Assembly (NCBI RefSeq): GCF_022539665.2
Contig: NC_081331.1
Coordinates: 8,091,534 to 8,155,533, forward strand
From: Daphnia carinata
Taxonomy: Eukaryota; Arthropoda; Branchiopoda; Diplostraca; Daphniidae
Length of the DNA stretch: 64,000 bases
Direction: 5' to 3'
A program made the position numbers and the translations under genes. Below the pieces are notes generated by a model that saw only the letters and a program-made list of their open reading frames with translations, was not told the origin of the DNA and ran no database searches. Positions 1 through 64,000 of the stretch are shown here, in pieces (the first letter of the stretch is position 1; each line of letters starts with the position of its first letter).

Positions 1-1528
1 AGCTATCAACCTAGCACCCACTTGCTCTTCCGCCCGGCGTTTAGAACAAATAATAGATTGGGGATTAAAAACGTACCTCTGGCCTCCCCGTAACCAGGAA
101 CTAGCCCCAGTCGGTCGTCCTCTTTCCCCTCCAACTCGTTGCGGTGGCTGCTCCCTCGTCTTCTTCGGGCGCAAAACGAAAGGGTGCTTCGATGCTGATT
201 GAGAATGGTCCATTGACTTGGACCATGAACTTGTCTTGGTCTTGAGGTTTTAGCCAATGTTGCGTCCTGCGATGCTTCTTTAAGCATCGACTCCAGGAAC
301 TTTCCCGTAAAAAGGAGCTCTCGAGCCTCCTTTCCGGGTGCAAACGCTTCCGGGTCAGCTGCAAGAAAGTCAAAACCGGGTTCCACTAAGGCAACCACCG
401 ATCGCCTTCTCTGCCGGGTAACGTGGTGATAGGCGCGAGACCACTGCTGTAGTGCGTCCTTTACCAAATCCTGGGCTTTTCTTTCTGATTCTCCATCACT
501 GAGGGAAAGAATGCGGGTATAAAGGTCTATAAGTGGCGGGCCAATATCCATGATCTTGAGATGCGTCGTGACCAGCGACTCCTCCGCCGCATTGACTGCT
601 TTTAACTTCCCTTTATCCTTTGCCCGTCTATACATGTAGCCGTCGAGTTTGGGTGGTCTTAACGAAAATTCTTTGTCCACAAAATCAAGCGGAATCCTCT
701 TTGAAATTGCTTTAGATTCGTTAGTTGGTACTCCTTTCGTCAACCAGCTGGAAAGAGCTTCGGTGACCTCTTGTGGCACTACCAACGGTACAGGCTCTTT
801 ACTACCATTCGACCTTAGACTACGGGGCTCTGGGGTACGCTCCTTTGATGAACCCGGCCTCGGTGAGCTGGGTACGGCTGGCGACCTGGCCGCTTGCTGC
901 CCTGCCAAACTCTCTGGCCTTCGATTTGCTGGGCGCCATGGCCGCTTAAAGAATCCTTGCAGACGATCCTTATCTTCGTGGTCGTCTTCTTCGTGGTAGT
1001 CTTCTTCTTGCTCGTCGGTTCTGTTTCTATTGCCACGGTCAAAACTCTCACGACTTGGCTCACGCTCGCTGTCCTCATCCGTATATTGCCCATCCTCCAC
1101 ACGATTATATTCCGCACAAAAACTGTCACGGCGGGAATTATAATTCGCCGTATCACTCCAAAACCCTCGACCGGTCTCACGTGTGTAAAAATCCCGCACG
1201 TCATACCCATAGGTTGGTCTGACTCTGCCATAATCTTGGTCGTTACGATCGTAGATGGCGCGAGGTAGGGACGGTCGCGATAAAACCCACTCGGCGTTGG
1301 ACGTGGGGGGGACCTTTCCCTTTCTTGATAACGTGAATCGTAGTAACTTCGGCGATCACGATAACGAGAGCGTTCTAAAAATTCTCTTTCCTGCTCCCTA
1401 TTTGAAAAATTTACGGCACGTGGATCAAACCAATCGTTTCTATGCCTATCTCTGTAATTTCCAGGTGCCGACATCCTTACTCTGTAAGAGCTAAAATAAG
1501 TCTGAAGAGAGGGGGCGTATCCAGGCAT
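1..1528 (-). pseudogene. DIRS-type retrotransposon ORF1 (gag-like) remnant
   Basis: I see an Arg/Ser/Tyr/Asp-rich N-terminus (from about 1,528 or the internal Met near 1,474), an acidic middle, then a helical domain ending in the motif FLESMLKEAS. This layout resembles ORF1 of DIRS-group tyrosine-recombinase elements. The reading frame breaks twice by single-base shifts. Near 1,255 the Arg/Tyr-rich frame moves into a 397-residue frame that ends at position 6. Near 245 the ORF1-like reading moves again into a frame rich in Lys, Pro, Arg and Gly that stays open to the left edge; there ORF1 would normally run towards the reverse transcriptase. The RT and recombinase would lie beyond position 1, so the class rests on ORF1 alone. 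No inverted terminal repeats are visible. It is a decayed copy. Confidence 0.5.
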
Positions 1529-1706
1529 TAGGAAAAGAATAGGTGTTCCTTTGTTTTTTTCTTTAAAGAGCTAAATAAATGGGTCTACACCCTTAGGGTC
1601 TAACGAAATGGCATTTCGCAGCACAATTTATGATAGGTTCAAACAGGGAATAATTTTTCTAAACATTTCGAATATTCGAAAAAGAAATTAATTAAATTGC
1701 AAGTAC

Positions 1707-2404
1707 CTGTTCCACTTTGCGTGACTTATCAACATTTCCTTCATAGCACTTCATGCAGTCCTCCGCAAGATGAAGATGGGTTCCATATGTGGACAACTCT
1801 TTCTGGTATTGCGGCATTTTTTTTAATCATTTGTGATAGATCTTTCATAGAAGACTTGTCGCCTGCTGGCATTCGCTTTGATTCCGTGAACTTTTTCATG
1901 TTCTTCGTAACATTTCTATGAAAAATGTTTTTTTTTAACACTTATTATTGCCGACATAAAAAAAAATAGAAATGTTTTACGTCAAGACGACCGCTACATG
2001 CTGATGACGCAATTCAACCCACAAATCGTCATTTTCGTCAAGTAATACTTCCCTCTCCGATCCACCGGCTGTGCTTTCGTATCTGAGTCATAATAGAAAT
2101 TAAAGTATGTTTTTTTGGTCCAAAAATTCATCGTGCTACGAACTTATACGTCATTTTCAATTGGAAGTAAATCGTACGCCATAGCTTGCAAAGTCATCTC
2201 GTGAAGCAGCGAAGAAACACAATCGAATCCTTGATCAAGGATAATAAGCTGGGAACGCGCTTTTTCAGGACCTAAAGAGATTCATACGATTAAAATTGAA
2301 TATCTCGTTTAAGAACATGGTGAGACCCACCTTCTCCCATGGTTGGTTCGTCAGCTTTATAGGCATCGAGTTTATGTTGAACCAGTTGCGCTAGTTCAGC
2401 ATTG
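1707..2404 (-). pseudogene. Munc18/Rop (Sec1 family) gene fragment, four exons
   Basis: Four exons on the minus strand match the neuronal Sec1/Munc18 protein, which clamps syntaxin during SNARE-mediated exocytosis. Exon A (2,331-2,404) reads [15 protein letters not shown]; exon B (2,150-2,271) reads [14 protein letters not shown] and [11 protein letters not shown]; exon C (1,981-2,082) reads [16 protein letters not shown]; exon D (1,707-1,915) reads [14 protein letters not shown] and [10 protein letters not shown]. Introns of about 60-70 bp keep GT-AG ends and most phases join correctly, so this is a genomic copy, not a retrocopy. It covers only about 140 residues of a roughly 600-residue protein; both ends are missing. 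Exon D has one extra A in an 8-A run that shifts the frame, and the B/C junction does not rejoin cleanly. I infer a duplicated, decayed fragment. Confidence 0.8.
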
Positions 2405-2461
2405 TGACCATTAAAACTAATTGCGAAATTTAAACTAAACAAATAAACTAAACTTTATACA

Positions 2462-3109
2462 GCTACAGCAAAGAGAAGAGGAGAAAGCTAGGTTAATGGA
2501 AGAAAAGCAAAGGGAGGCTGCACAAATGGAACGCTAGGTCCAAGAAGAAAAGAGAAGAGATGAACTTAAACGACAAATGGAATTGGATAAAAAACAGCAA
2601 TGGAAAAAAGACTTTGATGCTCAAGTTGAACGATTGAGGTATGTAGAATATTTGTGTACTCCATTATTTTCGTCTTAGGATGTTTCCCTCACAGGGTAAT
2701 GGACTTAGAGGCAAATGAAAAACGACGAGAACAGGAGAGATTGATAGCAGAAGCTGCAGGGTTGGAGGCTATTAAAGAAGAGATAAAAAAGAAAGAAGAA
2801 GAAAGAGCAAGAAAAAAACAAAACGGGTATAATATATAAATTTTTTTTTCTAAACAATTGTTTTGGATCATATACTGTGTATTTTTAGAGAATTTTTGAC
2901 CAAACAACATTTGGCAAAACTGAGACAACGTTCGAAAGAAGTGACCGCTGATCTAGAAAGAGAAATTAATTTTGTGGAAAAGCTAACGAAAGTGATCGTT
3001 CCGAAAAAAGGGAAAAAACACTTCAAGACATAATGCGATTTTTAGAACTCCTTGAAAACCATCGTCAAATTGAGAAAGAACGCTTGCAGCAAAGCGAGTT
3101 TTTATTCCA
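2462..3109 (+). pseudogene. Trichoplein-like coiled-coil gene, 5' part
   Basis: Three exons (2,462-2,638; 2,695-2,826; 2,889-3,109) encode an almost continuous charged coiled coil rich in Glu, Lys, Gln and Arg, with motifs DLEREINFVEKL and FLELLENHRQIEKERL. With the 3' part at 15,519-15,973 it fits the trichoplein/mitostatin (TPH domain) family, whose members bind keratin filaments and centriolar appendages. Exon 1 contains an in-frame TAG near 2,535 and exon 3 needs a one-base shift near 2,990, so this copy looks broken. The first exon seen starts at a splice acceptor; no start codon was found upstream, where the Munc18 fragment lies in the opposite direction. The donor at 3,110 pairs in phase with the acceptor ending at 15,518. 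Confidence 0.7.
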
Positions 3110-3145
3110 GTAATTTACGCTTCCTTTTTGTTTAGTTGTTAAGTG

Positions 3146-3982
3146 TGTAAAGCATCTTCCTTGTGGGAAGATGGACTTTACGAATTTAAGACAATAAAGA
3201 ATAAAAATAATAAAATAATAAATGAATAAAAGAATGATAGAACTCAGAGGCGTTGTACCCACAATGACGACTATATTTGTCTTAGTTAAGCATAAAAGTA
3301 CAAGAGGTTTCGAATAAAAGAACAAGAGAAACATACGAAATAAAAGGGAAACTGAAAGTGTAACGGGATAACTGTAGTGTGAGCTTACCGCAATAGCACG
3401 GGCAGAATAAGAGAGCAGATGTAAGCTGAAGACGAGTTGTAACACAACTCGTCGGCACGTTGGTAACACAAGTTGTAAGAATTGACTCTCACTTGGGCAC
3501 GAGACCAAGATCAATTCTCAAACACAATATTGAAACAAAAGGAGGCACGAGCTGAATATGAACTTGACCGTAAGAGTCAGATACTCGTCGGTAACTCTCT
3601 TTCTTCAGGTCTTGAGTTCATCAAGAAACTTCGCATATTGGGCAATGATAAATTGCTGCGCAATTATTAGTCATCAATACATGGAATTGGATATGGCGAG
3701 ATGATGGTGCAATAATGAGTCATACTTGTTTCCGCCAATCAAACGTGTTGTTATAAGCGGCTTTGTGCCGATGAAATATGATATAGCATAAAGCAGGTGT
3801 TTATATAGGTCAAGTTGCTGCGCATATTGATGGTGCAATATGGAAATGGCGCAGTTATAAGAATTACGCAGTTATGGAATTGCGCAACTATATTGTGCAA
3901 TTAATATGAATTAAATGGATATAATAATAAGCATACATAGACAAGAATATAAACGTATAAAGTATTTATTGACTTCGTTACA
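3146..3982 (-). repeat. 3' LTR of the Gypsy element
   Basis: This is the direct repeat partner of 14,645-15,481 (constant offset 11,499). In element orientation it starts TGTAACGAAG and ends GATGCTTTACA. It contains a TATA-like TATATAAA (complement near 3,800), several TTGCGCAA-like palindromes at about 3,830-3,905, and a perfect 10-bp inverted repeat with a 3-nt loop at 3,431-3,453. The ORFs visible inside the LTR are present in both LTRs only because the LTRs are identical. Confidence 0.95.
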
Positions 3983-4015
3983 TCACTCTCGGCGGCGTGA
4001 GATTACGTCCCGTAA

Positions 4016-5725
4016 TCAAACTTGATGCATGGGGATGGATCCGGAGGATGTTGAACGTTTATGAGGGCGACGGCATATAACCCAGAAGATCTTGAAGAGA
4101 CCGCAACAGTAGCAGATGCGTAGGAAGAGTAATACGAGGATGCACATGATGCCGATGAAGAAGTAATTTTTTATTGTTTCCCACCAAGATGTGTAAGCTC
4201 CGACACTGGAGGCCGTTATGAAAATATTTGTGGCGCTGGGTTTACCGTGCGACGTAAATTCGGATGATGGATGTTCGTTGATCACGGCTGCTATGTCGGC
4301 CATGATGTTCATGTGGTTAAGCATATTGTCGGTGTATGCCGGGTTACTTTGGTGTTCGTAGTCGAAAAATTCGACGTTCTCGTAGCGGAAAGAGTGTGCC
4401 AGCGTTTGCTCAGGCAATACAATTGTGGCTTCGAGTTGTTCCCACGTATTATTACGGAAGGCATAGGGTTTGTTATTGAAATTGACAAATCCATTTGTCC
4501 AATAACAAGGAGAATATTTTACGAGTTCCCAGCCATCGAGGTTAATCGTATAATTTTGGAATTTTGGTTGCGGTCCGCACGAAGTCAATACAGTCTCAAA
4601 TGTGACATTTAAGGCCTGACATTGAATTAATACGACCGTCTTCCCGAATGCTTGTAATTTCGTGCACCGGGGTAAGTTTAATTGTGAGGCCGCTAGCCAT
4701 CCATTATATTGGGCAGTTGTGACGGCCCTTTCATGTTTGGCTTTACGAGCTTCACATTGAAGTAGTTGAACCTGTCGTGCCAATTCATTCTCGTGGTCGG
4801 TGAGTTGATCACGGATGTATTGGATATTGGCCGGAATATTTAAGTTTTCGGCGCCGAGTGGCGCTCGGGTCTCCACTGGGGTTGCTTTTTCCATTATGGC
4901 TGCCGTCGTGACGAAGAGTTTTGATTGGCCGACGATTTCATATGAAGAAGTTCTATTGGAGCAATTTTGTTGTACTGAAACGCAGCGCAGTACTGGTGTC
5001 AGGTGGAAGTCTAATTGGTTTTTGTCATCTTGGAGTCTAAGGAGTGGTTTTTCTCCTGGCAATCGGGTCAGCATACCGATGCCGTCTTCGACGAGTCTGG
5101 TAGTTACTTTGGTCTTCTGTGTGTAGGTTTTGTCCCAAATCAGTGTTAAGTGATTGTGTGACAAATTGCCGGACGTAGCAGAAGCAATTCCGATGGGTGT
5201 TGAGAAGTCTGCATCCTCCTTTTGCTGGAAAAGTTCGACTTTCTCGAGGACGCAGTTTATGATTGATGAATCAATTGTTTGTAACCAGTATCCAGAGATA
5301 TCTGGTTCATTGTCGAACACAAATTTTCCGTCGACAAAAGTCATCCGGTTATCATTGCACCTCTTGTTGTCAATCATTTCGTTGCAGTCGGCGGGGGTAG
5401 TATCAATTGGGATTTTATCCGGCACAACCAGTAGTTGCCCGAAGAAGGTCATTGTGATGTGTCGGATATTTTCCCAACGGGCACAGATGTAACCCGGGAA
5501 TTTAGTCGCGGCGCGTTCTTCACTATACACGGCGTATTTCACCTTGGTGGCTTTAATATCGGTGGATGTCGGTTGACAATTCTCATCGGAGAATTGAAGG
5601 ATTCCCACCTTCACTGGTTCCGCGCAATTGCATACGGTAGTCTCGAAGGCCTGGGAATGTAATCCGTACACGCATAATAGCAGCAGGAATGCAGAGGGGG
5701 ACATTTCTATATCCGGCCGGTACAT
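4016..5725 (-). CDS. env: Env-like membrane glycoprotein of the Gypsy element
   Basis: This is a 569-residue ORF between pol and the 3' LTR. Met-8 (codon at 5,704) starts a better signal peptide (MSPSAFLLLLCVYGLHSQA) and lies just after a possible splice acceptor TATAG, so a spliced env mRNA could begin there. The ectodomain is Cys-rich with several N-glycosylation sequons (NLS, NCS, NVT, NYT, NNT). A hydrophobic segment near residues 518-542 (IGIMCILVLLFL) and a short basic tail form the membrane anchor. No clear furin site was seen. The early motif CNCAEPVKVGILQF and the Cys spacing recall glycoproteins of arthropod negative-strand RNA viruses (chuvirus-like) more than the baculovirus-F-type Env of insect errantiviruses. 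That affinity is a weak inference. The Env nature by position and topology is firm. Confidence 0.8.
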   Translation of the reverse strand: MYRPDIEMSPSAFLLLLCVYGLHSQAFETTVCNCAEPVKVGILQFSDENCQPTSTDIKATKVKYAVYSEERAATKFPGYICARWENIRHITMTFFGQLLVVPDKIPIDTTPADCNEMIDNKRCNDNRMTFVDGKFVFDNEPDISGYWLQTIDSSIINCVLEKVELFQQKEDADFSTPIGIASATSGNLSHNHLTLIWDKTYTQKTKVTTRLVEDGIGMLTRLPGEKPLLRLQDDKNQLDFHLTPVLRCVSVQQNCSNRTSSYEIVGQSKLFVTTAAIMEKATPVETRAPLGAENLNIPANIQYIRDQLTDHENELARQVQLLQCEARKAKHERAVTTAQYNGWLAASQLNLPRCTKLQAFGKTVVLIQCQALNVTFETVLTSCGPQPKFQNYTINLDGWELVKYSPCYWTNGFVNFNNKPYAFRNNTWEQLEATIVLPEQTLAHSFRYENVEFFDYEHQSNPAYTDNMLNHMNIMADIAAVINEHPSSEFTSHGKPSATNIFITASSVGAYTSWWETIKNYFFIGIMCILVLLFLRICYCCGLFKIFWVICRRPHKRSTSSGSIPMHQV

Positions 5726-6420
5726 ACAGACAAAAGAAAATATGTGACTTACAAAAGAAATGTCATCGTGTGGGCTTCTTAACTAAGTAACACAAAACAA
5801 AACAAAAACATACAAGAAGAAGTGAGGAAGTGAAAAATAGCCTACGGCTGTCGCAAGGTCAACGGCTTTTCCCGTCGGCTTTATTAGTAGGCTACGGAAA
5901 AGAGAAAGGAAAAAGGGCACTAGAATAAAGTTTTGTTTTAAGGGGGAAGGACAACTTGTTTTTTATATTATTTAGTATCGTTGGAAAGAGAAAAAGATGA
6001 CCATAATTATCGGAAAGGGAAAGTAAGAAAATACAGGACAGTTGATCAGGGAAGACGAGAAAAGAAACGTTTAGAAGTTTGCGACGGGAAAGGATTTTGC
6101 CGCGAAGGTCCAAGGTCCAAGAGTAGTATTAGTTCCAGGAAAAGGGAGGCGGCGCTAATACTGTATTCTTGATGTTGGCTATGGCCAAGCTGTAGTGTAC
6201 GAACGAAAGGGAAAGTGAACAGTATTGCGTGGCATATTGGAATGAGAGTATAAAAGTTATGGCTACGATTTGGACCTATTCGTTGAAAAATAACGAAAGT
6301 GACGTGTAGGAGATAGGAAGGGAAATAGGAAACGAAATTTGACATTGCGGTTCAGAAAATCATTTGTGCGTTATATATGTGTTTTTGACAATATATAAAG
6401 GTATTTCTTTACTTTCTTAT

Positions 6421-6456
<36 letters not shown>

Positions 6457-6886
6457 CTTGGTGTTGTTTTTGTTGGTTAGTATGGTAATGTCTCCACATC
6501 TACCGTGTTAGTTTGGCAATAGGAATCTACAAAGGGGAGCTACTTAATTTGTGACTACTAAATTGATATGTTGTGACACTCATTTACGGGTCTTGATGAA
6601 GGTATGATCAAGCTAAAAAAAAATTTTCTGAAGCAAAAGATTTTTTGTTATTTATTATTATTTTTTTCTCTACTCAACAGGCTCTACTTATCAGAATCTA
6701 TGTGGACTTATACTATGGGCTGTCAAACAAGGGAATGACTACGGGGCGTAAATTGAGAAAGTTAAAGTGTACGACGTGAAAAACAAGATACATGTTGTAA
6801 CGGATAATACGTTCATAGAAATTGTTGTTTGTTAGCCACTAAGTGTTTTATTATCATGTTTTGTTTCTGTTTTTTTTTTTTTCTTT

Positions 6887-6924
<38 letters not shown>

Positions 6925-7150
6925 ACAAACGATTAAGCAACCAATGAGTTTATTTCGATGGATAGCAGCAAGGAGAGTTAAAGCGAATATTGGTATGTGA
7001 AATCAAAATAAAGGTAAATATTAAAGTATGGTAAATGTAAACATTAAAATTGAAGGAGAAATATCAGGAATAACACATAACGAGGACTGAAAGAGGGTCG
7101 AATGAAAAAGCTTCCTCCTTCCTCGATTTCTTCGGTTGTCCTCGTACGAC
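5726..7150 (-). other. Non-coding stretch of the Gypsy element with long A-tracts
   Basis: No credible ORF lies between env and the accessory ORF. On the element's sense strand the stretch is purine-rich and holds two long A-runs (plus-strand T-runs at about 6,423-6,456 and 6,870-6,923). Such tracts could act as extra polypurine primers, as sites of internal priming, or simply be expanded homopolymers. The region may also carry splice signals for env. Confidence 0.5.
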
Positions 7151-7675
7151 TTAGAAGTATCTCGGCTTCTTTGCGTTGGGGTCCTTCTGTTGATCGTCCG
7201 TGCTGGGTCTCTTCTCGGGCAAGTCCCAGTGGCACGATGTCCAACCATAGAGCGGTGGATGGCGCCTTTCGGGGTCCAGGTCGAGGATCGCCTTTAGGGT
7301 GAAGACGGCGTCACTCCATTTCTTGTCATACAGGGTGATGAGAAGACGGGCGATCAACTGATTTGTCTTGATTTCCAGCTGCTTCTGCTCCCAGGCTGCA
7401 TCGAGGTGCCAGTCCGAGGTGCGGGGTCTGCCGCGGCTAAAATCGATGGCATCCTCCATCTCGGACGTCCCCGGCAGGTTTCGGGCCGCGGTCTCCTCGT
7501 CGTCGATTGGTGAGGGATCTGGTGAATCCGGCGCGTCACGTTCGGCCGTCGAGGCGTCTCCGGACGACGTCGTGAGGTCTACCAAGAGGGCCTCCGCGAC
7601 GGGGAGTGGGATGGACACCATAGGTATCCAGTCGTTGGTCACGGGCTCAGAGATGGGTTCAGACTTGTTGTCCAT
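7151..7675 (-). CDS. Accessory ORF of the Gypsy element, unknown function
   Basis: A 174-residue ORF starts 172 bp after the pol stop and is separated from env by 1.4 kb. The first ~85 residues are acidic and Ser/Asp/Pro-rich (probably disordered). The central part is helical, around KTNQLIARLLITLYDKKWSD. The C-terminus is basic and ends PNAKKPRYF, which could be a nuclear localisation signal. I recognise no family. Position between pol and env is where complex retroviruses keep regulatory genes, but function is not shown. The second family copy in this window does not reach this region, so conservation cannot be tested here. It is G+C-richer than its flanks. Confidence 0.55.
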   Translation of the reverse strand: MDNKSEPISEPVTNDWIPMVSIPLPVAEALLVDLTTSSGDASTAERDAPDSPDPSPIDDEETAARNLPGTSEMEDAIDFSRGRPRTSDWHLDAAWEQKQLEIKTNQLIARLLITLYDKKWSDAVFTLKAILDLDPERRHPPLYGWTSCHWDLPEKRPSTDDQQKDPNAKKPRYF

Positions 7676-7846
7676 GTTGGCTTCTTAACGCTTCTTTGTA
7701 CGTGAAGAAATGGCAAAACAGACAGAACAGTTGTCGTCGTTGTTCTCAGAGAGTACAAGAAGTTGTGTCTTCCTTCACTTAACGTACGGTTTATATAGTA
7801 ATCACTCGGTATTGGTTCGGCAATCGAACTAGGATGTATGATGACG

Positions 7847-10800
7847 CTACATTTCGTCCCTGTAACGAATCGGTTTTCTCCGATTTCGCTGAGGGCGTCG
7901 GGTGACTTCTTGATGCAATAACGCTGCTGTCACATCATCTTTGGGCTCTACTTGTTGAAGGTCGGAATCACTATCAGCGTATATAGGAGTATTTTCGGAA
8001 AGTGGCATTGGATGCTGAGCATCATTCGTCACATCGCAATTGTCACTCGAGGTTAATCGTCCTTCGAACGACAGATGAGACGGGCCGATCACATTGTCTT
8101 CTCGCACAAGTTGATGATTTGCCGAATAAGTGTCTGATACCACTTCTGATACGGCTTCGGACTCGGTGTTTTGTTGCCTTGCGGTTTCGACATCGTGCTC
8201 GTGTTCACGCACATTAGTTTGAGTCGCAATAGACTTCCGGAATCGGCTCTCGAATTCCAAAGGGGTCTCAAGTGGCGGACAATGCTCATGTTTCCACAGC
8301 ATTGTTTCATACAAGGGTTTTAATCTATTTACATGCGTACGCTGACATATATATGAATTATCAGCAATGTCTACAGTATTATTTGAATAAACGTTTACTA
8401 TTCTATAAGGCCCTTTATATTTCGAAGTAAATTTCTTGCTATCTCCTTCCTTGACTACTCGAATATCCAATAACACCCGATCGCCTATCACATATCGTTT
8501 TTCTTTCGCGCGCTTGTTATATTGTTCCCTTTGGCGCTTTCTAGCTTTTTCGCTTTCCTCTCTAACTCTTTGAAAACTATAACGCAAACGTTCTGTCAGA
8601 TTCCCAACATAGTCAGAAGAAGATTTGAATGTTTTGGGAGATGCATTAAGAAATTCGTTAATAGGAATGTTTGGGTCCCTACCGTGAAGTAAATAATATG
8701 GAGTGTCCAATGTCGAAGAGTGGACCGAGCTACGATACGCAAATAAAACATCATCTAATATTTCTTCCCAATTGGCATGCTCGCCGTCTTTTAATTCTTT
8801 TCTTAACATAGACGTTAAAGTTCGATTGAACCTTTCCGTCTCCCCATTACTAGCAGGGTTATAAGCGGTGGTTAACCTCTGATCGATCTTCAATTTTTTA
8901 CAAAAATAGCGAAATAACTTGGACGTGAAATTTGTCCCACGATCAGAAATAATTGCCTTAGGCATACCATGTCTAACAATAACAGTTTTATATACACATT
9001 CTGCTGTTGTCTGAGCAGTTTGATCTTTTAAAGCAACAGCCTCAACCCAACGGCTAAAATAATCTGTAATAACCAAAATGTAACTATTACCATTGGGCGA
9101 AACTGGTGTAATAGGACCCAGAAAGTCCATTCCAATTACATCAAAAGGAGCCTTCGCAACTTCGTGCGGATGCAAAAGTGCTCGATAGGGTGAAGCAGTG
9201 TTGGCTATGCAAACTTCACAAACCCGGCAATATTCTTTAACATCGCCTCTCATGTTGGGCCAATAATAATTATTTTTGACTTTCATATAAGTCTTATAAA
9301 ATGCCAAATGTCCACCCATCGGTGCGTCGTGTAATTCTTTAAGCACTAGGTGGCGTAAGGATAATGGCAAAACTAATTGATGATGGGTGTCGTTCCTTTT
9401 ATTACTCTGAGATGGCAGTTCCCGTCTATAAAGTATTCCTTCAATTACCTCAAAATATTCAATTTCCTTTACCCACTCGGGTTTGGACAATGTAAAAATT
9501 TCATCCGGCTCTCCTTCTTCCAGATAATTCTTGATGGCTATACAGAGGTCGTCCTCCTGTTGTTTTTCGCAGATCAATTTAATATCCTTCCCAGTTTGAA
9601 TGCTAGCTATTTTTAATCTAGACAAACAGTCCGCGTTCTGGTGAACACGGCCTGGCCTATATTTTAATTCATAATTTGTTGCAGCCAATAAAATGGCCCA
9701 CCTCCCTAACCTTCCATTATTATCCTTCTGATTTTTAAGCCACTGCAAAGGACGATGGTCACTAATTATCTCAAAGGGTTTATCCAAGAGATAGTGACGG
9801 AAATGTTTAATGGCATCCACGACTGCCAGAGCTTCTTTTTCGGTTGTACTATACTTCATTTCCGCCTTAGTTAACTGCCTACTGGAGTACGCTATCGGGT
9901 GCTCTTGGCCGTTTTGCATTTGAGATAAGACGGCCCCAATACCATAGTCGCATGCGTCAGTGAAAAGAATAAATTTTTCATTAAAATTTGGATATGCGAG
10001 AACCGGCGGTGTAACCAGGGATGTCCGCAACTTTACAAACGCGACTTGTTCTTCGTCTCCCCAGGTAAAAGGTCTTTTACTAAGATCTTTGTGAGTTAAC
10101 CTAGTCAGAGGTTTTGCGATTGAACCAAAGTTGGGAATAAATCTCCTATAATAACCTGCTAAGCCGAGAAATGACCTCACCTCATCGGCAGAAGTAGGCG
10201 TTTTGTAATTTAATATTTTGTCGATTTTTCCAGGATCAGGTTTAATTCCCTCAGTCGAAATGACGTGGCCCAAATAATTTACAGAACGTTTAACGAATTG
10301 ACATTTCTTAAGTTTTAATTTTAAATTGGCAGTTTTCAATAAGGTAAAAATTTCCCGAATATCTTTCAAATGCTTATCAAAAGTATCCGAAAATATAATG
10401 ACGTCATCCAAATAAACTAACGCTTTATGTCCCAAAACGTCTTTCAGTACATAATTCATTAATCTTTGAAATGTGGCGGGTGCATTGCACAAGCCAAACG
10501 CCATCCTTTTAAACTCGTAAAGATTGTTTTCTACTACAAAAGCCGTTTTTTCAATGTCTGGTTCATTCACTTGAATTTGCCAGTAGCCGGAGGCCAAATC
10601 GAGGGTCGTAAAAAATTTCTTCCCATATAATTTATCTAACGTTTCATCAATCCTTGGCATAGGGAATGAATCTTTTTTTGTAATGCTATTTAATTTCCGA
10701 TAATCAACGCAAAACCTCACGTCTCCGCCTTTCTTCTCAACCAAAACCACAGGTGACGCCCATGGAGAATGAGAATATTGTATTACATTTGCGTCCATCA

Positions 10801-11821
10801 TTTCCTGCACTTTATCCTCCAGTATCTTTCTTTGGTGGTTCGTAACTCGATAGGGTCGTTGCCGGATAGGGCCTCTTCCTTGGGTATCGATCGTATGCTT
10901 AATGAGATTAGTGCTCCCTAATTCCGAGTCTTTTGTTGCGAACAAGTCATGAAAGTCATTTAATAAACTTGAGAGCGGAGCTTGAAATTCAGCGTCGACT
11001 TCCGAAATTAAAACTAGCTCCCGTTTTTGTGTAGGCTTTTCCTCTGGTTGACATAAGGCAATCTTACCAATTACGTTATGAATTACTTCGATTTGGCCTA
11101 AGGTTGTATTCCTAGGAAGTATGACTTGACTTAACGAATGGTTTTCGACCATAATTTGATATTTCCCATCTTCCGATACAGTTCCAACAAATTCTTCAAT
11201 AAAAATACCGGCCGGCAAATCCTCTGCTGGGGTAAAAATAAATGTGCTATTAGGGGGGACATACGGAAATGAACCTGTCATTTGCGCTGCGATTACGAGC
11301 GCCGTCTGACGAACTAGCGTCGTCTTTTTGACCGTCGTAATTGCCATGTCTGGTGCCCTAGAGATGGCTGATCCCTGCTCATCCCTGGCTAAGTAAATAC
11401 GTTTGGCTTCTCCGTCAAGCCGAAACCCGTGTTTCTGGATTGCATCCCATCCAAGGATACAGTCTTCAGAAACACCATTTGTAACAATGAACTCTTGCCG
11501 TAAAACGGACTCTCCGTAACGTACGGGCAATGTAACTTTACCCAGCGTATGCAACTTGTTATCTCCCACATCGTATAAATCGAAATCAAGCTGACTGCAG
11601 GTTACTTGATTTCTCGAGGGAAGCTTTTGAAATATCCTCTCGTGAATTATGCTTCTAGACGCGCCTGTGTCAAATAATGCCTGTAAAGGGATCTGAAAAA
11701 TTTGTAATGGAATTCTGGGGGTCGATTCGTTTATTATTGTTGTTAATTTCGCAACTTGTCGGGATTTCAACTGAGGTACCCTATCAACTGACCCGAAGTT
11801 ACAGTTGATACTTATTGGTTT
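7847..11821 (-). CDS. pol: Pol polyprotein (protease, RT, RNase H, integrase) of the Gypsy element
   Basis: This is an open frame of about 1,320 codons, reached from gag by -1 frameshift at 11,818-11,824; no ATG is needed at its start. From N to C: aspartic protease with DTGASR (about residue 34 counting from 11,770); reverse transcriptase with YLDD (about residue 452) and WASPVVLVEKK; RNase H with FTDACDYGIGAVLSQ; integrase with an HHCC zinc module (about 820-860) and a DDE core starting in MDFLGP with SDRGTNFTS and ETERFNRTL. The C-terminal tail is long, acidic then basic (RPQRNRRKPIRYRD), with no chromodomain seen. The RT-RH-IN order is that of Ty3/Gypsy. No frameshift or stop interrupts it. 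Confidence 0.97.
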   Translation of the reverse strand, partial: KPISINCNFGSVDRVPQLKSRQVAKLTTIINESTPRIPLQIFQIPLQALFDTGASRSIIHERIFQKLPSRNQVTCSQLDFDLYDVGDNKLHTLGKVTLPVRYGESVLRQEFIVTNGVSEDCILGWDAIQKHGFRLDGEAKRIYLARDEQGSAISRAPDMAITTVKKTTLVRQTALVIAAQMTGSFPYVPPNSTFIFTPAEDLPAGIFIEEFVGTVSEDGKYQIMVENHSLSQVILPRNTTLGQIEVIHNVIGKIALCQPEEKPTQKRELVLISEVDAEFQAPLSSLLNDFHDLFATKDSELGSTNLIKHTIDTQGRGPIRQRPYRVTNHQRKILEDKVQEMMDANVIQYSHSPWASPVVLVEKKGGDVRFCVDYRKLNSITKKDSFPMPRIDETLDKLYGKKFFTTLDLASGYWQIQVNEPDIEKTAFVVENNLYEFKRMAFGLCNAPATFQRLMNYVLKDVLGHKALVYLDDVIIFSDTFDKHLKDIREIFTLLKTANLKLKLKKCQFVKRSVNYLGHVISTEGIKPDPGKIDKILNYKTPTSADEVRSFLGLAGYYRRFIPNFGSIAKPLTRLTHKDLSKRPFTWGDEEQVAFVKLRTSLVTPPVLAYPNFNEKFILFTDACDYGIGAVLSQMQNGQEHPIAYSSRQLTKAEMKYSTTEKEALAVVDAIKHFRHYLLDKPFEIISDHRPLQWLKNQKDNNGRLGRWAILLAATNYELKYRPGRVHQNADCLSRLKIASIQTGKDIKLICEKQQEDDLCIAIKNYLEEGEPDEIFTLSKPEWVKEIEYFEVIEGILYRRELPSQSNKRNDTHHQLVLPLSLRHLVLKELHDAPMGGHLAFYKTYMKVKNNYYWPNMRGDVKEYCRVCEVCIANTASPYRALLHPHEVAKAPFDVIGMDFLGPITPVSPNGNSYILVITDYFSRWVEAVALKDQTAQTTAECVYKTVIVRHGMPKAIISDRGTNFTSKLFRYFCKKLKIDQRLTTAYNPASNGETERFNRTLTSMLRKELKDGEHANWEEILDDVLFAYRSSVHSSTLDTPYYLLHGRDPNIPINEFLNASPKTFKSSSDYVGNLTERLRYSFQRVREESEKARKRQREQYNKRAKEKRYVIGDRVLLDIRVVKEGDSKKFTSKYKGPYRIVNVYSNNTVDIADNSYICQRTHVNRLKPLYETMLWKHEHCPPLETPLEFESRFRKSIATQTNVREHEHDVETARQQNTESEAVSEVVSDTYSANHQLVREDNVIGPSHLSFEGRLTSSDNCDVTNDAQHPMPLSENTPIYADSDSDLQQVEPKDDVTAALLHQEVTRRPQRNRRKPIRYRDEM

Positions 11822-11824
11822 CCC
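11759..11824 (-). promoter_or_regulatory. Programmed -1 ribosomal frameshift signal, gag-pol
   Basis: In gag phase the sense strand reads G GGA AAC (11,824-11,818), a canonical X XXY YYZ heptamer, two codons before the gag TAA (11,814-11,812). An 8-nt spacer follows, then the perfect 8-bp stem ATCAACTG/CAGTTGAT (11,809-11,802 with 11,790-11,783) around an 11-nt loop. Loop bases TCGGG can pair with CCCGA at 11,763-11,759, giving a possible H-type pseudoknot. The pol frame lies in -1, as predicted. The same cassette recurs at 62,421-62,487. Confidence 0.8.
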
Positions 11825-14610
11825 TGATGCTGAGGGGGACCCGGAATATTAGGCCTACTGGCCCTATACTTGGGACAATTGTTTGATTTATGGCCGATCT
11901 CACGGCAAGAATAGCAAATTGGGGGCTGTGCTTGTTCCAACATATACCGTTGAAATTTACGGCACTCCGATTGTGTGTGACCCCGAAACCCACAATAGTT
12001 GCAAGTTATTACATTCTCAATAGGCCCATTGTTCGGATTATGACCAGATTTTGGCGAAGATGGCATATAATTTGTAGGCCTATTTTGGTTCTTATCCCCT
12101 TGATACGGGTGGGTGTTACTCTTAGGGAAAGGTGGAGGGTTTGTCTTCCAGTTCCTTTCCCGATTACCGTTGCCTGTTTGAAATGATACCCTTTTTTTAT
12201 ATGGGGCACCCGCCGAAGAAGAAACATTATCCTTCTTATTAATTTGGAGTTGTTTGACCGCCTGACTGAGCTCGCGCAGCGCGTCTTTAATTTCATCCTT
12301 CTCCGATTTCGGAGTGTCTACGATCTTGTTCCCTTGACGTATATTCGCGACGGCCTGATTGACTATTGCTTTCTGATCGATTAACATCTGCTTAATCTCA
12401 TGCAATTCTGTATTTTCTGCACCTTTCGACTCGTCGATCGCCCTAACAAACTCATGTTTTTCACGGTCAGATTCGAGTGCTTCCAAGCGAACAGCATAAA
12501 CGCGTGTCGTTGCAACCAGTGCGTTAAAGTCGCCAAATTCTTTGTACTTAACTTTCGCCTGTAACTTGGAATCCAAGCCTTCGATAAATTTCTGCATGAG
12601 AATAATTGAAAAGGAACGCTCGATATGGCCTACAGGATACGCTTTTTTAAAGATTTCCTGAAGACGATGAGCATAATCAATTATTTTTTCTCCCGGTTTC
12701 CGTTTAGCCTTATTAAATTTCTTAATATACAAGTCAACGTTTTCGTCCCCGTGAAAGTGATCAAGTAAAGCTTCTTTAATAGACGTATAGTCATGAGGAT
12801 GATCTTTGACAATATTTTGCACTACGGAAAAAGCCTTATCAGTCATTTTTGCTCGCAACATCTGAATAACCTTCTCCTCTGACCATCCTGACCCCTCAAT
12901 TACGCTTTCAAAGGATTCGATCCAGGAATCAAAACGAGAAATTGGACTCCCTGAAAAAGAAGGAAGCAGTTGTAAGCGCGCGAAGGTATGTTGGGTAGTC
13001 TGAAGATCGTTCAAGTCGTTGACCGTGGCTGTCCGTGATGGGGATGAAGAACTAGCCATGTTTGGATTAAATGAAGGGAAATTTATTGTTCTTCGTTGTG
13101 GATTCGGAGGGAGTTCTGGAATGCCACTCGAAATTGCCTGATGCCCTCTGGTATCTCTTCCGGTCGTCTGGAGGGTTGGATGTGAGGAACGATTCGATTG
13201 ATTGATCGTCTGCAACGTTGGCGTCTGCTGTGTGTCCGCCGTTCTTGCGAGGTTGTTTCCGACAGCGGCGATGTGTGTTGGGCCGGTGTGGCTTGTAGTT
13301 GGGTAATGTTCGTTTGTATGCACAACAGCGCTTGTTTCAATCGTATTTCCGTTTGCGTGATTAGTGGTTTGATGTTGTTGGCCTCCTGTGCGTTGACTGG
13401 GTTGTTGGCTTCCGGAAAATTGTTCAGTTTGTCCAAGAGAAGTTGAATTTCTGGTTGCAGCACCTCCAAATTGTTGATTAAGTTTAGTTTTTCCAGGTAC
13501 GACGCTAGGTTGTTCACTTCCTTCAAGAATGCTCGTTGTGATGCCAGTAAGATTTCTTCCAGATGGATTGATATGTCGCTCACTACGGTGATTATCTCCA
13601 CGTATCTGCCGTCCTCGTCGGTGGTTTCGATATCTTTTCTCGGAACGAACCCGAAAATTCTTCCCGCTCTCGTTGGTGTGATCTTTTGCAGATCGATGAG
13701 ATTGTAGATTTGACCGTGTAGACAAGTCAAAACCTGTCTCGCGTGCCGGGTGAAAATCCCCTTGAGCTCCGTCACAACCTCCCCTGTCTGCTTCTTCGTC
13801 TTCTTCGGTATCGGTCCACTGACTTTCACTTCCAGAATGGATGTCAGGTACGTCAGGAGAATCCTCGGTTGTTTCCAATTCGTCTGCGTCGGCTGTTCCA
13901 CGTGGTAATTCCTCTGGACGTCGAGCATCAACTGGACAAGGTGATCCCAGATTTTCGGGTCGCTTGACTGAAAATCCTTCTCCCTCTCCTTGAGGCTTTG
14001 GAGGGTTAGTAATAGGAACGGCAGCTGGCTTTTCGGTGACTGAAAGATGCTGTTTCCGTTCTTTTTGACTTCTTGCAAAAGATGCTTGAGACTCACGTTG
14101 AGCTGTTCTTCCATTGGCTGCTCTCTTTTCCGAAAAGAAATTCGAAACGGCAATCGAGAAAGATTTGGTGGGAGAAGTTTGCTGGGAAACGGACCTTCGT
14201 TTTGGCGAAAGATGTCCTACAATTCTGTCTAAAAGGGAGGGTGACTTCGTAAAAGTCGAGGTTTTCTCTGTGCGCTGGACCTGAGGTTTGCGAGCGTTCG
14301 GTATGTCTAGACCAGGTACCGACTCGTATGCGGAATTTGATCTTAACTTCCTCTTCTGAGAGCTATCAGGAATCGCCCTTGGTTTTAAAACAGGGGAAGC
14401 GGACTTTTTAATAGCGTTTGTTTTCCTATTGGAAGTCTTACACCCCGTAAACTTATCAGCAACGGCAGACTTAGCAGTGGGTAATGCTTCAAAATTGATA
14501 GCTCTCGCTACGGATTCGTCAATAGGTGTAGTGGCCTCAACAGAAATGTTAGTAGCGGCAACAGGCGTTCGAGAAAGTTTAGGCCTACTGTGGAAAATAT
14601 TATCAGTCAT
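11812..14610 (-). CDS. gag: Gag polyprotein of the Gypsy element
   Basis: This 932-residue protein starts 34 bp inside the 5' LTR. The N-terminal ~540 residues are low-complexity (Ser, Thr, Gln, His, Arg). They are followed by a capsid-like domain (motifs PSFSGSPISRFDSW and LLDHFHGDENVD, then the basic KAKRKPGEKI), a coiled region, and two CCHC zinc knuckles near the C-terminus (CNYCGFRGHTQSEC and CYSCREIGHKSNNC) for RNA packaging. The disordered N-terminal half overlaps a second ORF in the +1 frame (13,083-14,114). Gag ends 6 nt after the slippery heptamer. Homologous gag sequence with the same order is seen at 59,637-62,433 and, decayed, at 29.3-33.6 kb. Confidence 0.93.
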   Translation of the reverse strand: MTDNIFHSRPKLSRTPVAATNISVEATTPIDESVARAINFEALPTAKSAVADKFTGCKTSNRKTNAIKKSASPVLKPRAIPDSSQKRKLRSNSAYESVPGLDIPNARKPQVQRTEKTSTFTKSPSLLDRIVGHLSPKRRSVSQQTSPTKSFSIAVSNFFSEKRAANGRTAQRESQASFARSQKERKQHLSVTEKPAAVPITNPPKPQGEGEGFSVKRPENLGSPCPVDARRPEELPRGTADADELETTEDSPDVPDIHSGSESQWTDTEEDEEADRGGCDGAQGDFHPARETGFDLSTRSNLQSHRSAKDHTNESGKNFRVRSEKRYRNHRRGRQIRGDNHRSERHINPSGRNLTGITTSILEGSEQPSVVPGKTKLNQQFGGAATRNSTSLGQTEQFSGSQQPSQRTGGQQHQTTNHANGNTIETSAVVHTNEHYPTTSHTGPTHIAAVGNNLARTADTQQTPTLQTINQSNRSSHPTLQTTGRDTRGHQAISSGIPELPPNPQRRTINFPSFNPNMASSSSPSRTATVNDLNDLQTTQHTFARLQLLPSFSGSPISRFDSWIESFESVIEGSGWSEEKVIQMLRAKMTDKAFSVVQNIVKDHPHDYTSIKEALLDHFHGDENVDLYIKKFNKAKRKPGEKIIDYAHRLQEIFKKAYPVGHIERSFSIILMQKFIEGLDSKLQAKVKYKEFGDFNALVATTRVYAVRLEALESDREKHEFVRAIDESKGAENTELHEIKQMLIDQKAIVNQAVANIRQGNKIVDTPKSEKDEIKDALRELSQAVKQLQINKKDNVSSSAGAPYKKRVSFQTGNGNRERNWKTNPPPFPKSNTHPYQGDKNQNRPTNYMPSSPKSGHNPNNGPIENVITCNYCGFRGHTQSECRKFQRYMLEQAQPPICYSCREIGHKSNNCPKYRASRPNIPGPPQHQGNQ
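13083..14114 (-). CDS. Overprinted ORF inside gag (+1 frame), unknown helical protein
   Basis: A ~343-residue ORF starts at the ATG 14,114 (an in-frame ATG also exists at 14,153) and ends at 13,083, wholly inside gag in the +1 frame. The second family copy has an ORF in the same relative frame at 60,133-61,233 with the ATG at the aligned place, and a third decayed copy has the aligned ATG at 33,408. Protein similarity is clear: SQLPFLLLTL vs SQLPSLLLTL; LKEREKDFQSSDP vs LKERELDFQSTNP; the shared LNNF, SPLSE and LRIH. In the central and 3' parts of the overlap this frame looks better conserved than the gag frame, which there is disordered. Predicted content is largely helical with a basic, Arg-rich patch near the end. 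Function and mode of translation are unknown; several ATGs precede it, so simple leaky scanning is unlikely. Confidence 0.7.
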   Translation of the reverse strand: MEEQLNVSLKHLLQEVKKNGNSIFQSPKSQLPFLLLTLQSLKEREKDFQSSDPKIWDHLVQLMLDVQRNYHVEQPTQTNWKQPRILLTYLTSILEVKVSGPIPKKTKKQTGEVVTELKGIFTRHARQVLTCLHGQIYNLIDLQKITPTRAGRIFGFVPRKDIETTDEDGRYVEIITVVSDISIHLEEILLASQRAFLKEVNNLASYLEKLNLINNLEVLQPEIQLLLDKLNNFPEANNPVNAQEANNIKPLITQTEIRLKQALLCIQTNITQLQATPAQHTSPLSETTSQERRTHSRRQRCRRSINRIVPHIQPSRRPEEIPEGIRQFRVAFQNSLRIHNEEQ

Positions 14611-14623
14611 TGTGGGTGAGTCC

Positions 14624-14641
14624 GAGAAATCGCTGCCACCA
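14624..14641 (-). promoter_or_regulatory. Candidate tRNA primer-binding site
   Basis: Three bases after the 5' LTR end, the element's sense strand begins TGGTGGCAGCG. A primer-binding site should start TGG (complement of tRNA CCA). The same TGGTGGCAGCG occurs three bases after the LTR end of the second copy (59,606-59,616), while the bases after it differ. I could not assign the tRNA. Confidence 0.6.
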
Positions 14642-14644
14642 TTA

Positions 14645-15481
14645 TGTAAAGCATCTTCCTTGTGGGAAGATGGACTTTACGAATTTAAGACAATAAAGAA
14701 TAAAAATAATAAAATAATAAATGAATAAAAGAATGATAGAACTCAGAGGCGTTGTACCCACAATGACGACTATATTTGTCTTAGTTAAGCATAAAAGTAC
14801 AAGAGGTTTCGAATAAAAGAACAAGAGAAACATACGAAATAAAAGGGAAACTGAAAGTGTAACGGGATAACTGTAGTGTGAGCTTACCGCAATAGCACGG
14901 GCAGAATAAGAGAGCAGATGTAAGCTGAAGACGAGTTGTAACACAACTCGTCGGCACGTTGGTAACACAAGTTGTAAGAATTGACTCTCACTTGGGCACG
15001 AGACCAAGATCAATTCTCAAACACAATATTGAAACAAAAGGAGGCACGAGCTGAATATGAACTTGACCGTAAGAGTCAGATACTCGTCGGTAACTCTCTT
15101 TCTTCAGGTCTTGAGTTCATCAAGAAACTTCGCATATTGGGCAATGATAAATTGCTGCGCAATTATTAGTCATCAATACATGGAATTGGATATGGCGAGA
15201 TGATGGTGCAATAATGAGTCATACTTGTTTCCGCCAATCAAACGTGTTGTTATAAGCGGCTTTGTGCCGATGAAATATGATATAGCATAAAGCAGGTGTT
15301 TATATAGGTCAAGTTGCTGCGCATATTGATGGTGCAATATGGAAATGGCGCAGTTATAAGAATTACGCAGTTATGGAATTGCGCAACTATATTGTGCAAT
15401 TAATATGAATTAAATGGATATAATAATAAGCATACATAGACAAGAATATAAACGTATAAAGTATTTATTGACTTCGTTACA
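14645..15481 (-). repeat. 5' LTR of the Gypsy element
   Basis: This 837-bp copy looks identical to 3,146-3,982. It carries the promoter for the element: a TATA-like box (complement near 15,300) and, upstream of it in element sense, a cluster of TTGCGCAA-type palindromes (about 15,330-15,405). A perfect hairpin (10-bp arms GACGAGTTGT, loop AAC) lies at 14,930-14,952. The immediate right flank is AGTG, matching the left flank. Confidence 0.95.
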
Positions 15482-15518
15482 AGTGAATAAATTTATTTTA
15501 ACGTATCTCTTTCGATAG

Positions 15519-15973
15519 GGAAAAGGCAAAAAAACTGTGGGAAAAACGAGAATCAGAGTGGGGAAGCGGAAAGATTAGCTCGCAAGAAGTTAATGGAAGA
15601 AGTGATAACGATCCAGAAAAAAACAGGCAAGGCACCTATCTTTGTATGAACAATTTCAACCGCCCGTTCTACATAGTTCAAATTTCTTTAGATTGACGAA
15701 AGACTGCTTGTAGCATGGCAAGAAAGAGAGCGACTTTTACTTGATCGGGAAGAACTTATTCGCTCGCTCGAGAGCTACCATAATCAAATGAAGATGAGGG
15801 AGATGGAAACCAAAAATACACAAATTCAAACGAAAGTGCAGCTGTTGGCCCAAATTGATCAAAAACAGCGTAGTGAAGAAGAATTATTTAGGCTAGAAGA
15901 GCAAAAACGCAAACACCAAGAAACCAATGGAAGTAGCCCACAACCAAAAACATTGGAATATTGCAATGGATAA
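15519..15973 (+). pseudogene. Trichoplein-like coiled-coil gene, 3' part
   Basis: Two exons (15,519-15,626 and 15,692-15,973) continue the protein of 2,462-3,109; the acceptor ending at 15,518 restores phase with the donor at 3,110. Motifs AKKLWEKRESEW and ARKKLMEEV correspond to the conserved C-terminal part of trichoplein, followed by ERERLLLDREELIRSLE and a Glu/Lys/Gln-rich tail ending in TAA. One extra G near 15,560 and one extra A in the 7-A run at 15,617-15,623 break the frame, and the intron has a GC donor. The insertion itself need not have killed the gene, since it lies in an intron, but this copy carries independent damage. Confidence 0.7.
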
Positions 15974-17086
15974 ACTTGAACTTTAATATTACAAATACTT
16001 CATTCTTTTCTAAATTCGAAGCATTTTTCATGTTTTTCTCTTCTATCGATAATACTCTTGGTGTAGTTTTTAAAATGTACTAGTCCGCAAAAATGGTATC
16101 TTAAAAAATTTACTGTATCTCTTATCGGAACTCATCGTGCTCCATGGATAGACAAAGTACCAACGGAAGCATTAGGAGTACGCTCCGTTTCTCGATGCTT
16201 TTTAAAATGATTTTCCAGTAAGTGCTACATCCTCCAAGGAAGATTTTTTTTTTTCATCAACTAGAAGAAATTCCGGCCCAGCATGTACCTGTCCCTGAAT
16301 TCCCAAATCGGCCGCCAGTGAAGACAAGAAGCGGACGAATTTCCCGTCTCCCCATTATCCTCGAAGTTTTTGATCTGAATTAATAGTTTTGATGGTTGAT
16401 ATTGATTTTGCGTCATCTGTTTTCGGAATTCACTATTCGATTGTTTTGTTTTTTTTTTTATTTATTTATTTTTTTTTGTTGTTGTTTTTTTTTTTTTTTT
16501 TTTGTTTTGTTTTGTTTTCCGCTAATTTAAATAGCGCTTTGCTCCAACCACCCATAGTTTCCCCCATCCGTGAGCTATTTTGTTTAGTTGTGTTGATCTT
16601 GATTTTGAACTCACACCCAGATGTAGGAATCGAATGCATGAGAAGGGAATGGTAAGGTTTATGTGTTGAACGGGTTGGGTATAGCTTAGGTATAAGTTTA
16701 GTTTAGTTTATCAGATTTTGTTTTTTTCGTTTGAGCGAGTAAGATTGTGGCAGGAACCTTTATTTTGTGTGGAATTTGTTATGATTGTTCAGTGCCTTTT
16801 AGCACGGGTGAAATTATTGTGGTGTTATGTATTGTTTATTATGTATGTGAATCGTGAAAAGTCACAGGCCAGGAAAGGCCGAATGTTGCGGGGTACCACA
16901 GATACCCCGCTGACATTACGACAAGTCCCTTTTCCCCCTGCTAGATGTCACGTCTGGTGACACCCCTTTTCTCTTACCCTCACCATCTCTCGAGCGGACA
17001 CTGTGGTTAAGACTGTGAAACTGGGAACATCGCTTTTGTTGCTGAGATATTTTTTGTAATACGGGTGCCGTGCTAGGCTCCATCGT
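15974..17086. other. Intergenic, T-rich; short retroelement tail
   Basis: Mostly AT-rich, with T-runs at 16,440-16,520. On the plus strand about 16,260-16,375 can be read as a short Pro/Arg stretch with PPVKTRSGRISRLP, like the C-terminal tail of some LTR-element integrases. It is too short to classify. Nothing else is recognised. Confidence 0.3.
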
Positions 17087-17745
17087 GTGAAAAAGAACTA
17101 TAGTCTGAATAAAAGAGGCTTGTGGGCCTTTATCCTGCAACAATATGCAGATGTTAGAAGCCATCTTGGCCATTACGGCGTAGTTTTGTGGGAAGAAGAC
17201 AACAATTTCTATCGCATTCAGATAACCAAGGAGATGGTGAATGACGCAGAAATTCACTTCGTCGATTACGGAAATCTTCTTGAGGTGCCCCGATGCCAAA
17301 TCCTTGCTCCCCTTGAAGGTTTGACGCGCTTCCGCCATCCTCCTTTCGGCATACATTGCAGGCTAGAGGGTGATGTGGCCTTGTCCGTCTCGGAATGGAA
17401 AGAGGCCATCTTGGATAAGTCGGTTGTGGTTACTATGGGAAAGTGTGAAAATGGAATTTATTCCGTCACATTGACAAATGATCCCTGCAATTATGAAATT
17501 GCCAAAATGGTTTCAAAAAAGGTTATCCCGACATGGAAGGTGTCAAACAATAGTGAGTTCTTCGTTTTTTTTATTGATTCACCGACTGTTGTTTATTTCA
17601 TTATTTCCTTTTCAGCACCAGCGGTCAGTGTACGCAGCGATTCGTCGCCAGCTGCTCCTCAAGCAGTGCCCCCAGCGGAGCCGAGCGAAGATCGACGAAG
17701 GAGAAACAAAGATACTAAGGCCTCGGGAATCGGAGATAGGCTGAT
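17087..17745 (+). pseudogene. tudor gene piece: extended Tudor domain, displaced
   Basis: On the plus strand a Tudor core reads FYRIQITKEM, then EIHFVDYGNLLEVPR and HCRLEGD, the usual methyl-arginine-binding fold of germ-plasm scaffold proteins that bind PIWI proteins. An intron begins with GTGAGT at about 17,552. The segment 17,144-17,205 is repeated in inverse at 21,496-21,557, where it ends the minus-strand tudor piece. Read through that shared 62 bp, the minus-strand piece would continue into this domain, so the domain appears cut off from its N-terminal half by a rearrangement. Around 17,710-17,745 it meets the next piece, which runs the other way. Confidence 0.65.
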
Positions 17746-18651
17746 ATCGTAGGGGAAAGCTACGGGCTCTTCCACGGCAATCAAATCGAGAACGTTGGTG
17801 TCCCCGATGAAAAGCGATTCCACAAATTGCACGCCGTTATTATCCGTTCCCAATGATGCCCAGAGCATTTGCTCCAACTGGGAACAAATGTCGTTGAATT
17901 TTTCTGCAGTCGCTTCCGAACATTCCACAGACAAATCTCCCTGGATAGCCATGACCGGAATGTTTAAGAATTTCTCAGGTAAATTGAGTATATCTTCCTG
18001 TGAGACGCGGAGAGTATCACCGTAATCGATGAACCGAACTTCTGTAAAGTCTTTGAAAATGCTGATGATCTCGGCGCGGTACCATGCGCCGTACATGTAG
18101 TGATGCACTCCATAAATCTGATGGATAAAACGTTGCCCTATATACTACATGTAATTCTTCGATGGATGGTCGATGCAAGTACGAGTTACACAGCTGTTCA
18201 ATCAAGTCGACGCCATCGGTGGAGAAGAGGCGAACGTTCAGGGTTCCATCGATCACGTTCGCGCAGTGTACGGTGAAGGCTTCCGATTCGACAATGACAG
18301 TTTCAAAAGCCAGTGAAACTTCTTCTGTGAAAGCTTCTGCTCCAACTACACTGCATTTATAAGCAGCGGCAGGTTGGTGAGACACATCCACTAGTAGCCG
18401 TCGCAAATCGCTGATGTTTACTGCGCAACTGTTGCCGTAATCCACGTAATGAACAGTGGCAGTGTCCCCGTCAACAGATTCGACAGTAGCGCGATACCAG
18501 CAACCATCGTCGGCGAAGAACGCCAGGCAAGGCTTACCGACGGAGGCCGTATAATCTTTGCAGTTGGTGAACTCGGGATCAAGAACCAAAACGTCAATAC
18601 GTTCCGAGATGCCAAAGATCGATTTCGGTTCTAATTGAACCCAGAACTCAG
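17720..18651 (-). pseudogene. tudor gene piece: two Tudor domains, chimeric
   Basis: Minus strand. The first part (18,651-18,140) is an extended Tudor domain: FWVQLEPKSIFGISER, CLAFFADDGCWYRATV, ATVHYVDYGNSCAVN. Then at about 18,139 the sequence jumps, without a plausible intron, into a second Tudor core (GAWYRAEIISIF, EVRFIDYGDTL), and the reading frame shifts there. The second part continues to NGVQFVESLFIGDTNV. Positions 17,834-18,651 form one arm of an 818-bp inverted repeat. At the first codons this copy has CAA where the other arm has TAA. Confidence 0.65.
17834..18651 (-). repeat. Inverted repeat arm 1 (818 bp) of the tudor locus
   Basis: Pairs with 20,678-21,495 in reverse complement (coordinates sum to 39,329 along the whole arm). 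Only a few substitutions were seen, including one CAA/TAA difference and one V/E difference. The spacer is about 2.0 kb. Confidence 0.9.
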
Positions 18652-18660
18652 CTTCTCTGC

Positions 18661-18895
18661 TTATAAATGCAGTGTAGTTGGAGCAGAAGCTTTCACAGAA
18701 GAAGTTTCACTGGCTTTTGAAACTGTCATTGTCGAATCGGAAGCCTTCACCGTACACTGCGCGAACGTGATCGATGGAACCCTGAACGTTCGCCTCTTCT
18801 CCACCGATGGCGTCGACTTGATTGAACAGCTATGTAACTCGTACTTGCATCGACCATCCATCGAAGAATTACATGTGGTATATAGGGCAACGTTA
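18661..18895 (+). repeat. Third, partial inverted copy of the tudor segment (235 bp)
   Basis: Reverse complement of 18,128-18,362 (coordinates sum to 37,023), and in the same orientation as part of 20,678-21,495. It reads AYKCSVVGAEAFTEEVS. The spacer to its inverse partner is about 300 bp, so the DNA could form a foldback. Confidence 0.85.
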
Positions 18896-18897
18896 CG

Positions 18898-19188
18898 TTA
18901 CGTAACGAAAATGCTGATGATCTCGGCGCGGTACCATGCGCCGTACATGTAGTGATGCACTCCATAAATCTGATGGATAAAACGTTGCCCTTTGATTCGG
19001 AATGATTCTTTATCCGCCTCGTAAGTATCGGCTATTTCGTCCAACATTCCAATGAGCACGTCATTGTTATGTTGCAGTTGAAGCCAGAACTCATTTGGAG
19101 ATACGGAATAAGTGACGTACACCTTCACACAATAAACGCGCGGCTGACCCTCCGTAACCGACTCCGACGTCGATGGCTCTGGCATCAC
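18898..19188 (-). pseudogene. tudor gene piece: start of a Tudor domain
   Basis: The minus-strand frame reads VTYSVSPNEFWLQLQH, then GQRFIHQIYGVHHYMYG and GAWYRAEIISIF, the start of the Tudor domain whose second half appears at 17.7-18.1 kb and 21.2-21.5 kb. Its last 85 bp (18,907-18,991) are a direct repeat of 18,055-18,139. This piece shows what the authentic upstream sequence of that domain is, and so proves that the other two copies are chimeric at that point. Confidence 0.6.
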
Positions 19189-19329
19189 AGGTGTAAGTTT
19201 CTACGTTCGTCTCATTGAAACCAGTTTGCTGCTGGCCGACATGGTTCGCATGCTGAACACGTAGTACTCCGGTAAATTGCGATGTAGCGTTACCTTATGT
19301 CACTTGTTTAATCTGTGGTTCTTTTTATT

Positions 19330-20677
19330 TGTTCAAAGACGAAACTCAAGGATTCATCCTGAATGCCAAAGTAGGTTCTGCTTGTGCAGTGCAGTATGAA
19401 ACAGACAACCAATGGTACCGCGGAAAGATAACTGAAATGAAGGAATCTTCTTTAACACCTCAGTTCACCGTGCTATTTGTTGATTGCGGCAATACCCAGC
19501 TGGGTTCCCCGAAACAAGTAACGTATATTGACGAGTCCTTTGTTCAACTACCACCGTTAGCTTACCATTGCAAGCTGGAAGGAATAGAAGGCTCCCGGAC
19601 TTGGACGATTGAAGGAGAGAACAAATTCAAAGAATACAGTATGGACAAAACTTTTACCGCCACTTTCGCTGCCTGCGATTCTGAAGGCAAATAGCCTACC
19701 CCATACAACTGGTCGATGAAAATGGAGGTGTTAAAATCATCATCAATGACTTGTTTATGACAAAATCAACATGCCTTTCACCACCCAGTGAAGGGTATAC
19801 CTATCTTCCGGTACCAGAAACGCCAATCGATGTGGACATTGCATGGTATCATAACCCAGGTAGGATCTTCACTAGCCCAGTGGATCTCTCAGCGTATCAG
19901 GTAAAGCATATCTTTTGTTCAAAGAACTTCAGGCTATTTTGATTCATGATTAACATGTTTTCCTTCAAATGCTAGAGTGAATTGGATGAACTTGAAAAGT
20001 TTTATTCACCCTTATCTCATGATGAACTGGTAGAGGACCAACCCAGAGTTGGATTGCCTTGCGTGGCTCGCTTTGCCGGAGACGAACGTTACTACCGATC
20101 ACGAATTCTAGCTATTCAAGATAGCGTAGCCAAAGTGCTTTTTGTTGACTACCGAAATGACCAGGACACTCCATTGTCGCAGTTGAAACGGATTGTTCCG
20201 CGCTTCATGAAATTTCCACAGCTGGTAACTTTGAATATTACGTTTTTACCACGTAATGTAACAACCAATCAAGTCTCGAATTCGTGTTTTAGACATGGCA
20301 TTCGAAATTGAAGGGAGTGAAGAAAATGGTTACCGGCCCACTCAATCCCAATCCACAAAAACACATAGCCGCCTGCTTTTTAACTGAACAGACGATCTCC
20401 GCATCGTTCCATCCCGTTGGTCCAGGTAAACGTTACTTTACTAATCATAAAGTGATCATATCAAACGAATATCATCAATTGTTAGATAACAACGGAATAT
20501 TCGAAGTGGATCCGGTAGTTCCCGGGATTGGCGATGTGGCGCAATACTTGATTCAACAAAAAATCTTGGACAGCATCCCAATGGAAACTGAAACAAAATT
20601 TGCGGCCCAGAATTTAAATTTCGATCCAGGGGAAATCATTTCCACTCATGCCGTAGCTCCTTACGTCAAATCAGCCA
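19330..20677 (+). pseudogene. tudor gene piece: two Tudor domains, interrupted
   Basis: Plus-strand Tudor cores: AVQYETDNQWYRGKIT with TVLFVDCGNTQ (19,330-19,690), then CVARFAGDERYYRSRIL with KVLFVDYRNDQ (19,985-20,310), followed by a linker (20,308-20,694) ending ATEFWV. Between the first two domains an in-frame TAG (19,692-19,694) and a frame change occur. A likely intron lies between about 19,900 and 19,977. The piece runs directly into inverted-repeat arm 2. Confidence 0.6.
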
Positions 20678-21495
20678 CTGAGTTCTGGGTTTAATTAGAA
20701 CCGAAATCGATCTTTGGCATCTCGGAACGTATTGACGTTCTGGTTCTTGATCCCGAGTTCACCAACTGCAAAGATTATACGGCCTCCGTCGGTAAGCCTT
20801 GCCTGGCGTTCTTCGCCGACGATGGTTGCTGGTATCGCGCTACTGTCGTATCTGTTGACGGGGACACTGCCACTGTTCATTACGTGGATTACGGCAACAG
20901 TTGCGCAGTAAACATCAGCGATTTGCGACGGCTACCAGTGGATGTGTCTCACCAACCTGCCGCTGCTTATAAATGCAGTGTAGTTGGAGCAGAAGCTTTC
21001 ACAGAAGAAGTTTCACTGGCTTTTGAAACTGTCATTGTCGAATCGGAAGCCTTCACCGTACACTGCGCGAACGTGATCGATGGAACCCTGAACGTTCGCC
21101 TCTTCTCCACCGATGGCGTCGACTTGATTGAACAGCTGTGTAACTCGTACTTGCATCGACCATCCATCGAAGAATTACATGTAGTATATAGGGCAACGTT
21201 TTATCCATCAGATTTATGGAGTGCATCACTACATGTACGGCGCATGGTACCGCGCCGAGATCATCAGCATTTTCAAAGACTTTACAGAAGTTCGGTTCAT
21301 CGATTACGGTGATACTCTCCGCGTCTCACAGGAAGATATACTCAATTTACCTGAGAAATTCTTAAACATTCCGGTCATGGCTATCCAGGGAAATTTGTCT
21401 GTGGAATGTTCGGAAGCGACTGCAGAAAAATTCAACGACATTTGTTCCCAGTTGGAGCAAATGCTCTGGGCATCATTGGGAACGGATAATAACGG
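20678..21495 (+). repeat. Inverted repeat arm 2 of the tudor locus, with Tudor domains
   Basis: Reverse-complement partner of 17,834-18,651. It carries the same pair of Tudor domains on the plus strand and the same chimeric jump at about 21,190. A TAA at 20,692-20,694 interrupts the frame where the other arm has CAA. At 21,495/21,496 it ends abruptly against an oppositely oriented tudor segment. Confidence 0.9.
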
Positions 21496-23272
21496 TTGTT
21501 GTCTTCTTCCCACAAAACTACGCCGTAATGGCCAAGATGGCTTCTAACATCTGCATACAGAAGTGGGGAATTGGGATTAGAAGCATACACTGCCGTGAGC
21601 TCCGAAACCATATCATTCAGACTGTCGACGGGGATGTTCTCAAACTGTCCAAAAAAACAGCCGGGGTTCTCTGGATGGATCACGCAAAGGCTTTCTTCCA
21701 AATCTAATTGAACTGGAGAAATCTGTTGATGGATGTAAACAAATTCGAAAGTTACACAACTGTTTGAAAGCATGCAAATTCTGATTATACTTACATCCGT
21801 AACGCACGTAGGGACCACATTGCTCTTCGGTGGTGTTGATGGGCTTGAGGCGACGGTTTGAAATTTTGTTGCGAGAAGGTTCGACTGAATCGAAACAAGA
21901 ACTTCCTGTAAACTATGGCCGTTGGGGCCGTAGAGATTTACTTTCTGTTTCCCCTCATCATCTTCCACAACTTCGACTTGCAGATAGTCGGCTGAGTTCA
22001 CTAATGCAGTGAATATTTCTTTCAGGCCAGTGAGTTTCAAAACTTCTTCCACACCAAATAAAGACACTCGATAAGCAAACAAGCGTGGCATCAGCAATTC
22101 ATCCGGGATGTGGCAAATCAAAGAAAGGCTAACCGGCTCTTGCGTTCCAATATCGACGAAATAAACAGTACAACTGCATAGGTTACCACACTCGTTGACG
22201 CCTGCGATCAATCCGCGATGGAAAAGCTTATCGGTAGGAGAAACTGCAATACATAGGGTACCCAGCTTCGGTTTTCCATGCATCGGACGGCTAACTACAG
22301 TGTTGAGTTTTTTGCGTAAGCTCATAAGATCTTTGACTTCACTTTTCAGTTGGACATAGAATTTTAGAGGTCCGTTGGGAATGTGTGTTACGATGACATC
22401 GTGCCTTCCGCAATGAGGTATATCGTTTGTTACGAACGCTCTGGGAGGGATTGGCGATTGTTTCGAGGAGTAGCTTGTCGTCACCGTAAAAGCAGGGTGT
22501 TGGTCACGATAAGTAGATGGGATGGCGAGCGCAGGTGGTAGTGTGTTGTTGGCGGCCGAACTGTTGCCTCCTATTTGGCCAATGTTGGCAGCAGCCGTCA
22601 TGAAGGCAGGTTGTCTTTCGAGCACATCACACATGTTTAATGCTTCATGGTATGTCTGTGCGGCTACACCCAATCCTTGTTGAATCATCAAGGATGCCAA
22701 AAGTTGATTGTTAGAGTCAAAGAGCCGCACACCTTGGTGTTCACCATACATCCCCATTGGTGCAGCTTTCCATGTTCTGTTTTCCACATTAATTTTTAAG
22801 AACATCATGGCAGGCTCACTCCACTGAGAATGATCTCCAGGTCCACGTGGGGCTACCATATCAACAAGGATGAATTTACTTGCCAAAGGAGGCCACTCTA
22901 TAATGTGTTTAGCCTCATGCCCAGGAATATCTAATGTTCGAACAAAGGCTAAAGGAACAGAGTGAGTATCTCCAGAATCAATGCAAAAACTTCAATTGTG
23001 CCTGAATGACTGAGTTTGAGTTCGCGCACTCTTGCCCTGTGCCACTGGTGATTCATCAGCAAACAACAAACTTGATCCAACATATTTAGATTCAACGGGG
23101 GAGGCATTATTTCCAGAAAATGTCGGACAGATTCGAGATATTTTTCCATTAACAAATACAGGCTTCGGTCGTGGGTCATCCCCCAGAAATAGACACATGG
23201 TCCTTGACGACCTCGGGGGGAATCATCAATGTGAGTTACACGTACTAGCATACTAGCACCCACCATTTTCAA
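21496..23272 (-). pseudogene. tudor N-terminal part: two extended Tudor domains plus part of a third
   Basis: Minus strand from a Met at 23,272. The first domain reads VRVTHIDDSPRG, then NHQWHRARVRELKLS and PMGMYGEHQGVRLFDS; the second reads VTHIPNGPLKFYVQL, LFHRGLIAGVNE and TVYFVDIGTQEPV. An in-frame 72-bp intron lies at 21,723-21,794 (GTAAGT...CAACAG). A single extra T in a 5-T run near 22,989 breaks the frame between 23,272-22,990 and the rest. A third domain begins but is cut at 21,496. Similar multi-Tudor scaffolds organise germ granules and bind dimethyl-arginine on PIWI proteins. I read this as the 5' part of a tudor orthologue, frameshifted in this assembly. Confidence 0.65.
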
Positions 23273-23340
23273 GCACTGGCTAGATTTACATGAAATCTCT
23301 GCAATATCACAAGATTTAAGTTAGAACGACTGAACACTTA

Positions 23341-23897
23341 TCATTGTAACAACAATGACCACAACGATAAGCGAGGAACAACCCACGCTTGGCACTGGTC
23401 ATGGCCTACTATAATAACGGCCAGCAAGCGCGCAATACCCCCTGCGCCTAAAACTGAATTGCCAGAGGGGCCTAATACCCCAAATCGAAGTCCACTTTCT
23501 ACAGCTTCATCCCACCCATTCCAATTTCTTTTACTTTTCCCACTGATTGGCAATGGTGGAGAGGTACTACTGTCGTAGTACCAAACAGTGGAAAGTGGAG
23601 CTCGGTGTTGCATCAATTCTCTCTCGTTAACCGTAAACAAGCAAAATGGCTACGTAATTTCAAAGAAAAAAGAATCTGAAGAACAGATGGCTTGGTATAC
23701 AAAGAAATTCTTACACCGTGGTCATCATAAGTCATCTGTCATCGGTCCACTTGACATCACCTCTATTCTGATTCGTATCTGGAAAACGGTAAGCTATCAG
23801 TCGTGCAATCACTGACAATTAATAGTTTTCGTCTGTTATTATTGTGGTTGTGTTGTATTATTTATGACCGCAGCTCTATTTGGTTCCTTTAATCTAG
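23341..23897. other. Intergenic stretch before the transposase
   Basis: No credible gene or RNA was found. No terminal inverted repeat matching the downstream flank of the transposase was seen by eye. Confidence 0.4.
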
Positions 23898-25613
23898 ATG
23901 GTTCGTAATTATAAGCGAAAACGGTCACATTCTCCGCCAAAAGAAGAGATAATGCATCGCGCTGTAACTTCTGTGTTAGCGGGAGGACATTCGATACGGC
24001 ATGCCAGTTCATTTTTCAATGTTAAGAATTCCACTTTGGGCAGGTATTTGAAGACATTTCGCGAAAGTGGTCCTCCGCTTTCAACACAACGTGGTATGCG
24101 ACTGGAACATGCTCGTCAAATTATTCCGATTGGGTTCGAGATGGAATTGGCCAATTATTTGAAGACTTGCTGTTTGATGAGCCACGGCCTAACTCCAAGA
24201 GAATCCTGGTGCTTAGCCTTTAAATTTGACATCGCTAACGGTTTAACCGTGCCAACAAATTGGATAGAGAAAGAAAAGGCATCCGAAGATTGGTTTGCGT
24301 ATTTTTTAAAACGCAACCCGTCTTTGTCTATCCGCGCACCCGAGGCGACAAGTCAGGTACGTGCCAGTGCATTTAACGCACTCGTTGTAGACAAGTTTTT
24401 CGATAATTTAATTGAAGTCATGACCAAATATCGCATCCGACCCGGCCGGATCTGGAACACGGATGAGACGGGCATTCCAACTGTCTTGTCACCACCGAAT
24501 GTTGTCGCTACAAAGGAATTAAAACAAGTCCAATTAACGGTTTCGGCTGAGCGTGGAGTAACCAATACAATAGTTGGCTTCATCTGTGATGCTGGAACTC
24601 ATTGTCCACCCGTCTACGTATTCCCCCGTAAAAACTTCCTTTCGTCAATGTCTTCTCATGGACCACCTGGTTGTCTTGGTATTGCCCATCCTAGTGGTTG
24701 GATCAACGCCGACACTTTTTTGATGGCACTTCAGCACTTCAAGAAGTTTGTTGATTGTTCCGTCGACAATCCTATTCTCCTTCTACTTGACAACCACAGC
24801 AGCCACATGGACTACAAAGTTATATGTTTCGCAAAGGAAAGCGGAATTCATATGTTGACGTTTCCGCCACACTGCTCTCATCGGCTGCAGCCGTTGGACA
24901 TCGCCGTCTTCGGTCCATTTAAATCTGCTTTAAGAAACAGGTTTCAAGATTGGCTGAATCTTAATTCCGGCAAAAGAATCAGCATTCACGATGTTGCGGA
25001 GTTGACTCGGGATCCTTATTTGTTGTCATTTACTCCAGAGAACATCATATCGGGTTTTAAGAACAGCGGCATTTCCCCTTTCAATAGAGGCATTTTCCCT
25101 GCTTCGCTCTATACGCCGTCGTTTGCCACTGATCGCCCGATTGGTAAGATTAAATCTTAAGTTATTTTGATTTATATTATTCTGAAAATCAATTTATTTA
25201 TTATAGAGTCGCTGTCGACCGATCCGTCGGAACCGTTGTTTCCTCCAGCGGCGCCTGAGACAGATTTATCGGTTCCGCATTCTCCTGAAGAAGCGCTACC
25301 AAACGATCGGATCGTCTTTCAAGTTCTGTCAACGCCCGCTCGGACCGGATCTAATGGTGTTTCTAGTCCGATTGTGCTCCCGGTAAATGTGATACCGTTT
25401 CCTAGGGTTAGCTCAATCTCTAGTGTGAGTGGAAGGCAGAGGACACAGGGCCGGACGAGGATACTTACGACCACACCGGACAAAAATGCGAAGATCGAAG
25501 AGGCTACCAACAGAAAAACACGCAAGCCTCCCGCTCGTCAATTGGGTAAAAAACTTAGGCAGCCAATAGTCAATGATGAAAACAACTTGCGTAAAGAAGA
25601 AGAGGAACATTGA
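23898..25613 (+). CDS. pogo/Tigger-like DDE transposase (or derived gene)
   Basis: Two exons (23,898-25,143 and 25,207-25,613; intron GTAAGA...ATAG joins in phase). The N-terminus (residues ~10-55) is a psq-type helix-turn-helix with RHASSFFNVKNSTLGRYL, followed by a CENP-B-like DNA-binding stretch (WFAYFLKRNPSLSIRAPE). The DDE_1 catalytic core has WNTDETG (about residue 190), LLLLDNHSSH (about 297) and LDIAVFGPFK (about 333), so all three acidic residues are present. The second exon is a Pro/Ser-rich then basic tail. A two-base shift at the stop would add about 35 residues rich in Arg and Ser, so the true C-terminus is uncertain. The core is uninterrupted. No TIR was identified, so it may be a single-copy derived gene of the Jerky/Tigger-derived kind. 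Confidence 0.85.
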
Positions 25614-25719
25614 ACATTGACTCTGATCCCCTATATCGCCCAGTCTATATCGCACCCGCGCCAACAAGAACACGTTCCAGTCGCCAGACTAAAGCTAATC
25701 CGCGACCGGATATACAAAT

Positions 25720-26959
25720 TTAATTATTGTTACTATGTTAATTTTGTACAAAACATATTACAACTCAGCTGTGATTATATATTATGAGTTTTCATCATTC
25801 CTATTTTGGTATTAAAATGTTTTTTAACACTGACCTCCCTTTTTGTCGTTTCCTCTGGGCAATTTTCTAGTCTACAGCAACTTAAAAATATTCTCGCCGA
25901 TCGGTTTAGCAAACCATGCCAAACTATATACTGGCTGGTTTGTAATAAGACAACGTAATTGAAAACATTGTTTCAAAAATTTTAGGACCAACCAGTAACA
26001 CGATATTGGCTCTGTCCTAAGTTACCCCAGGTCCGTCCCAAGTTACCCCGGTGATCGAGTAAGTCAATTTTAAGCCAATTTCTTATTTTTTTCTTGCCAC
26101 TAAAATTTAAAATATTTTCCAGAAAAAAATTCAGTATATAAATTAAGAAAGTGTGGTTTTTATGGAAAAGAGATTTTTTTAAAATCTATCATTAGTCAAG
26201 AGTTTTTTGACGAAAAAGAAACGCGTCCCAATTAGCCCCGGTCTCCCCCTACTGCTAAAGCTTCGTTTTCTTTGGTACCGTATTTTGTCTCAGCTTTTTT
26301 TAATTGTCTACTAGAATATAATAATATAATATAATAATAATATATAGAATATAAAGTATGCAATCGGATGTTCATGGCCATTTTTTATTTGCGAAAATGC
26401 CACTCCTATGGTAACGAATCGTCTAGCGAAGCCCCTTCTTACCTTCTTTCTTAAATAGACTAGAACCTCATACCTGTAGCCCCTTGTTACTCAGAGCCTT
26501 CATTTACTAACCTAGTTGTAAAACTCCCTTAAGAATATAAAAATAATGAAGACATGTCTGGGCACGCTGGCTAAAAATAGATTTATTCCGGTTGGTCCGA
26601 GATTACCCGAAATGGCCTAAAACCGCCCGACCGATTTCTAGCTATCGTCCAAATTCGTTCGATACCGCCCGAATTTGCCCGCCTATACCTCTCCATTGCG
26701 CCCAAAATCGCCCGATACCGCCTGATATTGCCGCCTATCCTTTAACACTGTCCCGCGAGGCACTCACGGTCGAAGGCTAACATATAAGAAGCCATCGACA
26801 ACTCACAGTAGTTAGTCGACCCCTTGAAGAACTATCTCGTGTAGACCTTCAGCACCCTTCCGAGCCGCTACCTCATCCTTTCCAGCTGAAGCGTAAGTCT
26901 TCCTCTTGTTGCTCTAACCTGCTTGTTCCTCAGTACCCCCTACACTAGGTTTTCTGCTA
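25720..26959. other. AT-rich spacer with an LTR-like promoter block
   Basis: 25,720-26,560 has no gene; the phrase AAGTTACCCC occurs twice at about 26,020-26,050. From about 26,600 to 26,780 the sequence is rich in CCGCCCGA-like repeats. At 26,780-26,900 a TATA-like CATATAAGAAGCC is followed by C/T-rich sequence, like the promoter and R region of an LTR. It could belong to either neighbouring retroelement relic. Confidence 0.3.
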
Positions 26960-27560
26960 AGATCCTTATGTGTTAATTGAGTTAACGGGTGATAAGTTAA
27001 CGGCAATTGAATAAATAATTTTTATAAATCTTCTATATCGTATAGTTTACTATTTTACCAATTTCCGCGAAAACTGATTTCCGAATCTCACGGATAAAGT
27101 AACCCTTCCCAGCGTATGTAACTTCTTCTCCCCTACATCATACAAATCGAAATCAAGCTGACTGCAAATCACTTGGCCCCTTAGGGTGCAACCTTTTAAA
27201 TAATCTTAGACGCGCCTGAATTGAATACTGCTTGTAACGGGATCTGAAAATTTGTAAATGGAATTCTCGGTGTTAATTCATTCGTATTCGATCTTAGCTT
27301 AGCGACTTGTCGGGATTTAAGCTGAGGCTCCCTATCAACTGACCCAAAGTTACAGTTGATACCTATTGGTTTCTCTGACGCTGAGGAGGACCTGGGATGA
27401 TAGGCCTTTTCGGATTTTTCGACCTAGGGCAATTGTTTGACCTATGGTAAATTACCCGTCAACAATAGCAAACTGGTGGTTGAGCTTATTCCAAGTACTG
27501 ACGTTGGAATAGGCGACAATCAGCCTGAGAACGACTACGATATCCCCAAAAATTACAAAT
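26960..27560 (-). pseudogene. Decayed Gypsy relic (pol start and gag end)
   Basis: Minus-strand similarity to the intact element's gag-pol junction (11,500-11,900) is visible at DNA level: the protease region, the CAGTTGAT/ATCAACTG stem at about 27,336-27,362, and zinc-knuckle remnants. A short RT piece lies at about 26,955-26,990. Frames are destroyed, and the slippery heptamer is altered to AGAAAAC-like sequence. It is an old relative of the same family. Confidence 0.6.
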
Positions 27561-28059
27561 CAGCCTCAGTTGAGTAGTCCTGTAGTAGAATCATTGGCTG
27601 GTCTCGAAAAAGAAGGTCTAAGAGCTGTAGGCCTAGTCAGAAATTTTTAATAAAGGTTGCGTGTGATTGGAATTCGTTTGGATGGGTTACGCTCCAATAT
27701 CTGTCCTGACTACTGTTACTAGCTTGGAAAGAAAACCAAAAACAGTTTCGTACATGGGTCGCTTGTTGGATAAGAAACATTAACTTTTATATCAAATTGC
27801 CAGAAATTGCAAATCAAATTTTAGAATTGTCTTATAGCTCTGTTTAGCTCATGAAAGGAACGATACGGTATAGTAACACAGCAGAGCTCCCTGTTTCCGA
27901 TAAAGCCAAGTATGGATCAAGGATTGAAAATCATAAAAACAGTCGGCAGGATCGAGGAACTATATCGATTTAAAGTAAAGAGTCCTCCGAGCCTTCTCCC
28001 AGTCAACAGAAGGTTTTGTGAACAAGCTAATTATGCAAACGCATCTACGTCTATTTCAT

Positions 28060-28910
28060 TCAGGAGTTAAGACGACTATGATGCAGCTAAGAGAAAAATT
28101 TTGGATCATCCACGGACGGGAACAATTATAAACAAATTCTAAGATCTTGCGTCATTACCGCAAACAATAATCAAGAGCATTATGGAAGTTATTGCGCCTC
28201 TGCCACTTGACCGGATCCGCAAGAGCCATCGTTTGAGACAACTGGTGTAGACTTCGCAGAAACAATCTACGTGAAGAAGAGTGCTAAATCAAAATCTACC
28301 ACAAAGGCTTACTTTGCCATCTTTACGTGTGCTGTTATCAGAGCCCCGCATTTGGAATTAGTGCACAACTTTTTAACACCTTCATTTTTACGAGCATTGC
28401 GCCGTTTCGTTGCTGGTCCGTTCAAGCCGTCAACAACTCCCAGCCGCTGACCTACACCTCAGAGGATGTGGGGTTGGAAGGCCCGTTAACCCCAATTCAA
28501 CTCCCGATTGGTAGAAGGCTTACTGAGCTTCCTTTCCTCACACAGCAAGATTTTGATCGCTCGTCTAACCGTAAAGCCCTTTTGCGGCGCGAAATACATC
28601 GATTAGCGCTAGTAAAAACTGGTGGAGTCGGTGGCACGTGGAGTATCTGTATGAGCTCGTCCGCCATAACAACTGAAAGTCGAAAAATAAAGTGAAGGCA
28701 GGGGGCGTGGTTCTCGTACACGATGACAATACTCATCAACAAATGTGGAAGTCGGGCATTGTATTGGAAACAGTACCTGGTAGAGATGGACACGTCCGTA
28801 TCATTAGGCTGAAAAAAGCAAAACATGTCATCAAGCGCCCGGTTCAACGCTTATACCCGACGGAACTAAACATCAGACCTAGGAATTCGAACGCTGGAAG
28901 CTGATTTAAT
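28060..28910 (+). pseudogene. BEL/Pao retrotransposon relic (integrase and C-terminal domain)
   Basis: Plus-strand fragments in changing frames: QLREKFWIIHGRE (integrase zinc region), a degraded core, LTPIQLPIGRRLTELP and LTQQDFDRSSNRKALLRR, then VVLVHDDNTHQQMWKSGIV, GRDGHVRIIRLKKA and VIKRPVQRLYPTEL. The last part is the DUF5641-type C-terminus typical of BEL/Pao integrases. Several stops and shifts are present. No LTRs were delimited. Confidence 0.75.
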
Positions 28911-29298
28911 ATAAGCGCCCCAACCGTCAACTAGGGATATCGGGTCGGAGCTTGCAGTTAACGAATCGTAACAACCAATGACTGGCGACGGAATATCAGG
29001 AATCGATTCTCCATCACATCTAGCAGACTCGACGGGGGAGGATTTTGGAAAACGTCGTCATTATTTTAGATTTGCCCGTACCATTAAACCTAATTGGCGA
29101 ATGCGTAGGGAATGAGGAAAGGCTTCCCACGCCACAAGCCCATCTTAGATTTTTTTTTACTGGTCACGACCTCGCTTAGGGTGAGCCTCCAGTAGAATGA
29201 ATTGAGAAATGCTATGTTCAAGTCGTCATACTTACGCAAGACCAATAAATTAAGGAAGGAAAATAAAGAAATTCAAGGTTAAAGTGTTGGCGCGTCTA

Positions 29299-29640
29299 TC
29301 AATCTACTAGGCAATTTCTAACGCAAAGGGTAAAAATAAGTAATAAAATTACAATAAAAATTCTTACAGGATATGCGCATTTGAAAATTTCCTGCAAACG
29401 ATGATGAGCGTATTCTACAATCTTTTCCCCTGGCTTACGTTTAGCTTTATTACATTTCTTTTGATAAAGGTCTTGATTTTCATCTATATGAAAATGATTA
29501 AGAAGAGATTCTTTAATTACGGCGGAATCATGTGGATGAGCTTTCAAAGTCTCCTGAATAATTGAAAAAGCTTTATCTGTCAACTTGACTCTTAACATCT
29601 GAATAGCTTTTTCTTCTGACAAACCTGCCCACACGGCACG
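29299..29640 (-). pseudogene. Gypsy gag relic, capsid part
   Basis: Minus-strand frame with SEEKAIQMLRVKLTDKAF, LLNHFHIDENQDLY and KAKRKPGEKIVEYAH, matching the capsid region of the intact gag. Its upstream continuation is found at 32,150-33,560, about 2.5 kb away, so one decayed gag has been split by an insertion. Confidence 0.7.
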
Positions 29641-29968
29641 ACGGGCCTAAGTACCGCTGCAGAACTTCCTACCATCCTCCTCAGTGTTCTCCATAACCGT
29701 CCTAAATTCCTTTTAGAACCTTCTTTTTGGTCACCTGGTAGTTGCCTGACAGGCTCTTCAGTCCCTCTTACATCACCTTCAGCTAGTACTAAGAACCTCC
29801 CATGATGAAAAAAATTGCGGATATGTATTCGATATACCTAGCTGCTTTATATAAGTTTCATAGAATTTGAATGCAATTAAAACATAAAAGGAATATTAAA
29901 CGACAACAGATTTATTTGAAATTCTATATTCAATTTCAAAAACTTTATCTTTTATTGGGATTCGCGTG

Positions 29969-30087
29969 AAATAGGACTGAAACGATATAGGACTGGGAGA
30001 AATAGGACTGACTTTTAAAATATTTTAGTACAGTCCTATTTCTCCATGGCATTAGTCCTATTTCTCTTTATAGATAGTCCTATTCCG
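29969..30087. repeat. Palindromic cluster of ATAGGACT motifs
   Basis: Three ATAGGACT units on the left (29,971, 29,987 and 30,002 approx.) face three AGTCCTAT units on the right (30,032, 30,053 and 30,075 approx.) across an AT-rich centre. It could be a foldback or the terminus of a small transposon. Confidence 0.6.
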
Positions 30088-30815
30088 TTTAACTTTTTCC
30101 AATTGGAACGACGAGCCTCCAATCCGGATAAATTGCCTAAGAACGTCGGCTTATACCCAATTTCCTTTTTAAAAAACCGATGGTGTTAACTCATTACTTA
30201 AATGGTTCACAAAACTTTTTTTATGGTATTTTAATTAAAATTGCAGGAGAACGTGAACAATATTGTATTTAATAGAGTTCATTTAACAAAATACAATTTG
30301 AGCAAAATCAGAAATATTTATTACTTATATTGCACTTTATGTGGTCATAACAAACTTTTCCAATTGCACTAATGTTTGACTATTTCACACTACTATCGTT
30401 GCATAATATACAGCTCTTACATATTTTGATTTTGCTCTAATAGTATTTTATTACTATTTGTTAATTACCATGAAATTACATGTCCAGTTACATAGGAGGT
30501 GCAATACGTTAGCCCATAGGCATTTTTTAGGTGGTATGATTGAAATTGGTCTATTTTTCCCGTTTTACGACCGAATAGAATGACAGCGAATTTTATTTTT
30601 CAGTAGACTATGCATTTCCACCGCTAATGGCTGTTTCCTAGTTTTAACCTGAAATTTCTAATATAAGGAATTGCCGCATTTTCTGACCAGATGTTACAGG
30701 ATTCGGTTTGTCAGGTTTGGCTTTAGTTATTAGAAAAATAGGCAAAATGGTGACGCTAAGCACTTGGCTGGCATAGTAGTAACATCCAAAACTGTCACGA
30801 TGTTGTCCCGGATCA

Positions 30816-31714
30816 TACCCTACTAGCACTGTGCCGTCATAGGGACATTCGTAAGATATCCGTCGTATCCGAGCTGGATATCCGTTTCGACGTCCGACGG
30901 ATATCACAGGGACTTCCTAATGTCCGCTCTTAGGGACATCACAACAAGGATGTCTTGTCGGTTTGCATATGAATGTCCCCATAACGTCCATGTACAGATA
31001 TCCCTGTAACGTCCCGCAGAAACCAAATAAGGATGTGGCGCGTACTTAGGAAAGGAGAAAAAAGAGGTGATGTATACTGGATTCGAACTCGAGACTCCCG
31101 CACAACAGCCGAGTGTGCTATCCATTAAACCAATTCAAGTTGTATAAATTAATGTTGTTAATTGTTGTTAATTGATGTTAACCAGAGAAATGAAAGTTTT
31201 CCTGAGAGATCGTAAGTATCCTAGTAACGTACCTCAGTTAATTAGGTTGCATTTCTCAGGCCCATTATTACAGTCCAAAATCACAGTATTGTTTAACTGT
31301 ATCGTGATTGCCGTCTATAACTGAATAATAAACTAACTTAATGATGGATTCTATGCCTATTTTTTATTATGAGTCCCTGTACAATAAAACACGTCGGGTT
31401 TTTGACGTCATTTGGATGTGGAATTCAAATTTTTGCCGTATGTCCCCGTTTGGACATCCGATGTATGTCCCCGTTTGGACATCCGATGTATGTCCCCGTT
31501 CGGACATCCGTTGTACGTCCCATTGTAGACCGCTGCCCGAAGGCAATTTCATCTCCTCGTTGGATATCTCTGAGATGTCCGGCTAAGGATGTTCGAACAA
31601 CGTCCCATTAGGTACGTCCATAGGATGTCTCAATGGCGTCGAAAGACGACGGACCTAAATCGGATCTGCCGACGTCTCTATGACATCCTCAAGACAAAGT
31701 GTGCTAGTAGGGTA
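30816..31714. mobile_element. Non-coding TIR element (MITE-like) with a tRNA-like core
   Basis: Perfect 14-bp inverted ends TACCCTACTAGCAC at 30,816-30,829 and 31,701-31,714; if the outer TA is a target duplication, the 12-bp TIR is CCCTACTAGCAC. Similarity continues imperfectly inwards. Inside are many GGACAT/ATGTCC and GATATCC motifs on both sides, a 25-bp tandem repeat (about 3 units, TATGTCCCCGTTTGGACATC, 31,439-31,515), and a tRNA-like sequence at 31,078-31,140 (minus). No transposase ORF is present. It lies within the 2.5-kb stretch that splits the gag relic. Confidence 0.75.
31078..31140 (-). other. tRNA-like sequence (SINE or tRNA-derived)
   Basis: The minus strand has an A-box-like TGGTTTAATGGATAGCA and a B-box-like GAGTTCGAATCC with a hairpin between them, as in tRNA genes. 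The acceptor stem does not pair well, so I do not call a functional tRNA. Confidence 0.5.
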
Positions 31715-32149
31715 CTGCTGTACCATGCGATCCACACCGTGACGTTAGCTTTTATTTCACTAATTGTAGTGCTCGACCTCCATCCTATTGAAACAGTTTT
31801 ATTGTTTGTGTTTTTAATCATTTCTTTTGGTTGCCTTTGTTAGTTCATTAACGTTAGCGAATAATTTTTTGGAACCCACACATTGTCTTCGTCATTCGTG
31901 TGAAAAACAGCCGCCTTAATAATTTATTGAATAAACAATGGTAAACCCCAAAATTTATATTATCTAACAATTTTACTTGATTTTATATATTTCTTTGAAA
32001 CAGCCAAATGTTTTTGTGTTACTTGAAACGCACGAGTCTTACTTTCATGGAGGGATCTTCTAAAGCACTCCTGAGCATATCACCAACAATTTCTTGAATT
32101 GAAAATATTGGCATGTTCCTCCATAATTTTCCAGCTTCGTGCTCTCATT

Positions 32150-33560
32150 CCCATCTACAATGCTTTCAAAAGATTCTAATCATGAGTCGAAACGTACAAG
32201 AGGGCTTCCCGAAAAAGAAGGAAGTAATTGTAAACGGGAGGTCTGCTGGTTATTTTGGGCTGGTCATTTAAATCGTTAACAGTGGCTGCTCTTGAGGGAG
32301 AAAAAAATTCAACCATGTTTGGATTCAATGTGGGAAATTTCGAAGTTCCTCCCTTCGGATTCTGAGGGTGCTCTGCAATGTTATGCGTAATTGCTCGAGA
32401 TTCTCTTGCTTTTCTTCCGGTTGATTGGATCGCTGAACTCGTGGGGAGTGTTAAGTGCGTGAGGAAGTTGATGGTTGGTTTCCTCGGCGTGTCTGTCTTC
32501 CCCTCAGTGTGTTTTCCGACGGCGGAGATTCTTGCTGAATTGGCGCTGCTTGCTGTTGTGTTGGGTTCGGTTGTATGAATAACAGCGACTGTCTCAATTG
32601 TCTTTTTGTTTGCGTGAGTCTTTGTTTGATATCCCTCGCATGTTGCTCTTGGTAGCCCTAGTGGCTTGGTGACTTCAGGGAAATTGTTCAATTGGTTCAA
32701 GATGAATACCATTTCTGGCTGCAACACCTTCAATTGGTGACCGACTGTAGTTTCCTTAGATATGAGGATAGGCTGTCGGCTTCCATTAGAAACGTTTGCT
32801 GAGATTCCAGCAGATAAATCTCCTCCAGCAATCTCTTCCAGGACGGATCTCTTCCAGTATTGATACCTCAGACACCTCCGAGGATGAGAGGATAATACTC
32901 TCCAACTCTCGTCCCTGTCTCTGATGTCTCGTCTCGGAACGAAATCGAAGAGCTACTTCTCCAATTGTTGGTGTGAGCTTTTGCAAGTCGATGATGTCGT
33001 AGATCTGTCCCTGCAGGAAAATCAAAAACTGTCTCGCGTGCGTCGTGAAAATTTTTGTCAGCTCGGTCACTAGTTGCTCCGTTTTCCGGTTCGTCTTCCT
33101 CTTAGTCGGCCCACGGGTTTTTCTTTCCAGAATGGACGTCGAGTATCCAAAAGAGTCGTCGGACTCTACCAATCTGCTTGTGTTTGCGGGTAGACTTGGT
33201 TTTTCTTCCGGATGTCTTTCATCTACCAGATGAGAGGGTCTCAGGCTTTCGGGTCGCTTGACTGGAACTCCTTCTCCCTCTCCTTGAAACTTCTGATGGC
33301 TAGTAGTAGGAACGGCAACTGGCTTATTGGTGTCTGGAAAATGCTGTCTTGATTCTTCTTTGCTTCTTGAGATATATGCTGGATGCTTACATAGAGCTGG
33401 TTTTCCATTGGGTGTATTTCTGTTCTGAAAAAGATTTGAAACAGTGCTCGATACAGCGCTTGATGGGGACGGGTTTTTGGAAACAGATTTCTTAGGTGAA
33501 GATGGCATACTAATTTAACTAGAAAGGAGGGCGAATTTTTCACAGTCGTGGCTTTAGAAT
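32150..33560 (-). pseudogene. Gypsy gag relic, N-terminal and overlap region
   Basis: Decayed minus-strand copy of gag of the same family, with several frame shifts. The gag frame (QGEGEGVPVKRPESL) and the overprinted +1 frame (SQLPFLLLAI, FKEREKEFQSSDP, THARQFLIFLQGQIYD, LNNFPEV) are both recognisable; the overprinted ORF's ATG aligns at 33,408. The first ~110 gag residues are missing. The capsid part is broken at about 32,150 and resumes at 29,640. Confidence 0.75.
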
Positions 33561-34010
33561 TTGAGAGTCGTTTACCCACAACGCCGAATATATTTTCTAA
33601 AGGTAGGCTCAAGAAGAATGAAACAACAAATACACAATTTTGCGAATAAGCGGGGAACTGGAAAGTACAAAAGTAATGCAAGTGGAGCTTACCGCGTTAT
33701 ACCGAGGAAAGGGAAATATAAGAAAACGCAAGTTGAGTTGAGTAAGAGAACAATACAGCTTCATGAACACTCTGCAAATAGAAATAACACGTGGGGATAG
33801 TCATATAAAGGAAATATTAAGCGGAATGAAACGGAACACTACTTAATTGAATAAACATAAAAATACTAAATGTAACTGTTAATCAATAACTTGAAACTAA
33901 CGGGAAAGGACCTACCGACCAGCTCTGTAGAAATTGGGAACTAACTAGAGAAACAAAATGGCATCCTTTTATAGGTTTCGGATGTATTAAGAAAACATAG
34001 CATTTCCGAA
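33561..34010 (-). repeat. Decayed 5' LTR of the Gypsy relic
   Basis: Upstream (on the minus strand) of the relic gag, sequence resembles the R/U5 side of the intact LTR: TACCCACAACGCCGAATATATT against TACCCACAATGACGACTATATT, and GGAGCTTACCGC against TGAGCTTACCGC. The outer end is not clear. Confidence 0.5.
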
Positions 34011-34576
34011 TTGATGCAACCAGGATGTCTTTCACTTGCGCGTCGCACGTGCCAACATTTCAGGTTCATGGAAACCGATGGCGCGATGTCCTACTCATGA
34101 GTCAGATCCAATCACAAATAAGAAAAACAAATACAGCTCATGGAAAAGGCAATGACACTTGATAATTATGAGTTGTGATGATATAATTTTAAGATAAAAG
34201 GGAGGAAATAACAAAGTCAATAATTTCGTTCGGTTTTTCGAATTTACCGTCACGTTGCTCTTCATTTTTTACGATTAAGTTCCGATAGTGCTATAGTATT
34301 TATTAGGTTCTTAATTTTTTCCAGTTTTGTTTTAAGAAATTTAATATCGGTTTGCAGTGTGGCTATTGGCCTTTTTTTCGTTCGACTTCTGTGTCGTGTC
34401 CTTTTGTATATAATCATTCATCTTAGTTGCTTCACTAAAAATAGAAGAAAATCGATCATCATGTAGAGTGACGATTCTTTCGATAAGCAACTTCGAGATC
34501 TTGTTACGTTTGATCATCCTCTTTCCAGTTTTTCCAGTTTTTCTATTTTGCAAGTTTAATCTTGTGGGTGGTTAAG

Positions 34577-35700
34577 GCTGCCCAGACAACACGCGTGGTT
34601 TTTTTTCGGGATAAAAGCCGTCTTTTCGAAACCGAATTGTAGGACCGGAAAAAGACAGCTTTTATCAGGCCCAGACTGGTTCTTTTTTGCCAAAACGTGC
34701 GGTCCGAAGCGCAATAAAAGATGCGTTTTTTATCGGGCCTAAACTAGGCATATTCCACGACCTTACGCGGTTCGAAACGCTGTGAAAAAGACGGCTTTTA
34801 CTGGGCCGAAATCAGGCTTTTTAACCAAAGTACACATGGTCTGAAACCCAGACAACACGCCTGGTTTTTTCCGGGATAAAAGCCGTCCTAAAAACCTTAT
34901 ATAGAACCGGAAAAAGAAAGCTTTTATCGGTCCCAAACTAGGCACATTTCACGACTTTATACGGTTTGAAACCCTGTGAAAAAGACGGATTTATGCCTTA
35001 TCAAAAAGTTTACGAGAATCAAGCTATTGAAATAAGTGTAAGCTAGAATAAAGGGAGTCAGGAAAACATATATATTAATTTAGCATAAGAAATGCTCCAA
35101 ACAAGCATTAGTTATGATAGGTCTTAAATATCAAATAATTCATTTCCTTAAAAAATTTTAAAATCATACCTCAGTTTAGAATCTTAAAAAAATTTAGCAT
35201 AATTGGGTTAATTACATTTGATGGGAACTAGGGTTTACTTTAATTTCGACTACATCTTTATGTTTTTAAAATCCTGTTTGGGATCTGTTGTCGAAAAAAA
35301 CTTAAGTATTTCCCTTCATTTGTGTTAAATTGCTCGGGAATACTAGCATAATTATGTGTAGAATGGTCTAGTGGAAAGAGCATCTGAAAGTGGTGCGGGA
35401 GACCCGAGTTTGATTCCAGCCACGGCAATCTTTTTTCACTTTGCCTTTAATGTACGGGCGGGCAAAAAACTTTTATTAGCCCAATAAAAGACGTCTTTGG
35501 GCCCGACCAAAAGACGTCTTTAGGACCACGTCACGGTACAAGAACCCTACAAAAGACCGTTTATAACCCAGGTTTGGCGGTCGTAAATACCAGAATTGGT
35601 CGATTTTTGGCCCATTCTGAGACGTTTTTAATACGGTATGCACCGTCCCGTTGACTAGAAAAAAAGACGTCTTAAAGACGGAAAGGTGCTGTCTGGGTGC
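34577..35700. mobile_element. Second non-coding TIR element with internal repeat and tRNA-like core
   Basis: Ends CCCAGACAACAC (34,581) and, inverted, CCCAGACAGCAC (35,686-35,697) match in 11 of 12 positions. A ~266-bp unit starting CCCAGACAACACGC is tandemly repeated (34,581 and 34,847). Both flanks are rich in GGGATAAAAGCCGTC and AAGACGTCTTT motifs. A tRNA-like segment lies at 35,357-35,432. No ORF is present. Confidence 0.6.
35357..35432 (+). other. tRNA-like sequence inside the second TIR element
   Basis: It has an A-box-like TGGTCTAGTGGAAAGAGCA and a B-box-like GAGTTTGATTCC, with TGCGGGAGACCC between them. That phrase resembles TGCGGGAGTCTC in the other tRNA-like sequence. Not called as a working tRNA. 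Confidence 0.5.
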
Positions 35701-36410
35701 ACTCTCTGCTTCTTTTTTTGGCGGTTTTTCTGTGGCCAAAATGATTACGATTTGCGCATGTTATTCCATGGGCAATATACGACTGAAAATTGAAGGGCAT
35801 ACAGTCAATGTTATATCTGTTAGGGGGTTTTCGGTTTTGAACTGTAATATTGCTGTTGGGGCTGGGACTCTATCTGTTCTTTCCGTTTTTCTTCTACGAA
35901 ACTTATTGGGTATTTTTTTTAGTTCTTTCTTGACACCTCGTCTGTATGTCCAAGTGGAACTCCAGCATGGATTACCACTTTTGATTTTTCGTGTGATCTA
36001 GGTAGAGAGCGTATTACCTCTATTCGGTTTAGTATGGATGTTGTTTTAAGGAGGGCTTGATGTTGGGCAGGAGAACTTGGGCGGATCAAATGGTCTCCTC
36101 CTGACACGATACTGATATTTAATGCAAAAAAGCCTACTTTACGTCGAGTTGCGGTATGGCCTATTTCCTGAGGTTTCATTAACTTGAATTATGTTCAGTA
36201 TTTACCTTATATAGACCGAGAGAAGGGGTGGAGGGGACATGTTGGGTAGTTAGTCAACTTAGTGGTTAGCGTAACTCGTCTCGCTCGTACAGGAAATTGT
36301 CACACTTGTACTGTACTTGCCAGACAGCAGCAAGTGATGACTTAGACAAAAAAGTACCTTAAATAAAAACCAAAAGGGGATTTAACTATTTTTGTTAAAT
36401 TTTAACAGAC

Positions 36411-36788
36411 TCACAAAAGACCACTAGGGAACCCAGGGAACTCATCTAACGGAGTTTTGCAGCCATATTTTATATTATTTCGTGAATTATTCCACTTCCG
36501 CACTGTGTAGGCTATCTCCGTATATTGCTTAGGGTTAATTTCTTCTGATGATTTCTTTCCACGGACACAGCGTGGTCCAAGTAGCGAGTGACTCGTATCT
36601 CTGAAAAGATAACCACCGTTTCTTTCTTCTTTGTCACCCGAGACAATAACGCAATCGAAAAACACAATTAAAAGACGTTCTGGGAAAGGTATGCCTGTAA
36701 TTGGGCAACTCCTCCTAAAACTCCAACTTCTCCTAGTAAATCCTATAGAATCCCGACAAATCGTACAGTGAAACACTACTATGAACAC
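36411..36788 (-). CDS. Unrecognised ORF, possibly BEN-domain-like
   Basis: A 125-residue minus-strand ORF. The stretch from RLLIVFFDCVIVSG to RGKKSSEEINPKQYTEI faintly recalls the end of a BEN domain (a DNA-binding domain common in crustacean and viral proteins). No splice structure was established. It could be a chance ORF. Confidence 0.22.
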   Translation of the reverse strand: MFIVVFHCTICRDSIGFTRRSWSFRRSCPITGIPFPERLLIVFFDCVIVSGDKEERNGGYLFRDTSHSLLGPRCVRGKKSSEEINPKQYTEIAYTVRKWNNSRNNIKYGCKTPLDEFPGFPSGLL

Positions 36789-37188
36789 GCAGAAATAACG
36801 GTTTAAGCCTTACTCGTAGAGAACGCTTTGGGAAGTTTTTACTTTAGCTCCGTCATCGAACTACCACAGGTTGGATTTGCATGTAACCAATAAAGCGGGC
36901 TTTGATGTGGAATGCTAATTACTTACTTTTTCTTGCTATCTAAGATCGCGAGATTGTTACTTGTTGATATAGGGTAAACTATACACGAAAACGAGTGTAT
37001 TCGATATGAGGGGAAAAGTCATTTTTTCATTCCGACTTTTAAGGATTCCGAGTTTTATTTTTAAGGGGAATTCTGTAATAGTTGATTCAACAAAACTTTA
37101 CAGGCTGAGAAAGTGATGTGGGCTGTTTTTTCTGTTTTTATTTTTTTTTTCACAAAAAGTTTTACTTTATTTGTTTTGAACAGGAGGC

Positions 37189-39025
37189 TCACATGGAAAA
37201 CTTTTCAGGGGCGATCACTCGCTTGCACAATCGCGCAAGCAAGCCAGACATTTGCAGTAACGAACCCAGCCCTTGAGCTATTTTCATGTGCGTTAACCCT
37301 ATTTCCTATAGTGCACATGGAAAATACAAAGGATTGTTGTAATTAAACCGAGTTATGCGTGTCCAATGGCTATACGTACCTGGATAAACTCAAGCATAAT
37401 GTATTCTGGAAGGGTGTGATTTCGGCACACTCGAAACACGCTGGATATGATGTCTTCAGCTGCATATCCCAATTCGTACAAATGCGCCATAATCTGCATC
37501 AATCACTGAACAATGAAACTTTTATGTTAATCGACACCATAACTGGTATACCGTATAGGCATCGTCGATATTTCCTTTTACGCAGTGGTCAATCATGTCT
37601 TTGATTAACATGGGATGAGGTTCATCGCATACCTAACGAAACAGAAACTATAGGATACCTGATTCACAAATTTACAATAAAAGTCAATTTTTCACCTTAA
37701 AAACATTTTCACTGTTTACGTGACCAAAGCCTTGTACTGTTGCCTGCAGATTGTTTAATGCCTGGCATTTTTGGTATTATTTTTGTTTAATAATGAATGC
37801 AAAAGAAGAGGAAGAGCAATGTAAAATTTCCTGGTTTCCAAACATACCTGTCGTAAGTCCCCTTGTGCCGTAAAGACAATTGCTTCTAGTCCATCATCGG
37901 TGTGACTGACATGTTCTAGTTGACAAACTTCTATCATCTTCGCAAGAATTTGCGCATCACTTAATTTTCCATATCTAATCATGGCGCATCGACTCTACAT
38001 ATAACATATAATATAACGTGGATTTTTCCTGTACACTTCCAAAGTGATGTGCAACGCAATTAATTGTTAGTTAGTACCTGAATCGGCTCTATAATTTTAT
38101 CACTAGTATTACAGGCCAATGCAAACCGCGTTGTTTTACTATACAGTTCCATGGTACCTATATTGTTATGAAGGTATTAGAAGTTTTTTTCCTATTAAAG
38201 TTATACTTATGAGTTTTATTTTTACGTCGGAGAGCCTGTTGGGCACCTTCAGTCATGCTTTCATTTTTAAAGATAAAAAAAAAAAAAAGAAAGGAAAAAA
38301 AAGTGTGATTACATTTTACTAACAAACATTATACGTATGAATGTGAACCTGTCTGCTTCATCCAATATAATTATTTTTTGTCTGCCTTTTGGTAAAGTAA
38401 CTTTTTGTTGGGCAAACATTTTGATTTTGTTCCTCACAATATCAATTCCTCTTTCATTTGATGCATTAAGTTCTAATACAGCATCTTTGTAGTTTTGTCC
38501 TGGAGGAGACAACAAACATTACGAAAAAAACAATGAAAGTATTTTAGAAAATAAAATACCAAGCAGGGTGCGAGCTAGGCAAAGAATTGTGGTTGTTTTC
38601 CCCACACCAGGAGGCCCCTATTAAGTCAACATTTGCCTAGTTATAGATTAGATAAAAAATGCTAGCTCATCGCTCATACAGCAATTATGATATTCGGAGT
38701 ATTCCCTTCTCTTGCAAAAACTTCCAATCTGCCAACTGCATCTTCATTGCCAACAATTTCTTTGAAAGTTACTGGGCGATACTTTTCTACCCTGTTACAA
38801 AAATAAATTTACTGTAATAATATAAATATAGAAATAAAAATAAAGCCACAAAAACTCTTTGGTTCATCCTGAACCCTTTAATTGGCTTTAGTCATGCCAA
38901 TTTAACAAAACACTAGCCAACTTTTCTTATCTTATTAATTTTGATTACCATGGCATATTGTCTTTCTTCCCACTAATTTTCGTTGGATCGACTGACAGGG
39001 AGTTTTCTTTAACGTCTATTTCCAT
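37189..39025 (-). CDS. RFC2: Replication factor C subunit 2 (clamp loader, RFC2)
   Basis: A complete gene of 11 exons: 39,025-38,949; 38,791-38,680; 38,617-38,560; 38,499-38,349; 38,257-38,226; 38,157-38,078; 37,994-37,848; 37,761-37,696; 37,632-37,552; 37,493-37,380; 37,305-37,189. All introns are short GT-AG and in phase; total 344 codons plus TGA (human RFC2 is 354). RFC loads PCNA on primed DNA in the nucleus. Walker [10 protein letters not shown], Walker B ILDEAD, the SRC box ([11 protein letters not shown]) and the C-terminal collar ([10 protein letters not shown]) are present. The match is to RFC2 rather than RFC4/5, by [18 protein letters not shown] and [10 protein letters not shown]. 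Exon 5 is only 32 bp. No damage is seen, unlike most host genes in the window. Confidence 0.95.
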
Positions 39026-42000
39026 TTCGTGCAAGCTTAAGGAGTATGTCCACACCTTCAATGTCCATAAACATTCAAATTCAACTACAGAACCTACAGA
39101 AGAAAATTAGTCACTGGTAAGAGAACAGTGAGAGTTGCAGCTGCTTGAGAGAGGAAAACAACGTTGGAGAATAACAAAGCTTAGTGGCGGGAACCGCGGC
39201 TTACTTTATGCAACATGGCCAGGATAGTTTTTTTCCTTCATAAATATCTGTTTGTTTGTTTTTTCTTCTTCGTCGTTTCGGAACTATAACTGTTGTAAAT
39301 TTGTAACATTGTTTTAAGGCTCCAACTTTCATAGAAGTTCGTCGACTTGAAACTTTCGCTAATTTAAATCAATTCGATAAACGGGTAGGGTTCGCCCCTT
39401 GTCCATCGGGTAGCTTTTTAGCTTATCGATTGGTTCGTGGATCATGCATTCTTTTGGGTTTCGGGGCGTTTCCTGTCCGTAAGCAATTGGATTGTTTCGT
39501 AGTCCAAGCTAATGCCTGAAAAAAATAAACCGGGTACAAAAACCCGATTTCAAACCCCGATTGCACCGCTTTCTGTTTCGTTTGCCCCGACTTCTACGCG
39601 ATTTACTTGGGTATTGAATACAAAGTTCAAATTCCAAAAATAGGAAAGGGATGCACATTTTTCAATGCGTGAGTTGGTGGTTCTACAATAGGCTGATGAC
39701 TATACATTACCATAATCAACAGAACTTTGTTTCTCTGATAATCTGCATCTGTTCATGATTAAGACACAATGGACGTGGTGCGGAGTAGGAGGCTTTATGA
39801 ATATAGAAGAGTGAACGGCAGGAACGGGGTTTTCCTATTTGCACTACTATATTTTTCACTTTCTGATTTTTGTTCCATTTACTCATTCTTTAATGTAACG
39901 AGATCAACTAACTACAAACTGTCAACTTTAATTCATGATTAAACATCTGCAATATAGTTCTGTGACAAATGATGACTAGGGCATCTCAAATTATCGCATC
40001 GTCCGTTTCCCTGAATTTGGAATGATTCGCGAATGTGACGCAGTGATGACCCACAGCCACGACGCATCAATCCAGGAAATGCGAAGTTTCTGCGTAAATC
40101 TAAAAATCGGAAAAAGGTAATCAAGTAGCTGTTTCGAAATCAATCAGTTGCTCCCAGTCTATCAGTTGCCTTCTTAGCGTAATCACCTCAAATCTAGTGC
40201 TCCTTTCTTCTACGTTCTCAATGGAGTTTTCTTGCTATTTCCACTTTTCTCTACTTCTCTTTTTGTCTCATCTCCTAATTTGGTATGTTAGTCGTTAATT
40301 TTTTAATTATATCAACCTTAGACTTACCCCAAAATATATCGGCATTGTTGACAAAACGCCTTCACTTCCCTTTTTAATTTTTTTATTAATTTGGTAAGAA
40401 GTCCACCTTCCCAAAGAGGGTGGAGTCAAACCTTTTACACTAGCATAGAAAAAACTTTATTCAAAAGATAACAATATAAGAATGGTACTCTTCTACTTCA
40501 ATCTTCTACTTTCCCTGACCACCCACTAGTTGCGTTTCTGGAAACAGACCTCATATAAAATAGCATGAAATACATAATATCTATGTATCCTGTCGAAAAA
40601 ATTTACATTTTACTCATTCCCCACCTTTTACATTGCGTCTATGGAGCGATTTTTCTTTTATATCGAATTACTCGTCACAACAATTTAAGTACAAAAACAA
40701 AACAAAAAATAATAATTCTGAACACTCCTCGATAAGGTACTGTTATAGGATAGGTGGCATATGTTTGTATGCATAATACCTTAACGGCATGTATGCATTC
40801 AGTTGTAGATTAGTTTCCTGTTGCACGCCACCATTTCCTTTGGTAACCTAACCTACCAAAATGAACTCCTTTTTAGTTTGTGCATACAATTAGAGCTAAA
40901 AATTTCGCGACCTTCTCAATCTTTTCTCACATTCAGTATATGCATGGATTGTGCACTTTGGTTGCGGATAGTAGAAATGATGCCTTTTTTTAATATGCAT
41001 TTCGCGAGATAATATTAAGTTGTTCGTTTTGCCATAAAATAACACTATCTACATCAGCAACAATATCGTTACATTAGTTACTCTCCGACGGCAGAATACA
41101 TATTATAGCATACATACAAAATAATACATTTCAAAGAATTTCTTAGCTCTAGCACAGTAATAAAGGCCCTAGTTTGCAACTTCCAAATTGATAATTCGGT
41201 CCCAACAGAAACTAAGAATGAAATTAATTAAGGTTGTTCAGCTTTTGTCGCTAGTAATTAAAGTTAAGATACCCTCGACGCAAATTCTAATTGCCAACTA
41301 AATTTGTTTTTCTATCAGAGAATTTTGTATTGATTCTAAAACCGACCGTAAATAACTACGGCATTTTCGAGATTTCCTTTACTGTAAGCTGTCTTCGAAG
41401 TTTGAAATGTAAATTTTTGTTTTGTTTAAATTACAAATAGCCTCCGAATCACGGCTATTTTCTGATTGTATAGCCTCTCGAATCCGGGTTGTAAATCTAA
41501 CACTTTTCAAAGGGAAAATAATTTTTTTTTTTAATTTTCAGGTTCGTTTTTTCCTAATCGCTAAGTAACTGAGACCACCAAATGCACATTGAAAAGTTAC
41601 CTTTGACTTCATCCTTTGAAATTCCGTCTGGCATTATTTTGAAACACGTATATAATTGCTTGAAAAATGTTCAAAATATTTTCTCTAATTAAGGTTTTCT
41701 AGGGATGGAATCTAGGCCCCACAGAGCTACAATATCTCGATGTTTGAATATAAAATCGTTGTGTTAAGCAAGCATGTATACCGGATGGTTGTCTGCTGGA
41801 AAGTTGCTGCGATCGTTGTATTCGAAATCAAATGGGGAAGAGGCAGAAGCAAGGCAGCACCAGGTAAATCCCTACTACAATATCCAAAAGAAGTCGACAA
41901 AACTAAAAACTACTGAAGTTTTCATAAAATGTTCCAAAGAAATATGTGTTCGAAAAAGGGACAACGGTTTTCTGAAATATTAACCGTTTCTTGCCGTTTC

Positions 42001-44770
42001 CGAGTTGTAGGACAAAGTAAAGTTAGTTAATTGTCCGCACGAACGTTAAATGCCCAAATTTCAATTAGCATTTCCCCAGACATTTTCAATATATCATAAA
42101 TTTTCTTATCTGAAATACACATTTCTACATTGGCAATGACATTGTTGTATCACGTCATTTAAAATTTTCTTTTCAACTACATTGAATGCACGAATTAAAG
42201 GCAATTTTTGATCTGGAACAGGCAGGAATCTGCACTGTGTCTGAAACGGCGTGTTCGCAATATTCGTTCCAATGGCATATGACTATCTGTTCTTTGCAGT
42301 CGATGATAATTTTGATTTTTCGCTGCTTCGATCGAAGCCAAGATTAGTTAAGGCCTGTTGAATTTAACGTGTCCGTTCCTTAAAATCTGCTAGAGTTTGC
42401 ACGAACTTTTTGAAATGGCATACAACGTTTTCTTGGTAAGCCCGGTTCATCATGATCATGATCATCATCACATACTGTACCTGTTCTCTCCATTATATAA
42501 GTCCGCATTAACTTCGCCCTTACAGCAAAGCAATCTTTATACGTTGAAATGCATAATCTCTATTTCCAGCGCAGTTGTCGTTCGACAGGGCATAGCCCAT
42601 ACATTCGTATTTCGAACGATTATTATACAGTAAAACCGCGCGATGCATAAAAAACATAGACACATTTGAGGCTAAGGCTGCTTCCTTTTCTAGAAAAAAC
42701 CAATCATTTCGATGCAATTAACAGAGACATTTCAGCGCAATTGGGATTTTATTTTATTGCGACATCGTTTGAACTTTACATTTGACAGTGTTCGGTGGCA
42801 CTTGACTTTCTTTTAATAAGGGCAAGATTGAAAAAGTAAAAATCCTTACTGTAATTAGTCAACTCGTGCAATTCGTTCCGTTGCCATCTTGCATTAGCAA
42901 ATACGAACTTTACCAATTGGAAATCATAGACATTTTTATATGTTGACCTATCGTTGAGCGTAGCAGCGAAAACTTACGCGGATTTGTGCTATGCATCCAA
43001 AAAAAATTTGAAAATTTCTTGTTTTAAATTTTTTTTTGTGTGTCTACACAATTTATCGTCAGATTCAAGATTATTGCAATAAATTCTTCAGATCCACACT
43101 TTTGTGGACGTCACCACCGCAGTCCAATGACAACGATTTCATTTAATCACTTAATTTCCTCGCAGTTAGCGGTTTGAAATCGACTGATTTTTTTTTTGGC
43201 ATCGCGTCAAATCGAATGCTGAAAGCTGGTTCGTAGGCACGTTCGCAAAAAATGTTCCACGTTTTGGCCCCTCCTATTTCTTTATCGTCTTTCCAAGTGA
43301 TGCTGAAAGGCAACAAGCTCAAGAAAACATAAAAACTCGTTAACTAGGCTTTCGTCTTTCGAAACACTAGATATCGAGGACGCAGGAAGAGATCTAAATA
43401 GGGGAAGCGCTATAGGGAAGTTGGCATTTCGTGTATATCTGAATCATGTTTTTGTAATGCAACGAATCATATTTCTTACCCGGTGCTGACGATCAAATTT
43501 GCGATATAGAGTATTCTGATAGTTCTATTCATAATAATCTCAAGTAAGATGTAGAATCGAAACATTAAGAGGAGCCTTCCATTAAAACCATTGAACTAGC
43601 TCTCGATTTCGATTTGAGTTTTTGTTTGCAACCATGCTGGCATTTAATTTAGAAGCGACAATATATCAAACGCAGACGCTCTATTTATAACTAAAATGTG
43701 AGCATTGCATGAACTTTGTTTGCCATGGTTTTCGGAGTTAATAGAAACGTAGTTAACTTCAATTACATTGAACCTTAAAAAAGGACGTACCAAAAGGCTT
43801 ATTATTTATTCTTGGTAGTTAAACCCATGCAGTTAATTAGGAATGCAAAACACATCTGCCCACACAGACTCCAAAAAAGACAAAAACTTTTCTTGATTTG
43901 GTCTTGCAGCTTCGTCCTTGCTGCCATTTTTGGTCAAAGCATTAACCTTCGTCCATAACTTACTCGACGTGGCCCTCACTTCAGTATATGTTCCTGCGTT
44001 TACACCGACGAGAGAGATAAATGTCAGCACGAAGTTTTCCGTATTTCCTTAAAAACATAGGGAACCTTGAGCTGCATGCCCTTGAATTCGGCTATGTTCG
44101 AAGAAGAGAGAACAACGCAAGCGGCGGTACAGAATGTGAATTTTAAGTTTTTTAGGACGGACCGAACAGACCTGCTGTAGCGCTCGCCGCCACCATGGCC
44201 CTGCTTTGGTCAACTGATATGTAACGCCCAGTTCTGGTCAACAGAATTATTGTTTGATTACTTTCTGACAACCATACGCTGCATTATCGAAAAATTTTTA
44301 TCTACTGAGTTCTTATGCCACCTTTCCTTTCCTTCCTTCGATGAGCGATAAAAGCAAGCTTAGAAATTGATATTTTCTTACTTTGCTTTTACACATTCAC
44401 CCCAAACCACATGCTGATGGGTGTCAATAGTAAATATGGGATAAACGGATAACTATTCACAAGTGTATAACCATCAACAAAAACGTGCGCGCGACACTTT
44501 AACCATTGACATTCAAAAACTGGTTTAGCAAGCCAGTGGCAGTCACGTGGGAAGAGGAAAATAAAAATACAATAAAAAAAAATGAAGAAAAAAAAAATTT
44601 GAAAATACACTAGTCAGAGGCCACTGGTATCACTCCTAAACTAGTGGGGACTTGTGTTGGTTGTGAGAGAAAGTTGTAGGGTTAGACATGCCATTAGCTG
44701 GTAGTTTCATTTTTGTGGGATTCTCATTTGAACGGGCCGGGTGTTGATTGGCGTCGGGACCTATATGTGC
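39026..44770. other. Long AT-rich intergenic region
   Basis: Only short random ORFs, homopolymers and a small CATGATCATGATCAT simple repeat near 42,450 were seen. No gene, RNA or element was recognised. Conserved regulatory DNA or a degraded element cannot be excluded. Confidence 0.5.
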
Positions 44771-46870
44771 TTTCTGACTTAACGCTGAATGAGCGTGGCT
44801 GCCCCGTCCAGCTGCCTGGTGAGACTGGTTAGTGCGCTTCGATCAACCGCTATTTCCAGTTCAGTTCTGTTACCACAATCACGGGCACCTGCTGTTTTCT
44901 GCGCCGCGGCTCGCGCGTTGCTTCGAGGTTTCACCACGACCGACCACCATATTGCCATCGAATTGCAGCCCGTATCACCAGAGACGGACCCAGATTCAGT
45001 CCATAACTTCTCCACTTCTGGCGCAGTTATTGTTTTCTCCTTCTGCTCCTCTGTTCGTTTTATCTCATCTTTAGCCATCCCGCTCTCTCCGGTGCCTTAA
45101 TGGAGTTTGTCCTCGTTTGAGATTCTGCAATGGCGGCCTTCGGTAAACGCGGAAGAGCCCAAATGTCCCACGACAAGTGATGCGACTTGGGCTGCATGGT
45201 AACTTCAGTATTCCGTTAATTTCTTGCAGTAGTGCCAATTGGCGAATCGGTTAAACTGCCGCTATCCCCGACACGAAGCTAACAAAGCACCCGACGAGAT
45301 GCCGCCATTGCCAGGCTGAAAAACGGTTTTTTCTTCAAGCTTGCCGGTAGAAACCGGCCCAGGGCAATACAGGTCGATCTCCAGGATAACGAAGCCTTTA
45401 TTAAATTTCTTCACGTTAGGGTTCAGGCACAGCCAGTTTGGCGACAGCTTTGGCTGTGGCATTCACGCGGTGACGCCAGTTATTATCATTAAAACCGTGA
45501 TGAACTGCTAACCGATAGTTTGATCCTGCGCGTTTGTCAGGCTTACGCTGGCAATGATGAGAATAAAACGTCTTTGCCTGACCCGCCCGCAGGCCTGCCT
45601 GAAACCAGACATGACGTGAGAAGTTGGCGTTAAGCTACCGGACAGCGAAGCGGTATCAATGGAGCGTTTACCCGTCCCAGCAGGCGTGGTGGTGGAAGCC
45701 AGTGCAGTTTGCAGGTCCGCTGGTGATCAGCTCGGCGGCAGAGCGGGGCCGTATCAGACCCTACGCGCCGTCGTCGCAGTATTCAATGGTTACATGACCA
45801 GGCAGGAAGTGGGTTGGTCTTTAAGACGAAGGAAGAAGGAAATGCGTGCACTTTACGTGGCAATCTGCAAATTATTATTGAACGACAGGAGATCAACAGC
45901 TGCTGACGAAGTGCCCGTCTGCCGTGTTGGTATTTGACGTGCGCTTAACCGACATCACCTACAAAGACGGTTAATAGCTCTTCGGTGATGACAAATTTTT
46001 AATAAAATAATGAGCTGAAAGCCAGCCAACGATGACGCCACCGCGTCTGCGTTACCGGGCACAGGCCTGCTGGCGTTTACTCTTTCCTGTGGCTGGATAG
46101 TGTCAGCAAGTGTCATTCGGTTGTCGTTTCGTTACAGCCACGGTATGCTGATGACAGCAGCATCGGCATCAGCCTATGGTGGTCAGAATTATCTCCAGGC
46201 CAGTCTCAACCGGAATTGATTTGTGCACTCTGTTCGTTTTAACTGGCCGTGATCGTTTTCTCTCTTTCGTCGCACACCGTTTCCGGTGTCTTCCACAGAA
46301 CCTTTTGTTTGGTTCCAGAATCTCCTCACTCGTGATCCTCTGAAGCGCAGACGCAGCCCAGAAAGCGTGCCAAGAGGCTGGCAGAATTTTTGGAAGTTCG
46401 TCCTTATCCAGAGCGTGGAACTGCAGCGATTTCGAGCGACTGCTGCTGGTCGTCAGCAGCCTGAAGAACTTTGCAATGGCGCAGCAGACCCTGGTAATGC
46501 TGAAGGCTAAGAACCGCGTGACTTTTGGCAGGTTGCGCGCGTGCTACGAAGGTGCTCTGGATTGGGCTGGAAGTCGATCTGAATTCTTTCGCAAAGATGG
46601 CGGTCGCGATCGCGATACACTTAAGCGCATCTCGCAGAGGCGGCTGCGTGATTGCTGACGTGCTCTTTGCGCAGGTTCGAAGCCGCTACCCTTTCAAAGG
46701 ACCTCACGCGCGATTCTCGACATGGCGCGCAGCAGCGAACGCGCAGGGGCAGTTGTCGACGGTATCGACCCGCGTCCGTTAATTGAGGTGGCCGAACGGG
46801 GACACGCTAATGTCGCAGCACCTGAAGTACCATTGTGAAGCGCTGAATTTTTCCGCCGACTCTCCGACGA
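44771..46870. other. G+C-richer, bacterial-looking block
   Basis: Composition changes from the AT-rich flank to visibly G+C-richer DNA, with bacterial-like phrases and several short ORFs on both strands (for example 44,779-45,078 minus and 45,659-45,937 plus) that match no family I can name. No splice structure is visible. The block ends about 150 bp before the 100-N gap. It could be bacterial contamination joined during scaffolding, a laterally acquired fragment, or an unusual host region. Confidence 0.4.
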
Positions 46871-47020
46871 AATGGTCTCCTTTGATGACTTGCTACGTTT
46901 TTCCACGAAGTCAACCACGATGGCTTTAGACATTCTTTCACTGTAGGCCGACAGCTGAAATAAATTTTCCACAAAATTTTTAACTTACTTTTTTCTTTCA
47001 CGAACAAAAAAAAACAGCGT

Positions 47021-47120
47021 NNNNNNNNNNNNNNNNNNNNNNNNNNNNNNNNNNNNNNNNNNNNNNNNNNNNNNNNNNNNNNNNNNNNNNNNNNNNNNNN
47101 NNNNNNNNNNNNNNNNNNNN
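47021..47120. other. Assembly gap (100 N)
   Basis: A run of exactly 100 N bases, the usual placeholder for a gap of unknown size. Features on its two sides need not be adjacent in the genome. Confidence 1.
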
Positions 47121-47404
47121 TCAAAATATTGATAAAGAAAAGGTGACTGCAGAGGTCAACCAAATAGATACTGATTCAGCGCAATATGATTTGAAAGAAA
47201 AGAGCGGTTTGGCTGGTTACGTCTTTGGCATGCACAACAAGTTCTTTAGATAACGGCGTTGCAAACGTGTCGTACAGTCCCGGCGAGCTACTAATCGTAG
47301 AAGACGAGGATTCTTTTTTTAGGTAACTTTATTTTTCTGCGTGTTACTTTTTTCTTTCTTTTTTTATAAGTTTCATTTAAACGTCTTATTTTACAAAATC
47401 ATAG

Positions 47405-47920
47405 ATCTTGACGAGCAGTTTTTGAAACAGCAAGCGGTAGTTGAAGAGCTGAATTCTAACTTAACGTCGTTTATTGTGGCGAATAATATCGATATTCAAT
47501 CTCATGATGACAATTTGGATTCTTCATTTAGTGAACAGATGCCAGTTACACCCCCTGTAATGCCACCGTCTGATTTGAAAGATGAAGCGTGTAAACTTGG
47601 TGAGCCTACCGGGTCAGCACAGGTGGCCTGCAATGACACTGTCAGCGATATCTGTATCATAAATACAGCAGACGATCAGTCCAACCAGACAACACATTCT
47701 TCACCCATTCATCTGGATAACACCAAACCAGAGGTATATAAATAAATAAACTCCGCCATTTGATAGTGTTTAAAATGAGTATTCTGTTTCTGCAGGAAGG
47801 AGCCATTATAGTTGAAAAACAAGAACATTTGACACTCTTGCCGCGCGAGAATGAAGCCGAATAAATTCCACAAACAGCAGATTTAACAGCAGCAACACTT
47901 GGTGTGGCTAAAGACGAGCT
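47405..47920 (+). pseudogene. Exons of an unrecognised gene after the gap
   Basis: An exon-like frame (47,405-47,733) reads DEQFLKQQAVVEELNSNL and continues Ser/Asp/Pro-rich; a GT donor at 47,734 and an acceptor at 47,795 join in phase to EEGAIIVEKQEHLTLLPREN, then an in-frame TAA near 47,861. It may be the 5' part of the SPOC-domain gene downstream, since strand and spacing fit, but the stop argues for an intron I did not place or for decay. Confidence 0.35.
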
Positions 47921-49393
47921 TAGTTCTATCTTTATGTAAGCTAATTGTTATTTATTTTTTCTTACTTTATGTTTTTGTGAAATCGATGGTGTTTTTTTTT
48001 TATACGTTATTGTGTGTGGCAAAGCATACTTCAGCTGAGGGTTCTAATCCATCCCCAGCTCTTCTGTATGCCGTTTTATTTTTATCCAGTAATGAACAAA
48101 GAACAAAAAATTTAAAAATTGATATATATGTGATCTTTACGTTGATACTTCTCGTACGTTCAACACTTTGTTTGTTATGTTCTTTTATTTCTGTTTGTCT
48201 TGAATGCTGGATAGGTTGGTAACGTGGATTAATTTAGACGGACTGAATGGAAGGGGAAAAAATTATTTTGCCCAGTTTACCTGTTTCAAGTGATCCAGCA
48301 AAATAAAAATCAGTAATTTCGTAAATAATTTCCTTATTTGCAATTTTAGATTAAGAATCGTATGGCAACGCCGGATGGAGCTCTTTCCCATCCGTTGGTT
48401 TCAGTGGTAGAAAATGGCGGTTAAAGTATTCTCTCCTACAACTGCACTCTGAAGACGCCGTCAGCCCTAGCACCCAAGCAACGCTTAACGATAAATCGAT
48501 TCTTTTCCGTGTAAGTTTTTAGTATTAAAGAAATTTTGGGGTAACCCGAACTTCATATCAATACTTGATTCCTCAAACGCATGGTTGTACGGAGGTCATC
48601 CTTTCTTCACGTAGAGTCATGGCGGACTATAGTCATGATTAAATAGTCGACCAAGATTATAGAATCTTAAGGCGCAACATAAATGAGCCGAACCTAGTTT
48701 CCGAGTAGTTAGGCCTTTATGATCACAATCAGGTGCATTAAGCCCTTCGAAAACCGATCTCGAAAAGCCATGCACGTAAACTTCAGTGCTCGGACGGTTT
48801 CACTTCGTAGACTTTAAATCATGCTCTAAATAAAGAAAAAGACATTTGCATAATTCAATATTTCTACTTATCAACTTAAGGGCATGTGAAACAGTTATTA
48901 AGTTAATTCGTGGTTAGAAAGTTGCACAAATCTGTTAATTTGTATTGAATAAAAAATTTGGTTAATTGTACATAAAATTCTTTGGGCTGTTCCCTTCTGT
49001 AGGTAACAATAGGACATTGTCCTGGTGGCAGTTTTTAGATGGATGCAAGAAAGAAGGGAAAACCTGTTTCGTCAGACATTTCATTCATAGATGTGAGACA
49101 TTCTATTTATTTATTTTTTATTTGCGTTAATGATCCTTGGTATTTCTTTGAATGCTTATCATTGTGCAGTTGGCTGTAGTGCAAATGGACAGCTTGAAAG
49201 TGTTACCTTACATAGACAAAATTCCCTTAACGTAACAACTTTGAATTTAAAAAAAAAGATCCTATACAATTGATTGATTATATTGATAGTTTTCTTTATC
49301 ACTTAAGTAAAAATGCTGATGCCTGTACCATTCATCCATTAAAACTGCCTTTTTTCCTATTTCTCTCTGCATGAAATCTACTCCAAGCTTGGT
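47921..49393. other. Spacer with possible small exons
   Basis: Mostly AT-rich. Two stretches bounded by splice-like signals (about 48,350-48,515 and 49,020-49,075) could be exons of the same locus, but the first contains an in-frame TAA. Nothing was recognised. Confidence 0.25.
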
Positions 49394-51673
49394 ATGGATG
49401 ACAACGCTGAGTCTGGAATATTGCCAAGAACTAATGGTGATGCCCTTGTAGTAGCTTTGCAGAAGAAGGAAACCTACAACAATCTTGCTTCTCAAGGTAA
49501 CAAAGCAACAATAATCTGTCTTTTTTTTTCTTTTTATAGTCATCAAACCTTTCACTTTATTTCCTATTATAGCTGAAACTCGTCTTCCTAAAATTCATCA
49601 AACGATGGCAAAACATAATAATGAAACCACTGCTGATAGGAGCACCCTTGACCTACGGAACCTTGTCATTTCTCAGTTGGACCCGATGTTGAGCTCCGGA
49701 TCGAAGAGTGACGTTTGTACATTAAAAGCGAAAGCTTGGAAAAAATTGAAACTAAAGAGTTCTGAGAGGAGGAGCGTTTTTAGTGGTTCATGCAGTAGGC
49801 AGCAGCCCCAGGTTACAGGTGGAGGCGGCAAAACAGCTAAGGTGGACACTGAAACAACTAACAGAACGTCTGATGAGCAATCACACAGGACGGAGTTGGA
49901 CGTGATTGCCTGGGAATTTAACATTAGCTTTGCAGGTGTTTGCGTGAAAGTGAAAATGGAACTACTAGACGTGAGTTACTCCCCGTATACGCATATCATG
50001 TTAAAACCTAATTTCCATTTTTTAGGAAAAGAATATGGCGGATTTTCCAAAGCTGGAAATACCCTCGAAATTATTAGTTTCGAATAGAATCAGTGCGGCA
50101 GAAGCTTTGAATTATTTCAAAATAAGAAAGGCGGCAGAAGACGAAATTTGTTTTACCAAGCTTTTGCCTGCAACAGGCATTACTTTGGACGATTACTTAG
50201 TATTCTGTTACATGCATGAAAAGAAGGGATTTACCGTTTTAAGGACGACATATGTTCCCGGTCCAGTAAAGCTTTTCTGTTTTATTACTCTAGTCAAAGG
50301 AGACTGTTCCACAATGGAATTGGCATCACTGTCACCTCACGTGAAAAGTAACTAGCATTTTTATTCCACAATTTGTTAGTTTATTTTTGTCCTTCAGCGA
50401 TGTGATTTTTATGTTTTGCAGTATTAGTAGAAAGCCTGACCCATGATTTATTGATGGGCGTTATTGTGTTAGCAAACAGGAAACTAGACACAAATCATGT
50501 CGATGATAAGTCTACCAATATGCTCCCAAAAAGGTTAGGAAAAGTGTCAACAAAAAATTTAATCAGTTAGCCCTGCACTCACCTTCTTTTCTATTAACAA
50601 TTGCAGACCTCAGAAAATCCTGACTGTAGAAAAACCATGGACTAATCGGATTCAACAAATCTGCCCGCTACCGAATGAAATCGGATCGAAATCTGAAGCT
50701 TACCCTGTAACAGAAGAAACAAACACTGATTTATCAGGCCCTACGAAAAGCTCTGTTAAACGATCAGCATCTACAACCTTAAAACTCAGTTTACCTGCTT
50801 CATCTTCGCTTCCCAAATTACTACCATCATCTGCTTCAACCAATCCGCTAATCTCAGCAGCTTCGTCGTCTGACAGGGAAACGATCAGCAATAGTTCTAC
50901 GAAACCGGAAATCTTGTCCTCATCCACATTAGAGGGTGCTCGTAAGAGAGTCGCAATGAAATCCGAAGATGGAGGGCCAAATAAAAAACCCAGAGTAGAT
51001 GACGAGATCGTGCGGTCCTTTTCGAGAATCGCTTTGGCGGATGCCTTATGGATTCCAAAAAGGTTAGGAAAAGTGTCAACAAAAAATTTAATCAGTTAGC
51101 CCTGCACTCACCTTCTTTTCTATTAACAATTGCAGACCTCAGAAAATCCTGACTGTAGAAAAACCATGTACTAATCGGATTCAACAAATCTGCCCGCTAC
51201 CGAATGAAATCGGATCGAAACCTGAAGCTTACCCTGTACCAGAAGAAACAAACACTGATTTATCAGGCCCTACGAAAAGCTCTGTTAAACGATCAGCATC
51301 TACAACCTTAAAACTCAGTTTACCTGCTTCATCTTCGCTTCCCAAATTACTACCATCATCTGCTTCAACCAATCCGCTAATCTCAGCAGCTTCGTCGTCT
51401 GTTCGTTGGCGTTCAACATTCGTAGGTGAAATGCTGGAATTGTCTTCGTCCGAGGAATCGCCGTCGTCCGAGGAATCGCCGTCGTCCGAGGAATCGCCGT
51501 CGTCCGAGGAATCGTCGTCGTCCGAGGAATCGTCGTCGTCCGAGGAATCGCCGTCGTCCGAGGAATCGCCGTCGTCCGAGGAATCGCCGTCGTCCGAGGA
51601 ATCGCCGCCGTCCGAGGAATCGTCGTCGTCCGAGGGCTCGTCGTCGTCCAAGGAATCGCCAGAGAACAACTAA
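49394..51673 (+). CDS. SPOC-domain protein (PHF3/DIDO/SPOCD1-like C-terminal part)
   Basis: Plus-strand exons with phase-consistent GT-AG introns: ...-49,495; 49,573-49,970; 50,026-50,347; 50,422-50,533; 50,607-51,062; 51,136-51,673 (TAA). The SPOC domain runs from VIAWEFNISFAGVCVKVKM across exon boundaries through RISAAEALNYFKI, EICFTKLLPATG and LLMGVIVLANRK. SPOC domains read phospho-Ser2 of the RNA polymerase II tail or recruit silencing complexes. No PHD or TFIIS domain was found in the exons seen, so the 5' end is uncertain. A 348-bp block spanning an intron and exon is tandemly duplicated. The tail has two basic patches (GARKRVAMK, NKKPRV) and ends in about a dozen SSEESP repeats. The start is not established. 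Confidence 0.65.
50526..50873 (+). repeat. Direct repeat copy 1 (348 bp, intron plus exon part)
   Basis: Nearly identical to 51,055-51,402 (offset 529). It includes the end of one exon, a whole intron and the first ~270 bp of the next exon, so both copies are splice-competent. Confidence 0.9.
51055..51402 (+). repeat. Direct repeat copy 2 (348 bp)
   Basis: The second copy of the intron-exon block; differences include TGG/TGT (Trp/Cys) and a few others. After it the frame enters the SSEES repeat tail. Confidence 0.9.
51431..51671 (+). repeat. In-frame minisatellite coding SSEES(P/S) repeats
   Basis: 15-bp units TCGTCCGAGGAATCG, about 15 copies, give an acidic Ser/Glu tail at the C-terminus of the SPOC protein. 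The antisense and other sense frames also stay open here only because of the repeat. Confidence 0.9.
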
Positions 51674-54578
51674 GGAAGCGCTTTTGTACCTTTCCTTCCT
51701 TCTGGATCCTTCGTCTTCGCGCTAAAGACAGAAACACGCAATGTGTACCTGCTTGACATTTTTTAATGTTACGTTTCAAAATTCTATTCCATTCCATGTC
51801 GCTACCGTCGCATCGTAAGCGAATGCTCCGCTTTTTAAAATGATCACAGTAATGCTTCTCTTTTAAAGTCAAGACCAGGAGCATTTTTTTGGAAACGTAG
51901 AAAACAAAATTGATTTCCCAGTGAGTTTAGATTTAGATTTTGAAGTCTATCTACAATATTCTTTTTAAAACTTACAAACTCGCATTGCCTATTCAAAATT
52001 TCGTCATTCATTTTTCGTTGTTATTATCACAATATTTTTCCTGTTTAGTCAACTGGAGTAATATATACAAATTCTATCGTATTCTTATTTCTCGAGTATC
52101 GCCTTTCCGTTCTATCTTCCTCTTTAGAGGATGTCTTTTGTCTATTGTTAATGTTATGGTTACTTTCAGCAGCTAAGCCTTGCTTCACGTACGGTAAAAT
52201 TCTATTTCTATTAACGTGTTTGAAACTAGGAAGAAAGGTAATGTAACCTTCATATGCTTGCACGTACATTTGGCTTTCTCTGCAGCATTTTCTGTGCCTA
52301 ATTCTTTATTTTTTTATGTTTGCTAGCAGGGTGATTTGCAATCTTCTCTAAACTGGCCACGAAAGTCCGATTCTAGCTACACCGTTTGTTGGAAACCGTA
52401 TTGAGAAACCAACTGCCTGCATGTCTCAAGATAAGGTTGGTTTACTATTAGAGACCTTAAAATTCATGTGATAAAAGTTTCTTTTATTGTTCGTGCAAGG
52501 GAATTTGGAGCTACAATGCCGGAGTAGTTCAAGCCTTGTTATCGTCTGTTGCTTTTTCTGTAAGTCATCAATTCTGGATCAACTCAAATTTTGATTGTAC
52601 TTTTACGGGACACACTGTTTGATGGTTAAGATGCCCTTGGAGCGCTTTCCTCTTAGGGACATTTGTTCCAAATATGCAAAGCATAAAGCGAAATTCAAAT
52701 CTTCTAGAAGAGTCTTCTCAAGGTGCCAAAATGTTCAGTTTGTCACTTTCTACTCAAACTATTATTTTTATTTTTATTCTTTCAGGATCTGTCAACTCCT
52801 CATAGAAATTACACTATCGCGAAGGTGTATGTTTATGATTTGCTTGACATGATTTGTCGTGGTCCTAAATCACCGTGGGAAGCCCCGATTAAACTGCAAC
52901 ATTTATCTTCCAACGTCGCTCTTTACGTCATATGTGTCGGGATGACGAGGACTAGCCTTGAGGAAAAGAATGTAGAGTTGACTGCATTGAAACTTCAAAC
53001 TTCTGTGTCTTAAAGGTAAGCTCTTCATATTTCCCTAAAAATAATGTAATGGTCATTTTCCGAAAATGCCTAACACCAGCATCAGTCCTGATATCTGATA
53101 GATACTAATTGGTTCCTCTAAACGTGGTTAATTTATGTTTCCCGAAGAACTTACCCAATGTTTCTTTTATTACTTAAAGGTTAGCACAATAGTGAGTTTC
53201 ATTGCATCTTTTGTGATTTTATTAGGGACACCTAAACCAATTTGTTTTGTTCACAAGTAGAGGAAATCATTGCATTCCATTGTAATACTGGTTTAGCGTT
53301 CAGTTGCAATTTTTATATTAAGCATGATCCCTGCAAAACGGAATTCGTATGCAGGAATGTTCTTTTATTGAACCCCACCAACATAAAGAATTGCCCTTTT
53401 TGTCATAAGTCTAAGAATACCATTCGCGCCCTGCACCCAATAACCCTTGTAGCGCTTTACTATCAGTGGTTTTTGGTGTCGTTAGGTACATGCGTCAGCG
53501 CATTCCCCTTTTCCAGCGATGCCCGAGATTGTTTATGTTTCGTATCCCTCATCACCAATTTGACGGATAGGCAAGAAGTATGAAGATTTCTTTTATTGTC
53601 CTGCCAAGTATTGCTATGAATGTGCGTACTTGTCAACGCTAATGAATTTCCAGCTCTGTGTTTCGTTTTGCCATGTCTAGTGAATCTGTGTCAGGCCAAC
53701 GGCCTTTCTACGTCTTCGGCAGAACACAATTTCATATCGTAATTGAATAGATCTGTATCTGTATTTGTGGAAGAGGCCAAAAAGAGATTGTGGCGAGTAT
53801 TTATGAAACTGCTAGTACTCTACTGTGTCTGAGATGCTCACTCGACTGGCTTCAACCTTCGATATGGCCTCATTTTATAGCAGCTACTGCCACCCTGATT
53901 CATCGCTTTGGCCCAGGGGCAACAAGAAGTTGAATTTTTTTGAATATCCAGTATTCTTACCCCACCTCTGTTGTACTGTATGGTGTAGTGAATAACCGTC
54001 TCAGGCTGCGTTTCCACCGCTAGCGGGGAATTTCAAAATTTCCAATTGAAAATACGCGGAAAGCAACATCTAGGTTTCACTGAATAGTCGCCGAATAATC
54101 CTAAAGAACAGCAATCAGTCTATTTAGATACAAACAAAAGGTTTTATTGAAACTGAGTTGTATTATTCTTTAGGACAAGAGATTTGGGGTGCACTTGTAC
54201 AAGAACGACATACATTTCTCTGCATGGGTTTTTTTTTTCGTTTTCTTCTATGTTCTTCTTGTTCTCTATATTTTTCTTTCCGTTCTTGGTCTACTGCGGG
54301 TTTTTTTTTCAACTCACGCAAAAAAAAAAAATCATTCCCTTTGTTCTTTTAGCTAAAGGTTGGTCCAGTATTTTAACAGACCACGCACAGTGGGAAAGCG
54401 GTGGAAAAAAAAGGCAAAATGAAAAATACTTACATCCATGACTATAAAACAGGAATAGTAAAGAGATCACAAAGTGGATTTGACAGAAATAAAATGATAA
54501 GGTGTGTCTTCAATATTAGTTTGCCCTGCTTGATAACATAGTTCAAAATAGTCCATGGACTAGTTGGCTGTTAGTCAA
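51674..54578. other. Region with possible unplaced exons
   Basis: Several plus-strand stretches flanked by splice-like signals can be read as short coding segments (52,500-52,562; 52,787-53,013, ending in TAA, with PWEAPIKLQHL; 53,242-53,583). I recognise no family and could not connect them. 53,600-54,570 shows nothing but AT-rich and T-run sequence. Confidence 0.25.
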
Positions 54579-55679
54579 TTAGTCATCGTCACGAAGCAAC
54601 TTTTCATCGATGCAAAATTCATCACCCGAATAACTTGATGACGATTCGAGTTGTTCTTCGTCGAATGCGAATTCTGAATAAATCAAAATCAAAATATTTC
54701 AGCAATACACCTGATTTTTGTTAATAAAAAAAGCTTCCTACTTGGGTCTACTCTTGGCTCCAATTGCTGCTCATCGTCTGACGAATTATTAATCAACCAA
54801 TAGTCAAAATCACGAGTCAGCCAAGGTTGCTTTAAGGCGGATTGCATGAAGCGGATCCATGTTGAACCTATTTCTTGCTTCCGGAGCGTCGCTTTTACTC
54901 CGCAACTAACGATGCAATGGGAGCTTTTTTCTGGAACTATGTAGCCATACGTGAACGTGTTCAGTTCATATCTACGCCGAATTGTAAAACGACACAATGG
55001 TTAAGGTAATACATTTCAACACGTTAACATTGTATCGCAAAAGATTACTACCTCAATCCATTAACATCGGCCACGAAGCTCAAATGGTTCTCCGAAAGTT
55101 CAATGGTATAATCGCTCAGGTGGCCCACAACGAACGTTACACAAACATCCTATTGAAATACGAAAATGTCTATGTTTTGACAATTTATGATCACATGTGC
55201 CCATTTCGTTGTAGGGAAGCGACTCAAAACTGTCCTTCAAAGGCATCGTGTAACCGATTAGCGCTAAATTTGATTTCCATGTACAATTTGCTGCACCACC
55301 AGCTTCTCTTCTGATGCTGGGCCACTTTCACCAGATGCCTCGTCAGATCGACGAGAATCGGTATTTGAGTTAGTATCGTCACTTTCTTGAGATTTCGGAA
55401 AGAGGTCAATCCAACCAGGCGAAACATCAAATTTCAGGTCATCTTCTGCATCGTCCAGGTGTTGCGATTTGCACATTTTGCCTCGTAACTCATTTTCTTC
55501 AGCCTCCTTCTTGATTGCAGCCGAGTTGCGTTCGATTGCACGAAAATCTTCATCGTTTTCTAGCGAAATGGCATAATTTTGCTCTATCAATTGTTGAGCT
55601 AAATTTTGGGGCTCGCTTCCTTCGCGGTTTATCAGTGTAACATGGTAGTGCGGCCCTTTCGTCACTTCATCAGGAACTG
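54579..55679 (-). CDS. TDRD12/SoYb-like protein, C-terminal exons (Tudor end plus CS domain)
   Basis: Minus-strand exons with clean GT-AG junctions: ~55,679-55,285; 55,149-55,052; 54,971-54,742; 54,673-54,579 (TAA). The first ends a Tudor/SN-like fold (YHVTLINREGSEPQNLAQQL, IEQNYAISLEND) and an acidic linker. The next two form a p23-like CS domain: VTFVVGHLSDYTIELSENHL, YGYIVPEKSSH, WLTRDFDYW. Tudor followed by CS is the C-terminal order of TDRD12 and its Drosophila Yb relatives, which act in piRNA biogenesis in cytoplasmic bodies. The helicase and first Tudor domain are absent: upstream, at about 55,680, the sequence turns directly into the YYTT-repeat gene. The exons seen are undamaged. The CS assignment is firm; the TDRD12 name is an inference. 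Confidence 0.65.
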
Positions 55680-55717
55680 TGGAGCGGCGTAAGTTGTGGT
55701 GTAGTATTCAGCAGCCT

Positions 55718-56495
55718 CTAGTATTGAGGAGCCTCTGTGTAGTAAAACGGGGCAGCATAAGTTGTGGTGTAGTAGGTAGGTTCCACGTAGTACGAAGTAG
55801 CAGCCGTGGTGTAGTAACTTGGGGCAGCGTAAGACTTCGGGGCTTCAGTGTAGTATGTCGGCTCGGCGTGGTACGACGGGGCAGCTGCCGTGTAGTAAGT
55901 TGGAGCTACATAAGATTTGGCTGCTTCTGTTGTGTGATAGGCAACTGCAGTGGTGGTCTAGCTGGGCGCAGCATAATATGTAGGGGGAGCTTCAGTATAG
56001 TAGCTCGGTGTGGCGTATGTCGTTGTGTAGTACGTCGGCGCAGCATACGTAGTTGTGTAATAAGAGGCTGTAGTGTAGTATTCCGGCGATTTGGTCGTAT
56101 AGTATTGCGGAGGCTTGGTGTAGTAGCTGGAGGCAGCATATGTTGGTGTATAATACTCGGTCTTCTTTGTTGTGTAGTATTCGGGAGCCTTGGTGGTGTA
56201 GTAAGCTGGAGCAGCATAGGTTGTGGTGTAGTAAGGCGCTGAATTGGTGCAGTATGCAGAAGAAGACGAACCCATTGGTCCACCCATGGCCTGTCCAGCC
56301 ATCACAGAGACAACGGCCAACAGCGGCATCGCGCCGTAGTTAGCTGAAATTAAGATAATATACACACATAAATCTCTTGCCCCAATTGAGCACAGCGAAA
56401 ACACACACCAATTTATTACAATTGATTGAAACTAAAATTGATCACAGGTTTAATTCCTACGACTATATAGTAAAATTCAACATTAAATTACCCAT
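55718..56495 (-). CDS. YYTT-repeat secreted (cuticle-like) protein
   Basis: Exon 1 is four bases (ATGG, 56,495-56,492) and splices in phase to exon 2 at 56,343, giving MANYGAMPLLAVVSVMAG, a signal peptide. The rest is built of YYTTTYAAPxYYT and YYTTKxPEYYT repeats, a Tyr/Thr/Pro-rich type common in crustacean cuticular or extracellular-matrix proteins. An in-frame TAG at 55,958-55,960 interrupts the repeat, which then continues in frame for 79 more codons to a TAG at 55,718. So the copy is either truncated or has suffered a nonsense change. Its 3' flank still shows YYTTTYAAP-coding sequence up to about 55,681, where TDRD12-like sequence begins. Confidence 0.65.
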
Positions 56496-56739
56496 AATTA
56501 CAAAGTTGGAAAACACGATGTGAATAACCGATGGGAATTGTAGTACTGCTCTTGCTCAGTCGAAATGGTTTACTACACTGAATCAAATTATGTTTGTCCT
56601 CTCACTTTACTGCGTCCAAAGTCACCCTGTTTCGATTGACTAGCCCTGCGGGTTACGACACGCGCACCTGACAGGTAGTGACGTAATAGCCAATATTCTT
56701 AGCGGTACTGGACACTCTACGGATAGCCACCTGCCGACG

Positions 56740-57288
56740 TCAGGCATCATCCCACTGCTCTACCTCCGCAACTTGGTTGACCCGCTCTACCCAATCTGCT
56801 CCACTTTCGTGGGATCTTCCTTCAAATACCGGTATCGTAGCTACAGCGGCCGAAGAGGGTCGGTTGTTTCCGTGTACCAGGGCCTGTAAATGGTGTTCAC
56901 CTTGCTCTGCTGCCAGTTGCCTCAGGGCTGCGTTTTCTACTACCTGGTCGCGCAATGCCGCCATTAACTCGTTGTGTTGCTGTTGCTGTGGCTGCTGAGC
57001 ACGCTCTTGGGCAATGCCGGCTGTAAACTGGGCCAGAGCGGCAGTCAGTGCAGGATCCATGGCTGCAGTTGGCTTCTGTGGCTCTACTTCTGATTTTGGC
57101 TTTTCCTCGACCGGCGATAGATTAAATACAATGCTTCCCCTCGGGGACGCTACGCTAGGTGCTACAAGCCTGACCCTAGACACCTGCGTTTCCTTGGATG
57201 GTGAGCTCCCAGATGGCCCGGAACCACGTGTCCTAATGTGGTAGCAAGGACGGTCGAAACGCTCTACCAACTCTTTCTTCGGAGGCAT
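56740..57288 (-). pseudogene. LTR-retrotransposon gag fragment
   Basis: The minus-strand frame starts MPPKKELVERFDRPCYH and passes through a Gln-rich coil (QERAQQPQQQQ) to IPVFEGRSHESGADWVERV and EQWDDA, the start of a Gypsy-type capsid domain. A TGA stops it there; similar sequence continues briefly (AIRRVSSTAKN) and then ends. It is a different family from the intact Gypsy element. No pol or LTR was seen nearby. Confidence 0.6.
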
Positions 57289-57463
57289 GCGACACTCCCG
57301 AGAAAAAAAAAACAAAAAACCACGCACAAACACACAAACAAACAAAAAAATAAACAAAGCAAAAACAAAAAAAGGAAACAAAGCTAAATGATTACTAGCT
57401 GCTAATTATCCACCACGGAACATACCATCACCTAACCCACCAAATGACTCCACGCTTAACAAT

Positions 57464-57947
57464 AGGAAAACGCAATGAAAGCAGAATTCAAAATTTACGC
57501 AACGGAGAACGGCCAATAACCAGGGTACGAGCACCAACCTAAAAAACGTACAAGAAATGGGAAGATTAATCAGCGGGGAGTTAAGATGTCGAGGATATAA
57601 CTAGATATTGCCGCGTGTCCAACACCTTCCTCAGCCGCACCATGTCTGTCACAATTTGCCGGCCGTTGTCGCGTGGTTTCCGAATGGCGGCGCGGATACA
57701 CTTACCCTCATACAAATTACACAGCAAGAAAATATCTTCTGGGCGTAAGCTATTGCTGAACAAACGTGCGAAAGTGAAAATCAGACTTGCTCATCAGCGT
57801 TCATAAGGTTAAACTTCAAATTGATGCTGGAAGTAGTTTAACAAGGTCCAGGTTGAAACTCAACTAGAAGAAAATGGATTCTACCGGGCGAGCACGAGGC
57901 CGTTCCCGTGGAAGGGGACGTGGAGAGGAAGGATTGGATACCTTGAC
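57464..57947 (+). repeat. Direct repeat copy 1 of the PIWI locus (~484 bp)
   Basis: Matches 59,022-59,504 (offset 1,558, then 1,557 after a one-base indel). It joins the end of the PIWI-like reading frame, its 3' flank and the 5' end of the next copy, so the locus is a head-to-tail partial duplication with a ~1.56-kb unit. Confidence 0.92.
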
Positions 57948-59157
57948 AAGAAGACCCGATTTGGCGCAGCAGCATGGAATTGCCCCCTATACTACACAAC
58001 CACCACATGCAAGTGGACGATCCAGGGGAGGCATGCATCAAGAACCAGAAGGACGAGGACCTGCACTTTCATCCTCACACTCGGGAACTGGATCAGGGAG
58101 CCGGACAACCAGCGGCCCATCCAGTCGCGATACGCCGCAAGAACCATCATATACTGGACCAGCGCCTGGCAGAGCCTCGTCGGCCCTTCGTGGTGGGCCG
58201 GCCAGGCCTCATGCTGTTTCGTCAACCCGTGCTCCTCCAGGTGCTATGGCCGGTGGAGATACCGCAGCCAGCATGGGTCGTGGAGCAAGCCGTGGACGTG
58301 AGCAAAGGGATGTCCAGATTTATACTCGTCCTTCGGCGGAATTTATCAAACTGGGAAAAATCGGTAGCCCTATTCCCGTGACATCTAACTATTTTGAACT
58401 CATTAAGCGTCCTGATATGCACTTGTTGCAGTATCGTGTTGATTTCATTCCGGATGTAGACCACATCGGTGTTCGCAAGGCACTCATCCGAGTTCACGAA
58501 AGCGTCCTTGGAAAAAATCTTTTCGATGGAACTTTGTTATACAATGTTACTCGTCTTCCTCAGCCATTGGAATTGTTTTCCAAGCGTGTCTCAGATGGAT
58601 CAGATGTCAGAGTGAATTTCCGGCTAGTTGGAGAAATTCACAAGGAAGACGCCACCTACACTACGGTGATGAATATTATTTTACGTCGTTGCCTCGGCAT
58701 GCTCAATTTAACCATGTGGAAACGGGACTATTATGATCCAGCAGCTCTTACTGAAATCCTCCAACACTTCTTGAACGTTTGGCCTGGCTACTTGACCACC
58801 ATCCGACATCATGAAGATGGATTTCTCCTCGGTGTCGAAATCATTCACAAAGTTTTGCGGAGAGACACTGCCCTAGATGTCATGGATAGGATGCGTCAAT
58901 CTGGGGGTGATATTCAGGCTTTGTGTAAAGCTGAACTTCTTGGGAAGGTTGTTATGACGCATTATAACAAGAAAACATATCGAATCGACGATATTGACTT
59001 TACCAACTTTACCACTTTACCAGGAAAACGCAATGAAAGCAGAATTCAAAATTTACGCAACGGAGAACGGTCAATAACCAGGGTACGAGACCAACCTAAA
59101 AAACGTACAAGAAATGAGAAGATTAATCAGCGGGGAGTTAAGATGTCGAGGATATAA
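57874..59157 (+). pseudogene. PIWI-clade Argonaute, N-terminal and PAZ part only
   Basis: A 427-residue frame from ATG 57,874. Residues 3-14 form an RG-rich motif (GRARGRSRGRGRG), the usual symmetrical dimethyl-arginine sites bound by Tudor proteins, followed by a disordered Gly/Pro/Ser region. The PIWI N-domain starts at GKIGSPIPVTSNYFELI, and the PAZ domain spans about residues 250-390, ending VMTHYNKKTYRIDDIDF. After that the sequence departs from the family and stops at 59,155-59,157. The MID and catalytic PIWI domains are missing, and downstream DNA is the duplicated 5' region and then a Gypsy copy. It is therefore a truncated gene; a truncated product could still bind Tudor proteins and 3' ends of small RNAs, but this is speculation. 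Confidence 0.8.
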
Positions 59158-59504
59158 CTAGATATTGCCGCGTGTCCAACACCTTCCTCAGCCGCACCAT
59201 GTCTGTCACAATTTGCCGGCCGTTGTCGCGTGGTTTCCGAATGGCGGCGCGGATACACTTACCTTCATACAAATTACACAGCAAGAAAATATCTTCTGGG
59301 CGTAAGCTATTGCTGAACAAACGTGCGAAAGTGAAAATCAGAATTGCTCATCAGCGTTCATAAGGTTAAACTTCAAATTGATGCTGGAAGTAGTTTAACA
59401 AGGTCCAGGTTGAAACTCAACTAGAAGAAAATGGATTCTACCGGGCGAGCACGAGGCCGTTCCCGTGGAAGGGGACGTGGAGAGGAAGGATTGGATACCT
59501 TGAC
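59022..59504 (+). repeat. Direct repeat copy 2 of the PIWI locus, cut by a Gypsy copy
   Basis: The second copy of the PIWI 5' region, including the ATG (59,431) and RG motif. It ends after codon 25 at 59,504, where sequence of a truncated Gypsy LTR starts. Confidence 0.92.
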
Positions 59505-59636
59505 TATCCATCATTGTGGGAAATACGCCTCCGAGCTCGTTATTATTTCCTTTTGTCTTAAATACCGTAAAGTCAGTCTTCCCACAAGGAAGATACTTTA
59601 CATAATGGTGGCAGCGTTTTTCAGAGCTCTACCACA

Positions 59637-62433
59637 ATGATGGACGATGTTATGTCAGGTGGGCATAAACTTTCTCGTACACCTTTGAACACCCCGCTTA
59701 TTCCTGTAACACCCGTAGTGCAAATCAATGACGAAACGATAGCTAAGTTCATTAGTTTCGAAAAATTGTCAGCTTCTTCCACGACCGTTCCGCATACATT
59801 GCAAGGCTGTCAGCCGTCAGAAAAAGGAACAGTAGATGTTAAGCAGTCGGCTTTTCCCATTTTAACTCCCAAAGTGCAGACAGATAACACCCAGTTGAAG
59901 AAATTGAGGTCTAACACGGCGTATGAGGCCGTATCTCCATTAGTTAAGCCTACCGCTAGGAGAATTTGGCCTGGTAGCAAAGCTTCCGTTACACCTACTC
60001 AAACCGCTCCATCTGTTTATGCAAGGTTAGCTTCTCGTTTTTCCCCCATAAAATCACCTGTGGGAAACACATCAAAGACTAGTTTTCTCTCGAGCACTCT
60101 TTTAAGCTTTTTCCAAAAGAAAAGCCCAGTGAATGGACGGTCAACCCAAAGTGAGTCTCCATCACCTATACCACGAGATCACGACCAACCAATCGAGAAT
60201 ATTCCCGGCACCAACGAGTCAGTTACCGTCCCTACTACTGACGCTCAGGTACCTCAAGGAGAGGGAATTGGATTTCCAGTCAACCAATCCATTAATTTGG
60301 GAACAACTACGATCGTTGATGCAAACAATCCGGCTGCGGTACCAATACCAAGCCAACGTGACAACGGATTTGAAAAACCCGAAGACACTCCTGAAAGCCT
60401 TGGGAGCAGTCCTTGAAACGATAGCAATTGGACAAACCAGGACAACGGCACAGGTTGCGGAGAACCAAGTGGCCGCGCTGACAGCAATCTTCACAACCTA
60501 TGCGAGGGAGTTTACGATTTACCTACTAGGACAGACTTACAACATCGTCGAGTTACTGACATACACGCCGGCGAAGGACAAGGACCTGTTCAACTTTGTC
60601 CCCCAGGAAAGCTTGCTCAACAACCTCGAGGACAGGACATATTCCCTACTCGCAATCGAGATAGCGCAGTTCTCAACCTACCTAAAGGACACCCTGCGGG
60701 AGTACCAGCTGAAGTTCCTCAAGGACATCCTCCACCTGGTCCCTTACCTAAGAAAAGTTCAGCCCATAAGCAGTTTGGAGGGATTATTGCCGGAACTGAC
60801 ATCGCTTCAGACCAAATTAAACAACTTCCAGACATCGGTGCAACCGGACGGGCAGCGAATAACGAAGGAAATCAGGGAAACACTCATTCCGGCTACCAAC
60901 GAATTGAGACAGTTGCTATCATACATTCCGAGGACCCAGGAAGAACAGCAAACCACGCCGAGTCCGCAGGAATCGCCGCTGTCGGAACGCATTCCGAAGA
61001 GAAGGCGAGCACGCCAAAGAAACCGGCCTTCCAACCAGTCACGCACTCAACACCCTCCTCAAGCCCAGCAATCCAATCAGCAGGAAGATCTGATAGCGCA
61101 ACTGAGGCGATTACGAACAGCATTTCAGGACACCCTCAGAATTCACGGCGAAAGACGTCGAATCCTCTCATATTCGATCCCGACATGGCCAAATCTTGTT
61201 CTCCTTCACGGGCTGCCACAGTCAACGACTTAAATGATTTTCAGACAAACCAACACACTTTTTCGCGCCTACAATTGCTTCCTTCCTTTTCGGGAAGTCC
61301 AATTTCTCGTTTTGACTCTTGGCTAGAATCTTTTGAAAGCATAGTTGATGGGGCAGCATGGTCAGAAGAAAAGATTATTCAGATGCTGCGAGCTAAAATA
61401 ACAGATAAGGCTTTTTCAGTACTTCAAAACATTATCAGGCAGCATCCGCATGATTATGCGTCTATTAAAGAAGCGTTACTTGATCACTTTCATGGGGATG
61501 AAAACGTCGATGTCTATATAAAAAAATTCAATAAGGCTAAACGCAAACCAGGCGAAAAAATTCGTCGACTATGCGCATCGCTTGCACGAGATTTTTAAGA
61601 AGGCGTATCCAGCGGGTTATGCAGAGAAATCGTTCACGATAATCCTTATGCAAAAATTTATCGAGGGGTTGGATTCCAAATTACAGGCCAAAGTACGTTA
61701 TAAAGAATTTCGCGATTTTACCGAGCTTGTAGCATCAACGCGTATTTATGCCGTTCGTTTGGAAGCTTTAGAGACAGATCGGGAAAAACATGAGTTTGTT
61801 AGAGCAATCGATGGATCGTGTGACACAAAACATTCAGATTTGACGGAACTCAAGCAAATGTTAATCGACCAGAAGGAAATAGTCAATAATGTCGTTGCTA
61901 ATATTAGTCAAGGGAATAAAAATGCGGAGAGCCCGAAAGAAAACAGGGAAGACATTAGGGATGTTCTTCAGGAACTCACGCAAGCAGTCAAACAGCTCCA
62001 AAGGGACAAGAAAGATTATTCTTCTTCTCCAACAGGCAACCCTTATAAGAAACAAGTTTCGTTCCAAACCAATAGCGGCAATCAAGACAGAAATTGGAGA
62101 CCTCCTCCTCATCGACCCAATAATAACACCAATTCTTACCAAAATCCGGGATTCTCTAATAGACCTACACAGTCCACGTCCTCGTTTTCCAGACCTTTTA
62201 TTGATTCGAGAAATCGGCCTACTCAAAATGGAATAACTTGCAATTTCTGCGGTTTTCGTGGGCATACACAATCGGAATGCCGTAAATTCCAACGGCATAA
62301 TTTAGAACAAGCACAGCCTCCAATTTGTTATTCTTGTCGTGAAATCGGACACAAATCGAATAACTGTCCTAAGTTCAGGAGCTCCGATAGGCCGAATATT
62401 CCAGCTCCCCCTCAGCGTCAGGGAAACCAATAG
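59637..62433 (+). pseudogene. gag: Gag of the second Gypsy copy, two lesions
   Basis: Same layout as 11,812-14,610: disordered N-terminal half, capsid-like domain (PSFSGSPISRFDSW), zinc knuckles (CNFCGFRGHTQSEC, CYSCREIGHKSNNC). The gag frame is open except for a TGA at 60,414-60,416 and a one-base insertion in an A-run near 61,555. Notably the frame stays open for about 770 nt beyond the TGA, so the damage is recent. Confidence 0.85.
60133..61233 (+). CDS. Overprinted ORF inside gag, second copy
   Basis: A 366-residue ORF in the +1 frame relative to gag, starting at an ATG that aligns with the ATG at 14,114 of the first copy. It remains fully open although the overlapping gag frame has acquired a stop at 60,414. 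Shared features with the first copy: SQLP-LLLTL, LKERE-DFQS, IFT-AR, GQ-YN, a KLNNF segment, SPLSE, an Arg-rich patch and LR-AFQ--LRIH. Predominantly helical; family unknown. Confidence 0.7.
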   Translation: MDGQPKVSLHHLYHEITTNQSRIFPAPTSQLPSLLLTLRYLKERELDFQSTNPLIWEQLRSLMQTIRLRYQYQANVTTDLKNPKTLLKALGAVLETIAIGQTRTTAQVAENQVAALTAIFTTYAREFTIYLLGQTYNIVELLTYTPAKDKDLFNFVPQESLLNNLEDRTYSLLAIEIAQFSTYLKDTLREYQLKFLKDILHLVPYLRKVQPISSLEGLLPELTSLQTKLNNFQTSVQPDGQRITKEIRETLIPATNELRQLLSYIPRTQEEQQTTPSPQESPLSERIPKRRRARQRNRPSNQSRTQHPPQAQQSNQQEDLIAQLRRLRTAFQDTLRIHGERRRILSYSIPTWPNLVLLHGLPQSTT

Positions 62434-62487
62434 ATATCAACTGTAACTTCGGGTCAGTTGATAGGGAGCCTCAGTTAAAATCCCGAC
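62421..62487 (+). promoter_or_regulatory. Gag-pol -1 frameshift signal, second copy
   Basis: GGGAAAC at 62,421-62,427 in phase G GGA AAC, gag TAG at 62,431-62,433, 8-nt spacer, stem ATCAACTG (62,436-62,443) with CAGTTGAT (62,455-62,462), loop TAACTTCGGGT, and CCCGA at 62,482-62,486 able to pair with TCGGG of the loop. Identical in all key parts to the first copy. Confidence 0.8.
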
Positions 62488-64000
62488 AAGTCGCAAAATT
62501 AACAACTATAACAAATGAATCGACCCCTAGAATTCCATTAAAAATTTTTCAGATACCGTTGCAAGCCTTATTTGATACAGGCGCGTCTAAAAGCATTATT
62601 CACGAGAGAATATTTCATAAGTTACCCCCGAGAGGTCAAGCGATCTGCAGTCAGCTTGATTTCGATTTGTATGATGTAGGGGAGAAAAAGTTACATACGC
62701 TGGGAAGAGTTACATTGCCCGTACGATACGGAGAGTCAGTTTTAAGACAAGAGTTTATTGTTACAAATGGTGTTTCTGAAGACTGTATCCTTGGATGGGA
62801 TGCAATCCAGAAGCACGGTTTTCGGCTTGACGGAGAAGCCAGGAGCATTTATTTAGCAAGGGATGAGCAGGGATCAGCCATCTCTAGGGTACCAGACATG
62901 GCAGTTACGACGGTCAAAAAGACGACGCTATTTCGTCAGACTTCGCTAGTAGTTGCAACGCAAATGAAAGGTTCATTTCCGTATGTCCCCCCTAATACCA
63001 CATTTATGTTTACCCCAGCAGAGGATTTGCCGAACGGTATTTTTATTGAGGAATTCATTGGAAACGTATCTAAAGATGGGAAATATCAAATTATGGTCGA
63101 GAATCATTCGTTAAATCAAGTCATACTTCCTAGGAACACTACATTAGGCGTAATTGAGATTATTCATAACGTAATTGGGAAAATTGCTTTAAGTAAATTA
63201 GAGGAAAAGCCTACTATTAAAAGTGAGCCCGTTTTAATTTCAGAAGTCGACGCTGAATTTCAAGCTCCGCTCTCAAAACTATTAAATGACTTCCACGACT
63301 TGTTCGCAGCAAAAGATTCAGAATTAGGGAACACTAGTCTCATTAAACATACAATTGATACACAAGGAAGAGTCCCTATTCGACAACGCCCTTATCGAGT
63401 TTCAAATAATCAAAGAAAAATATTGGAAGATAAAGTACAGGAAATGTTGGATGCTAATGTGATCCAATATTCACATTCGCCATGGGCTTCACCTGTGGTT
63501 TTAGTGGAAAAAAAGGGTGGAGAAGTAAGATTTTGCGTTGACTATAGGAAATTAAATAGTATTACAAAAAAGGATTCGTTTCCTATGCCGAGGATAGATG
63601 AAACATTGGACAAACTGTATGGGAAGAAATTTTTCACCACTCTTGATTTAGCTTCAGGTTATTGGCAAATTCAAGTTGATGAGCCGGCTATTGAAAAAAC
63701 AACATTCGTAGTGGAAAATAACCTTTACGAATTTAAACGTATGGCATTTGGATTGTGCAATGCACCTGCGACATTTCAAAGACTAATGAATTATGTACTA
63801 AAAGACGTTTTGGGAAGTAAAGCGTTAGTTTACTTGGATGACGTAATCATCTTTTCAGACACTTTCGACGATCACTTGAATGATATTCGGGAAATCTTTG
63901 AATTATTGAACAATGCCAATTTAAAATTAAAACTTAAAAAATGCCAGTTCATTAAAAGTTCAGTAAATTATTTAGGCCATGTCATCTCGACTGATGGTGT
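62424..64000 (+). CDS. pol: Pol of the second Gypsy copy, partial (window edge)
   Basis: Open in the -1 frame from the slippery site to the window end, about 525 codons. It shows the protease (DTGASKSII) and the reverse transcriptase through WASPVVLVEKK, FGLCNAPATFQ and YLDDVIIFSD. Closely similar to the first copy at protein level and free of stops as far as it goes. Confidence 0.93.

What the first reader, a model, noticed from the sequence alone, without database searches (positions are those of the whole stretch)
13083..14114. Overprinted gene inside gag of a Gypsy element, conserved across copies
Seen: a +1-frame ORF of ~343 codons inside gag; a ~366-codon ORF in the same relative frame and place in the diverged second copy (60,133-61,233); and an aligned ATG (33,408) plus recognisable pieces in a third, decayed copy. 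The start ATG overlaps an Asn-Gly pair in gag in all three. The alternate-frame proteins align over most of their length (SQLP, LKERE, KLNNF, SPLSE, LRIH blocks). In the central and 3' parts of the overlap the gag frame is disordered and less conserved. In the second copy the alternate ORF is intact although gag has a stop across it. Inference: a genuine dual-coding gene, not described for Ty3/Gypsy elements as far as I know.
Basis: partly seen in the sequence, partly recalled or inferred. Interest (0 to 1): 0.9.

Follow-up and report, generated by a model that had tools for sequence, protein, structure and literature searches.

The report
Hidden gene inside Gypsy gag
A family of virus-like jumping genes, probably of a water flea, hides a second protein-coding gene of mostly 300-370 codons inside its capsid gene, read in another frame; evolution guards the hidden protein, while the capsid frame there mainly has to stay free of stops.

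Summary
Both ORFs lie on the minus strand: gag 14610-11812 and, inside it in the +1 frame, a 343-codon ORF at 14114-13083. At least 118 matches to the hidden protein exist in the host genome; I fetched 77. Of these, 56 have a full-length hidden ORF, and 40 of those 56 have no gag-frame stop in the first 300 codons. Its AUG is present in 70 of 71 copies aligned there; in 37 of the 70 an in-frame stop abuts it. Subfamilies only 33-45% identical keep both frames.

Over six independent pairs the hidden frame is amino-acid constrained (ratio 0.59, p=1e-10). Gag in the overlap is not (0.96, p=0.67), yet gag stops are avoided (0.14, p=2e-4). So gag reads here as a nearly free but obligatory spacer. 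A Daphnia sinensis gag-like protein carries the imprint of the hidden protein.

The protein is predicted all-helical, has no recognised relative or clear fold match, and is less conserved than capsid in 28 of 28 pairs. Expression by leaky scanning or reinitiation, and an accessory role, are inferred. My library searches found no comparable gene in Ty3/Gypsy gag.

The parts
13083..14114 (-). hidden (alt) gene: 343-codon ORF in the +1 frame relative to gag, ATG at 14114; predicted all-helical protein with a basic C-terminal region
11812..14610 (-). gag ORF (932 aa): conserved N-terminal part, spacer overlapped by alt, PNMA-like capsid (aa 558-666) and CCHC knuckle
14607..14642 (-). 11-codon upstream ORF whose AUG starts one base before the putative primer-binding site and whose UGA overlaps the gag AUG (AUGA)
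   Evidence: 59 of 61 copies with the PBS motif
7847..11770 (-). pol (protease, RT, RNase H, integrase)
7151..7675 (-). 174-aa accessory ORF between pol and env, with relatives at many places in the genome
4016..5725 (-). env-like ORF (569 aa): hydrophobic N-terminus, C-terminal hydrophobic stretch, 20 Cys
14645..15481 (-). 5' LTR (837 bp, TGTAAC...TTTACA)
3146..3982 (-). 3' LTR, 837 of 837 bases identical to the 5' LTR
3142..3145 (.). target-site duplication AGTG, left copy
15482..15485 (.). target-site duplication AGTG, right copy
60133..61233 (+). alt gene of copy 2 (366 codons, 36-37% identical to copy 1), intact
59637..60416 (+). gag N-terminal part of copy 2, ended by TGA inside the overlap
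32283..33408 (-). decayed third copy of the alt gene

Best explanation
SHOWN by sequence analysis: the +1-frame ORF is a real protein-coding gene overprinted on the middle of gag in one lineage of Ty3/Gypsy elements that also carry an env-like ORF. It starts at its own conserved AUG and is under amino-acid-level purifying selection. Gag across the overlap is a spacer that must stay open, presumably to join the gag N-terminal part to the capsid, but whose residues are nearly free. INFERRED: the hidden protein is translated from the same RNA by ribosomes that miss the gag AUG or resume scanning after the short upstream ORF (leaky scanning or reinitiation). It acts as a separate, soluble, helical accessory protein with a basic tail and most likely engages a host factor, in the way retroviral accessory proteins do.
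For: (1) Copies: 118 scored matches of 222 candidates, identities 100-33%, 82 of the 118 with no stop in the matched stretch; 56 of 77 fetched have a full-length alt ORF, 40 of those 56 have no gag stop in 300 overlap codons. (2) Own AUG: 70 of 71 copies aligned there have ATG; in 37 of 70 the preceding in-frame codon is a stop, so the frame cannot be entered from upstream. (3) Codon permutation, 18 copies. (4) Six pairs whose paths share no branch in the alt tree: alt NN/SN 0.59, p=1e-10; gag NN/NS 0.96, p=0.67; gag nonsense/missense 0.14, p=2e-4; alt nonsense/missense 0.16, p=2e-4. (5) Controls: the gag ratio is 0.10-0.20 in capsid and 0.19-0.61 in the gag N-terminal part, against 0.73-1.73 in the overlap; the phantom +1 frame in flanking gag gives 0.78-1.12 in 9 of 10 region tests, some sharing copies. 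(6) Other species: residues 1-248 of D. sinensis P0049 fit the alt profile at 119.7, against 38.6 +/- 3.5 (max 45.4, 20 trials) for profiles from codon-randomised gag. (7) alt is less conserved than the first 150 capsid residues in 28 of 28 pairs. (8) An 11-codon upstream ORF overlapping the gag start as AUGA in 59 of 61 copies; no AUG in the 493 nt between gag AUG and alt AUG in L009, the window's copy. (9) All-helical model, pLDDT 72.5, pTM 0.69.
Against: No RNA, ribosome or peptide evidence. AUG depletion before the alt AUG is not significant in the seven other copies tested (P 0.25-0.72; 0.038 in L009), which have 2-5 alt-frame AUGs there, so plain leaky scanning is not established. The alt signal is not significant in two of six pairs (L045-L082 0.83, p=0.3; L080-L083 1.58, p=0.17), one pair favours some gag constraint (L026-L038 0.62, p=0.014), and one phantom-frame control was low (B2 N-terminal part 0.29, few counts). 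The first AlphaFold2 run was weak (pLDDT 55.7, pTM 0.47). Fast evolution of alt is clear only against capsid: env of the window's subfamily is 75-80% identical to that of clades B1 and B2 but only 63-65% to that of the A4 subfamily (copies at C82, C98), whose alt is 68% identical, so rates are uneven or parts were exchanged. The host-factor role rests on that divergence, lack of a membrane segment and analogy.
Confidence: 0.7

Rival explanations
1. The alt gene is the real 5' gene and functional gag begins downstream, near residue 553; the long gag-frame extension is not translated and is open by accident or by composition.
For: Gag residues in the overlap show no overall constraint, are poor in hydrophobics (14%), and gag could start at the downstream Met.
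Against: Gag-frame stops are depleted against 4.5-9.6 expected, and gag nonsense substitutions are avoided. The gag part upstream of alt is constrained in the gag frame (0.19-0.61). The third frame shows the expected number of stops.
Confidence: 0.08
2. The alt frame is entered by ribosomal frameshifting from gag, giving a gag-alt fusion (alternative Gag C-terminus) rather than a separate protein.
For: Retroelements commonly use frameshifts (recalled); the alt frame is open for 33-34 codons before its ATG in 21 of 70 copies, the window's among them.
Against: In 37 of 70 copies a stop immediately precedes the conserved ATG, so a shift would have to occur after it, which leaves the ATG unexplained.
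Confidence: 0.07
3. The alt gene is real, but its protein is made from a spliced RNA whose acceptor lies just before the alt AUG, not from the genomic RNA. (This shares the first half of the best explanation, so the odds are not exclusive.)
For: AG dinucleotides and pyrimidine runs occur before the alt ATG; intervening AUGs in other subfamilies would then not matter.
Against: No conserved CAG at the same place: contexts differ (CAGCCA, CAACCA, CACCTA, CAGTGA, CATTAG). No splice-site prediction was run.
Confidence: 0.25
4. The openness and conservation reflect only recent common ancestry of copies and low stop density, with no selection on the alt frame.
For: Many copies within a subfamily are over 90% identical.
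Against: Cross-clade identity is 33-45% with both frames open; codon permutation and substitution tests reject it.
Confidence: 0.01

Closest known systems
sORF1/sORF2 of the Drosophila MDG1 group (412, Mdg1 etc.), PMC11952523 (passages read)
   Same: Extra protein-coding ORFs at the gag end of Ty3/Gypsy elements; the paper reports peptides for them and cites low non-synonymous/synonymous rates.
   Different: Those are short (about 110 aa or less), lie upstream of gag, and sORF2 is a membrane protein likened to fusogens. Here the ORF is 301-366 codons in 55 of 56 full-length copies (479 in L053), inside gag, without a membrane segment, in an element that also carries an env-like ORF.
Accessory and overlapping genes of retroviruses, such as MLV glycogag (start of the abstract of PMC5120145 in the listing) and lentiviral accessory genes (recalled)
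   Same: Accessory products encoded beside or over structural genes, often against host factors (recalled).
   Different: Glycogag is an N-terminally extended Gag in the gag frame. None that I recall is a 300-codon gene in another frame inside gag.
Virus genes overprinted and reached by leaky scanning, for example turnip yellow mosaic virus p69 and influenza PB1-F2 (recalled)
   Same: An alternate-frame gene started at a downstream AUG on the same RNA.
   Different: Unrelated viruses and proteins.
LTR retroelements of Daphnia pulex, PMC2996953 (12 passages read)
   Same: Ty3/Gypsy lineages of a Daphnia genome.
   Different: The passages I read mention no overlapping ORF; the rest of the paper was not read.

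Membership tests
Ty3/Gypsy (Metaviridae) LTR element | pol with PR-RT-RNaseH-IN order | tested here: met
   RVT_1, RT_RNaseH, Integrase_H2C2 and rve in that order above their cut-offs; protease-like matches before them are below cut-off
Ty3/Gypsy (Metaviridae) LTR element | LTRs TG...CA, primer-binding site after the 5' LTR, 4-6 bp target duplication | tested here: met
   TGTAAC...TTTACA, AGTG duplication, a putative PBS starting TGG 3 nt after the LTR; its tRNA was not identified
Ty3/Gypsy (Metaviridae) LTR element | gag with capsid domain and CCHC knuckle | tested here: met
   PNMA 26.2 bits (cut-off 25) and zf-CCHC 25 bits (cut-off 20.8)
env-bearing Gypsy (errantivirus-like) | third ORF after pol that is a recognised envelope protein | tested here: inconclusive
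   569-aa ORF with C-terminal hydrophobic stretch, 80 scored genomic matches; no Pfam or PDB sequence match
env-bearing Gypsy (errantivirus-like) | placement with errantiviruses in a pol tree | not tested
   no tree of pol was built
Overprinted (dual-coding) gene pair | both frames kept open beyond chance | tested here: met
Overprinted (dual-coding) gene pair | hidden frame constrained at amino-acid level | tested here: met
   ratio 0.59, p=1e-10 over six pairs; four of six pairs significant singly
Overprinted (dual-coding) gene pair | gag frame constrained at amino-acid level in the overlap | tested here: not met
   ratio 0.96, p=0.67 over six pairs (one pair alone 0.62, p=0.014); stops are avoided
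MDG1-group sORF2/FAST-like protein | transmembrane segment | tested here: not met
   best 19-residue hydropathy 1.44 and 1.06 in the two window copies
MDG1-group sORF2/FAST-like protein | lies upstream of gag | tested here: not met
   lies inside gag
Leaky-scanning gene | few AUGs between the two starts | tested here: inconclusive
   0 in L009, 2-5 alt-frame AUGs in the seven other copies tested, not depleted against permutation there

The most novel reading that the evidence does not exclude
A lineage of crustacean Gypsy retroviruses has become complex in the lentiviral sense. It carries an overprinted, all-helical, fast-evolving gene in gag plus a small, sometimes duplicated accessory gene before env, and the gag-embedded protein is a countermeasure against a host defence such as the piRNA pathway. 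Gag in the overlap has decayed to an unconstrained linker carried for the benefit of the hidden gene.
Probability: 0.22. Interest if true: 0.9.

Novelty: new variant of a known kind. Interest (0 to 1): 0.75.

Why it matters
Searches of a very large protein set found no relative of this protein although relatives of the element's pol are there; overlapping ORFs of this kind may simply not be called, so such genes could be missed widely. The family gives a clean natural experiment: over a hundred copies at many ages, one frame constrained at the residue level and the other mainly against stops. It also suggests accessory-gene acquisition in an invertebrate Gypsy lineage and points to a diverging protein whose host target can be sought directly.

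Tried and rejected

Not settled: host species (searches with the Daphnia proteins unanswered); whether gag or alt was there first; why 25 of 94 RNase H matches of this lineage have no scored alt match upstream; why env places the A4 subfamily further from the window's subfamily than the B clades.

Changed on re-reading: confidence of the best explanation 0.72 to 0.70 and of the novel case 0.25 to 0.22, because the env comparison weakens the claim that alt evolves faster than the rest of the element. One search was added then, to check that the six pairs are separate and to compare alt with capsid.

Full report
What is there. The window's element 1 is a Ty3/Gypsy element on the minus strand, 15481-3146. 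Its two 837-bp LTRs are identical, begin TG and end CA, and it has a 4-bp AGTG duplication. It encodes gag (14610-11812; PNMA-like capsid, CCHC knuckle), pol (11770-7847), a 174-aa ORF (7675-7151) and an env-like 569-aa ORF (5725-4016). Inside gag, in the +1 frame, is a 343-codon ORF, 14114-13083, called alt below. Copy 2 (plus strand) has a 366-codon alt at 60133-61233, intact although gag stops at 60414-60416. The decayed third copy, minus strand from 33408, is also real.

Host. The closest named relatives of pol are from Daphnia magna (78%) and Daphnia sinensis, so the 108-Mb genome is probably a Daphnia. The species is not settled, because the searches that would have helped did not complete.

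Copies. A six-frame search of the host genome scored 118 matches to alt out of 222 candidates, from 100% down to 33% identity, 82 of them without a stop in the matched stretch. A query from another subfamily scored 121 matches. I fetched 77 near-full-length copies of the 118. Of these, 56 have a full-length alt ORF with ATG (290 codons or more), 15 have a truncated alt, and 6 were set aside because the start was mutated, shifted or missing (L031, L035, L075, L076, L079, L085). Of the 56, 40 have no gag-frame stop in the first 300 overlap codons. They form 12 clusters at 90% identity, in three clades (A, B1, B2) 33-45% identical to each other. Of 71 copies aligned at the start, 70 have the ATG; the exception is L031, and six copies not aligned there were left out. 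In 37 of the 70 the codon before the ATG is a stop. Thus alt starts at its own AUG.

Lineage. Of 150 scored RNase H matches in the genome, 69 of 94 of this lineage have a scored alt match 2.5-9 kb upstream on the same strand. Of the other Gypsy matches, 0 of 56 do.

Is it coding? Synonymous permutation of alt codons predicts 4.5-9.6 gag-frame stops per copy, and 0 are seen (1 in L022). The third frame has 18-26 stops, as expected. The reverse permutation predicts 2.9-6.3 alt stops against 0 (18 copies, mostly picked for being open in gag). Single-base differences were sorted by their effect in both frames. Over six pairs whose paths share no branch in the alt tree, changes silent in alt but not in gag (SN) occur at 0.091, changes silent in gag but not in alt (NS) at 0.048, and changes non-silent in both (NN) at 0.037. 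Stratified by mutation type, the alt test is 0.59 (p=1e-10) and the gag test 0.96 (p=0.67). Gag nonsense relative to missense is 0.14 (p=2e-4) and alt nonsense 0.16 (p=2e-4). These p-values treat sites as independent. Four of six pairs show the alt constraint singly. L045-L082 (0.83) and L080-L083 (1.58) do not; L080, L082 and L083 have stops in capsid, so decay after insertion may blur them. One pair, L026-L038, also suggests some gag constraint (0.62, p=0.014). Region controls give a gag ratio of 0.10-0.20 in capsid, 0.19-0.61 in the gag part before alt, and 0.73-1.73 in the overlap. A phantom +1 frame in the flanks gives 0.78-1.12 in 9 of 10 tests, the exception (0.29) having few counts; the five sets share some copies. 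So alt is the constrained frame, and gag there must mainly stay open.

Another species. A predicted D. sinensis protein, P0049, begins with a gag-like stretch of the overlap type. Allowing any codons for its first 248 residues, its fit to the alt profile is 119.7. Profiles made from the same gag proteins with randomised codons reach 38.6 on average and 45.4 at most in 20 trials. Residue shuffles reach 29.6 at most in 25. The imprint of alt is therefore in D. sinensis too, although its DNA was not at hand and an open alt frame there is inferred.

What the protein looks like. No relative was found among 5.8 billion proteins, in Pfam or in PDB sequences. Gene callers may skip overlapping ORFs, so this does not show absence elsewhere. 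With 35 sequences AlphaFold2 gives an all-helical fold, pLDDT 72.5, pTM 0.69, with a low-confidence end from residue 273 on; a first run led by the window's copy was weaker (55.7, 0.47). Fold searches give only generic helical matches. There is no membrane segment. Alt is less conserved than the first 150 capsid residues in 28 of 28 pairs of eight copies without capsid stops: 36-43% against 72-85% between clades, 59-86% against 72-95% within. Against env the picture is mixed. Env of the window's subfamily is 75-80% identical to that of the B clades but 63-65% to that of the A4 subfamily, whose alt is 68% identical. Rates are uneven, or parts were exchanged between lineages.

How it may be expressed. 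An 11-codon upstream ORF starts one base before the putative primer-binding site and ends in a UGA overlapping the gag AUG in 59 of 61 copies with the motif. In L009, the window's copy, no other AUG lies between gag AUG and alt AUG; the seven other copies tested have 2-5 alt-frame AUGs there, each followed by a stop before the alt AUG. Leaky scanning or reinitiation fits the first case well and the others less well; a spliced RNA remains possible.

Comparison. The nearest described case I found is the pair of small ORFs upstream of gag in the Drosophila MDG1 group (PMC11952523, passages read). They lie before gag, and one is a membrane protein likened to fusogens. Library searches for overlapping or extra genes in gag of LTR elements listed nothing comparable by title and start of abstract, nor did two on Daphnia elements; in the D. 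pulex paper I read passages only. The library lacks most subscription journals.

Verdict. A real, lopsided dual-coding gene in gag of a probably crustacean Gypsy lineage: existence near certain by sequence tests, expression and function inferred.

Noticed in passing
window 7151-7675 (-): 174-aa ORF between pol and env; 151 matches counted in the genome, in other subfamilies mostly about 35-48% identical over a core of some 75 residues, and some elements appear to hold two or more in a row (for example C62:15924 and 17376, C82:128368-131427).
   Followed up: partly
window 4016-5725 (-): Env-like 569-aa ORF with no Pfam or PDB sequence relative; 80 scored genomic matches, 57-84% identical outside the window's own subfamily. 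Its similarity to other subfamilies does not follow that of alt.
   Followed up: partly
window 57594-59640 (+): Copy 2 lies beside a duplicated piece of a Piwi-like gene: 57594-57947 and 59151-59504 are 99.4% identical, and a 427-aa ORF there has Piwi_N and PAZ matches.
   Followed up: no
window 17087-20311 (both strands): Several Tudor-domain ORFs on both strands; the ORFs at 18017-18589 (-) and 18635-18952 (+) share a stretch of sequence, as in an inverted duplication.
   Followed up: no
window 14607-14642 (-): AUGA overlap of an 11-codon upstream ORF with the gag start, 59 of 61 copies; may control gag translation.
   Followed up: partly
window 6400-6925 and 16440-16520: Short imperfect repeats shared between the element's pol-env region and flanking DNA.
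   Followed up: no
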